A stretch of 39,777 nt of DNA from an uncultured Gammaproteobacteria bacterium (GTDB lineage Bacteria > Pseudomonadota > Gammaproteobacteria > Magnimaribacterales > Magnimaribacteraceae). The translations under genes and the position numbers were made by a program. Within the stretch, counting starts at the first letter, position 1. Every line of letters starts with the position of its first letter. The notes under the pieces were generated by a model. That model saw only the letters and a program-made list of their open reading frames with translations. It was not told the DNA's origin and ran no database searches. Location of the stretch: positions 1 through 39,777 of the forward strand of contig CAJWPI010000014.1 in the NCBI GenBank assembly GCA_913045055.1, written 5' to 3'. Positions 1 through 39,777 of the stretch are shown in pieces.

Positions 1-246
1 AAATTAATTAAATTAAGATTAGATCTAGGAAATGAAGGAGAAAAAACTGTTTTTGCAGGAATTAAAAAGGCATACAAGATCAAAGATCTAACTGATAAAT
101 TAGTGGTGTGTGTTAATAACCTTGAAGCAAGGAAAATGAGATTCGGTATTTCTGAAGGTATGATTTTAGCTTCGGGAGATGAGGATGAAGGAATTTTTAT
201 TATTTCACCCGATGCAGGAGCATATCCAGGAATGAAGGTAAAGTAA
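1..246 (+). CDS. metG: Methionyl-tRNA synthetase, C-terminal tRNA-binding domain (partial)
   Basis: The first 81 codons, read in frame from base 1, end at TAA 244-246 and continue a gene that begins before the window. The translation contains [19 protein letters not shown] and a terminal [13 protein letters not shown]. These match the OB-fold tRNA-binding domain found at the C terminus of dimeric bacterial MetRS (the Trbp111-like domain), which binds tRNA and promotes dimerisation. A free-standing CsaA or Trbp111 protein would also carry this fold, but the FSGIRSAY-like stretch (here FAGIKKAY) and the 'SPDAGA.PG' ending are typical of MetG. The next gene starts one base after the stop, so the two are probably co-transcribed. 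Confidence 0.9.
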
Positions 247-247
247 G

Positions 248-1300
248 ATGGGAAAGTCTATTAAGACAGATATTTTAATAATTGGTGCTGGACCAGTCGG
301 ATTGTTTACTGTTTTTGAAGCAGGTTTATTAGGGCTTAAGTGCGAGATAGTTGATAACTTAGACAAAATAGGAGGTCAATGTTCTGAGTTATATTCAGAT
401 AAACCAATTTTTGATATTCCGGGTGTACCCTATCAAACAGCTGAGCAGCATATACAGGCCTTATTAGATCAAATAAAACCTTTTGAGTATGGCTTACATT
501 TAGATGAGCGGGTAGAAGAGATAGATTTAGTTAATGAACAAAAGGATATTAAAGAATGGAAAGTAAAGACTTCACAAGGTAAAGAATTCATTACAACAAA
601 TATCTTTATTGCTGCAGGTGGTGGATCTTTTGAACCAAGAAGACCTCCCAATATAGAAGACCCTGATAGATTTATAGGAAAGGGAGTCGCTTACTCTGTT
701 CGTAATAAAGAACATTACAAGAACAAGGATTTACTAATCTTTGGGGGCGGGGACAGTGCTTTGGATTGGACGGTTGAATTAGCAGATCTTACAAAGTCTT
801 TAACGCTAGTCCATAGAAGAGATGTTTTCAGAGGAGCTCCACATACAGAAACTCTTATGCGTGAATTAGTTGAAACAGGCAACGTTAATTTAAAAACCCC
901 TTATGTAATAGAAAGTATAGAAGGTAATCAACAAATATCAGGGGTGACAATAAAGCACTTTGAAACAAAGCAAATAGAATCCTTAGATTGCAATGAGATT
1001 TTATTTCTATTTGGATTAAATAAAAAGCTAGGACCCATAGCTAGCTGGGGGTTGGATCTCAATGCAAAGAAGATTTCTGTAGATACTGAAAAATTTCAAA
1101 CTAGTGAAGAAGGAATTTTTGCAGTTGGAGATATTAATGATTATCCAGGCAAGCTTGATCTTATTTTATGTGGTTTTCACGAAACCACTTTAGCGGTTCA
1201 ACATGCCTTTAGAAGGTGTTTTCCTGGAGAAAGGGTTCCTTTTGGCTACACAACATCTAATACTAGGTTGCATAAAAAACTAGGAGTAAAAGTAGACTAG
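248..1300 (+). CDS. TrxR-like ferredoxin/flavodoxin--NADP(+) reductase
   Basis: A flavoprotein of 350 aa that should move electrons between NADPH and ferredoxin or flavodoxin in the cytoplasm. An FAD-binding GAGPVG motif lies at residues 13-18, followed by the IGGQCSELY segment. An NADPH-binding GGGDSALDW motif sits near residue 167, and the second FAD motif AVGDINDYPGK lies near residue 292. The CxxC redox pair of true thioredoxin reductase is absent, which together with the PGKLDLILCGFHE stretch points to the YumC-type FNR family. The ATG lies one base after the metG stop, so translation is probably coupled. The gene ends 5 bp from the convergent argG. This reductase could feed the Rieske oxygenase or rubredoxin encoded elsewhere in the window, but that is inference. 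Confidence 0.85.
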   Translation: MGKSIKTDILIIGAGPVGLFTVFEAGLLGLKCEIVDNLDKIGGQCSELYSDKPIFDIPGVPYQTAEQHIQALLDQIKPFEYGLHLDERVEEIDLVNEQKDIKEWKVKTSQGKEFITTNIFIAAGGGSFEPRRPPNIEDPDRFIGKGVAYSVRNKEHYKNKDLLIFGGGDSALDWTVELADLTKSLTLVHRRDVFRGAPHTETLMRELVETGNVNLKTPYVIESIEGNQQISGVTIKHFETKQIESLDCNEILFLFGLNKKLGPIASWGLDLNAKKISVDTEKFQTSEEGIFAVGDINDYPGKLDLILCGFHETTLAVQHAFRRCFPGERVPFGYTTSNTRLHKKLGVKVD

Positions 1301-1305
1301 ATACT

Positions 1306-2514
1306 CTATTTTTTGTTCTTTGAATTTAGTCTGAACCTAAGAGCATTTATATTTATAAAACCAGTAGCATCCTTTTGATCGAAAGCTTTCTTGTCGTCTT
1401 CAAAAGTTACTAACTGAGGATTATAAAGACTAGATTTTGATTCTCTTTTTACTATATTAATATTACCTTTCAGAAGAGACAAGGTAACTGATCCAGTTAC
1501 ATTATCTTGAGTTTTATTAATTAAAGCCTGTAAAGCCTCTCTTTCAGGGCTCCACCACAGCCCTTTATAAATTATATCTGCATATCTAGGCATTAGTTCA
1601 TCTTTTAAATGGGCAGCGTGACCATCAAGAGTTATGGATTCAATAGCCCTATGTGCTTTTAGTAATAATGTGCCTCCAGGAGTTTCATAACAACCTCTGG
1701 ATTTCATACCAGTGAATCTATTTTCTACAAGATCTAATCTACCTACACCATGCTTTCCTGCAAAACTATTTAACTCTGCCATTATTTTTGCTGGAGATAT
1801 TTTTTGATTATTTATGGCTACGGGGTCTCCTTTAATAAAACTTATCTTTATGTTTTCTGATTTATCAGGCGTCTCTTGAATAGCACTGGTTCTTTGCCAG
1901 ATTTCTTCAGGAGCTTCTAAGGAAATATCTTCTAAAATGCCTCCCTCATAGGAGGTATGTAGAAGATTCTCATCGATAGAATAAGAAGGTTCTTCATTAT
2001 TAATATCTAAATTTATGTCATGTTCTTGGCAATATTCAATTAAGTCCGCTCTAGATGAATAATTCCATTCTCTCCAAGGAGAAATAACCTCTATATTAGG
2101 GTTAAGTGCGTAGGCCCCTATTTCAAATCTAATTTGATCATTACCTTTTCCGGTAGCACCATGCGATATAGCATGAGCATTTTCTTCATTAGCGATCTCA
2201 ATTAATCTTTTTGATATTAATGGTCTAGCTATTGATGTTCCTAAAAGATATTCACCTTCATATAAAGTGTTTGCCCTGAACATAGGGAAAACATAATCTT
2301 GAATATATTCTTCTTTTAGATCTTCTATGATGACCTTAGAAGCACCTATATCTTCTGCTCTTTGTTTAACTTTTTGAGGATCATGTTCTTGTCCTATATC
2401 AGCAGTAAAGGCTATAACTTCAGCTGAATAGGTTCTAGCTAACCAATGCAGTATTACAGAAGTATCCAGGCCTCCTGAATAAGCTAAAATTATCTTTTTT
2501 TCTTTCTTAGACAT
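1306..2514 (-). CDS. argG: Argininosuccinate synthase
   Basis: A 402-aa enzyme that condenses citrulline and aspartate with ATP to argininosuccinate, the penultimate step of arginine synthesis. The N terminus carries the ATP-pyrophosphatase P-loop AYSGGLDTS (residues 11-19). The family segments [21 protein letters not shown] and [18 protein letters not shown] follow in the expected order. Length and collinearity are normal for the family (about 400 aa). The start is ATG at 2514. The gene stands alone, 45 bp downstream of the TPR-sulfotransferase gene on the same strand. No ARG box or terminator was identified with confidence. Confidence 0.97.
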
Positions 2515-2559
2515 ATATAAAAAAATAGGCGCGTATTGTATACAGAGAACACCAAAAAA

Positions 2560-4563
2560 CTAGTCTGGGATATCGAATCTTTGTTTAATGGGTTGTAAGG
2601 ATACTTTGAGATCCACTAAACTCTCTTCAAAATTTTTCCAATAATTGATACCTCTTTTATATATAGGTTGTCTCACTTGTTCGGAACTTGCAGTTTTTAC
2701 TGCTCTTTTATTTTCATAAAATTTTAGGCAGTTTTCTTGAAAAGATAAATCACAAAATTTAAGTAACTTTTTGGTTTCTTCTTCCTGATTTGAAATCATC
2801 TTTTCATATTCAACAAGATACACTTTATCTGGGAGAACTTTTTGCCAATGATCCATTAAGCGAATATAACTTAAATAATACCTTCCAATTTCTTGAAGAT
2901 CATAAGTAAACGCCTGACCTCTAGCAAATAATTGCTTAAAACAACTAAAACATGTATCCATAGGATTTCTTCTAGCATCGATAATCTTAGAATTAGGTAG
3001 TATTAAATTAATTAAACCAACATGGCTAAAATTATTTGGCATCTTATCTATAAAATAGGGACTTTTTGATCTAAGCCTTTGGGTTTCCTTAATATATTGC
3101 TCCCCTAGTTCTATAGATTCTGATTTACTTATAGAGTCCAGAATCTCAGGATAATTTGATCCTTCTCTAGAAGTATTTCCTAATTTTCTTGCAATATTTA
3201 ACATGTTAGGTAATTCCATAGTTCCCTCTACATCTGAATGGCTAGCTAAAATTTGTTCAATTAATGTGGAGCCAGACCTAGGTAAACCAACTATAAATAT
3301 TGGATCATTATTACGAGCTCCCCAGGTTTCTCTCTTCTTAAAGAATTCATTATTAAAAAATCTTATTTCTCTTTCGACCATTGCTTCTATAGCTTTTGGG
3401 TCGTATGTATTCCTTCCCCTATTTAAATTATTTCCTCTTAAATAAAAATCAAACGATCTTTTAAATTTTTTTTCGTCCTCATAAGATTTACCTAAAGAGA
3501 ATTGAAAATGTACTTTCTCTCTATCAGGTAAGTCTTTATTTTTTAATTGCTCTAACATTTCAGAAACTTCTTTATTAGTAAATCTATAAGTCTTTAAGTT
3601 AGCTAAGCTCCAATAAGCTTCTCCATTTTGAGGGTCTAACTCTATGGTTTTTTTATAGGATTTAATCGATTCTTCTTGTAAACCTATAGTTTTATATACA
3701 TGCCCTAAACTTAGATGAACTCTAGGTTGATTGTCCTTTAATGATATTGATTTTAGGTAAGCTTGAATTCCTTCTTCATGTAATGAAGCTCTTGTATAGA
3801 CAGTTCCTAAACCTGCCCACCCTTGAGGCCATTCAGGTCTTAGTTCAGTAGCCTTTTGAAGACATTTGATAGATTTAATATAGTCTTCTTTCTGCCTATA
3901 CATTTTTCCTAAGTTATCCCATGCCATAGCATAGTCAGGTGCAAGTTCAGTGCACTTAAGTAACATGCTTATAGCCTGATCAATTGCACCATTTCTAGAT
4001 GCTAAAAGTGCTAGTAGCCTCAATGCATCAACATTCTTTGGATCTTTAGCAAGGATTCCTCTATAAATACTTTCTGCTTCAACAGACTGACCTTTTGAAA
4101 TTAAGGCCATTGCTTTAGTCATTTCTTCATATCTACTGTCTGTTTTAAGAGCTTCTTTATAAGCTTTGTTCGCTTCTTCTTTTTTTCCTTGATCAAATAA
4201 AATATCACCTAAAGACTTCCAGGCTGTGAATACCTTAGGATCTAGCTCCAAAGATTTTTTTAAATACTTTTCGCTTTGTTCTAAATCAGCCATAAGAAAG
4301 TAGGCAGTAGCAATATCTTCATATGCCTTAGCAAAGTCTGGAGCAATTTTAATTACTCGATTTAAAGGTATAAGTGCTGCTTGTGGATTTCCTTGTTCTA
4401 TTGATGAAACTCCGCTTAACCTAAGGAAATTAGGATCATTTGGTTCCTCTTTAAGTATTTCTGCTAGTTGTTGTTCCGCTAAAGAAAAGTTACCATCTTC
4501 CATTAAAGATACTGCATTCTGATAGGCCTCTGGAATAGAAACTTGAATATTTTCTTTTTTCAC
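2560..4563 (-). CDS. TPR-repeat sulfotransferase family protein
   Basis: A 667-aa two-part protein. Roughly residues 1-340 are tandem 34-residue TPR units with the usual small/aromatic spacing, for example repeats ending in ELDP and LRPEW. The second half is a sulfotransferase domain with the 5'-phosphosulfate (PAPS) loop FIVGLPRSGST near residue 425. It also has a downstream NSKIIDARRNPMDTCFSCF segment that resembles the 3'-phosphate-binding region. The family transfers sulfate from PAPS to an unidentified acceptor, with the TPR part probably recruiting protein or glycan. The start codon is GTG (4563-4561) with no strong Shine-Dalgarno. The gene is divergent from the BCCT transporter with only 39 bp between them. 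The acceptor cannot be inferred from sequence. Confidence 0.85.
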   Translation of the reverse strand: MKKENIQVSIPEAYQNAVSLMEDGNFSLAEQQLAEILKEEPNDPNFLRLSGVSSIEQGNPQAALIPLNRVIKIAPDFAKAYEDIATAYFLMADLEQSEKYLKKSLELDPKVFTAWKSLGDILFDQGKKEEANKAYKEALKTDSRYEEMTKAMALISKGQSVEAESIYRGILAKDPKNVDALRLLALLASRNGAIDQAISMLLKCTELAPDYAMAWDNLGKMYRQKEDYIKSIKCLQKATELRPEWPQGWAGLGTVYTRASLHEEGIQAYLKSISLKDNQPRVHLSLGHVYKTIGLQEESIKSYKKTIELDPQNGEAYWSLANLKTYRFTNKEVSEMLEQLKNKDLPDREKVHFQFSLGKSYEDEKKFKRSFDFYLRGNNLNRGRNTYDPKAIEAMVEREIRFFNNEFFKKRETWGARNNDPIFIVGLPRSGSTLIEQILASHSDVEGTMELPNMLNIARKLGNTSREGSNYPEILDSISKSESIELGEQYIKETQRLRSKSPYFIDKMPNNFSHVGLINLILPNSKIIDARRNPMDTCFSCFKQLFARGQAFTYDLQEIGRYYLSYIRLMDHWQKVLPDKVYLVEYEKMISNQEEETKKLLKFCDLSFQENCLKFYENKRAVKTASSEQVRQPIYKRGINYWKNFEESLVDLKVSLQPIKQRFDIPD

Positions 4564-4602
4564 GTTTACATTCTAACTTAGAGGAAGCTATGCTCCACTT
4601 AT

Positions 4603-6144
4603 ATGAAATTAGTTAATACAATTTTTAGATCGGACACAATTGATAAGAAGTCCTTTTTATCTACTTTAGTTATTGTCTTATGTTTAGCTTCATTAATTCT
4701 TTTTGATAAAGAAGCAACTAAATCTTCTATTGGATCTATGGTTATGGGTATAAAAGATATTTTTGGATCCTTTTATCTAATCTTAACCATTTTTTGTTTT
4801 ATATTTCTTCTTTATGTGGCATTAAGTAAAAAAGGAAATTATCGATTCGGCGGCCCTGAACAGAAACCAGAATTTTCCTACTTTAGCTGGATAGGAATGT
4901 TATTTTGTTCCGGAATTGGTGGGGCGCTAGTTTATTGGTCTGGTGTTGAATGGGGGTATTATGTAAATAATCCTCAATTCGGCATTAAACCTCTTTCACC
5001 TGAATCCTACTCTTTAGCAACTGCTTACGGTTTATTTCACTGGGGTATTAGTGCTTGGGCAATATATGGTCTACCAGCTTTGGCACTATCAGTAGCTTTC
5101 TACAAATATAAACTTAGCACTTTAAGGTTAAGTTCGGGATTAAGAGGGCTAGGCATAAAGGATGTAGAAAATACATTTTTTGGAAGATCGGTAGATTTAA
5201 TCTTTATTATTGCTACTCTAGGAGCTGCTGGAGGAACAATAGGCTCATACCTACCTATGTTAGGTTTAGGATTCTCTGATATCTTTAGTATTGAAAATTC
5301 TTTTTTCTTGACCATCCTAGTACTTATAGTTTGTATAACTTTATTTGGATTTAGTGTCTATTCAGGTTTAAAAAATGGAATTAAGGTATTAAGTAATATT
5401 AATTTAACAGTAGCTATACTCTTTTTACTTTATGTCCTATTAACAGGGCCAACTTCAGAAATACTATCATACTCATTATCTGGCGTATGGTATTCAATTA
5501 AATATTTCTTTGATATGAGTACTTTAGGCATTGTAGAAAGTTCTCAATTTGCTCAAGATTGGACCATCTGGTACTGGGCGTGGTGGGTTGCCTTTGGACC
5601 AATAGTAGGTCTCTTTATTGCTAGAATCTCTAAAGGAAGAACAGTACGAGAACTAATTTTAGGCATGTTAGTTTTTGGTACTTTAGGTACTTGGTTATTT
5701 TATTTAATATTAGGGAATTACTCTTTAGTTATGGATATAAATGGTACTTTGCAAATTAGTAATATAAATGCTTTAAATCATCCTGAAATGGCCTTATCAG
5801 TTGTAAACTCATTGCCTTTGCCAAAATTAATGCTTTTGATATTTTGTATAATGACTTTAATATTTATTACTACTTCTTACGACTCCATGTCTTACGTTGT
5901 GGCCTACCACATTCAAAGAAATTCATCTGAATTAAATGATCCTGATAGGTTAGTTAGAGTATTTTGGGCTATAATTTTAGGAGTACTTCCAGCTTCTTTG
6001 GTTATCTATTCAGACCATACAGTAGCTACAGATATTATTCTTTTAACCTCTTTACCGTTATTATTTATATATCCTTTGATAGCATTAGCAACAATTAGAG
6101 ATATGTTTGAGAGAAAAGTACATGAAAAAACCGAAAGATCTTAA
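4603..6144 (+). CDS. BCCT-family betaine/carnitine/choline-type transporter
   Basis: A 513-aa, roughly 12-helix inner-membrane transporter of the BCCT family, which imports quaternary ammonium or sulfonium compounds such as glycine betaine, choline, carnitine or DMSP. Diagnostic segments are FCSGIGGALVYWSGVEWGYY (residues about 103-122) and the tryptophan-rich box WTIWYWAWWVAFGP (about 320-333). The box is followed by IARISKGRTVREL, the conserved amphipathic loop of the family. The substrate cannot be read from the sequence. Its last 23 bp overlap the start of the sulfhydrylase gene, so it is translated with the methionine-related genes. That context favours a methyl-donor or reduced-sulfur substrate over a purely osmotic role. 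This is inference. Confidence 0.92.
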   Translation: MKLVNTIFRSDTIDKKSFLSTLVIVLCLASLILFDKEATKSSIGSMVMGIKDIFGSFYLILTIFCFIFLLYVALSKKGNYRFGGPEQKPEFSYFSWIGMLFCSGIGGALVYWSGVEWGYYVNNPQFGIKPLSPESYSLATAYGLFHWGISAWAIYGLPALALSVAFYKYKLSTLRLSSGLRGLGIKDVENTFFGRSVDLIFIIATLGAAGGTIGSYLPMLGLGFSDIFSIENSFFLTILVLIVCITLFGFSVYSGLKNGIKVLSNINLTVAILFLLYVLLTGPTSEILSYSLSGVWYSIKYFFDMSTLGIVESSQFAQDWTIWYWAWWVAFGPIVGLFIARISKGRTVRELILGMLVFGTLGTWLFYLILGNYSLVMDINGTLQISNINALNHPEMALSVVNSLPLPKLMLLIFCIMTLIFITTSYDSMSYVVAYHIQRNSSELNDPDRLVRVFWAIILGVLPASLVIYSDHTVATDIILLTSLPLLFIYPLIALATIRDMFERKVHEKTERS

Positions 6145-7423
6145 ACCAGACACACTGTCTTTACATGCTGGGCAAAAACCAGATGAAGATACTGGAGCTA
6201 GAGCAACTCCAATCTACCAAACCTCATCTTTTGTATTTAAGGATAGTGAAACGGCAGCTGGGATTTTCAATATAGAAAGAACAGGACACGTTTATTCAAG
6301 GATAACAAATCCTACTAATTCTGTTTTAGAAGAGCGGATATCTGCTCTAGAAGGAGGTGTGGGCGCAATTGCTACTTCAAGCGGTCAAGCAGCTCTTTTC
6401 CTAGCTATTACAACACTAATGGATACTGGCTCTCATATTGTAGCCTCTAATTGTTTATATGGAGGTAGTCATAATTTGCTTGAATATACTTTAAAAAGGT
6501 TTGGTATAGAGACGTCCTTTATAGACTTCAGAGATGTAGAAAAGTTTAAAAAGAGTTTCAAAAAAAATACTAGACTTGTTTTTGGAGAAACATTAGGAAA
6601 TCCTGGACTAGATGTAATGAATATTCCTGTTATCTCATCTATTGCCCATGAGAATAAAGTCCCTTTACTTATAGATTCAACTTTTACTACTCCTTATTTA
6701 TTGAAACCTTTTGATTTAGGTGCAGATTTAATTGTTCATTCTGCAACAAAATTTCTGTCTGGGCATGGTGTTGTAATAGGTGGTTTGCTAGTAGATAGTG
6801 GAAACTTTGATTGGGAAGCTTCAAAAAAGTTTCCCCAACTCACTGAACCCTATGAAGGGTTTCATAATATGATTTTTACTCAAGAGTTTGGTCCAGCAGC
6901 TTTTATTTCAAGAGCTAGAAAAGAAGGAGCTAGAGACTTTGGTGCATGCATGAGTCCACATACAGCTTTTCTTGTTTTACAGGGCGTAGAAACCTTAAAT
7001 CTTAGGATGAAAAGACACGTTGAGAATACTAATAAGATAGTTAAATTCTTAGATGAACATCCTTTAGTGTCTAAAGTCCTATATCCAAGCTTAAGTTCAC
7101 ATGAAGATTATGATCTAGCAAAAAAGATATTAAAAAAAGGTAGTGGTGCCGTTTTTACTTTTGAACTTAAAGGTCAAAAAATAGCCGGACAAACTTTTAT
7201 AGAAAACCTCAATATTTTTTCACATTTAGCTAATGTGGGAGATGCTAAGTCATTGGTTATACACCCTGCGAGTACTACTCATCATCGAATGGATAAACAA
7301 GCACTAGCTAAAGCTGGTATTTCTGAAGGAACTATAAGACTTTCAGTTGGTTTAGAAGATCCAGAAGATTTAATAGAAGACCTAGAAATGGGTTTATCAG
7401 CTGTCAAAAAATTAGCAAAGTAA
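6122..7423 (+). CDS. metY: O-acetylhomoserine sulfhydrylase (aminocarboxypropyltransferase)
   Basis: A PLP enzyme of the Cys/Met metabolism family, 433 aa from the ATG at 6122. It would convert O-acetylhomoserine plus sulfide (or methanethiol) to homocysteine (or methionine). Seen features are the N-terminal LSLHAGQKPDEDTGARATPI, the SSGQAA phosphate-binding stretch (residues 86-91), LIDSTFTTPYLLKPFDLGAD, and the PLP lysine K210 in HSATKFLSGHG. The length of about 430 and the long FGPAAFISRARKEGARDFG insert fit the MetY/Met17 branch better than MetB or MetC. A TTG 15 bp upstream is in frame but less likely than the ATG. The stop and the next start share TAATG, indicating translational coupling to the alpha/beta hydrolase. 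Confidence 0.92.
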   Translation: MKKPKDLKPDTLSLHAGQKPDEDTGARATPIYQTSSFVFKDSETAAGIFNIERTGHVYSRITNPTNSVLEERISALEGGVGAIATSSGQAALFLAITTLMDTGSHIVASNCLYGGSHNLLEYTLKRFGIETSFIDFRDVEKFKKSFKKNTRLVFGETLGNPGLDVMNIPVISSIAHENKVPLLIDSTFTTPYLLKPFDLGADLIVHSATKFLSGHGVVIGGLLVDSGNFDWEASKKFPQLTEPYEGFHNMIFTQEFGPAAFISRARKEGARDFGACMSPHTAFLVLQGVETLNLRMKRHVENTNKIVKFLDEHPLVSKVLYPSLSSHEDYDLAKKILKKGSGAVFTFELKGQKIAGQTFIENLNIFSHLANVGDAKSLVIHPASTTHHRMDKQALAKAGISEGTIRLSVGLEDPEDLIEDLEMGLSAVKKLAK

Positions 7424-8196
7424 TGAAAAATAAAGTTTTTTCTTTCTCTGGTGAGAAAGGATTTAAAAATATTAAGAAACCTATAGTTTTTATCCATGGC
7501 ACTGGTATGGATCATTCTGTCTGGACCTTACCTACTAGATACTTCTTAAGAAAAGATCGAACCGTCATATCAGTTGATTTACCAGGTCATGGAAGAAGTA
7601 AAGGACCTGTCCTTAATTCTATTTCTGAATTATCACACTGGTTAATAGATTATTTGGATAGTCTTGGTGTCAATGAGTTTTCTATAGTTGGTCATAGTAT
7701 GGGTTCTTTAATAGCACTAGAAACTTCAGCAATGGTTCCAGATAGATCATTACATTTAGTTATGGTTGGTACTGCTTTTCCAATGAACGTATCTGAGCAG
7801 CTCTTAGAAGCAGCTAAAAATAATGAACAAACTGCTATAGATATACTTACATATTTTGGATATAGCTATAGTGCGAGAATTGGGAGTAATAGTAATCCGG
7901 GTATGTGGATGATTGAAAATACTAAAAGATTATTAGAGAAATCCCAAAAAGATGTTATTTACAGTGATTTAAAAGCCTGCTCTAATTATTCAGATGGGCT
8001 TTTAAGTGCAAAAAAAGTAGAAGGAGAAGTTATGTTTATACTTGGAGAAAATGATTTCTTAACTCCGGCTTATAAGGCAAAAGATCTAATTAGTTCATTT
8101 AAAAACCCCATTGTTAAAAATGTTAGGCATTCCGGGCATACCCTACTAATGGAAAAGCCAAATGAAGTCCTAGATTACCTTATTGAGATACTATGA
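7423..8196 (+). CDS. Alpha/beta-fold hydrolase
   Basis: A 257-aa single-domain alpha/beta hydrolase. The oxyanion segment FIHGTGMDHSVW is at residues 23-34 and the nucleophile elbow GHSMG gives Ser92. A likely acid is Asp211 in LGENDFLTP and the catalytic histidine is His239 in RHSGHTLLMEKP. No signal peptide is visible, so it is cytoplasmic. It sits between metY (TAATG junction) and the homocysteine methyltransferase (ATGA junction), which implies a role in the same pathway. Homoserine acetyltransferase (MetX) is also alpha/beta-fold but is longer, about 350-380 aa, with different motifs, so I do not assign it. A thioester, lactone or ester hydrolase acting on an imported substrate is possible. 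Confidence 0.85.
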   Translation: MKNKVFSFSGEKGFKNIKKPIVFIHGTGMDHSVWTLPTRYFLRKDRTVISVDLPGHGRSKGPVLNSISELSHWLIDYLDSLGVNEFSIVGHSMGSLIALETSAMVPDRSLHLVMVGTAFPMNVSEQLLEAAKNNEQTAIDILTYFGYSYSARIGSNSNPGMWMIENTKRLLEKSQKDVIYSDLKACSNYSDGLLSAKKVEGEVMFILGENDFLTPAYKAKDLISSFKNPIVKNVRHSGHTLLMEKPNEVLDYLIEIL

Positions 8197-9104
8197 ACGA
8201 TATAAAACTTACTGATGGAGGGTTAGGAACAGAACTAAGGTATAGAGGAGTAGAAGTTCCTTCTCATGTAAATTCCATTTGGTCAGCGCAGGCTATTATT
8301 GATGCACCTAATGAAATAGAGAAGATTCACTATGATTACATACAAGCTGGTGCAGACCATATAACTATTAATAATTATGCCTTAACACAACCAATACTTA
8401 AGAGAGCTAAAATTCAAGAAAGACTTAAAGACCTGACTTTACAATCAATAGAGATCGCTAGAAATGCTATTGATAGATCTAATAAGAAAGTTGTCTTAAT
8501 GGGTTCTCTCCCTCCACTAGAAACTAGTTATAGACCTGATTTAATACTTCCTGAAGAAGAAATGTATAATAAAAATAAGGAGATAGCTGATATTCTTAAT
8601 AATAATGTTGATATTATACTCTGCGAAACTATGTCTAGTGGTTTAGAGGCAAAATGTGCATTGAAAGCAGCTTTAGAAACTGATTGCTCTGTATGGTTAA
8701 GCTGGACTTTGCAAGGAAACAGAAAAAACTATCTACCAAGTGGAGAAACTATTCAAGAAGCTTTTGAGTTATTAAATAATAACCTTCCAGATGCTTTATT
8801 AGTTAACTGTGCTGGTGCAAATCTAGTCGGTCATGCAATAAAAAAACTGTCAAAACTTACTGATATTCCTATAGGTGGGTATGCTAATTCTGAAAATATA
8901 CAGTCTTTCTCAGAAAATAGAGAAAGAGTTGATAATGCAGATGAAATGCATCGTGAATCAAGCGTACCTTTAAATGAAAAAGAATACGCCATGGAAGTTT
9001 CTAAATGGATAGATTCTGGAGCTTCAATTGTAGGAGGGTGCTGCAGAACACGACCTTCTCATATAAAAGAAATCAGAAAGTTAATAGACTCTTCTTTTTC
9101 TTAG
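8193..9104 (+). CDS. Homocysteine S-methyltransferase family protein
   Basis: A 303-aa zinc-dependent methyltransferase of the MmuM/BHMT family that methylates homocysteine from a small methyl donor. The N-terminal LTDGGLGTELRYRG and the zinc ligands are visible: one Cys in VNCAGAN near residue 207 and the pair Cys283-Cys284 in GGCCRTRPSHI. The missing cobalamin and folate domains rule out MetH. Possible donors are S-methylmethionine, S-adenosylmethionine, betaine or DMSP. The sequence alone does not decide between them, but co-translation with a BCCT transporter suggests an imported onium compound. It overlaps the upstream hydrolase gene by ATGA, and its last 4 bases overlap the convergent TonB receptor gene. 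Confidence 0.9.
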   Translation: MNDIKLTDGGLGTELRYRGVEVPSHVNSIWSAQAIIDAPNEIEKIHYDYIQAGADHITINNYALTQPILKRAKIQERLKDLTLQSIEIARNAIDRSNKKVVLMGSLPPLETSYRPDLILPEEEMYNKNKEIADILNNNVDIILCETMSSGLEAKCALKAALETDCSVWLSWTLQGNRKNYLPSGETIQEAFELLNNNLPDALLVNCAGANLVGHAIKKLSKLTDIPIGGYANSENIQSFSENRERVDNADEMHRESSVPLNEKEYAMEVSKWIDSGASIVGGCCRTRPSHIKEIRKLIDSSFS

Positions 9105-11479
9105 AGTCTATATTTAATTCTTAATCCCGCTATTCTTGGTCTTGAAGTGAATACAGTTTCAGGTCTATATCCTGAATACTCCCAAATTACCGGTCTTTCA
9201 TCAAATAAGTTATCTATATAAAAGACTGTTGTGAAATTTTTGCCTTCTAATGCTAGATGAAAGTTAGCTAAAGTATATGAAGGTTGTTCAATAGGATTAG
9301 TAATAGAAGATTTTCTATCACCTGTTCTACTTGCATTAAAGTCCCAACTACCAGATTTTATTCCTCCAAAATTTCCCATCCAACCTACATCAAAAACTTT
9401 GTTTATTGCAAATGAAGCTTTAAATCTAGGAACATTAGCTAAGATTGTATCCTTCTCAGCTAACAAAACTCCATCTAATACATAATCTTCATTCAACCTT
9501 GGATCATTTATAGATACACCAGCAATAATGGTAAATCCACCAGTTAAAATACTTAGATCAGATTCTATTCCTTGGATAACTGCATCTCCTATATTGCTGT
9601 TAAATTGTATTGGAGCTAGATCTAGATCAAAATTTGCTGCTTGCATATCGCTCCAAGACATAGAATAAAGAGATGTGTTTGCCCTAACCGTACCATCGCT
9701 CGAAGCATATTTATAACCTATTTCATAATTATCGAGTCTATCTTCATCATAAGTAAGAGGTGCTAATTCACTTCTAGCATTTACTCTATTTGTTCCTGCT
9801 GGTCTGTAACCTTGAGAATAATTTAGATATATCATACCGCCATTATCTAATTCCCTAGATATTGCTAACTTAGGTGCAATACCAGAATCATCTTCAACAA
9901 GAAATGTATCTCTTCCATAAAACCCTGTTCCGAAGCCCCCAAAATAACCATCTCGAGCTCGAAAGCTCATTTCAGATTCAAACCTTCTAAGTCCAAGTGT
10001 TAACTTAGTTTTATCATCCATGGCATACGTGAGTTCGCCATAAACAGCCCTTTTTTCATCTTTTCTGACATTATCTAAGTCCCACCAGATACCAGCCCTA
10101 CTATTCCCTAAATCACCTCCCCCATTCCAAGTGCTGGTTAGATAATAACTCTGAAGGCCAGGCCAAAGATAAGTATATTTATAGGGGTTTTCAACGTTGT
10201 CATAAAAAATACCCAATATCCACTGTAATTGATCATCTTCTGAACCTGAGCTTAATCTAAGTTCATGGGTATTTCTTTCTTGCTTAACTGAATAGTCAGC
10301 CCACATTGAAGGGTTATTACAATCTTGAGTTCCGTAATAATAGTAAGAATAATAATCACAAGTATAGTAACTGTAATAGCCAAAACCATTCATTGATGGG
10401 CTATCCAGACTGTAATATTCAACATAATCATTATAGTCCCAAAGATATCTGACATCTCTATCGAAAAATGTGCCAGCATAGGTAAAGGATATATCACTAA
10501 ATGAACCTTCTAAGGTTAAACTGGTTTGATCCCATTCATCATCTGTAAACTCTGGTATAACTTTACTGCTCTTAAGATCTCCAATTGTACTGGGTTGGTG
10601 ATCCCAACTTCCTTCAGTATTTGTCTCTTGGTTTATATGACTTAAGGTTACTGTTAAATTATCATTTAACCAAGCTCTAACAGATGCTCTAAATCCATCT
10701 AACTTACTTTCATTACTATCTTCTTCAGCATGAAGAGGTACAGAGATTCCACTAGCAGAGAAAGTCTTAGTTCCACCTACTAAGTCAATAAAACCACTCT
10801 CTGTAACACTATAGCCGGCAATTCTCGCAGCAATATTGTCAGATATGGGAATATTTATAAAAGCTTCTACACTATGACCAGAGTCTACTTTAGATCCACT
10901 AGAGCTATCTACTTCCATACCGAAATCATAAGCAGATCTTTCTGGTTTATTTGTGATTAATCTAACAGTTCCTCCTTGAGAACTTGAACCATAAAGGGTC
11001 CCTTGTGGTCCATTTAAAACTTCTATCCTTTCCATATCATAAACATGAAGATCAGGATTTAGTCCCACTGCTGTAATAGGTGACTCATCTACATATAATG
11101 AAACTGTAGTATTTGGTCCTGCCATATTTCCAAAATTCCCATCAGAAGTTCCTCTTAAGTAAAAAGCTGATCTTCCTGGACCGTATTGAATATAAGACAG
11201 AGTAGGAATTAATTCTGCATAATCCATAAAATCATTTATTCCAGCATCATCTAGCCTTGTGCCCATGATAGCCTGTACACTCATAGGCAGATCTTCTATT
11301 TTCTGGGATCTTTTTGAGGCTGTAACTATTATTTCTTCTACATCTTCTGCTGATTCATCTGCAGCGAGAATCTCAGAAGTAGGTATAGAGGTTAGTGCTG
11401 CTACAGAACTTAAAGTAACGGCTTTCTTTAGAAATCTTTCATTTAATTCAAAAGGTGGAAATTTATTATCTTTATTCAT
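9101..11479 (-). CDS. TonB-dependent receptor
   Basis: An outer-membrane gated beta-barrel of 792 aa with a plug domain. The N terminus (about 42 residues ending near ILAADES) looks like an export signal with a long charged n-region. The plug begins at EEIIVTASKRSQKIEDLPMSV, and contains RIEVLNGPQGTLYGSSSQGGTVRLITNKP. The barrel ends with NLFDERPVIWE and a terminal RIAGLRIKYRL. The last residue is Leu, not the usual aromatic recognised by the BAM complex. Around residues 365-386 there is an exceptional tyrosine-rich loop flanked by two cysteines. The ligand is unknown; the iron-siderophore and the polycyclic/steroid-type receptor groups both share these motifs. A run of eight Gs precedes the ATG. 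It is the last gene of the long minus-strand run, 49 bp after a SnoaL-like gene. Confidence 0.93.
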   Translation of the reverse strand: MNKDNKFPPFELNERFLKKAVTLSSVAALTSIPTSEILAADESAEDVEEIIVTASKRSQKIEDLPMSVQAIMGTRLDDAGINDFMDYAELIPTLSYIQYGPGRSAFYLRGTSDGNFGNMAGPNTTVSLYVDESPITAVGLNPDLHVYDMERIEVLNGPQGTLYGSSSQGGTVRLITNKPERSAYDFGMEVDSSSGSKVDSGHSVEAFINIPISDNIAARIAGYSVTESGFIDLVGGTKTFSASGISVPLHAEEDSNESKLDGFRASVRAWLNDNLTVTLSHINQETNTEGSWDHQPSTIGDLKSSKVIPEFTDDEWDQTSLTLEGSFSDISFTYAGTFFDRDVRYLWDYNDYVEYYSLDSPSMNGFGYYSYYTCDYYSYYYYGTQDCNNPSMWADYSVKQERNTHELRLSSGSEDDQLQWILGIFYDNVENPYKYTYLWPGLQSYYLTSTWNGGGDLGNSRAGIWWDLDNVRKDEKRAVYGELTYAMDDKTKLTLGLRRFESEMSFRARDGYFGGFGTGFYGRDTFLVEDDSGIAPKLAISRELDNGGMIYLNYSQGYRPAGTNRVNARSELAPLTYDEDRLDNYEIGYKYASSDGTVRANTSLYSMSWSDMQAANFDLDLAPIQFNSNIGDAVIQGIESDLSILTGGFTIIAGVSINDPRLNEDYVLDGVLLAEKDTILANVPRFKASFAINKVFDVGWMGNFGGIKSGSWDFNASRTGDRKSSITNPIEQPSYTLANFHLALEGKNFTTVFYIDNLFDERPVIWEYSGYRPETVFTSRPRIAGLRIKYRL

Positions 11480-11492
11480 CGCATCCCCCCCA
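11480..11492 (-). promoter_or_regulatory. Poly-G Shine-Dalgarno region of TonB receptor gene
   Basis: On the minus strand eight consecutive Gs (11492-11485) are followed by ATGCG and then the ATG at 11479. This is an extreme form of a purine-rich ribosome-binding site. The other TonB receptor gene in the window has six Gs in the same place, so this is a shared leader feature and not a chance run. Confidence 0.6.
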
Positions 11493-11528
11493 AAACATTC
11501 TACTTAAATAAGTCTTTTCGTCAATTTG

Positions 11529-12023
11529 TTAGATTCTTTCTTCCTTTTGCCAAATAAGATCTAGCTTGCGATTAAGTATCTTCCACCTACCCTTTTCTCT
11601 TTTTAGTGAATCTGAATAAATAATTCCCCAATCTAAACGAAAAGATACATTTTCTTTTTTAAAAAAATGATAAGCAATTGTATAGACTCTATTAGACGCT
11701 GATAGGTTATCAATTTTTAAATCTTGATTCATAACAAAGTGTTGAGTTTTATCATACATTCTAATCCCTTCCATACCAGCCACTATTTCTTCGATACCTT
11801 GGAATTTAAACCCCGGTCCTTCTAAAATAGCATCTTCATGAAAAACCTCGCGTAAATTATTGAAATCTCTTTTATCTACTGATGTTGCATAAACTATAGA
11901 AAGATTTTCTATCTGAGGTCTTTGATTATTATCATAAGAACCAAATACCGCGGAACTAAGTCCGGCTGCAAATAAAGTACTAATAACTCCTAAAGTTATG
12001 AATAAATGATTATTAAAAGTCAT
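11529..12023 (-). CDS. SnoaL/NTF2-like protein with N-terminal membrane anchor or signal
   Basis: A 164-aa protein from the ATG at 12023, chosen because its ATGA overlaps the stop of the MBL gene. A TTG start 30 bp further upstream is possible. Residues 5-24 (LFITLGVISTLFAAGLSSAVFG region) form a hydrophobic segment, so the protein is probably anchored in or exported across the inner membrane. The rest fits an NTF2-like cone fold: VYATSVDKRDFNNLREVFHEDAILEG, then FQGIEEIVAGMEG, and a C-terminal GRWKILNRKLDLIW strand. The fold binds small hydrophobic molecules and includes many isomerases and dehydratases. It is unusual for a periplasmic member to sit directly upstream of a TonB receptor; it might bind or process the imported ligand. 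No catalytic residues can be assigned. Confidence 0.7.
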   Translation of the reverse strand: MTFNNHLFITLGVISTLFAAGLSSAVFGSYDNNQRPQIENLSIVYATSVDKRDFNNLREVFHEDAILEGPGFKFQGIEEIVAGMEGIRMYDKTQHFVMNQDLKIDNLSASNRVYTIAYHFFKKENVSFRLDWGIIYSDSLKREKGRWKILNRKLDLIWQKEERI

Positions 12024-12772
12024 AAATCTATTTTTTCTCCTATTTGGGTACAAGCTATCTTAGTAGGTATGTCATCTTTTTTAAATAATTTTTCTAAATC
12101 TTGATTTAAATCTCCAAAATAAAGAAATCTTTTAAGAATACCTTCAACTTTATCGGCAGCAGTCCCTGATGGAAGAAAGTAATCAGGTTTTAGGTTTTTT
12201 AAATAAGTCATTGTTTTGTAAGGATTCATACTTAGCTCTAGTCCTAATAATTTTACTGATTCAATAGTGGTTATAAGAGCAGATAGATTAAAACAATGTT
12301 TAATGGTGCTCTTATTCAGCACATGAGGTTCAAGTAAAAGAGATTTATCTTTACTCTTATCTTTTATTAAAAAGGCTAAAGAATTATAAGAATAAGGAAA
12401 ACCTGATTTAAGAGCTTTTATCTCAACAGCGCCTATGTCAGTCTTGCTTTCAGCTTGGATTGATAAACAGTTATTAAACCCATGATGTTGGATTTTTTTT
12501 ACGGCCTTTTTTGTACCTACACACAGAGTCTCTTTTGGTAAGGATAGGAGTGAATTTATATGCAAGTGATCTTCAAAATGAGACGTTAAAAGAATGACAT
12601 GAATGTCTAATCCATGGAGTATTGATGGATTACTTCTTTTGGAATGAGGTCTACGAAGAACCCATGGATAAGAAACAAGAAGATCTTCTCTTGTAAGCCA
12701 AGGGTCTATGAGTATATTGACACCTGATGTTTCAATAAGCCAGGATTGGTATTCCAGCCTGGTTGCTAACAT
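12020..12772 (-). CDS. MBL-fold metallo-hydrolase-like protein with altered metal motif
   Basis: A 250-aa protein with metallo-beta-lactamase-like layout. The N-terminal WLIETSGVNILIDPWL matches the first strand pair, and the motif region reads LLTSHFEDHLH (Asp68, His69, His71). The usual HxHxDH lacks its first two histidines. Plant and cyanobacterial MBL-like proteins with a D-D-H-x-H core look similar, so this may be a real subfamily and not a broken gene. Later family metal sites are less clear: LLLEPHVLN holds a plausible His, and the C-terminal LPSGTAADK resembles a phosphate-binding stretch. The substrate is unknown. It is 14 bp downstream of the glutaredoxin gene and overlaps the SnoaL-like gene by ATGA. 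Confidence 0.7.
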   Translation of the reverse strand: MLATRLEYQSWLIETSGVNILIDPWLTREDLLVSYPWVLRRPHSKRSNPSILHGLDIHVILLTSHFEDHLHINSLLSLPKETLCVGTKKAVKKIQHHGFNNCLSIQAESKTDIGAVEIKALKSGFPYSYNSLAFLIKDKSKDKSLLLEPHVLNKSTIKHCFNLSALITTIESVKLLGLELSMNPYKTMTYLKNLKPDYFLPSGTAADKVEGILKRFLYFGDLNQDLEKLFKKDDIPTKIACTQIGEKIDL

Positions 12773-12786
12773 TTTATATCGAAAAA

Positions 12787-13107
12787 TTAGGTTGTTACTT
12801 CAACAGTATCCATTAATTCTTGTAAAGAACCATTTTCATGTAACTCGACCATAATATCACTCCCCCCTACTAACTCCCCGTTAATAAAGAGTTGAGGGAA
12901 AGTCGGCCAATTAGATACCTTGGGTAAATTTGATCTTATTTCAGGATTTATCAAAATATTTACGAAGGAAAAAGGTTTACCATAAGAAATTAAAATCTGA
13001 CAAGCTCTAGAAGAAAATCCACATTCAGGAGCATCTGGAGATCCTTTCATATAAACTAATATTGGATTTGCTGTGATTTGCTCTTTAATTTGCGCTTCTA
13101 TTGACAT
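12787..13107 (-). CDS. grxD: Monothiol glutaredoxin, Grx4 type
   Basis: A 106-aa glutaredoxin with the CGFS active site (Cys29-Ser32), preceded by YMKGSPDAPE. The WPTFPQLFINGELVGGSDI segment binds glutathione. Grx4-type proteins carry [2Fe-2S] clusters with glutathione and work in Fe-S cluster transfer and iron sensing. Length and motifs are standard. It lies 14 bp after pdxJ and 14 bp before the MBL-like gene on the same strand, so it is probably in one operon with them. The Rieske protein, the two radical-SAM sites of FbiC and the rubredoxin in this window create demand for iron and Fe-S chemistry, but no direct link is shown. Confidence 0.95.
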   Translation of the reverse strand: MSIEAQIKEQITANPILVYMKGSPDAPECGFSSRACQILISYGKPFSFVNILINPEIRSNLPKVSNWPTFPQLFINGELVGGSDIMVELHENGSLQELMDTVEVTT

Positions 13108-13121
13108 AGTGAAATTTTATC

Positions 13122-13868
13122 TTACTTACACTCATTTAGATATAACTTTACTGTCTTCTCAAGACCGTAAAGCAGTGAATCACTAATTAAAGCATGTCCT
13201 ATAGAAACCTCTTTGATATTTCCTATCTTTAAAAATGTCTTAAGATTTTCTAGATTAAGATCATGACCTGCATTTACTTCTAAACCAACACTAATAGCGT
13301 GATCAACAGCTTTTTTATACTTATTTAGTGATTTCTCTCTCTTATTTTTATTTAGATAAGAATGAGCATAAGGTCCTGTGTAAAGTTCTACTCTGTCTGC
13401 TCCCAGTTCTTTTGCTCTAGTAATTTGTTTAGGATCAGGATCCAAAAAAAGACTCACTCTTATCCCCTGTGATTTAAGTGAGCTAATAATATTAAATAAG
13501 TCTTTATCCACTTTTTGTAAATTCCATCCATGATCAGAAGTTAGTTGTGATGGATCGTCTGGTACCAAAGTGCATTGCTCGGGTTTATTTTTCTGGACCA
13601 AAGATAAAAAACCGGGATAGTCTTTAGACTTTTCTGAAAAAGGGTTCCCTTCAATATTAAATTCAATAGCATATTTTAGAGTTAGTTGCCTTAGCTGTTT
13701 CACATCAATAGGTTTTATATGTCTTAAATCATTTCGAGGATGAACTGTTATTCCATCTACACCATTTCTTATACAAAGCTCTGCAAGAGAAAAAACATTT
13801 GGATCTGATCCTCCTCTTGAATTTCTTAGAACTGCTATTTTATTTACATTAACACTTAACTTAGTCAT
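13122..13868 (-). CDS. pdxJ: Pyridoxine 5'-phosphate synthase
   Basis: A 248-aa TIM-barrel enzyme that joins 1-deoxyxylulose 5-phosphate and 3-amino-2-oxopropyl phosphate to pyridoxine 5'-phosphate. It carries LSVNVNKIAVLRNSRGG at the N terminus and GITVHPRNDLRHI with the expected active-site His. The FNIEGNP Glu and the late NAGHDLN His are also present. The stretch LVPDDPSQLTSDHGW differs from the VPEKR...TTEGG form of Escherichia coli and resembles the type I recall from Bacteroidetes. The PLP product serves the metY enzyme in this window. It overlaps the upstream MDR gene by 8 bp. Confidence 0.93.
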   Translation of the reverse strand: MTKLSVNVNKIAVLRNSRGGSDPNVFSLAELCIRNGVDGITVHPRNDLRHIKPIDVKQLRQLTLKYAIEFNIEGNPFSEKSKDYPGFLSLVQKNKPEQCTLVPDDPSQLTSDHGWNLQKVDKDLFNIISSLKSQGIRVSLFLDPDPKQITRAKELGADRVELYTGPYAHSYLNKNKREKSLNKYKKAVDHAISVGLEVNAGHDLNLENLKTFLKIGNIKEVSIGHALISDSLLYGLEKTVKLYLNECK

Positions 13869-14901
13869 TAGTTATCTCTATTACTGCCTTTCCTACTGTA
13901 TGTCCTGTTGATACTTTCTGATGGGCTTTTTCTATATCTTCTAGTTTAAAAGTAGTATCAATAACAGGTTTGATTACTTCTTGCTCAACTAGCTTAGCAA
14001 TTAATTCCAGAGCAGAAGGATTTGGTCTATATAAAGACCAATGAACATTAATAGGTTTATGTAATTGCCTAAATTTTTGACGTTCAATTAAGGCAGAAGG
14101 AAAACCTAAAAACAACCCTTTTTCATCAATAGTTCTTAAAAAGGAATGATTTAAAGATATATAGTGTGATGAAGTCTTTTTTGATAAAACACCTATAGAT
14201 TTTATTACTGATTCTTCTCCTCCTAGATCGCCTAATAAATCGAGTACTAGGTCATAATTTAATAAGACTTTAGAAAAATCATCTTCATTGTAATTAATTA
14301 CAAATTCAGCTCCTAAATTATTTAAGAACTCGTTATTTTTTTTACTACAAGTCGTAGCAATCTTGCTTCCCCAGTGGGAAAGAAGCTGTATAGCAAAAGA
14401 ACCTACTCCCCCTGCTCCTGCTTGTACAAATACTCTTTTGTTAAATAAGTCACTTGGCTTTAAACCTGCCCATCTAATTAATGCTGACCAAGTTGATAAG
14501 GCTACATAAGGTATTGCAGAAGCTTCTAAAAAATTAATGTTTTTTGGTTTTAAACTTATTTCATTTTGATAAAGAGCTGTATATTCAGCATAAGTTCCTT
14601 GATTGACACCAGAGGTGCATCCCCAAACTTCTTGTCCTTTTTTAAATCTAGTTACCTTACTGCCAACTTCTACAATTATTCCAGATACATCACATCCTAG
14701 TATCCAAGGGAATTTGTTTTTTCTTATTTTTTCAAATACTTCTTTTCCATAGCCTTCTCTTTTCATTAAGTCTATAGGATTTATAGAAGTAGCCTTATTT
14801 TTAATTAAAACTTGATTTGGTTTTGTTTTAGGGATGTCTATATTTTCCCGATATTCTAAAACCGAACTATCTCCATATTTAGTAATTACTACTGCTTTCA
14901 T
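13861..14901 (-). CDS. Zinc-independent MDR reductase (quinone oxidoreductase/RTN4IP1-like)
   Basis: A 346-aa medium-chain reductase without the structural zinc cysteines. GCDVSGIIVEVGSKVTRFKKGQEVWG (about residues 69-94, cited in part) and the NADPH-binding VQAGAGGVGSFAIQLL are classic for the quinone oxidoreductase branch. The C-terminal LEDIEKAHQKVSTGHTVGKAVIEI is also typical. These enzymes use NADPH to reduce quinones or activated alkenes. The overall form is closest to RTN4IP1-like reductases. It overlaps the TauE-like gene by ATGA and pdxJ by 8 bp, so it is translated as part of the same run. The physiological substrate is unknown. Confidence 0.85.
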   Translation of the reverse strand: MKAVVITKYGDSSVLEYRENIDIPKTKPNQVLIKNKATSINPIDLMKREGYGKEVFEKIRKNKFPWILGCDVSGIIVEVGSKVTRFKKGQEVWGCTSGVNQGTYAEYTALYQNEISLKPKNINFLEASAIPYVALSTWSALIRWAGLKPSDLFNKRVFVQAGAGGVGSFAIQLLSHWGSKIATTCSKKNNEFLNNLGAEFVINYNEDDFSKVLLNYDLVLDLLGDLGGEESVIKSIGVLSKKTSSHYISLNHSFLRTIDEKGLFLGFPSALIERQKFRQLHKPINVHWSLYRPNPSALELIAKLVEQEVIKPVIDTTFKLEDIEKAHQKVSTGHTVGKAVIEITND

Positions 14902-15653
14902 AATAAATTCGCTACTCCTTCATACAACAGTTTAATACCCACTATAAACAAGCAAATATAAGCAACAGAATAAAATAATTTTTCTTCAACTTTATGAGTT
15001 AGATAATACCCTACAAAAAAACCTAAAAGTGCAAGAGGCATTAGAACAAAAGATGTAAGTAGATTATCGTAACTTAACTGACCCAGTAGATAATAGGGAA
15101 ATAGCTTTACATAATTCATAATTGCAAAAAAGAGAGCTGCTGTCCCTACTAATATCCTTTGATCGAGTTTTTGAGGCAGCATATACATATTAAAGGGCAA
15201 TCCCCCTGCATGAATTCCAAAGCTAATAAATCCTGATAAAGAACCAAAGAAGGTTCCTTTTGTGTAGGAGACTTTTGTAGGTTCTGAGTCTTCTTTTTCA
15301 AATAAATAACTTAATACAAAAATTATTGCGATCATTCCTATAAAGATCCTTATTAAATCATCAGATAAATATCTAAACCATAATGCTCCAGCAATAATAC
15401 CTATTAACCCACCAGGAATAAGTGATTTAAGATTATCGAAATGGAATTTATTTCTATAACTATAGATAGCGACTATATCTTGCACACAAAGTATTGGAAG
15501 CATAATAGCAGCAGCCTGCAAAGGAGACACAACTAGCGACATTAAAGGTACACCTATAATAGCAAGGGGCCCTGCAAAACCTCCCTTTGCTATTCCGTAT
15601 AGCATTACGGCAGGTACAGCCACTAAATAAAAGTATAAATTCTCAATTATCAC
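14898..15653 (-). CDS. TauE/SafE-family membrane permease
   Basis: A 251-aa, strongly hydrophobic protein with about eight transmembrane segments. Glycine-rich YGIAKGGFAGPLAIIGVPLMSL near the N terminus and LSGFISFGIHAGGLPFNMYMLP in the middle are the repeated half-motifs of the TauE/SafE family. Family members export sulfite, sulfonates or similar anions. The start is GTG at 15653 without a clear Shine-Dalgarno. It is the first gene of the long minus-strand run and is divergent from the second TonB receptor across 132 bp. A role in removing sulfite from organosulfur catabolism is possible but not shown. Confidence 0.85.
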   Translation of the reverse strand: MIIENLYFYLVAVPAVMLYGIAKGGFAGPLAIIGVPLMSLVVSPLQAAAIMLPILCVQDIVAIYSYRNKFHFDNLKSLIPGGLIGIIAGALWFRYLSDDLIRIFIGMIAIIFVLSYLFEKEDSEPTKVSYTKGTFFGSLSGFISFGIHAGGLPFNMYMLPQKLDQRILVGTAALFFAIMNYVKLFPYYLLGQLSYDNLLTSFVLMPLALLGFFVGYYLTHKVEEKLFYSVAYICLFIVGIKLLYEGVANLL

Positions 15654-15775
15654 TAATCTTCATGTAGAAAATACCTATAGAAATTTGCATCTAATGAGAA
15701 TAAGGAGCAAAATTAGTAGGTTATAGATATTTTAATTTAATTTTGTGAGGATACTACAAATTAAATGCTTTTTAT

Positions 15776-15785
15776 GGGGGGAGAA
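15776..15785 (+). promoter_or_regulatory. Poly-G ribosome-binding site deciding the receptor start
   Basis: Six Gs followed by AGAA immediately precede the ATG at 15786. Two earlier in-frame ATGs (15765, 15774) exist, but the second lies against the G run and neither has its own site. The signal peptide reads cleanly only from 15786. The layout parallels the eight-G leader at 11485-11492. Confidence 0.65.
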
Positions 15786-18341
15786 ATGAATAAAATAATA
15801 AAGTTTATACTGGTAACAGCACTCTCTGTAACCTCTTTTGGTTATTTAAGTGCTGAAAAAACGGAGCAAGTAGAGGAAATTATTGTAACAGCTCAGAAAA
15901 GGGAATCTAGCTTACAAGATACTCCAATTGCAATAACTGCTTTTAATGAAAGTACTTTAGAACAAAAAGGTGTTTCTAATTTCTACGATATAGGACACTC
16001 AGTACCTAATCTTCTAATAAATAAACAACCCGCTAGTAATAATAACGCTGGTTTTGCGATTAGAGGGTTTTCTTCTGGTGAAACTCAGTTACTTATGGAT
16101 CCTAAAGTAGCAGTTTATTTAGATGGGGTATATTTAGCGCGTATGACAGGAACAGTCTTTGAAATTATAGACTTAGAGAGAATAGAAGTACTAAGGGGAC
16201 CTCAAGGAACTTTACAAGGGAGAAATTCTATTGGTGGTGCTGTTAATATTATTTCTAAAGCACCCAGTGGAGAATTCTCTTTTAAAGGTAAGCTTTCTGC
16301 AGGAAATTTTGGTCTAAACAAGTTTAATGCTTCTTTAGATACAGATAAATGGGGAGCTTTAAGTGCTAAATTTTCTGTGGCTACAACCGATAGAGAAGGT
16401 TTCATGAAAAATACGGTTGCCCCTTCAATCAATCCATATAGAGAACTGGGAGATGATGATAGACAGGGCTACCGAGTAGCTTTACGTTTAGATCATGATA
16501 CCTGGACTCTAGATTATGTCTTTGATAGAGAAGAATCAGAAAGTAATGCTATGCCTTTTCAAATGACATGGGTAAATGACATGCACGTTATGTTAGGAGG
16601 AAAAGAGTTTTCTTCATTAAAAGCCCGAATTGGTAACAATCCACTAAAAAGAAAGAAATATTTTGAACTTGACGCAACGGGTCCTGAATTTGTTGAAGTT
16701 CAAGGAGAAAAAATTACTTATAACCAAGAATTAGGTGAAAGAAATAATCTTAAAGTGATAGCTGCTCATAGAGAGTATGACTCTCAACCTACTGGAACAG
16801 ATCTCGATGATGGCGCTTATGTATTGCACTCCGGCGGAGTCAATAATTTTCCTGCTAACACTCTTGGTTTTCCTTTATTTCATGCAGCTGATTCAAAAAA
16901 AGGTCAAGAACAAGATAGTTTTGAGGTACAACTAGTAGGCGAAGTGGGTGATCTTAAATATGTATTTGGAGGATATTATTTTGAAGAAGAAGTTTGGGAA
17001 ACTAATCCACAATACTTTTCTCTTCCAGGTCCATTCCTAGCCGCTTCTTCTCCAACAACTTGTGCAGGACCTCCCTTTTCTTTTTTAGGTCTTTGTAACT
17101 TTGGAGCTACAGCTCCTTTAGGTGCTCCGCTTTTTGAGTACGGAGGTGATACAGAATCAACAGCCTATTTTATGCATTTTGATTATGCTGTTTCTGATAC
17201 CCTAAATGTTCAATTAGGTCTAAGGCATACAGAAGATAAGAAGTCAGCCTATATGACCCACACAAATTTACTCGCTAGACAACAAGGATTGAGAACGGCA
17301 TTTAGTAATATCCCTTCTGGTGCTCCTGGAGTAAGTTTACTTGCAGCTTTACAAGCAGGAGGTACCCTACCAGCTAATTGGCCTTTTGATTTACCTTTAA
17401 GGGATGAAGATGAATGGACTAATACTAGTGGTGAGTTAGCTTTTATTTATAGACCTACTGAAGATCTAACTTACTATGCTAAATATTCAACTGGTTATAA
17501 TTCTGGTGGATTTAATGCTAGAACAAACGGTCTGATTTCAACTTCAACAGGGATTCCTGGTATAGATTTGTATGCTCCTTTATTTAATACACCATTTGAT
17601 GAGGAGACAGTAGAATCTACAGAACTAGGTATAAAAGCTAGTTTGATGGATAAAAAGCTTCAAATAAATCTAGCTGTATTTGCTATTGACGGTGAAGATA
17701 TGCAGCAAGCTGAGTTTATTGCTGATTCTTCTGGAGCTACTTCAAGAACAGCTAATACCGGTGAAGAAACCCATGATGGTTTTGAGATAGAAGCAACCTA
17801 TGTACCTACTCCTGGTCTGATTATCAATTTTGGTTATGGAGAAACAGATGTCGACATTAAGAGTTATCCATATAGGTGTACTGATGCTGCTTGTGCTCCT
17901 TTAGGTATTTATGGACAAGTCTTAGATGGTACAAATGCTGCTCAAATGGCTCAAATAGGTAAAAACCCTGCCAAGAAAGGGTTTTCTGGTGATGGAAGTG
18001 CAACACTGGGAGTACAATATGAATCAAATCCTATTGATCTTGGTACTCTTATTTACCGATTAGATGTTAATTGGAGAGATGCTGTAGCATTCCACCCTTT
18101 TGACTATGGTCCTTTATTTGGTCCTGATCAAAAAGCTCATACGCTTGTAAATGCAAGAATTACACTTGCAGACATGGCAACTAGTGTAGGAGATGGAACC
18201 TTGGAATTATCTGTGTGGGGTAAGAACCTTACTGACGAAGAATTTATTAACTGGGGTATTAATTTTGGAGGTCTTGGATTTGCAGGTGGAACTTTTAATG
18301 CTCCAAGAACCTTTGGAGTTGATGTTTCAGTTAGATTTTAA
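15786..18341 (+). CDS. TonB-dependent receptor (candidate uptake protein of the steroid-like locus)
   Basis: An 851-aa outer-membrane receptor. Residues 1-23 (MNKIIKFILVTALSVTSFGY then LSA) form a standard signal peptide. The plug starts at EEIIVTAQKRESSLQDTPIA and includes RIEVLRGPQGTLQGRNSIGGAVNI. The barrel ends with NLTDEEFINWG and the C-terminal VDVSVRF, which has the expected final Phe. A cysteine-containing loop (TCAGPPFSFLGLC) is probably extracellular. Receptors of this form without a siderophore context are common in bacteria that take up bulky carbon substrates. It converges on the steroid-like operon and shares its terminator, so it is the natural candidate for importing that pathway's substrate. 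The substrate itself is inferred from context only. Confidence 0.94.
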   Translation: MNKIIKFILVTALSVTSFGYLSAEKTEQVEEIIVTAQKRESSLQDTPIAITAFNESTLEQKGVSNFYDIGHSVPNLLINKQPASNNNAGFAIRGFSSGETQLLMDPKVAVYLDGVYLARMTGTVFEIIDLERIEVLRGPQGTLQGRNSIGGAVNIISKAPSGEFSFKGKLSAGNFGLNKFNASLDTDKWGALSAKFSVATTDREGFMKNTVAPSINPYRELGDDDRQGYRVALRLDHDTWTLDYVFDREESESNAMPFQMTWVNDMHVMLGGKEFSSLKARIGNNPLKRKKYFELDATGPEFVEVQGEKITYNQELGERNNLKVIAAHREYDSQPTGTDLDDGAYVLHSGGVNNFPANTLGFPLFHAADSKKGQEQDSFEVQLVGEVGDLKYVFGGYYFEEEVWETNPQYFSLPGPFLAASSPTTCAGPPFSFLGLCNFGATAPLGAPLFEYGGDTESTAYFMHFDYAVSDTLNVQLGLRHTEDKKSAYMTHTNLLARQQGLRTAFSNIPSGAPGVSLLAALQAGGTLPANWPFDLPLRDEDEWTNTSGELAFIYRPTEDLTYYAKYSTGYNSGGFNARTNGLISTSTGIPGIDLYAPLFNTPFDEETVESTELGIKASLMDKKLQINLAVFAIDGEDMQQAEFIADSSGATSRTANTGEETHDGFEIEATYVPTPGLIINFGYGETDVDIKSYPYRCTDAACAPLGIYGQVLDGTNAAQMAQIGKNPAKKGFSGDGSATLGVQYESNPIDLGTLIYRLDVNWRDAVAFHPFDYGPLFGPDQKAHTLVNARITLADMATSVGDGTLELSVWGKNLTDEEFINWGINFGGLGFAGGTFNAPRTFGVDVSVRF

Positions 18342-18360
18342 TATTTCAGATACGTAAGAA

Positions 18361-18390
18361 AAAAGAGCGATTTTTTTCGCTCTTTTTTTT
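18361..18390. terminator. Bidirectional rho-independent terminator
   Basis: AAAAAGAGCG (18361-18370) pairs with CGCTCTTTTT (18379-18388) around a T-rich loop, with A and T runs on both sides. It ends the TonB receptor transcript on the plus strand. Read the other way, it overlaps the last codons of the KSI-like gene and ends the five-gene minus-strand operon. Confidence 0.85.
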
Positions 18391-18775
18391 ATTCAATTAC
18401 TTTTATACAACTTTGATCCCAAAAGGCTCGAGCAATATCGATATTTCCATTCTTATTAACTTTAAAATAATCAGTGACCTCTAGGTCCATACCTTTTCCA
18501 TCGTTATCTCTTATTTGCATAGTAAAAGATACTAAAGCTTCTTCACCTAAATAGATTTCTTTATTGATTACTGGGGATAAAGTTGTAGATTGATCAAGAT
18601 GAGCATTATCCCAAAAACTAGCTATCTCCTTTAATCCAACATTTGGCTTACTTCCAACTGGATCTTCCCAAACTGACTCTTCGGTAAAAAGTAAAAGTAA
18701 TTTTTCTTTATCGTTCGTTCTCCAAGCTTGAAAATAATTTAGAACTGTTTCTTTAGTGATATTTTCAGGCGTCAT
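18389..18775 (-). CDS. Ketosteroid-isomerase-like SnoaL-fold protein
   Basis: A protein of 128 aa from the ATG at 18775; in-frame ATGs at 18790 and 18799 would extend it by 5 or 8 residues. It matches steroid Delta5-3-ketosteroid isomerase (KSI), the enzyme that moves the C5-C6 double bond to C4-C5. The general acid Tyr14 is in VLNYFQAW and the catalytic base Asp38 in WEDPVGSKP. Asp102 is in EVTDYFKV and the active-site Trp119 in RAFWDQ. Spacings match KSI: Tyr to Asp is 24 residues, and Asp102 to Trp is 17 as between the Pseudomonas Asp103 and Trp120. Length is close to the usual 125-131. It is the last gene of the kstD-like operon and overlaps the BaiE-like gene by 11 bp. A non-steroid isomerase of the same fold cannot be excluded. 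Confidence 0.78.
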   Translation of the reverse strand: MTPENITKETVLNYFQAWRTNDKEKLLLLFTEESVWEDPVGSKPNVGLKEIASFWDNAHLDQSTTLSPVINKEIYLGEEALVSFTMQIRDNDGKGMDLEVTDYFKVNKNGNIDIARAFWDQSCIKVIE

Positions 18776-19262
18776 CGATTTTTTTTCCATGTTCAGCAAG
18801 ATATTGAACTACTACTTTTGTTTTCGGGTTAGCAGGTTCTATTTCTTCCCATAATCTATCATATTCTGATTTTTTAATTTTCCAGTTACGATCTTCAAGA
18901 ACATATTGGTCCTTATAGATTGCGGAACCCCTAGTAATAGTCTTATGCTTTGTATCAGTAAAAGTATCACTTAAATACCAAATGCCTTGAGCAGTATGAA
19001 GTCCAGTTATTTCTATTTCAGGATGATGTCCTTGATGACATGCTAAAGCATCTGAGTGAAAGGCATTTGCAATCTGTTCTAAAATATCTTTTTTTCCTTT
19101 CACCTGCCATCTATAAGTCCCTCCTCTATAATCTAATGAGGCATCATCTGTAAAAAGAGTAGAGAGCAACTCCATGTCTGCCATATCTATACCACGAAAA
19201 TATCTATATTTTAATTTTTTAATTTCTTCTATATCTAATAATTTCTCTAATTTTGATTTCAT
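18765..19262 (-). CDS. BaiE-like SnoaL-fold dehydratase
   Basis: A 165-aa protein from the ATG at 19262, chosen because GAGGT lies 5 nt upstream; a TTG 12 bp earlier is a false extension. It resembles bile acid 7alpha-dehydratase BaiE (166 aa). The five BaiE catalytic residues, as I recall them, have counterparts here. They are Tyr21 and Asp26 in YRYFRGID (spacing 5, as in BaiE Tyr30/Asp35) and His76 in CHQGHHPEIEI. Asp99 is in WYLSDTF (23 residues later, as BaiE His83/Asp106), and Arg136 is in EYDRLWEE. The flanking GHHPEIEIT and GIWYLSD stretches also align. The family (SnoaL_4) is wider than BaiE, so elimination of water from a hydroxysteroid is a hypothesis supported by residues and operon context. 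It lies 15 bp after the SDR. Confidence 0.72.
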   Translation of the reverse strand: MKSKLEKLLDIEEIKKLKYRYFRGIDMADMELLSTLFTDDASLDYRGGTYRWQVKGKKDILEQIANAFHSDALACHQGHHPEIEITGLHTAQGIWYLSDTFTDTKHKTITRGSAIYKDQYVLEDRNWKIKKSEYDRLWEEIEPANPKTKVVVQYLAEHGKKIDDA

Positions 19263-19277
19263 CTTATACCTCAATTT

Positions 19278-20036
19278 CTATCTAACAAAAGCATGACCTC
19301 CATCCAAGGTAAGAGTTGCTCCAGTGATGTACTTACATTGCGGTCCTACTAACGCTACAACAGCCTGACCTATGTCCTCTTCACAATCGCCAATCCTGCC
19401 CAAAGGAATGGTTTCTTTAAAAGCTTTTGCTTCTTCAGGAAACATATCTTCCCACATGTCCATACCTGGAGAATTAGCTAAAGGTATTATGGTATTGACT
19501 CTAATGCCATCTTTACCCCATTCAACTGCTGTAGCTCTAGAAAGAGATCTTATTGCTTCTTTTACTGCTGTATAAGCACCAAAGCCCTTTGGATCGGGTC
19601 TTATAGCAGCTCCAGTTCCTAGATTAATTACACTTCCTTGGCTATCTTTTAAATAAGGATAGCAAAGTTTCATAAAACGAAGGGTTGCTAAAGGACCAGA
19701 TAACCAGGCCTGATTAAAAGCCTCATCTGTAATATCTAATACCTCTCCTAAAGGAACAATTTGTGCATTGTTTACCAAGATATCTATGGAGTTAAAGGTA
19801 CTTATAGTCTTCTTCACACAACTCTCTATATGTTCTTGATTAGTTACCTCACATTCCAATGCAATTCCTTTTCCACCTAATACTTCAATCTCTTTTATTG
19901 TTTCTTGTACTTTGGATAAAGTCCTTCCAGACGCAACAATTGATGCACCTGCTTTTGCCAATGCTATGGCTATCCCCTTACCTACTCCTTGTCCGGCTCC
20001 AGTAATAATTGCAACTTTGTCTTTTAAATCTTCCAT
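19278..20036 (-). CDS. Short-chain dehydrogenase/reductase
   Basis: A 252-aa classical SDR. The NAD(P) motif is TGAGQGVG (residues 11-18), followed by NNAQI at the position of the usual NNAG, and YTAVK supplies catalytic Tyr and Lys. The serine position reads NLGTGAA, so the catalytic Ser appears replaced by Thr with one extra residue before Tyr. The C terminus ITGATLTLDGGHAFVR is typical. Members oxidise or reduce secondary alcohols, and many hydroxysteroid dehydrogenases belong here. It lies 9 bp after the zinc dehydrogenase and 15 bp before the BaiE-like gene in the same operon. A 3-, 7- or 17-hydroxysteroid dehydrogenase role is plausible from context only. Confidence 0.88.
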   Translation of the reverse strand: MEDLKDKVAIITGAGQGVGKGIAIALAKAGASIVASGRTLSKVQETIKEIEVLGGKGIALECEVTNQEHIESCVKKTISTFNSIDILVNNAQIVPLGEVLDITDEAFNQAWLSGPLATLRFMKLCYPYLKDSQGSVINLGTGAAIRPDPKGFGAYTAVKEAIRSLSRATAVEWGKDGIRVNTIIPLANSPGMDMWEDMFPEEAKAFKETIPLGRIGDCEEDIGQAVVALVGPQCKYITGATLTLDGGHAFVR

Positions 20037-20045
20037 ATCAAATAA

Positions 20046-20984
20046 TTATATATCAGTATCAAACACAACCTTAATTGAACCGGTTTTTCTTTCCTTAGCA
20101 ACATTAAATGCTTCCTTAGCGGCATCTAATGGAAAACGATGAGTTATTAAGGTCTTACCTATTGAGGGGTTTAATGCCAGTAATTCTACTGCTCTCTCGA
20201 TATCTCTAGTTCCATTTGTAACTCCATAAACCATAGAAGGAAAAATCCTTATTTCGTTTATCATCATAGGTACCCCTGGCAAATCTAGCCTATCCCAGGG
20301 TATTGCTAAAAGAATTAAGGTAGCTCCAGGAGCACAGCTTTCAATACATAAATCTATAGCATCTGGAGTTCCTGCACAATCTACTACCTTTTCATAAACC
20401 CCTTTTAATTCGGTTGCACCTAATTTTGCACCTGCCTCTTTTTGATGGTCATATCTTGCAGAAAGCCCTACTTCACAACCTAAATATTTTGCAGCAGCAA
20501 CTGCACAAAGCCCAACACTTCCTCCACCAATTACCGCTATTCTGTCCGTAGATTTAGTATTTGTTCTGAGAAGTCCGTGTAAAGCAACAGCTAAAGGCTC
20601 TACTAAAGAAGCGTCCTTTAAATCAATATTTTTATTCAAGGGTACAATGCAATACTCTGGAACTATCATCTGTTCTGTCATACCACCGTCTTTGTCAATA
20701 CCAAGAACTGCTGAGTCTCCTTGGCAAAGTTGGTAATCACCTCTTTTACAACATTCGCACTTACCACACCTTATAACTGGTTCTATAGAAACAGCCTGTC
20801 CACCTTCAGTAATCCCTGCAATTTCATGACCAGCTATATGGGGTGAATGCGCTCCAGCTTCAAGAAGATGGAGATCCGTTCCGCATATTCCAATTGAAGA
20901 AATGTTAACAAGCACTCCATCCCCTTTTGGACTAGGAGTAGTTACACAAAATACCTTTTTATCTGAATAATTAATTGCTTTCAT
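20046..20984 (-). CDS. Zinc-dependent alcohol dehydrogenase (MDR)
   Basis: A 312-aa medium-chain dehydrogenase, slightly short for the family. Catalytic zinc ligands are seen in CGTDLH and in GHE of HIAGHEIAG. The structural zinc knuckle is CGKCECCKRGDYQLC (Cx2Cx2Cx7C). The NAD(H) motif is GGGSVG, near residue 178. It would oxidise an alcohol to a ketone or aldehyde, or run in reverse. It starts 9 bp after the KstD-like gene and ends 9 bp before the SDR, so the three redox genes are one transcription unit. The substrate is not readable from sequence. Confidence 0.9.
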   Translation of the reverse strand: MKAINYSDKKVFCVTTPSPKGDGVLVNISSIGICGTDLHLLEAGAHSPHIAGHEIAGITEGGQAVSIEPVIRCGKCECCKRGDYQLCQGDSAVLGIDKDGGMTEQMIVPEYCIVPLNKNIDLKDASLVEPLAVALHGLLRTNTKSTDRIAVIGGGSVGLCAVAAAKYLGCEVGLSARYDHQKEAGAKLGATELKGVYEKVVDCAGTPDAIDLCIESCAPGATLILLAIPWDRLDLPGVPMMINEIRIFPSMVYGVTNGTRDIERAVELLALNPSIGKTLITHRFPLDAAKEAFNVAKERKTGSIKVVFDTDI

Positions 20985-20993
20985 TTTTATATT

Positions 20994-22709
20994 TTAGTTA
21001 TTAGATCCTGTTATATCTTTGGCAGCTAAATAACCAAAAGTCATAGCAGGTCCAAGAGTGGAGCCAGGACCAGGATATCTTGGTAATAAAGCTGTTGTAG
21101 TATTTCCACATGCCCATAAACCTTTTATGGCATTTCCTTCTCCATCAAGAACCCTAGAATTTTTATCAATAACTAAACCTCCTGCTGTTCCCATTTCACC
21201 AGGATACAAAACGACACAATAAAAGGGTGGTTTTTTTATTTCAGCTAAGCATGGATTGGGTTTAACTTCTGGATCGCCATAATATTTATCATAAACATTA
21301 TCTCCCCTTTGGAAATCTTTATCTTTTCCTTCTTTAGAATACTTGTTTACTTTATTAATAGTCTTTATTAGACCTTTAGAATCAACTCCAACCATATTAG
21401 CTAGCTCCTCTAATGAATTTGCTTTAGATAAGAAGTTAGGAGACCACCAAGACGTAGGAATCATAAAGTCTGGCATTAGTGAAGATTGCAAAATTGGACC
21501 ACAAGGTCTTTTTTTTCTAAATTCAGAATCAAAAATCATATAACAAGGTATGCAGGGATTTCCCTTGCTATATTTCTCATACATTTCGTCTACAAAACTT
21601 ACATAATTTTGTGATTCATTAGAAAATCTTTCACCTTCTTTATTTACACAGAAATTTCCAGGAAGTGATTTATCAACCATAGACAGTCTAGCTTTTTTCT
21701 CTCCAGGAACTATCATAACAGTTGACCACCATGCACTATCCATCTGATGAACTTGAGCTCCTATTTTTATAGAAGCACTTATAGCATCTCCTGTATTGTA
21801 AAGATTTGCAGCACTCCATTCTTGTTTAGAAGGATTAGGTAAGTACTTATCACGCATTTCTTGATTTTTTTCAAAACCTCCGGAAGCTAAAACCACACCT
21901 CGGTTCGCTTTAATATAAACTGTTTCTTTATCCTTTCGAGCTTTTATTCCCATAACCCTATTCTCTTTTGTAATTAGATCTAGGAACTCTGTTTCCAACC
22001 ATAAAGGAATATTTCTGTCATTGAGAGAAAGCTTAAGTCTAGCTATTCCTGCATTTCCCATTGTCAATCTCCTATCCCGTGAAGATGTTAATCTAAATGG
22101 AAAATCAAAAATGAACTTTAAGAGTAATTTTAAGAATAAACCAGTCCACCCCTTTAAAGCTCCAAGTAAGATCTGGCCTTCAACCTGGGTGAAATTAATT
22201 CCCAGTGGTCCTACTGTTTGTGGGTGTTGGGGTCTTAGAGATTTAAATTCATCTTTTAATAACGATCCATCTACAGGTTCAGGTTCCATAGACCTATGTC
22301 CATCTTTTCCTCCTGGATCATCAGGGAAATAGTCAGGGTAATGCTCTAAAGACTGATATCTAACTCTTGAATTATCATGAAGGTAATCTATCATTTCAGG
22401 TCCCTTTTCAAGATAAACATCAATTAACTCCTCTTTTATCTTTCCTTTTGGAGAAACGTACTGGATATACGTTTTAGCATCTTGGATTGAATCAATTGCT
22501 TTTGCTTCCTTAGCATACCTGTTGTTCGGTATCCATACTCCTCCACCTGAAGAGGCACTAGTCCCACCATATTTATCAGACTTTTCTATTAGAACAACTT
22601 TAGCACCATGATCATGTGCAACAAGACCTGTTGTCATAGCTCCATTTCCAGAACCTATAACCACAACATCAAATTCATAATTCCAATTTAAGCTGTCAGT
22701 TAATTCCAT
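20994..22709 (-). CDS. KstD-like FAD-dependent 3-ketosteroid dehydrogenase
   Basis: A 571-aa flavoprotein of the 3-oxosteroid 1-dehydrogenase/fumarate-reductase-like family. The FAD-binding GSGNGA lies at residues 19-24, with IEKSDKYGGTSASSGGGVW following. The C-terminal RYPGPGSTLGPAMTFG holds Tyr545 and Gly549, matching the Tyr/Gly pair of Rhodococcus KstD1 that polarises the 3-keto group. FSNESQNY supplies a further Tyr at a position expected for the family. The enzyme would introduce a double bond into ring A (Delta1 or Delta4). The ATG at 22709 is preferred to the adjacent TTG. It heads the five-gene operon and is divergent from the Rieske oxygenase gene. Generic FAD dehydrogenases of this superfamily act on other substrates, so the steroid call rests on motifs plus context. 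Confidence 0.82.
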   Translation of the reverse strand: MELTDSLNWNYEFDVVVIGSGNGAMTTGLVAHDHGAKVVLIEKSDKYGGTSASSGGGVWIPNNRYAKEAKAIDSIQDAKTYIQYVSPKGKIKEELIDVYLEKGPEMIDYLHDNSRVRYQSLEHYPDYFPDDPGGKDGHRSMEPEPVDGSLLKDEFKSLRPQHPQTVGPLGINFTQVEGQILLGALKGWTGLFLKLLLKFIFDFPFRLTSSRDRRLTMGNAGIARLKLSLNDRNIPLWLETEFLDLITKENRVMGIKARKDKETVYIKANRGVVLASGGFEKNQEMRDKYLPNPSKQEWSAANLYNTGDAISASIKIGAQVHQMDSAWWSTVMIVPGEKKARLSMVDKSLPGNFCVNKEGERFSNESQNYVSFVDEMYEKYSKGNPCIPCYMIFDSEFRKKRPCGPILQSSLMPDFMIPTSWWSPNFLSKANSLEELANMVGVDSKGLIKTINKVNKYSKEGKDKDFQRGDNVYDKYYGDPEVKPNPCLAEIKKPPFYCVVLYPGEMGTAGGLVIDKNSRVLDGEGNAIKGLWACGNTTTALLPRYPGPGSTLGPAMTFGYLAAKDITGSNN

Positions 22710-22762
22710 CAATCAATAAAATAACTTAAGAAGAGTTTATATTAAAGACTTTCTTATACTTA

Positions 22763-22768
22763 TATAAT
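22763..22768 (+). promoter_or_regulatory. Sigma70-type -10 element (TATAAT) for the Rieske gene
   Basis: A perfect TATAAT lies 27 bp before the GTG start of the Rieske gene, in the 85-bp divergent spacer with the KstD-like operon. No good -35 was seen 16-18 bp upstream. GAGGAG at 22778-22783 is the likely ribosome-binding site. Confidence 0.5.
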
Positions 22769-22794
22769 ACTTTTTGTGAGGAGAAAAAAAGAAA

Positions 22795-23781
22795 GTGAGT
22801 AGATTTCCAATGCCAATACCCCACGGATGGTATTTTGTTTCATATTCAGATGATTTGGATGCAGGTCAATCTAAACCTCTGCATTATTTTGATACTGAAC
22901 TTGTATTATTTAGAACTGAAGATGGAAATCCAGTTCTTATGGAAGCTTACTGTCCTCATATGGGAGCTCATCTTGGTCATGGTATACATGAAAACACAGG
23001 TCAAGGAGGTCGTATTAAAGATGATACTATTTCATGTCCCTTCCATGGTTGGACCTTTAATTCAGAAGGTTTTGTTGTAAACATACCTTATGCCGACAAT
23101 ATACCCAATAAAATTAAAGATAAGAAATGTATAAGAACTTTCCCTGTTAAAGAGGTTAATAAAACTATTATGGCTTGGTATCACCCCAAGCAAAAAGAGC
23201 CATTATGGGAAGCAGTACAATTTAACGAAACCGAGGATAAAAACTGGACTGATTTTGATAAATATGAGTATAAATTTAATGCTCACCTTCAAGAAACAGC
23301 TGAAAATGGAGCTGATTCAGCACATTTTGTATACGTTCATGGCACCTCTACTTTACCTGAATGGGAATTCACCTATGAAAATCATAAAAGAACGGGTGTT
23401 ATGAAAGCCAAAATGCCAACTCCAAGAGGTGAGGTTGACGGAGCAATTAATATATTCGGACATGGCCCAGGGCAAAGCGCAACGAGATTTACTGGAATAT
23501 GTGAAACATTCCTTATGGGCTTACCAACGCCTATAAATGCAGAAGAGATGGAATTAAGGTTTGCTTTTAGTCAACAAAAAGAGAATGGTGAAAGTCCTAA
23601 AGGCGGAGTTGCTGCAGCAATAATTGCTGATATAAATAAACAAGTACAAGAAGATATACCAATATGGGAAAACAAAAAATTCTTAGCAAACCCAATACTT
23701 TGTGCTAAAGATGGACCTATAGCTCAATTTAGGAAGTGGTTTCAGCAATTTTATAGTGAAAAATGGAAAGAAATTTCTTAA
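22795..23781 (+). CDS. Rieske non-heme iron oxygenase, alpha subunit (KshA/Neverland-like)
   Basis: A 328-aa oxygenase starting at GTG with GAGGAG 11 nt upstream. The Rieske [2Fe-2S] ligands are Cys53/His55 in CPHMGAHLGH and Cys81/His84 in CPFHGW. The mononuclear iron site is ENGADSAHFVYVH (Asp174, His177, His182). The spacing between His55 and Cys81 is 25 residues, longer than the usual 15-17, because of a GIHENTGQGGRIK-type insert. The single-component alpha layout with HFVYVH resembles 3-ketosteroid 9alpha-hydroxylase (KshA) and sterol 7-desaturase (Neverland/DAF-36). No dedicated reductase gene is adjacent, so electrons must come from another protein. It is divergent from the KstD-like operon, and its last 4 bases overlap the convergent DUF1295 gene. 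Confidence 0.86.
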   Translation: MSRFPMPIPHGWYFVSYSDDLDAGQSKPLHYFDTELVLFRTEDGNPVLMEAYCPHMGAHLGHGIHENTGQGGRIKDDTISCPFHGWTFNSEGFVVNIPYADNIPNKIKDKKCIRTFPVKEVNKTIMAWYHPKQKEPLWEAVQFNETEDKNWTDFDKYEYKFNAHLQETAENGADSAHFVYVHGTSTLPEWEFTYENHKRTGVMKAKMPTPRGEVDGAINIFGHGPGQSATRFTGICETFLMGLPTPINAEEMELRFAFSQQKENGESPKGGVAAAIIADINKQVQEDIPIWENKKFLANPILCAKDGPIAQFRKWFQQFYSEKWKEIS

Positions 23782-24650
23782 CTTTTTGGAGGCCACAACA
23801 TTAGTTGAGAGGTTTTCTTCATATAATCTGCATAATCAGATCTTTTCTCTAAACTTCTATTATCCATCATTGAACAAGTGGCTAAAGTAAACATTAGCGT
23901 CATAGAAAGTGGACATATAATAAGCCACCAATAGTTATGATCTAATGACAAAACCATCAAATACAATCCCCACCAAAAAAGAGCTTCTCCTAAATAATTG
24001 GGATGACGAGAATATTTCCATAAACCTGTTTGCATAGTTTTAGCACTATTAGAAGGATCTTTTTTAAATTTTTTCATTTGTTCATCTGCTACATGCTCCA
24101 GAACTACACTTAATATTGTAAAAATACTGCTTAGATATAGAAATAGATTAGGTTTTACAGTAGAAACAGATAAGATAAAATAAATTGGAAAAAGAGAAAT
24201 ATTTACTTGTAAAGTTGGGTATATATGAATACCTGTAAAATCAATAATATATGGATTTTTATTAAATTTATTCTTTAAGTCTATATATCTAAAATCTTCA
24301 TGACCTAATCCCTCCCATTGTCGAATCCAATTTATGGTAAGTCTAAAACTCCAATAGGTTATAGGAACTAGGACTAAAAAAATCTTTTCTGAATTAATTT
24401 CACCTGAAACTGGCCAAAAAGCTAAATATAAAGCTATTGGTAAGGGCGCAACAGACCAGAAAGGATCATAAAGACTGGAATTTTTATTATAAACACTGAA
24501 AATAAAAACACATAAAGTTGCTGCTATGTGTCCAATGCTAATTGATATCCACTGATGAAGGCCAAGAGAACTATAAGTCGAAAGAAACGCAACTACAAAG
24601 CTAATACAGTACACCCAACCACATAAAATAAAGCTTTTGCTTCTATTCAT
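23778..24650 (-). CDS. DUF1295 / steroid 5-alpha-reductase-superfamily membrane protein
   Basis: A 290-aa integral membrane protein with about six to seven hydrophobic segments. The signature KYSRHPNYLGEALFWWG lies near residue 220, and the C-terminal DYADYMKKTSQLMLWPPK matches the NADPH-binding end of DUF1295. The superfamily includes steroid 5alpha-reductase and sterol reductases, which reduce ring double bonds with NADPH, and isoprenylcysteine methyltransferases. Bacterial members are mostly uncharacterised. It begins 12 bp after the fbiC stop on the same strand, so it is probably co-transcribed with an F420 biosynthesis gene. It converges on the Rieske gene with overlapping stops. A reductase of the steroid-like pathway is the simplest contextual reading. 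Confidence 0.8.
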   Translation of the reverse strand: MNRSKSFILCGWVYCISFVVAFLSTYSSLGLHQWISISIGHIAATLCVFIFSVYNKNSSLYDPFWSVAPLPIALYLAFWPVSGEINSEKIFLVLVPITYWSFRLTINWIRQWEGLGHEDFRYIDLKNKFNKNPYIIDFTGIHIYPTLQVNISLFPIYFILSVSTVKPNLFLYLSSIFTILSVVLEHVADEQMKKFKKDPSNSAKTMQTGLWKYSRHPNYLGEALFWWGLYLMVLSLDHNYWWLIICPLSMTLMFTLATCSMMDNRSLEKRSDYADYMKKTSQLMLWPPKS

Positions 24651-24662
24651 TATTTTTATGAT

Positions 24663-27074
24663 TTATATAGATTTAGACTCTATAAGGTTACTATTTTTTA
24701 TTTGCCTATTAACTAGTTCATTTTTAATAGGTTTAAGTGGCTTATTTAGATTCTTTTGATTTAACTCAGAACTTGTAATTCTTTTATATAAAGTATTTCT
24801 TTGAACTGGTTTCCTTCCAATAGACTTTATAAAACTTCTCATGTCATAAACAGAAAATTCCTGGCCATGCTCAGCACCAGCAGCTCGAGTTATAGATTCA
24901 TTCATTAAAGTTCCTCCAATATCATTTGCTCCTGCCTCTAGGCACTTTTGAATTCCAGATATACCCATTTTTACCCAGGATGTTTGTATATTCTTTATGT
25001 TAGGGTACAAGGACAAACGAGCAATGCTGTGCATAAGTACAGACTCTCTTAGTGTAGGACCGAAACGTGATTTTCCTCTAAGGAACATAGGTGCTTCCAT
25101 AGGTACAAAAGGCAGGGGTACAAATTCAGTAAAACCCATACTTTTGTTCTGAAGGTCTCTTATCTTTATAAGATGTCTAGCCCAATGCAAAGGCTTATCG
25201 ATGTGTCCAAACATTATTGTAGCTGTGGAATTAATTCCAATTTCATGTGCACTTTCCATAACTTCTAACCATTCTCTGGAATTGATTTTATCTTTACAGA
25301 TAATTTGCCTAACTTCATCATCCAATATTTCTGCTGCCGTTCCAGGTAAAGTCTTTAACCCCAGATCTTTTAAATCTTTTAAAAATTCAGATATGGATAC
25401 TCCAAGTGTTTTTGCACCTTGTGATATCTCAAGAGGCGAAAAAGCATGAATATGGAGGTCAGGGATTTCGTGTCTAATAGATTTGACTATGTTTTTATAA
25501 GTATTTCCAGTATATGCGGGGTGTATGCCTCCTTGCAGACAAACTTCTGTAGCTCCTCTATCATAAGCCTCTTTGCACCTTCTTACTATCTCTTCTAAAG
25601 AAATATCATAAGGTTTTCCTCTTAGTTTCTCTGAAGTTTTACCTTTTGAAAATGCACAAAAAGTGCAATGGAAGTAACAAATGTTAGTGTAATTGATATT
25701 TCTATTAATTACGTAAGAAACATCTTTGTTATTTATATCAGAACATAATTCATGAGCCGCTTCTGTTACATATTCAAAATCTGGTCCTCTGGCATCAAAC
25801 AATTCAACAATTTCTCTCTCTGAAAGAAGCTCTAATTGGTGAACCTTTTTTATATGGTTCCTAAATCTTGTTGATTTCCTTATTTGAATTATCTTATTAC
25901 TTGTAATAATAGATTCTTCTTTTATATCTCCTCTTCCTGTGGACCAACTATCTTCTCTAGAATACCCTGAAGAATCAGATAACTTTAATACTCTTGGCTG
26001 AATATCTTTATCAACCCAGGTTTCTAGATCTTCAATATATTTTGGATAGATAGTAAGTCTAGGTAGTAATATCTTTCCGGAAAGAAGTGTTTGATTAGAA
26101 AGATTTGTTAAATGAGGCCAAGGAGCTTCTGGGTTTACAAAATCTGGTGTAATGGGAGATACCCCTCCCCAATCATTAATTCCAGCTTTAAGTAATAGAT
26201 CTAGATTATGAGGACTTAAGTTGGGGGGTGCCTGAATACTCATAGCAGGTCCAAAAATTAATCTAGCTACAGCAATAGTCCATAACAAATCTTCAACTAA
26301 AGGAGCTTCATAGTCTGACATTTTAGTATCAGGTTTAGGTCTAAAGTTTTGAATTATTACTTCTTGAATATGTCCATACTTTGAATGTAATTCCCTTATA
26401 TCTAAAAGTGATTGTATTCTTTCAAGTCTAGTTTCTCCGATACCGATAAGTATTCCTGTGGTAAATGGAATTTTCTTCATACCTGCATTACGAAGAGCTT
26501 CTAACCTTCTTTTTGGATCCTTATCTGGAGAACCAAAATGGGGACCTCCCCTTTCGCTTAATCTTTTAGAAGAACTTTCTAACATAATTCCCATAGATGC
26601 AGATACGGGTCTCAAAAAATCTAATTCTTCTAAATCCATGCAGCCTGGATTTAGATGGGGAAGAAGGCTGGTTTCAGATAGAACAGCTTCAGCTGCTGTT
26701 TGGAGGTATCTTAAAGTACTATCATGTCCTAATTGGCTTAGAGCTTTCCTGGCAGTTGAATATCTTAATTCTGGTCTTTCTCCTAAAGTAAATAAAGCTT
26801 CCTTACAACCAGTCTTTTCAGCCTGTTTAGCTAAATTAATAATATCCTGAATGGGCATATAGGGAGGCTTATTATTTCTTTTTGGAGTCTTTGCAAAAGT
26901 ACAATAATGGCAAACATCTCTACATAAGTGAGTTAACGGAATAAAGACTTTAGGTGAGTAAGTTATAAATGACCCAAAACCTTGATAGGTCAATTCTGAA
27001 GCTTCCTGCATTAGAAGATCAGTGTTTGTCTCTTTAGCTAAAAGTAACGCTTCCTTGTTATTTAGATCATTCAT
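24663..27074 (-). CDS. fbiC: FO synthase, CofG-CofH fusion
   Basis: An 803-aa fused radical-SAM enzyme that makes the deazaflavin chromophore FO from tyrosine and 5-amino-6-ribitylaminouracil. The N-terminal CofG half carries Cys51, Cys55 and Cys58 in LCRDVCHYCTFAK. The C-terminal CofH half carries Cys466, Cys470 and Cys473 in ICYFHCTFCAFSKGK. CofG landmarks GERPELRY and FRPKPDTKM, and the CofH landmark LPGTAAEILDD, are all present. The order (CofG then CofH) and the length of about 800-850 match actinobacterial FbiC, whereas archaea have two separate genes. Both cluster motifs are intact. It is divergent from the LLM oxidoreductase gene across 60 bp and lies 12 bp upstream of the DUF1295 gene. 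Confidence 0.95.
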   Translation of the reverse strand: MNDLNNKEALLLAKETNTDLLMQEASELTYQGFGSFITYSPKVFIPLTHLCRDVCHYCTFAKTPKRNNKPPYMPIQDIINLAKQAEKTGCKEALFTLGERPELRYSTARKALSQLGHDSTLRYLQTAAEAVLSETSLLPHLNPGCMDLEELDFLRPVSASMGIMLESSSKRLSERGGPHFGSPDKDPKRRLEALRNAGMKKIPFTTGILIGIGETRLERIQSLLDIRELHSKYGHIQEVIIQNFRPKPDTKMSDYEAPLVEDLLWTIAVARLIFGPAMSIQAPPNLSPHNLDLLLKAGINDWGGVSPITPDFVNPEAPWPHLTNLSNQTLLSGKILLPRLTIYPKYIEDLETWVDKDIQPRVLKLSDSSGYSREDSWSTGRGDIKEESIITSNKIIQIRKSTRFRNHIKKVHQLELLSEREIVELFDARGPDFEYVTEAAHELCSDINNKDVSYVINRNINYTNICYFHCTFCAFSKGKTSEKLRGKPYDISLEEIVRRCKEAYDRGATEVCLQGGIHPAYTGNTYKNIVKSIRHEIPDLHIHAFSPLEISQGAKTLGVSISEFLKDLKDLGLKTLPGTAAEILDDEVRQIICKDKINSREWLEVMESAHEIGINSTATIMFGHIDKPLHWARHLIKIRDLQNKSMGFTEFVPLPFVPMEAPMFLRGKSRFGPTLRESVLMHSIARLSLYPNIKNIQTSWVKMGISGIQKCLEAGANDIGGTLMNESITRAAGAEHGQEFSVYDMRSFIKSIGRKPVQRNTLYKRITSSELNQKNLNKPLKPIKNELVNRQIKNSNLIESKSI

Positions 27075-27102
27075 TTTTTAGTTACCTACCTTCTGTATCG
27101 CA

Positions 27103-27108
27103 TATAAT
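27103..27108 (+). promoter_or_regulatory. Candidate -10 element in the fbiC/LLM divergent spacer
   Basis: TATAAT lies within the near-palindromic CATATAATA, so it could also serve as TATTAT for fbiC on the other strand. It is 27 bp before the LLM gene start, and TAAGGAG at 27119-27125 is that gene's ribosome-binding site. No convincing -35 was seen on either strand. Confidence 0.4.
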
Positions 27109-27134
27109 AACTTAAAGTTAAGGAGAAAATTAGA

Positions 27135-28016
27135 ATGAAATTTGGATATCACCCTGTAATGTGTAACCCTGAGTATTATATTCCACTTGCAAAAGCAGCA
27201 GAAGATGCTGGTTTTGAAGATTTTGCCTTCCCCGATAGTATATGTTTTCCGCAATCTCCGTCTGTTTCTAAATATCCTTATAACGAAGATGGAAAAGGTG
27301 GTTTTTTAGAAGACATACCTTTTTTAGAACCTTTCTCTGCTATACCAGCTCTTGCATCTCACACCAAAAAAATTACCTTTTCTACACACGTAATGAAACT
27401 TCCAATCAGACAACCCGTTTTGGTTGCTAAACAAGTAGCTACAGTTGCTGTTATGACGAACAACAGATTTAAATTTGGTGTTGGTTTGAGTCCATGGAAA
27501 GAAGATTTTATTGTAACTCAAGAAACATGGGATGAGAGAGGTAAGCGTATGGATGAAATGATAGAAATCATATACGGACTCTTAGAGGGAAATTTCTATT
27601 CATTTAAAGGTAATTTTTATGAAATACCTTCTATTAAAATTTGTCCTGTACCTACTATAAAAGTTCCTATTTTGATGGGTGGACATAGTGAGCCAGCATT
27701 AATCAGAGCAGCCAAATATCTAGATGGATGGATGAGCGCAGGCTTAGATTTTGAAACAAATAAAAAAATAGTAAACCGTTTAGATGAATTAAGAAAAGAG
27801 TTTGGAAGAAGTGATAAAGATTTTTATCAAGTTACTATGGGTCCAGATTGTTATGAACCTGATGGAGTCAAAAGACTAAGTGAGTTAGGTATTGATGAAT
27901 GTGTCATAGCATTTAGAGATATATATACAGGCAGTGAAGATAATAGAACTTTAGATTCGATGATAGGAGAAATTAACAGTTTTGGAGATACAGTAATAAA
28001 GAATGTGAATGGTTAA
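27135..28016 (+). CDS. LLM-class F420-dependent oxidoreductase
   Basis: A 293-aa TIM-barrel protein of the luciferase-like monooxygenase class. Features include MKFGYHPVMCNPEYY at the N terminus, LAKAAEDAGFEDFAFPD, FSTHVMKLPIRQPVLVAKQ and the cofactor-site stretch FGVGLSPWKEDF. The form is closest to the subgroup of F420-dependent LLM proteins known from mycobacteria, and its location inside an F420 cluster supports F420 over FMN as cofactor. These enzymes transfer hydride between F420H2 and an alcohol, imine or enone. It is divergent from fbiC and converges on the hydrolase gene with no gap (stop 28014-28016, next stop at 28017). Confidence 0.88.
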   Translation: MKFGYHPVMCNPEYYIPLAKAAEDAGFEDFAFPDSICFPQSPSVSKYPYNEDGKGGFLEDIPFLEPFSAIPALASHTKKITFSTHVMKLPIRQPVLVAKQVATVAVMTNNRFKFGVGLSPWKEDFIVTQETWDERGKRMDEMIEIIYGLLEGNFYSFKGNFYEIPSIKICPVPTIKVPILMGGHSEPALIRAAKYLDGWMSAGLDFETNKKIVNRLDELRKEFGRSDKDFYQVTMGPDCYEPDGVKRLSELGIDECVIAFRDIYTGSEDNRTLDSMIGEINSFGDTVIKNVNG

Positions 28017-28946
28017 TTATATATTGTCTAAAAGAAATGAAACTGAGTCTCTCATAGATTTCTTTCTAGCTTTCCAATTCCCTCCTAAATGAGCTCCAAC
28101 TTTAGCTCTATCTTTAAATAGTTTAGCTCTTTCATGAGGTTCGTTCATTAAGTATCTTTTGCCTTCATTATTTTCATAATAATGAATACCATCTTTTCCA
28201 ATAATGGTGTGTTTATGTCCTACTGCTATTGCGTTAGGAATAAAAGTTACAGGGTCTATTGCGTCGAAAGAATGATGACTATCTTTATAACAGATCAGCT
28301 TACAGTTTCCTCCGTTTTGATTTATAGCTGGAGATAATTTTTCAATTAAAATTGAAGGAGTGTAATCATCATCTTCACCAATTAGATTTAGAATTGGAGA
28401 GTTGCTCCATCGCATTTCTTCTGGCCAAATAAATGCACCAGGGTAGAAAGCTATATGACCAGCAAATCTTTCTCCTTCAGGGGCAAGTTTTTCTGTTAAA
28501 GGTTCCCAAGCGGAATAAAGAGCTGTGCTACCTCCCAAACTCCATCCTGTAATAAAAATTTTCTTTGCATCTATATCAGGATGTTTAGATAATATTTGTA
28601 AAGCTTTAAAACAATCAGTTAAAACTGTAGCCAAAGTAACTTGCATCTGGTCCTCTACTATTGAAATTACCTGTCTAGCATCGAAGCTGCTAACTCTAAA
28701 AATTGCAAATCCATTGTTTAGAAAGTTAACTGCATGTTCGTGATGGTGTCCTCTCCAACCTAAACTCCCATGCATGCAAATAACAAGAGGATAGATTTTC
28801 TTCTTTTTTTCTGGAAAGATTAAAGTACCAAACATATCCTGCTCTTCTACTTTCTTAGAATTTAAAATATGGAAAAACTCAAAAGGATTAGAGGACTTAT
28901 AAGAAATAACCCCCTGGTCTCCTGATTGTAGTTTGGAACTATTCAT
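28017..28946 (-). CDS. Dienelactone-hydrolase-like alpha/beta hydrolase
   Basis: A 309-aa hydrolase. The oxyanion region is ICMHGSLGWRGHHHEH (near residue 57), and the nucleophile elbow GWSLGGS gives Ser136. A candidate acid is in IGEDDDYTPS (near residue 195) and the histidine in KDSHHSFDAIDP (near 228). There is no signal peptide. The form is that of dienelactone hydrolase (DLH) proteins acting on lactones or esters. Its ATG overlaps the end of cofC by 8 bp, so it is the fifth gene of the F420 operon. A DLH-like enzyme has no known step in F420 biosynthesis, so it more likely belongs to the catabolic pathway that uses F420. That is inference. Confidence 0.82.
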   Translation of the reverse strand: MNSSKLQSGDQGVISYKSSNPFEFFHILNSKKVEEQDMFGTLIFPEKKKKIYPLVICMHGSLGWRGHHHEHAVNFLNNGFAIFRVSSFDARQVISIVEDQMQVTLATVLTDCFKALQILSKHPDIDAKKIFITGWSLGGSTALYSAWEPLTEKLAPEGERFAGHIAFYPGAFIWPEEMRWSNSPILNLIGEDDDYTPSILIEKLSPAINQNGGNCKLICYKDSHHSFDAIDPVTFIPNAIAVGHKHTIIGKDGIHYYENNEGKRYLMNEPHERAKLFKDRAKVGAHLGGNWKARKKSMRDSVSFLLDNI

Positions 28947-29592
28947 TTTTAATCGAATTAATATATTCTTTTACATTAGTATAGCCGCTTTTTTTTATTA
29001 ATTTACTTAAATCAGCATCGCGATCAATATCAAATTCTAATTTCTTAGATCTGTATAGTCTTACCTGTATCCCTGCTCGGTGAGCTGTTTCTAAATGGGC
29101 AAGACAGCTTCCAGGACCATACTTAAATTTTATGAGATCAGGTGGTGTGCAAACCATACAATTAGTGCCTTCTCCTTCTGAATCAGGAGAAATAGTTATT
29201 CCTTGTTTATAGGTTTTAATTAATTTTTTATGTTTTTTGGCCACTGATTGAAGGATTGATGAGCTAGTTCTAGGTATATCTCCATGAATTATTAAAATCC
29301 CCTTTGCACCTCCCTTAATTGCTCTCTTAGATGCTTCTGTTATACCATTATTTAAACCTGGTTTCTTTTGTAAGAAAGCTTTAAAGCCTAGTTTTTTTAC
29401 ATAATCAATTACATTACTGTCTTCAGTAACAATTAAATAATTTGTAAACAATTTACTTTTTCTTTGGCTTAAAAGAATTCTTCCGAGCATAAACTTCACC
29501 AGAACCCTTCTATCTTCTAAAGTAAGGACATCACCAAGTCTACTCTTTGGTCTTTTAAAAGATTTAATTGGTGTTATTGCCCACAAAGACAT
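28939..29592 (-). CDS. cofC: 2-phospholactate/phosphoenolpyruvate guanylyltransferase
   Basis: A 217-aa nucleotidyltransferase that activates a three-carbon phospho-acid with GTP for transfer to FO. The N terminus MSLWAITPIKSFKRPKSRLG holds the substrate-binding Lys/Arg set, and LTLEDRRVLVKFML follows. The catalytic HGDIPRTSS and ISPDSEGEGTNCMVCTPP segments are the family signatures. The C-terminal GSCLAHLETAHRAGI fits. Whether it uses 2-phospholactate, phosphoenolpyruvate or 3-phosphoglycerate cannot be read from the motifs. It starts 2 bp after the cofD stop and overlaps the hydrolase gene by 8 bp. Confidence 0.9.
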   Translation of the reverse strand: MSLWAITPIKSFKRPKSRLGDVLTLEDRRVLVKFMLGRILLSQRKSKLFTNYLIVTEDSNVIDYVKKLGFKAFLQKKPGLNNGITEASKRAIKGGAKGILIIHGDIPRTSSSILQSVAKKHKKLIKTYKQGITISPDSEGEGTNCMVCTPPDLIKFKYGPGSCLAHLETAHRAGIQVRLYRSKKLEFDIDRDADLSKLIKKSGYTNVKEYINSIKNE

Positions 29593-29594
29593 AA

Positions 29595-30521
29595 TTAAAA
29601 ATATTCTATACAGAACTTAGCAAGATGTTGTTTATCTTTATTGTTTCTCATAACTATTGATTCTACATATGTCTGCATTTTAATCTCCTCTTTTAAACCC
29701 TTGTCTTCATGGTCTATAACTAATGCATCTGCTATCTCTTCATAATGCTTATCAATGAGAACAGGCGAAGGTTCTTTATTAAGCTCATAGGCTATCTTAG
29801 CTGAAGGACCTTTTATTGCATCGTTCTTTATATAAGGGGAAATTGCTAATACTTTAAAATTCCTATTAATTAGAAAATCTTTTAAAGGTTTTATGGATAA
29901 AATGGGGTCTATACTAAGAAAAGGATTTGAAGGGCAAATAATTACTCCTTCTATTCCTTTTGACTCTATTAGTTGCTCTAAAATAGGTGGAAGTTGCGCT
30001 TCTTCACATCCACTAAATTCTATTGATAGAACTTGCGGTTCACATTTCTTTTTTACGAAGTATTCTTGAAATGAAAGTAATCCTTCGTTTGTTTGAATTA
30101 AAGTCCTTACTGGGGTCTCTGACATTGGCACTATGAGGTTATTCACTCCTAATTTAGATTTCAAAAAGTTTGTTACTTCTGACAGGCTCTTACCTTGTTG
30201 CAATAATGTGGTTCTAATAATGTGAGTAGCTAGATCTCTATCCCCTAATTGAAACCAGTCCTCACCTTCAAAAACTTTTAGTTGGTTTAAAAAAGCCCAA
30301 GTCTCTTTTTCTACTCCCCAACCTTTTTTTCTGTCGTTAATTCCAGCTAAAGTATAAGTAACTGTATCTAGATCAGGACTTATATTGAGACCATAATGAA
30401 TAAAATCATCACCTGTATTTACTAGATTTATTAAATTCTCGTCAGGAATTATTTGAGACAAACCATAAACTAATTTAGCACCTCCGATACCCCCACAAAG
30501 AGTTAATATAGTTCTGGTCAT
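29595..30521 (-). CDS. cofD: 2-phospho-L-lactate transferase (F420-0 synthesis)
   Basis: A protein of 308 aa from the ATG at 30521, which lies one base after the cofE TAA. A TTG or ATG reading from 30545 inside cofE is unlikely. It moves the activated phospho-acid onto FO to give F420-0 or dehydro-F420-0. Seen motifs are LTLCGGIGGAKLVYGL (residues 6-21), VNTGDDFIHYGLNISPDLDTV, GWFQLGDRD-like DWFQLGDRDLATHIIRT, and CPSNPFLSIDPIL. All are standard for CofD/FbiA. An ISPYIKNDAIKGPSAKI stretch near the C terminus is also conserved. Length is normal for the family. Confidence 0.94.
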   Translation of the reverse strand: MTRTILTLCGGIGGAKLVYGLSQIIPDENLINLVNTGDDFIHYGLNISPDLDTVTYTLAGINDRKKGWGVEKETWAFLNQLKVFEGEDWFQLGDRDLATHIIRTTLLQQGKSLSEVTNFLKSKLGVNNLIVPMSETPVRTLIQTNEGLLSFQEYFVKKKCEPQVLSIEFSGCEEAQLPPILEQLIESKGIEGVIICPSNPFLSIDPILSIKPLKDFLINRNFKVLAISPYIKNDAIKGPSAKIAYELNKEPSPVLIDKHYEEIADALVIDHEDKGLKEEIKMQTYVESIVMRNNKDKQHLAKFCIEYF

Positions 30522-30522
30522 T

Positions 30523-31287
30523 TTACCTAAATAGATCGTCTTCAACGGGTCGTATTAAAATTTGAGACCCTTCTTTATCCTCTCCCAATTGTAGCCCTTT
30601 AATCAGAACTACAGGTAAGCCCTCATCTCCTTGCCCCATTAGTATAGAAGCAGCAGAAGCTAGTTCGTCTGCCAATCCAACTTCTGTTACCTCAAGAACC
30701 TTGCCATATAAGTCTTTTTGTCCACGTAGATCAGTTAAAGCAGTCACGCCGCTTGATCCTATTGCTATTCCTACAATTCCATTTCTCCATGCTCTCCCTG
30801 CACTATCATTAATGATTATTCCAATAGGTTTTTTTAGAAGTCGTGAAAGGTCTTTTCTTATACCTTCAGCACTTAAATCTGGGTTTTCTGGTAATAATAA
30901 AACCATGGGATTATTTGCATTAGAATCAATATTAGATCTATCAATACCAGCATTTGCATGAACAAAGCCTAGTTTATTTTCAACAACAATTACCCCTTTT
31001 CTGTACCTGACAACTTCTTTTGATTCTTGAAGAATCAATTCAACTAACCTGGGGTCTTTAGCGGTTTTTTTTGCTAATAATTCAGCTTCACCTGAAGGAG
31101 TTATTTTATTTAGAGAAACATAACGATCTTCTGCTTTAGAGACTATTTTTTGGGCTAATACTAATATATCGCCTTCATCTATAATCAATTCAGATTTGTT
31201 AATGGATTTAAAAATTACATCAGCTAACTTATCTCCTGGAGAGATTAAGGGTATGTTATCTAAAGCTATGAGATCGAGTTTTCTCAA
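30523..31287 (-). CDS. cofE: F420-0:gamma-glutamyl ligase (single-domain CofE)
   Basis: A 254-aa ligase that adds glutamate residues to F420-0 with GTP. It starts at TTG (31287) with GGAGGAG 6 nt upstream; no in-frame ATG lies nearby. Motifs include VLAQKIVSKAEDR, the glycine-rich IINDSAGRAWRNGIVGIAIG, and ADELASAASILMGQGDEG. Only the ligase domain is present. The C-terminal nitroreductase-like FMN domain of mycobacterial FbiB, which reduces dehydro-F420-0, is missing. That fits archaeal-type or 3-phosphoglycerate-type F420 synthesis, or a separate reductase. It begins 3 bp after the stop of the F420:NADP oxidoreductase gene. Confidence 0.93.
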   Translation of the reverse strand: MRKLDLIALDNIPLISPGDKLADVIFKSINKSELIIDEGDILVLAQKIVSKAEDRYVSLNKITPSGEAELLAKKTAKDPRLVELILQESKEVVRYRKGVIVVENKLGFVHANAGIDRSNIDSNANNPMVLLLPENPDLSAEGIRKDLSRLLKKPIGIIINDSAGRAWRNGIVGIAIGSSGVTALTDLRGQKDLYGKVLEVTEVGLADELASAASILMGQGDEGLPVVLIKGLQLGEDKEGSQILIRPVEDDLFR

Positions 31288-31290
31288 TAT

Positions 31291-31938
31291 TTACTCCTCC
31301 ACTCCTGTAATACGAATACCTGAATGGGATATAGAATGATTTTTATTGATACTTATGAGTACTGATGTTAGGGCTTCTGAAGCAGCAGAGTTAGCTAATT
31401 GTCCTGCATGCCATGCTCTCATTCCAATAGATTCTATAAGTTCAATTACTGTAGATCTTGAATCTTTTTTATTTCCACAAACCAGGACATCGCAATCTAT
31501 AGATTTATTACTTTTTAACAATTCTGCAGAAATATTTTGAAATGCAGAAACAACTTGAACTTCATCTCCAAGAATATCTTGCGAAATTTGAGCAGCGCTA
31601 CCTTCAGGTGGCAATTGAACAGTTGCTACCTTTGGAGGAATTAAAGGAACTGTAGCATCAATAAAGATCTTATTAATTAGATTCTTCTTACAATCCTTTA
31701 AAATACTCTTTTGATGAGCAAACGGGACTGTGAGGATTACGATATCACCTTCTCTAGCTGCCTCTTCGTTTTGTAGGCCTTTACAACCTGTACCTAATTT
31801 TTCTGCTGCACTTATTGCTCCTTCTAATTTTCTAGAGCCTATCACTACCTTGTAATCAGCTTGCAAAAAACGTTTTGCAAGTCCATTTCCAAGATCACCT
31901 GTTCCACCAAGAATTGAGATTACTTTATCCTTATCCAT
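31291..31938 (-). CDS. F420H2:NADP+ oxidoreductase
   Basis: A protein of 215 aa from the ATG at 31938 (AAAGG 6 nt upstream); a TTG 63 bp further upstream lies inside the promoter and is rejected. It transfers hydride between F420 and NADP(H) and so supplies F420H2 in organisms that lack F420-glucose-6-phosphate dehydrogenase. The N-terminal dinucleotide motif ILGGTGDLGNGLAKRF is present. IVILTVPFAHQ and the catalytic-site segment VVSAFQNISAELL follow, and the C-terminal MRAWHAGQLANSAASEALTSVL is typical of Fno. It is the first gene of the fno-cofE-cofD-cofC-hydrolase operon. Confidence 0.92.
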   Translation of the reverse strand: MDKDKVISILGGTGDLGNGLAKRFLQADYKVVIGSRKLEGAISAAEKLGTGCKGLQNEEAAREGDIVILTVPFAHQKSILKDCKKNLINKIFIDATVPLIPPKVATVQLPPEGSAAQISQDILGDEVQVVSAFQNISAELLKSNKSIDCDVLVCGNKKDSRSTVIELIESIGMRAWHAGQLANSAASEALTSVLISINKNHSISHSGIRITGVEE

Positions 31939-31972
31939 ATGTTTACCTTTAGGCTGTTTAGTTTGATTGCGT

Positions 31973-32001
31973 ATAATGGGATTGGAGTGCCGACATGTCA
32001 A
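31973..32001 (-). promoter_or_regulatory. Sigma70-type promoter of the F420 operon; overlapping divergent -10
   Basis: On the minus strand TTGACA (32001-31996) is followed by 17 bp and CATTAT (31978-31973). The TATA-side box is 35 bp before the oxidoreductase ATG. On the plus strand TATAAT (31972-31977) overlaps the same -10 and could serve the SDR at 32030. The two promoters would compete for this site. Confidence 0.6.
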
Positions 32002-32029
32002 AATGATTTATTAAAAAAGAGGATTAAAT

Positions 32030-32782
32030 TTGAATATATCAGCAGATTTTAAAGGAAAAATAGTTTTAATTACTGGAGGAACACGAGGTATAGGTAAGGG
32101 CATTGCAAAAAGCTTTATAGATTCCAATGCTAAAGTTTATATATGTGCAAGAAATGCTCCAAAAGAGAAAATTAAAAATACTACTTTTCTTCAATGTAAT
32201 GTAAATGATCCTGAAAATATTGAAGACATGTTTTCAAAAATTATAGAGAAAGATAAATTTATAGATGTAGTTATAAATAATGCTGGAGGAGGACCAATGG
32301 TTCCAGCAGAAAAGGCACCCCCTAAACTGAGTGAATCGATTATAAAGCTTAATTTATTAGCACCTTTAAACATAAGCCAAGTTGCAAATAGGTATATGCA
32401 AAAAAATAGAGGCGGCAATATCATTAACATTTGTAGCGTGAGTGTATTAAGACCTACTCCAGGTGCAGCAGCATATGGAAGTGCTAAAGCAGGTTTAGCA
32501 AATCTTACACAGTCACTAGCTATAGAGTGGGCACCAAAAGTAAGAGTTAATGCCGTAGTCTCTGGTCTAATTAGAACAGAGCAAGCTGAAGATTATTATG
32601 GTGACGAAGAGTCAATTAATAGAGTAAGTAAAACTATTCCATTAGAAAGGATGGGAGATCCAAATGATATTGGTAATGGTTGCTTGTTTTTATCTTCTGA
32701 TCTAGCTGATTACATAAGCGGAGCAACACTAGAAATACATGGTGGAGGAGAAAAACCCGCTTATCAGAATGTAATAGAATAA
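32030..32782 (+). CDS. Short-chain dehydrogenase/reductase
   Basis: A 250-aa SDR starting at TTG with GAGG 7 nt upstream. TGGTRGIG (NAD(P)-binding), NNAGGG, ICSVSVLRPTPG with catalytic Ser 13 residues before Tyr, and YGSAK are all intact. The C-terminal ISGATLEIHGGGEKPAYQ is typical. It is divergent from the F420 operon and convergent with the next SDR, with only 6 bp between their stops. The use of a TTG start with a good ribosome-binding site parallels cofE. The substrate is unknown. Its place beside the F420 genes makes it a candidate partner of the LLM oxidoreductase, but this is only positional. Confidence 0.9.
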   Translation: MNISADFKGKIVLITGGTRGIGKGIAKSFIDSNAKVYICARNAPKEKIKNTTFLQCNVNDPENIEDMFSKIIEKDKFIDVVINNAGGGPMVPAEKAPPKLSESIIKLNLLAPLNISQVANRYMQKNRGGNIINICSVSVLRPTPGAAAYGSAKAGLANLTQSLAIEWAPKVRVNAVVSGLIRTEQAEDYYGDEESINRVSKTIPLERMGDPNDIGNGCLFLSSDLADYISGATLEIHGGGEKPAYQNVIE

Positions 32783-32788
32783 TTTCAG

Positions 32789-33583
32789 TTAACTACTAGC
32801 TACTGCTCCCCCATCACATGTAATAGTTTCTCCTACTGTAAAAGCTCCAGCTCTAGAACTTAAGAATATTGCTAAACCGGCTATATCTTCTTTTGTTCCC
32901 ATTCTTCCTCTGGGATTTCTTTTACCTACTTCACTCCAATCTACGTCTGTTTCCCCTTTAAATCCCACACCTGTACTTAACATCCAAGTAGGAAAGGGTC
33001 CTGGAGCTATTGCATTTACAATAATATTTTCTTTAACTAATTTAGCTGCCAATAATCTAGTTAGGTGATGAAGGGCAGATTTTGAAGGACCGTATGCCCA
33101 AGCATCAAAGACCGTATTCTTTATTCCATCTACTGAACCTATATTTATCACTCGTGCTGGATCTTCGTGAGTACCTGATTTCTTTAAATGAGAAAGCAAC
33201 TTCTGTGTTAAGAAAAATACACCTTTAACATTCGTATCCATGACTTTATCCCAACCACTTTCTGGATATTCTTCTATTGAAGCCCCCCAGGAAGCTCCAG
33301 CATTATTTACTAAAATATCTAAATGCGATTCTTCTTCATTGAATTTTTTGTACAAGTCATTTATTCCACTCATATTAGACACATCAGCAGGTAAAGAAAT
33401 ACATTCTCCACCAAATTCTTTACTTAATCTTGCAGCTGTTTCTTCACACACTTCTTCTTTTCTTGAACTAATATACACCTTTACACCGTTGGCAAGGAAT
33501 CCAGCTGCAATCATCTCCCCAATACCCCTAGATCCACCAGTAATTAAAGCTACTTTATCTTTTATAGAAAATAAATCCTTCAT
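32789..33583 (-). CDS. Short-chain dehydrogenase/reductase
   Basis: A protein of 264 aa from the ATG at 33583, chosen because AAGGAG lies 6-11 nt upstream. A further 33-bp extension would run into the heat-shock promoter. TGGSRGIG, NNAGASWG, INIGSVDGI and YGPSK are present, and the C terminus is AFTVGETITCDGGAVASS. The overall form resembles RhlG/FabG-like 3-oxoacyl reductases and gluconate-type dehydrogenases. It shares its promoter region with the divergent ibpA-like gene and converges on the other SDR. No stronger assignment is possible. Confidence 0.9.
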   Translation of the reverse strand: MKDLFSIKDKVALITGGSRGIGEMIAAGFLANGVKVYISSRKEEVCEETAARLSKEFGGECISLPADVSNMSGINDLYKKFNEEESHLDILVNNAGASWGASIEEYPESGWDKVMDTNVKGVFFLTQKLLSHLKKSGTHEDPARVINIGSVDGIKNTVFDAWAYGPSKSALHHLTRLLAAKLVKENIIVNAIAPGPFPTWMLSTGVGFKGETDVDWSEVGKRNPRGRMGTKEDIAGLAIFLSSRAGAFTVGETITCDGGAVASS

Positions 33584-33591
33584 GAACTCTC

Positions 33592-33619
33592 CTTGATAAT
33601 ATTTGTAAAATCCCAATAT
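33592..33619 (+). promoter_or_regulatory. Sigma32 (heat-shock) promoter
   Basis: CTTGATA (33592-33598), a 13-bp spacer, then CCCAATAT (33612-33619). Against the sigma32 consensus CTTGAAA-N13/14-CCCCATNT this is 6 of 7 and 7 of 8 matches. It lies about 70 bp before an ibpA-like gene, which is a classic sigma32 target. Confidence 0.8.
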
Positions 33620-33626
33620 AAGTAGT

Positions 33627-33647
33627 GTAGGTGCCTTAGGGGCCTAC
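33627..33647 (+). promoter_or_regulatory. 5'-UTR hairpin near the predicted transcript start
   Basis: GTAGG (33627-33631) pairs with CCTAC (33643-33647), extended inward by a wobble pair, one mismatch and CC/GG around a TTA loop. It starts 7-8 nt downstream of the sigma32 -10, so it should form the first stem of the leader RNA. ROSE leaders in other bacteria also begin with stable hairpins. Confidence 0.5.
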
Positions 33648-33665
33648 GTAAATTAAATTTTAATA

Positions 33666-33683
33666 CTTGCTTAATTAAGGAGT
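33666..33683 (+). promoter_or_regulatory. Candidate ROSE-like RNA thermometer masking the Shine-Dalgarno
   Basis: CTTGCTT (33666-33672) can pair with AAGGAG (33677-33682) around a 4-nt loop AATT, leaving one G opposite G. The core TTGCT is the conserved U(U/C)GCU anti-Shine-Dalgarno of ROSE elements, and the gene is a small heat-shock gene, the usual ROSE host. The start codon lies at 33689. Confidence 0.55.
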
Positions 33684-33688
33684 GAATT

Positions 33689-34138
33689 ATGATAAATAAA
33701 ACATTTGATATTTTTTGGAGAGATATTTCTCCATTTGCTGTTGGTTTTGATAGGACTTTTGATGCCTTATCTCTATTGGCAGACTCAAAATCTCAAACTA
33801 CTAATTATCCGCCTTACAATATTCGTAAGGTTTCTGATGAACAATACACTATAGAACTTGCAGTGGCTGGTTTTGAAGAAAAGGATATTGAAATTGAAGC
33901 TGAAGAGGATAATCTTACAATCAAAGGTAAAAGACCCTCTAAAGCCTCAGAAGGTTTAGTCCATCAAGGACTTTCTTCTAGAGATTTTGAAAGAAAGTTT
34001 GTCCTTTCTGAAGATATGGTTATAAAAGGAGCTGCACTTTCTAATGGAATGTTATATGTAGGGTTAGAAAGGATAATCCCAGACCATAAAAAACCTAGAA
34101 AAATAGAACTTACTTCAAAGAATAAGATTCTAAATTAA
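33689..34138 (+). CDS. ibpA: Small heat-shock protein, IbpA/Hsp20 family
   Basis: A 149-aa alpha-crystallin-domain chaperone that holds unfolded proteins on heat stress. The N-terminal FAVGFDRTFDALSLL matches the IbpA IGFDRLF segment. YPPYNIRKVSDEQYTIELAVAGFEEKDIEIE opens the crystallin domain (residues about 41-72; cited in part). LSSRDFERKFVLSEDMVIKGAALSNGMLYV is close to IbpA, and ERIIPDHKKPRKIEL closes it, holding the conserved I-x-I/V-like tail region. The gene has a sigma32-type promoter and a possible RNA thermometer upstream, and a strong terminator downstream, so it forms its own unit. AAGGAG is 6 nt before the ATG. Confidence 0.95.
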   Translation: MINKTFDIFWRDISPFAVGFDRTFDALSLLADSKSQTTNYPPYNIRKVSDEQYTIELAVAGFEEKDIEIEAEEDNLTIKGKRPSKASEGLVHQGLSSRDFERKFVLSEDMVIKGAALSNGMLYVGLERIIPDHKKPRKIELTSKNKILN

Positions 34139-34139
34139 A

Positions 34140-34164
34140 AAAAGGGGCTATTTCAGCCCCTTTT
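34140..34164. terminator. Rho-independent terminator after ibpA
   Basis: AAAAGGGGCT (34140-34149) pairs with AGCCCCTTTT (34155-34164) around ATTTC, followed by TCTTC. Perfect 10-bp stem with A and T tracts, so it could also act on the minus strand for the small gene at 34153. Confidence 0.88.
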
Positions 34165-34335
34165 CTTCTCGTTGTCTAAATTCTTAGGCTTAATAGTTAA
34201 TAATTTACTAATAAAAACTTCTAAATATTGTATTCCTGTTTGGGTATAATTTTCTGCTGCTTTAGATTTTTTTATAACATTTTCACCAATCTGTTTTGCT
34301 TTTTGGGAGTAATTTGGATCTTCGGTTTTATTCAT
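34153..34335 (-). CDS. Small hypothetical protein
   Basis: A possible 60-aa protein from the ATG at 34335. It is lysine-rich and probably helical: KAKQIGENVIKKSKAAENY is amphipathic, and the tail ends KKRG. AGG lies only 3 nt before the adjacent TTG, so the ribosome-binding site is weak. Its last codons fall inside the terminator stem. No family is recognised. It lies in the otherwise gene-free 267-bp stretch between ibpA and 34406, so it may be real or chance. Confidence 0.35.
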   Translation of the reverse strand: MNKTEDPNYSQKAKQIGENVIKKSKAAENYTQTGIQYLEVFISKLLTIKPKNLDNEKKRG

Positions 34336-34405
34336 CAACCTAGATTTTACTTTAAATTAAATTTTTTTTTAAAACGATTACAAATTAAACTGCCATGTAA
34401 TAGAG

Positions 34406-34831
34406 ATGTCCAATAAATTAATTAAATCAGAAGGTAATTTAGAAATTGCTAAGAAGACTTTTTTGAGTTCTTTTAAGCAAGAAAAGAATAATAAAGAATG
34501 TTGGTCCTGCTTAATTCTACAATCAATAAATGGCTATTATCTTCCTCAAACCCCAAAGAAAGAAAAGGATCTAAATGAATTTCTTGATATGATCAAAAAG
34601 GAATATCAAAGTCATAAGAAAAAATTGTTCTGGAATGATCTTTTAGAAATTGAAAAAGAAAAGAATATGAATAAAATCAATAAAATGTATCTTGTCTCAA
34701 TTTCGACCCTAGTAAAAGATAGACAACAGTCAATTAACTGGTTTGCATTGAATTCTCTGAAAGAAATGAAGCAAAGAGAGACCTTAACAATAGCCCTGTC
34801 AAACTCTTTAGTTCAAATAATAAATTTATGA
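34406..34831 (+). CDS. Hypothetical 141-aa protein, first gene of an ATGA-coupled operon
   Basis: A charged, lysine- and glutamate-rich 141-aa protein that I do not recognise. It has two cysteines close together (ECWSCLILQ, near residue 31), then a YYLPQTPKKEKDLNEFLDMIKKEY helix-like stretch (cited in part) and an ISTLVKDRQQSINWFALNSLKEM segment. There is no signal peptide or membrane segment. Its TGA overlaps the ATG of the DUF1214 gene, and the same ATGA junction joins the next two genes. This supports it being translated. The length and order suggest a small partner or regulator of the DUF1214/sulfotransferase pair, with no direct evidence. Confidence 0.6.
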   Translation: MSNKLIKSEGNLEIAKKTFLSSFKQEKNNKECWSCLILQSINGYYLPQTPKKEKDLNEFLDMIKKEYQSHKKKLFWNDLLEIEKEKNMNKINKMYLVSISTLVKDRQQSINWFALNSLKEMKQRETLTIALSNSLVQIINL

Positions 34832-35916
34832 GCAAAAAAGAAAATCTATCTGGTACTGGAAAAGTTTGGGAAGAATTTTGTGAATCTTTAAAAGCTAGTG
34901 GTCACATTATTTTAAATCAAAAAGATTTAACGAATTTAGATGTTCATGAGGGTTGGAGATATTTAACTCGCTTAACGCGTTTAGGTCTAGAAATGGCACT
35001 TGAAAGTAATGATCCTTTTTTCCCTACCTTCTATAGCCTTTCACATGCAACTGCAAAAATAGGCGCAGATAACCCAGACAATTTATATCTAAACGCTACT
35101 ATAGATGGAAATCTTGATTATAGGATTTGGGGAAATAGAGGAACGGTGCACTATCTAAGTTTTGGAACAAAAGCTAATAAATATAGTGAAGATGGAACAA
35201 TGAAAACCACGGGGGAACTAGACATCAAAGAAGTGCATATAGAAGAAGATAATTCAATTGATATTATACTGAGTAAGAAGAAAAAGGATGGTAATTGGTT
35301 GCCTTTGTCTAATGATTCTAATTTAGTAATAGTTCGTCAAACATTTTTAGATAAATCTTTAGAACAAAGCGCTTCACTAAAAATTGAATGCTTGAACGCT
35401 CCTGATTTCCCTGCTCCCCTTACAGAAGAACGTTTAATACAAAGCCTTCAGACTGTATCAAATTTTGTAAATGGAACTGCTTCTACATTTGTTAACTGGA
35501 CAAATCAATTTAAAAAACAACTCAACAAACTCCCCTCTCAAGACCAAGAGATGTATCAAAGAGCTGGGGGTGATCCAAATATTCACTACCTTCATGGGTT
35601 CTGGAAACTGCAACAAGATGAAGCATTAATAATAAATACTAAGGTTCCTGATTGTGATTACTGGAATTTTCAATTAGACAACTATTGGATGGAATCTTTG
35701 GATTATCGCTTTCATAAAATTTCTTTGAATAACAGTAATGCATATTTAAACGAAGATGGAACCTTAACAATAGTAATTAGTTCTTTAAATCCTGATATGC
35801 CTAATTGGATAGAAACAGCGGGACACGAACAAGGCACAATGTTGTTGAGGTGGGTTGGAGCTGAGGAACATCCTGTACCATATTCAGAGGTAAAAAAAAT
35901 TTCTGAACTTAAATGA
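34828..35916 (+). CDS. DUF1214 domain-containing protein
   Basis: A 362-aa protein with the DUF1214 ending PNWIETAGHEQGTMLLRW at residues 325-342. An upstream TKVPDCDYWNFQLDNYWMESLDY stretch (cited in part) is typical of the same family. No signal peptide is present. The function of DUF1214 is not known; such genes often sit near sulfotransferases and catabolic oxidoreductases in actinobacteria and marine proteobacteria. Here it is ATGA-coupled to the genes on both sides, so it is an obligate member of this operon. An enzyme or binding protein for a lipophilic substrate is a guess only. Confidence 0.75.
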   Translation: MSKKENLSGTGKVWEEFCESLKASGHIILNQKDLTNLDVHEGWRYLTRLTRLGLEMALESNDPFFPTFYSLSHATAKIGADNPDNLYLNATIDGNLDYRIWGNRGTVHYLSFGTKANKYSEDGTMKTTGELDIKEVHIEEDNSIDIILSKKKKDGNWLPLSNDSNLVIVRQTFLDKSLEQSASLKIECLNAPDFPAPLTEERLIQSLQTVSNFVNGTASTFVNWTNQFKKQLNKLPSQDQEMYQRAGGDPNIHYLHGFWKLQQDEALIINTKVPDCDYWNFQLDNYWMESLDYRFHKISLNNSNAYLNEDGTLTIVISSLNPDMPNWIETAGHEQGTMLLRWVGAEEHPVPYSEVKKISELK

Positions 35917-37079
35917 TGACTGCTCCAGATTCCATTGACTTTAAAAGCCTAAAAAAACGTGCATCTGAGATAACTGATTTAGAAAATTTTGGTAATCCTG
36001 ATCATTTAAAGGGTTTAGAAGGATTATGTTATAGCCTTCAAGAAGAGGCAAAGTTAAACGATATCGGCAAGATAGCTCAACACTCTAGAATTGTAGGGAT
36101 ACTCGTTAACAGGTTAAGATTTGAAAAAGAATTAGAGAGCTATCCCGAAATTAAAGATGAAAGTATTTTAGGTCCTATAGTCATAGTAGGTTTACCAAGA
36201 ACAGGAAGTACAATGATGCATAGATTATTATCATCTGATTCAAGAAATACTTCCATGATATGGTGGGAAGGAAGAAACCCGTCAAGATTCCCTTCTGAAG
36301 AAAGGGGTAAACCCTTAAAAAGAATAAAAGCTGGAAAAAATGAAGTACAGGAGTTGTTGCAAGCTTCACCTGATTTAATGAGCATTCATCCTATGGATGC
36401 TATGGCTCCAGATGAAGAGATTCTTTTACTAGAACATACTTTTTACAGTACTGTTCCGGAATCTTTTATGTATGTGCCCTCTTATTCAAAGTGGATTGAA
36501 GAACAAAATCATACTACTGCCTATGAATACTTAAAATCGCTTCTTAAATATTTACAGTGGCAAAGTCCAAATAGATCTAAAAAAACATGGGTTTTAAAGA
36601 CTCCTCATCATATGGGGTATGTAGACATAATTTTAAAAGTATTTCCTAATGCTAAGGTTATACAAACCCATAGAAGCCCTATAGATACAATACCTTCTTA
36701 CTGTTCAATGGTAACAACTCTAGCTGCACCTTTAAGCAATCAGCTAGATCCAAAGTTAATTGGGATGTATTGGGAAAAGAAATTATCTAGAGTAATGCTT
36801 CATTGCATGAATATAGCTAATCAGAATCCTTCTAATTTCCTAGACATTAACTATCTTGATCTTATAAAGAATCCTCTTCAACAGATAAGAAAAGTCTATA
36901 ATTTTTTAAATATAGAACTTAATCAAAAAATAATAGCTGAAATGGAAAAATGGATTCAAGAAAATCAACAACATAAACATGGACATCATGAATATTCCTC
37001 TTCAAACTACGGACTAGATGATCAGATAATCAAAGAGGACTTCTCAGAATACATAAATACATACATTAAGAGAGTATGA
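35913..37079 (+). CDS. Sulfotransferase family protein
   Basis: A 388-aa PAPS-dependent sulfotransferase-family protein. The PAPS loop is VGLPRTGST (residues 92-100), followed by MMHRLLSSD. KTPHHMGYVDIILKVFPNAKVIQTHRSP (cited in part) holds the 3'-phosphate-binding Arg/Ser. EEILLLEHTF and FLDINYLDLIKNP are characteristic of the bacterial 'sulfotransferase 3' type. It lacks the TPR half of the protein at 2560-4563, so the window holds two different types. The acceptor is unknown; a hydroxylated sterol, lipid or glycolipid is possible. It is ATGA-coupled with its neighbours on both sides. Confidence 0.85.
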   Translation: MMTAPDSIDFKSLKKRASEITDLENFGNPDHLKGLEGLCYSLQEEAKLNDIGKIAQHSRIVGILVNRLRFEKELESYPEIKDESILGPIVIVGLPRTGSTMMHRLLSSDSRNTSMIWWEGRNPSRFPSEERGKPLKRIKAGKNEVQELLQASPDLMSIHPMDAMAPDEEILLLEHTFYSTVPESFMYVPSYSKWIEEQNHTTAYEYLKSLLKYLQWQSPNRSKKTWVLKTPHHMGYVDIILKVFPNAKVIQTHRSPIDTIPSYCSMVTTLAAPLSNQLDPKLIGMYWEKKLSRVMLHCMNIANQNPSNFLDINYLDLIKNPLQQIRKVYNFLNIELNQKIIAEMEKWIQENQQHKHGHHEYSSSNYGLDDQIIKEDFSEYINTYIKRV

Positions 37080-37951
37080 ATTACCCTAAAAAACCACCAA
37101 TTATAGACCTCATGATGGGAATTCCAAGTGATGAGGATAGAAGTGATTGGTATGAATTTATGAAACCTCTCTTTTTGGATGATGAAAGCAAAAAAATGTT
37201 TTCTTTTCCAGCAGAGTACATGTTTAAAGATGTACCAAAAACAGGAAAACAAAAAGATTTTCCTCTTTATGTTATCCAACAGATGGATAAATTTGGAATT
37301 AAAAAAGCCAATATAGGCTTTAATGAGAAACAAGATGAAATTATTGATGCTTTAAAGAGATTTCCTGACAGATTTTTCTTAAATTATCCTGTAAATCCTA
37401 ATAAAGGAATGGAAGAAGTAAGGGAAATTAGAAGGCTACACAAGGAGTATGATATTAAATCTGTTGATGCTTTTCCTTCTGGACTATGCCCCCAAGTCCC
37501 TATAAACGATAAAAAGTGGTATCCAATTTATGCTACATGCGTAGAACTTGATATTCCTTTCTGTTCTTGTGTAGGTGTTCCTGGACCTAGATTGCCTATG
37601 TCAGCTCAAAAGGTAGAGTTAATTGATGAAGTCTGTTGGTTCTTTCCTGAACTTAAATTTGTAATGAAACATGGCGCAGAACCCTGGACTGAATTGGCAG
37701 TTAAATTAATGTTAAAGTATCCAAACCTTTTTTATATGACAAGTGCCTTTGCTCCAAAGTATTATCCAAAAGCAATTGTTGAATTTGCTAATTCTCGAGG
37801 CCAAAATAAAATAATGTATGCTGGTTATTTTCCTATGGGTCTTTCTCTAGAAAGAATTTTTAAAGAAATGCCTGAAGTTCCTTTTAAAAAAGAAGTGTGG
37901 CCAAAATTTCTATATGAAAACGCTCAAAAGATCTTTAAATTAGAAGAATAA
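37076..37951 (+). CDS. Amidohydrolase-2-like protein lacking the metal site
   Basis: A 291-aa protein with the layout of the amidohydrolase-related family (PF04909-type TIM barrel). FGIKKANIGFNEKQDEIIDALKRFPDRFFLNYPVNP (cited in part), SVDAFPSG and PIYATCVELDIPFCSCVG match its middle. The N-terminal metal-binding D-x-H/HxH is IIDLMMG here, and the late catalytic G-S/T-D-Y/W-P reads YAGYFPMG without Asp. Only the MKHGAEPW histidine remains. It may therefore be non-hydrolytic, for instance a metal-independent lyase-like or binding protein. It ends the ATGA-coupled operon and converges on the rubredoxin gene with a 4-bp gap. Confidence 0.72.
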   Translation: MNYPKKPPIIDLMMGIPSDEDRSDWYEFMKPLFLDDESKKMFSFPAEYMFKDVPKTGKQKDFPLYVIQQMDKFGIKKANIGFNEKQDEIIDALKRFPDRFFLNYPVNPNKGMEEVREIRRLHKEYDIKSVDAFPSGLCPQVPINDKKWYPIYATCVELDIPFCSCVGVPGPRLPMSAQKVELIDEVCWFFPELKFVMKHGAEPWTELAVKLMLKYPNLFYMTSAFAPKYYPKAIVEFANSRGQNKIMYAGYFPMGLSLERIFKEMPEVPFKKEVWPKFLYENAQKIFKLEE

Positions 37952-37955
37952 GTCT

Positions 37956-38126
37956 TTAAACCGCTATAGGTTCAAAATCAAATTTTGATACCCCGCAATC
38001 TGGACAACACCAATCATCAGGAATATCTTCAAATCTAGTCCCTGGCTCTATACCATCTTCTGGTAATCCAACTGCTTCATCATAAATGAATCCACAAATA
38101 ACACATTCCCATTTTCTGAAATCCAT
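37956..38126 (-). CDS. Rubredoxin
   Basis: A 56-aa rubredoxin read directly from the minus strand. Cys8 and Cys11 ([13 protein letters not shown]) and the second pair [12 protein letters not shown] supply the four iron ligands. The middle segment [17 protein letters not shown] is standard. Rubredoxins pass electrons to oxygenases and other oxidoreductases. It starts 8 bp after the crotonase stop, so they form a pair. No rubredoxin reductase was seen beside it, but the TrxR-like reductase at 248-1300 could serve. A short gene of this size is easy to leave out of an annotation. Confidence 0.95.
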
Positions 38127-38134
38127 TTTATTTA

Positions 38135-38938
38135 TTATTTACCTTTAAAATTGGGTTTTCTTTTTTCAGAAAAGGCAGCTAATCCCTCTTGAGAGTCTTC
38201 TGATTCAAAAACTGGCCACCCTATTTCAAGTTCTTGTTCTAGAGCTTCTTTCTCTGAAATCTGTTCATTAAGATCGCGCAAACTTCTCATGATAGCTTTG
38301 ATAGAAACTGGTGAATTGTTTGCTATCTCCTCAGCTATTTCCATGGAGCGATTAAAAGCCTCTCCTGCTTTTACAACTTCTCCTATTAATCCAAAGTCTT
38401 TTGCCTTTTTTGCATCTATATGTCTTCCAGTAAGCATCATTTCGGCTGCATACGTATAGGGAATTTGTCTAGGAATTCTTACGGTAGCACCACCTAATGG
38501 AAATAATCCTCTTTTTGCTTCCGTTAAACCAAAAGTAGCGTTTTCTGAAGCTACTCTTATATCAGTGCCATGTAATATTTCAGTACCACCAGCGAGAGCA
38601 AAACCTTCAACTGCAGCAATTATTGGTTTATAAGGCCTGTTATGACGTAATAAAGCCTGCCAATGTAAGTCAGGAACCTTTTTCATTCTTTTAATGATTT
38701 CTTCATTTCCTTGATTTCCTACATACATGGCAGTGAGATCAGCACCTGCACAAAAAACATCCTCTGTACCTGTTATCACTGCACAACGTAAATCCTTGTT
38801 TGAGTCTAATTCTCGCCAAGCATCATATACTCTCAATAACATATCTGGACTCAAAGCATTTCTTTTCTCTGGTCTATTTAGTTTTATAACTAAAATGTGT
38901 CCCACCGTATTTATTAATGCATGATTTTGCTTATTCAT
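38135..38938 (-). CDS. Enoyl-CoA hydratase/isomerase (crotonase family)
   Basis: A 267-aa crotonase-fold enzyme acting on CoA thioesters. [23 protein letters not shown] (first oxyanion strand) and [21 protein letters not shown] (second; the Glu of GGTE may be one catalytic residue) are present. [21 protein letters not shown] supplies the other expected acid. It would hydrate or isomerise an enoyl-CoA in a beta-oxidation-like degradation. It begins with ATG at 38938 and is followed after 8 bp by the rubredoxin gene. A 138-bp spacer separates it from the divergent adhesin gene. Confidence 0.9.
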
Positions 38939-39013
38939 AACAACTCCTTAGACATAAAAATATATAGTAATATTGATTAAGAGATTTTCATAAAAATTTA
39001 TTTATCTAACCGG

Positions 39014-39041
39014 TTGACATGACTTAAGAATAGGTTGTAAT
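39014..39041 (+). promoter_or_regulatory. Sigma70 promoter of the adhesin gene
   Basis: TTGACA (39014-39019), 16 bp, TGTAAT (39036-39041). These are 6 of 6 and 5 of 6 consensus matches. It lies 36 bp before the ATG at 39077, which has AAGGG 5 nt upstream. The spacer to the divergent crotonase holds no other gene. Confidence 0.65.
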
Positions 39042-39076
39042 CTTGTCCTTGATGTTCAAACAAATATAAGGGTATT

Positions 39077-39777
39077 ATGAAAATAAGTGATCTTTTGTTT
39101 AGGGACAGTTTTTTTAGGACTCCTTCTAAATTACTAATTCTGCTCCCGCTCTTCTTTGCCCCTTTCATCTCCGCTTCTTTAACAACTGATAAGGACGTTG
39201 CGCCAGTTACTTCTTCTGTAAATTTAACTTGGTCATCTTCTTCATCTTGTACAGCTTATGATGATTGGTCAGGTAGTAAATCAAGTTCCGGGACAGAGTC
39301 CGTAGTGATAGGAAAAACAGGTTGGAATATCTATTCCTTGAACTGCTCTGGTACTCTGAAACATGCTTATGTTTGGGGTACGCAGTTTGCTACAGGTTTG
39401 CAAACTTCTACAAGCTCGAAGGAAATGCCAGAGAACATTCTTGATGTAATGACTCTGCGTACAGATAATTCTGGTGTTACTTTTTCTCTAAAAGACTCGG
39501 GTGGTACTAAAGACGAATCACTATTTAATATAGATGCCTCCTCAGGAAAAATCACTTTTAAATCTCTACCCGATTTTGAAAATCCTTTAGATTTAAATAA
39601 GGATAATGTTTATACCTTTGATGCTGTTGCTACAGATGGCAGTAATTCATCAACAAAATCTTTAACAGTTAAAATTCTAGATTCAAATGAGATACCTACA
39701 GATATAACTTTATCAAGTTCTTCCTTCAACGAAAGTAAAACGGTTTCAATTGTCGGTAGAGTTTTTGTAACTGATCC
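39077..39777 (+). CDS. Secreted cadherin-like adhesin (partial, cut at window end)
   Basis: An open frame from ATG 39077 to the window edge, 233 complete codons and no stop. The N terminus has a signal-like hydrophobic segment (LLILLPLFFAPFISAS, residues 19-34). After a Ser/Thr-rich part with several cysteines, FSLKDSGGTKDESLFNIDASSGKITF and DNVYTFDAVATDGSNSSTKSLTVKIL (both cited in part) form a cadherin-type repeat. A new repeat starts at EIPTDITLSS. Proteins of this form are large cell-surface or extracellular adhesins with calcium-binding repeats. Its real length and C-terminal secretion signal lie outside the window. Confidence 0.8.
   Translation, partial: MKISDLLFRDSFFRTPSKLLILLPLFFAPFISASLTTDKDVAPVTSSVNLTWSSSSSCTAYDDWSGSKSSSGTESVVIGKTGWNIYSLNCSGTLKHAYVWGTQFATGLQTSTSSKEMPENILDVMTLRTDNSGVTFSLKDSGGTKDESLFNIDASSGKITFKSLPDFENPLDLNKDNVYTFDAVATDGSNSSTKSLTVKILDSNEIPTDITLSSSSFNESKTVSIVGRVFVTD

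Follow-up and report, generated by a model that had tools for sequence, protein, structure and literature searches.

Why should a small and probably marine bacterium keep genes for steroid-type enzymes side by side with genes for making the cofactor F420? The question is raised by a window of 39,777 nucleotides, the whole stretch of DNA analysed here, from an uncultured gammaproteobacterium whose inferred order is SAR86. According to the available text of two papers, steroid-ring degradation genes have already been published for SAR86 (PMC4810484, PMC11582366), and the term undescribed, which an earlier note on the sequence had applied to the locus, is only partly right; the F420 cassette had escaped that note. 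A 2021 review of F420, in the part of its text available, lists the reason why Proteobacteria make the cofactor as unanswered, and holds 0 occurrences of steroid or cholesterol (PMC8498797). The reading favoured here, to which we give a probability of about 0.6, is that the locus belongs to a 9,10-seco steroid-degradation system inherited together with its F420 supply. In this probably abundant group of ocean bacteria, cofactor and pathway are passed on as a single block, and a use of F420H2 in steroid-ring breakdown would give the cofactor a physiological role in Proteobacteria. If F420 is needed, marine steroid turnover would depend on a cofactor that has 0 occurrences in the main text of the SAR86 isolate steroid paper; the text available from a literature search on SAR86 and F420 likewise gave no account of F420 in SAR86. 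The features of the locus are as follows.

15765..18341, plus strand, TonB-dependent receptor (Pfam Plug and barrel), convergent with the steroid operon
18357..18390, both strands, shared bidirectional terminator hairpin (sequence and folding)
18389..18799, minus strand, SnoaL_2 / ketosteroid isomerase-like protein (Pfam, PDB search, catalytic positions)
18765..19274, minus strand, SnoaL_4 / BaiE-like 7-hydroxysteroid dehydratase (PDB search, catalytic positions)
19278..20036, minus strand, SDR oxidoreductase (Pfam adh_short_C2)
20046..20984, minus strand, zinc alcohol dehydrogenase (ADH; Pfam ADH_N)
20994..22712, minus strand, KstD-like 3-ketosteroid Delta1-dehydrogenase flavoprotein (PDB, catalytic positions)
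22795..23781, plus strand, KshA-like Rieske oxygenase (Pfam KshA_C, 124 bits), divergent from the operon
23778..24650, minus strand, DUF1295 / steroid 5alpha-reductase-superfamily membrane protein (Pfam)
24663..27074, minus strand, CofGH (FbiC) fused FO synthase (NCBIfam PRK09234, 1079 bits, cut-off 1018)
27135..28016, plus strand, LLM-class oxidoreductase, near TIGR03619 (F420-dependent type)
28017..28946, minus strand, dienelactone hydrolase-like alpha/beta hydrolase (Pfam DLH)
28939..29592, minus strand, CofC (129 bits, cut-off 105)
29595..30545, minus strand, CofD (270 bits, cut-off 257)
30523..31287, minus strand, CofE (283 bits, cut-off 181)
31291..32001, minus strand, NpdG, NADPH:F420 oxidoreductase (191 bits, cut-off 150)
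32030..32782, plus strand, SDR accompanying NpdG, which it adjoins in most related loci

The steroid part of this reading is well supported by sequence, and the enzymes of the window are best read as a KstD, a ketosteroid isomerase, a BaiE-like 7-dehydratase and a KshA. Assignment of the KstD-like protein is based on profile and sequence scores: it matches the 3-oxosteroid 1-dehydrogenase 7p18 in the PDB with 510 bits and the NCBIfam equivalog with 541 bits, under the cut-off of 788. Its catalytic positions, corresponding to Y119/Y318/Y487/G491, are kept in 21/21 aligned orthologues. The Rieske protein finds KshA (4qdc, E 3.3e-34), and homologues at E of at most 1e-25 occur in 33 of the 203 genomes examined from the order, in the same 5 genera as KstD. 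The top PDB match of SnoaL_4 is BaiE (4l8p, E 8.6e-23), and all 20 aligned orthologues keep the Y, D, H and D that we take to be Tyr30/Asp35/His83/Asp106 of the BaiE/Hsh2 7alpha-hydroxysteroid dehydratases; the choice of His83 is immaterial because both motif histidines are kept in 20/20. For SnoaL_2, the SnoaL-like protein 6p3l (E 5.3e-9) comes first and the steroid Delta-isomerase 1ocv (E 8.2e-9) second, and the catalytic Y, D and D, presumably the ketosteroid isomerase triad Tyr14/Asp38/Asp99, are kept in 18/18 aligned orthologues. The SDR at 19278..20036 is a probable hydroxysteroid dehydrogenase, and it adjoins KstD, apart from the ADH in locus L013, in 20 of the 20 KstD-bearing related loci. 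Relatives of the zinc ADH occur in genome G006 (60%) and, at the same site, in G017 (55%), and none was found in the loci read from family f2; the gene looks like a lineage-specific member of the operon. The view of the earlier note that these proteins are steroid enzymes of one pathway is borne out by their best solved relatives (3-oxosteroid 1-dehydrogenase, KshA and BaiE, with ketosteroid isomerase second for SnoaL_2), by the catalytic positions and by gene order.

The layout also agrees with what had been described from the sequence. Every gene of the set then noted exceeds the Pfam gathering score for its family, and five of them form one minus-strand operon, in transcription order KstD-like, zinc ADH, SDR, SnoaL_4 and SnoaL_2, with gaps of 9, 9 and 3 nt followed by an overlap of SnoaL_4 and SnoaL_2. 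The SDR/SnoaL_4 gap becomes 15 nt if SnoaL_4 begins at its first ATG. The Rieske gene is divergent, as claimed, and the terminator said to be common to the TonB receptor and the operon is present as a hairpin, flanked by A and T runs, in the 47-nt gap between receptor and SnoaL_2 gene; the fold forms on either strand (z -5.2 and -4.8), and a pattern-based terminator scan did not list it. The receptor is a possible importer, and is absent at this site in related loci save for a 36% similar receptor in L090. The 5alpha-reductase-superfamily gene does lie next to the steroid set, but it and the Rieske gene are transcribed convergently, and because it starts 12 nt downstream of the end of CofGH, it belongs by position to the F420 operon; it adjoins CofGH in the CofGH-holding related loci, except L077. 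Its product scores 29.9 bits against Pfam Steroid_dh (cut-off 22.6) and found nothing among PDB sequences up to E 1.

The adjoining F420 cassette is complete, comprising CofGH, CofC, CofD, CofE and NpdG together with the LLM oxidoreductase. The CofGH fusion and its companions resemble many gammaproteobacterial loci, and differ from proteobacterial F420 biosynthesis as described in the available text of the review (PMC8498797) in sharing one locus with a steroid operon. The LLM protein scores 164.2 bits against TIGR03619, 2.7 bits short of the cut-off of 166.9, and was therefore not filed as a member. The genes at 18389-24650, where the earlier note had drawn its locus, are those it named, but the unit is bigger: synteny and the empty site in G005, a single-contig genome in which the entire 17-kb block is missing from the conserved site, put it at about 15.7 to 32.8 kb.

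Are the two halves of this unit joined by more than position? Both the gene order of the locus in other genomes and the presence of hsa/tes genes elsewhere had been named beforehand as checks; the order is indeed kept across related loci, collinear in two families, and this conserved synteny of steroid and F420 genes led us to reject chance neighbours. Among the 203 genomes, 32 carry both CofGH and KstD, 3 and 3 carry a single one and 165 neither, and in 27 of these 32 the two genes are no more than 7 kb apart (for G107, counting a KstD fragment). Since members of a single order are not independent samples, per-genome p values are too strong, and by genus the counts are both 5, CofGH only 1, KstD only 0 and neither 16 (p 2e-4). 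The linkage is far beyond chance. Since steroid and F420 sets are mostly kept or missing together, a use of F420 in steroid breakdown is suggested.

An alternative is that the steroid genes and the F420 genes have separate functions, both being catabolic luxuries kept in one ancestral neighbourhood and lost together by genome streamlining. The whole block can indeed be missing, as in G005, an observation that also counts for the favoured reading, and KstD was met in the flanks of 0 of 80 CofGH loci fetched from elsewhere (at most 10 kb of flank, in many cases less). It also accords with genus g2, where CofGH is present in G007, G011 and G015 and only CofC/D/E in G001, while no g2 genome gave a KstD, HsaC or KshA match; three g2 genomes (G001, G007, G011) hold 7-10 LLM-family matches, and F420 therefore has other uses. 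F420 serving steroids alone was rejected on these grounds. Further points against the favoured reading are G127, which keeps KstD with CofGH cleanly missing, and G415, G434 and G552, which hold IpdA and gave no CofGH match. Against functional separation, KstD without CofGH is seen in only 3/203 genomes, and the association recurs in a class-wide sample, with IpdA in 2/13 genomes with CofGH versus 3/355 without (p 0.011). The LLM genes argue in the same direction: at a distant locus in f2, an LLM gene lies between an HsaF-like gene and KshA, within the hsa/ksh cluster, in 4/4 clusters read. Likewise, genes for CofC/D/E adjoin ACS3 and a steroid Delta-isomerase in the cholesterol cluster of Sterolibacterium denitrificans, as far as the available text goes (PMC6678751), an independent instance of the same adjacency. 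On balance we judge separate functions unlikely, if still worth serious consideration.

The LLM family deserves a closer look. Ten genomes that carry CofGH have 4-9 matches each and ten that lack it have 0-2; a PF00296 control gave matches in 10/14 well-known genomes. The nearest homologues of the window protein, at 54-56%, are encoded close to HsaA in three genomes of f2, and an LLM gene lies 5-7 kb from HsaA in 3/5 HsaA loci read in KstD/F420 genomes (not in G006 and G189).

The earlier note, finding no meta-cleavage genes, had suggested a shorter route that merely modifies steroids or triterpenoids. Among the window proteins scanned no ring-cleavage dioxygenase was indeed recognised, but the rest of the genome holds what the window does not. 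On contig C11 of the same genome (G000), an HsaC-like dioxygenase gene adjoins genes for IpdA-, IpdB-, EchA20- and IpdC-like proteins and a thiolase, the IpdB-, EchA20- and IpdC-like names resting on Pfam type and gene order, and IpdB having no Pfam match. The HsaC-like protein scores 290 bits, under the model cut-off of 450, and its top PDB match is 2zi8, deposited as probable BphC, which we take to be Mycobacterium tuberculosis HsaC; that of the IpdA-like protein is 6co6, deposited as a probable CoA-transferase alpha subunit and presumably IpdA. KstD and HsaC occur together in 33/203 genomes and each alone in 2 and 2. With HsaC-like and HIP-type genes elsewhere in the genome, the shorter route was rejected, and we regard it as very improbable. 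HsaA was not found in the 83.6%-complete genome of the window, and matches, all under the model cut-off, occur in 6/8 KstD/F420 genomes searched (not in G000 and G130), while HsaB gave 0/14 at E 1e-20, 8 of these genomes being KstD/F420; as controls on 14 well-known genomes, the models found HsaC in 1, HsaB in 6 and HsaA in 0. Relative G123 carries hsaD/E/G/F-like genes and fadD3, and G056, G059 and G130 have BLAST-similar clusters. Homologous chemistry on another polycyclic or alicyclic compound, such as a carotenoid or terpenoid fragment or an algal aromatic, would suit families that are all broad and a KstD under equivalog cut-offs, but has very little to recommend it: one operon unites several independent families of steroid type, their catalytic positions intact, and the best solved relatives of the IpdA- and HsaC-like proteins are presumably the steroid enzymes.

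Aerobic 9,10-seco steroid catabolism is known in Comamonas, Rhodococcus and Mycobacterium. The present system resembles it in its KstD, KshA, KSI, HsaC, IpdAB, EchA20 and IpdC-like proteins, with HsaA and HsaD-G-like proteins in relatives, and differs in the link of the front end to F420 biosynthesis, in LLM genes in or near the clusters of relatives and in the lack of HsaB matches. As the front end of such a pathway, the locus would act through SDR/ADH enzymes that turn a hydroxysteroid into a 3-ketone, a KSI-like protein that shifts Delta5 to Delta4, and a BaiE-like protein that removes a 7-hydroxyl, leaving a 4,6-dien-3-one; KstD (Delta1) and KshA (9alpha-hydroxylation) would then open ring B, and the HsaC-like and ipdAB/echA20/ipdC-like genes elsewhere would complete ring breakdown. 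The Delta4,6 bile-salt variant of Sphingobium Chol11, described in the available text as employing an Hsh2/BaiE 7alpha-dehydratase (PMC12175502), is comparable in that the window SnoaL_4 has the same four catalytic positions; here, unlike there, the dehydratase gene shares its operon with the genes for KstD and the KSI-like protein and has an F420 cassette as neighbour. A BaiE-type enzyme in this setting widens the known steroid pathway and points to 7-hydroxylated substrates.

The F420 cassette would make the cofactor, NpdG would reduce it with NADPH, and LLM-class enzymes may spend F420H2 on steroid intermediates; a specific guess is that they reduce an activated C=C, e.g. the additional Delta6 bond that 7-dehydration leaves behind. 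In Mycobacterium tuberculosis, Rv3520c, an F420-dependent-type oxidoreductase, is placed among cholesterol genes by the available text of two papers (PMC6429209, PMC12855090), a possible parallel. It is enticing to propose, tentatively and at somewhat less than even odds, that the breakdown of steroid rings employs F420H2 as a working cofactor in SAR86, independently in Sterolibacterium and possibly in mycobacteria, with LLM enzymes of the hsa/ksh cluster reducing dienones or enones, among them the Delta6 bond that the BaiE-like dehydratase would make. Block inheritance and the LLM genes in the steroid clusters of relatives make this one reaction class directly testable.

Two observations concern the cassette's wider distribution. 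A search of 72,556 plasmid records gave CofGH matches in 77, none of which reaches 60% identity, and there is therefore no sign of recent plasmid-borne transfer. In 15 of the 80 fetched CofGH loci, a counterpart of the NpdG-linked SDR (50-57% identity) has NpdG or CofE close by.

What is new in this locus is that a steroid pathway is inherited together with its own F420 supply. Gene calls and family assignments bore out the operon of five minus-strand genes (KstD-like, Zn-ADH, SDR, SnoaL_4 and SnoaL_2) that an earlier note had proposed. Two other genes that it described, a divergent Rieske gene of KshA type and the DUF1295 gene, are both present, and the terminator it assigned jointly to the operon and a TonB receptor corresponds to a hairpin bearing runs of A and T, which lies between the two and folds on both strands. 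Absent from that note is a complete F420 cassette adjoining the operon: CofGH lies 12 nt upstream of the DUF1295 gene and is followed by CofC, CofD, CofE and NpdG, and in profile searches each of the five scored over its curated cut-off. The divergent LLM-class oxidoreductase in the cassette falls 2.7 bits under the TIGR03619 cut-off.

Judged by matches to solved structures and by conserved catalytic positions, the steroid reading of the window genes in the earlier note is largely right. In sequence searches, the top solved structure for KstD was the 3-oxosteroid 1-dehydrogenase 7p18 (510 bits), followed by other 3-ketosteroid dehydrogenases (279 bits) and fumarate-reductase-like flavoproteins (125 bits at most); the protein stays under its NCBIfam equivalog cut-off (541 vs. 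788 bits). Among solved structures, KshA was the best match of the Rieske protein and BaiE that of SnoaL_4, while for SnoaL_2 a SnoaL-like protein ranked first with ketosteroid isomerases (KSI) close behind. Orthologues from 21 loci in relatives were aligned, and at the residue numbers that we take to mark the three active sites, the KSI Tyr/Asp/Asp is kept in 18/18 sequences (17 orthologues and the window), the BaiE Tyr/Asp/His/Asp in 20/20 and the KstD Tyr/Tyr/Tyr/Gly in 21/21.

The proposal of a short route of steroid modification without meta-cleavage genes proved wrong: these genes are missing from the window only, and HsaC- and IpdA-like genes lie elsewhere in its own genome (G000). The HsaC-like dioxygenase scores 290 bits (cut-off 450), its top solved structure being 2zi8, which we take to be M. 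tuberculosis HsaC, and the next gene encodes an IpdA-like CoA transferase best matching 6co6, presumably an actinobacterial IpdA; IpdB-, EchA20- and IpdC-like genes (by family and order), acyl-CoA dehydrogenases and a thiolase follow. In G123, a genome of family f2, the same cluster runs on via HsaD-, HsaE-, HsaG- and HsaF-like genes to KshA and FadD3, and clusters BLAST-similar to it occur in G056, G059 and G130, the stretches read from G059 stopping before FadD3. HsaA was found in six of the eight KstD/F420 genomes searched, the exceptions being G000 (83.6% complete) and G130, vs. 0/6 order members without KstD; HsaB was found in 0/14 genomes. Because HsaC- and Ipd-like genes are present in G000 and hsa clusters and HsaA in its relatives, the window locus most likely belongs to a full steroid degradation system. 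Excerpts of two papers already report steroid degradation in SAR86, the inferred order of the source genome (PMC4810484, PMC11582366), with kstD, kshA and hsa genes in a few genera (PMC11582366).

The KshA-like oxygenase of the f2 steroid clusters is split over two genes in 4/4 read:
L201:12504-13771, split KshA-like gene pair
L202:6379-7677, split KshA-like gene pair
L203:2526-3820, split KshA-like gene pair
L204:18583-19848, split KshA-like gene pair
Part one is a 132-145 aa Rieske protein bearing the cluster ligands, and part two a 281-288 aa catalytic protein whose own Rieske part appears degenerate (domains by Pfam for L202). An EthD-domain protein is also encoded within one cluster (L202:14345-15037); the 7beta-hydroxysteroid dehydratase Hsh3 too has an EthD domain, according to an excerpt of PMC12175502. 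The window carries a DUF1214 gene and a sulfotransferase gene (34828-37079), a pair found again in L015 and L090, close to the NpdG-side SDR, and in G006, close to HsaC (L105), and a single protein combining TPR repeats with a sulfotransferase domain (2560-4563).

Among 203 members of the order, CofGH (E <=1e-20) and KstD (E <=1e-40) were each found in 35, with 32 carrying both, three CofGH only (G007, G011 and G015, all of genus g2), three KstD only (G120, G127 and G139) and 165 neither. HsaC is present in 35/203 genomes (30 in common with CofGH) and KshA in 33/203 (29 in common). As genomes are related, genus is the fairer counting unit: of 22 genera, all four markers occur in five, CofGH alone in one and none in 16 (p 2e-4). 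KstD and CofGH lie <=7 kb apart by coordinates in 27 of the 32 genomes with both (in G107 via a KstD fragment), on separate contigs in four (G106, G111, G112 and G119) and 50 kb apart in G130. The order PdxJ-SnoaL2-SnoaL4-SDR-KstD ... DUF1295-CofGH-CofC-CofD-CofE-NpdG-SDR is kept in two families apart from insertions, small losses and the rearranged G130. In f2 genomes, an NMO-like flavoprotein gene occupies the window Rieske position and an M20 peptidase gene precedes DUF1295; the closest homologue of the window Rieske protein (51-55%) lies, where the contig is shared, ~9-12 kb beyond CofGH on the opposite side.

Candidate F420 users are the LLM genes. Family matches (PF00296, some being fragments) number 4-9 in ten CofGH-positive genomes counted vs. 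0-2 in ten without CofGH, three of which carry a lone CofE; G001 (10 LLM matches, CofC/D/E, no CofGH match) was excluded from the statistical test. Each of the four f2 clusters read has an LLM gene with the HsaF-like gene on one side and KshA on the other. Five HsaA loci were read, all from KstD/F420 genomes, and in three (G056, G059 and G123) a gene homologous to the LLM of the window (54-56%) lies 5-7 kb from HsaA; the stretches read from G006 and G189 held no such homologue, and in G006 another LLM gene adjoins KstD paralogues. BaiE-type dehydration would yield a 4,6-dien-3-one, whose extra double bond could be removed by an F420H2-dependent reductase ahead of ring B opening by KstD and KshA. 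Biodegradation by F420H2-dependent reductases and NADPH-driven F420 reduction in bacteria are covered in excerpts of a review (PMC8498797). The LLM reaction may be F420H2-dependent reduction or the reverse, since some LLM-type enzymes, e.g. Fgd, run the opposite way. Some results speak against the F420-steroid link. F420 is not reserved for steroids: genus g2 carries F420 genes along with numerous LLM genes and zero steroid markers. In G127 the KstD operon is whole and CofC/D/E are retained, CofGH being absent. The literature searched contained no biochemistry on these proteins.

On the single contig of G005, HSP20-SDR3 directly adjoins TauE-QOR-PdxJ-Grx4, flanks otherwise on opposite sides, so the whole segment equivalent to 15.7-32.8 kb is absent. 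The site in G017 retains DUF1295, a beta-lactamase-like gene and ADH, and in the f2 genomes G035, G038 and G053 CofE stands beside PdxJ with no further cof gene in the stretch read. The lone CofE, from genomes without CofGH, lies at L213:8589-9350, where its family is confirmed (228 bits, cut-off 181), and also in L214 and L215. We read these leftover genes of G017, G035, G038 and G053 as remnants of the block, and loss of an old locus is therefore likelier than repeated gain. CofGH is cleanly missing from two otherwise intact cassettes that keep CofC, CofD and CofE (the CofE of G001 being cut by the contig end):
L096:2607-4114, cassette without CofGH (G127)
L209:11607-15778, cassette without CofGH (G001)
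Such cells possibly depend on FO from other cells, or CofGH possibly lies elsewhere and was not assembled.

Beyond the order, 368 other genomes of the class were sampled, 13 with CofGH, five with strong IpdA (E <1e-90) and two with both (p 0.011); at E 1e-30, seven have IpdA, three of them CofGH too. LLM matches number 8 and 10 in the two genomes with both, and 1, 1 and 2 in the three with strong IpdA only. Against the link, KstD was found in the flanks, many of them short, of 0/80 CofGH loci (the best 80 of 578, named genomes), among which L110 matches G011. An F420 review, in which the words steroid and cholesterol have zero occurrences, treats it as an open question why F420 is made in Proteobacteria (PMC8498797). 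Elsewhere, the F420-dependent oxidoreductase Rv3520c is listed with cholesterol enzymes (excerpt of PMC12855090). In Sterolibacterium denitrificans, according to a figure legend, CofC, CofD and CofE genes stand immediately before ACS3 and steroid Delta-isomerase genes, with enoyl-CoA hydratase, SDR and acyl-CoA dehydrogenase genes next in the list (PMC6678751). A KSI-like gene, its triad recognized by eye, directly follows CofGH in two of the 80 CofGH loci:
L125:12520-12963, Litorivivens lipolytica
L188:7469-7969, Spongiibacteraceae
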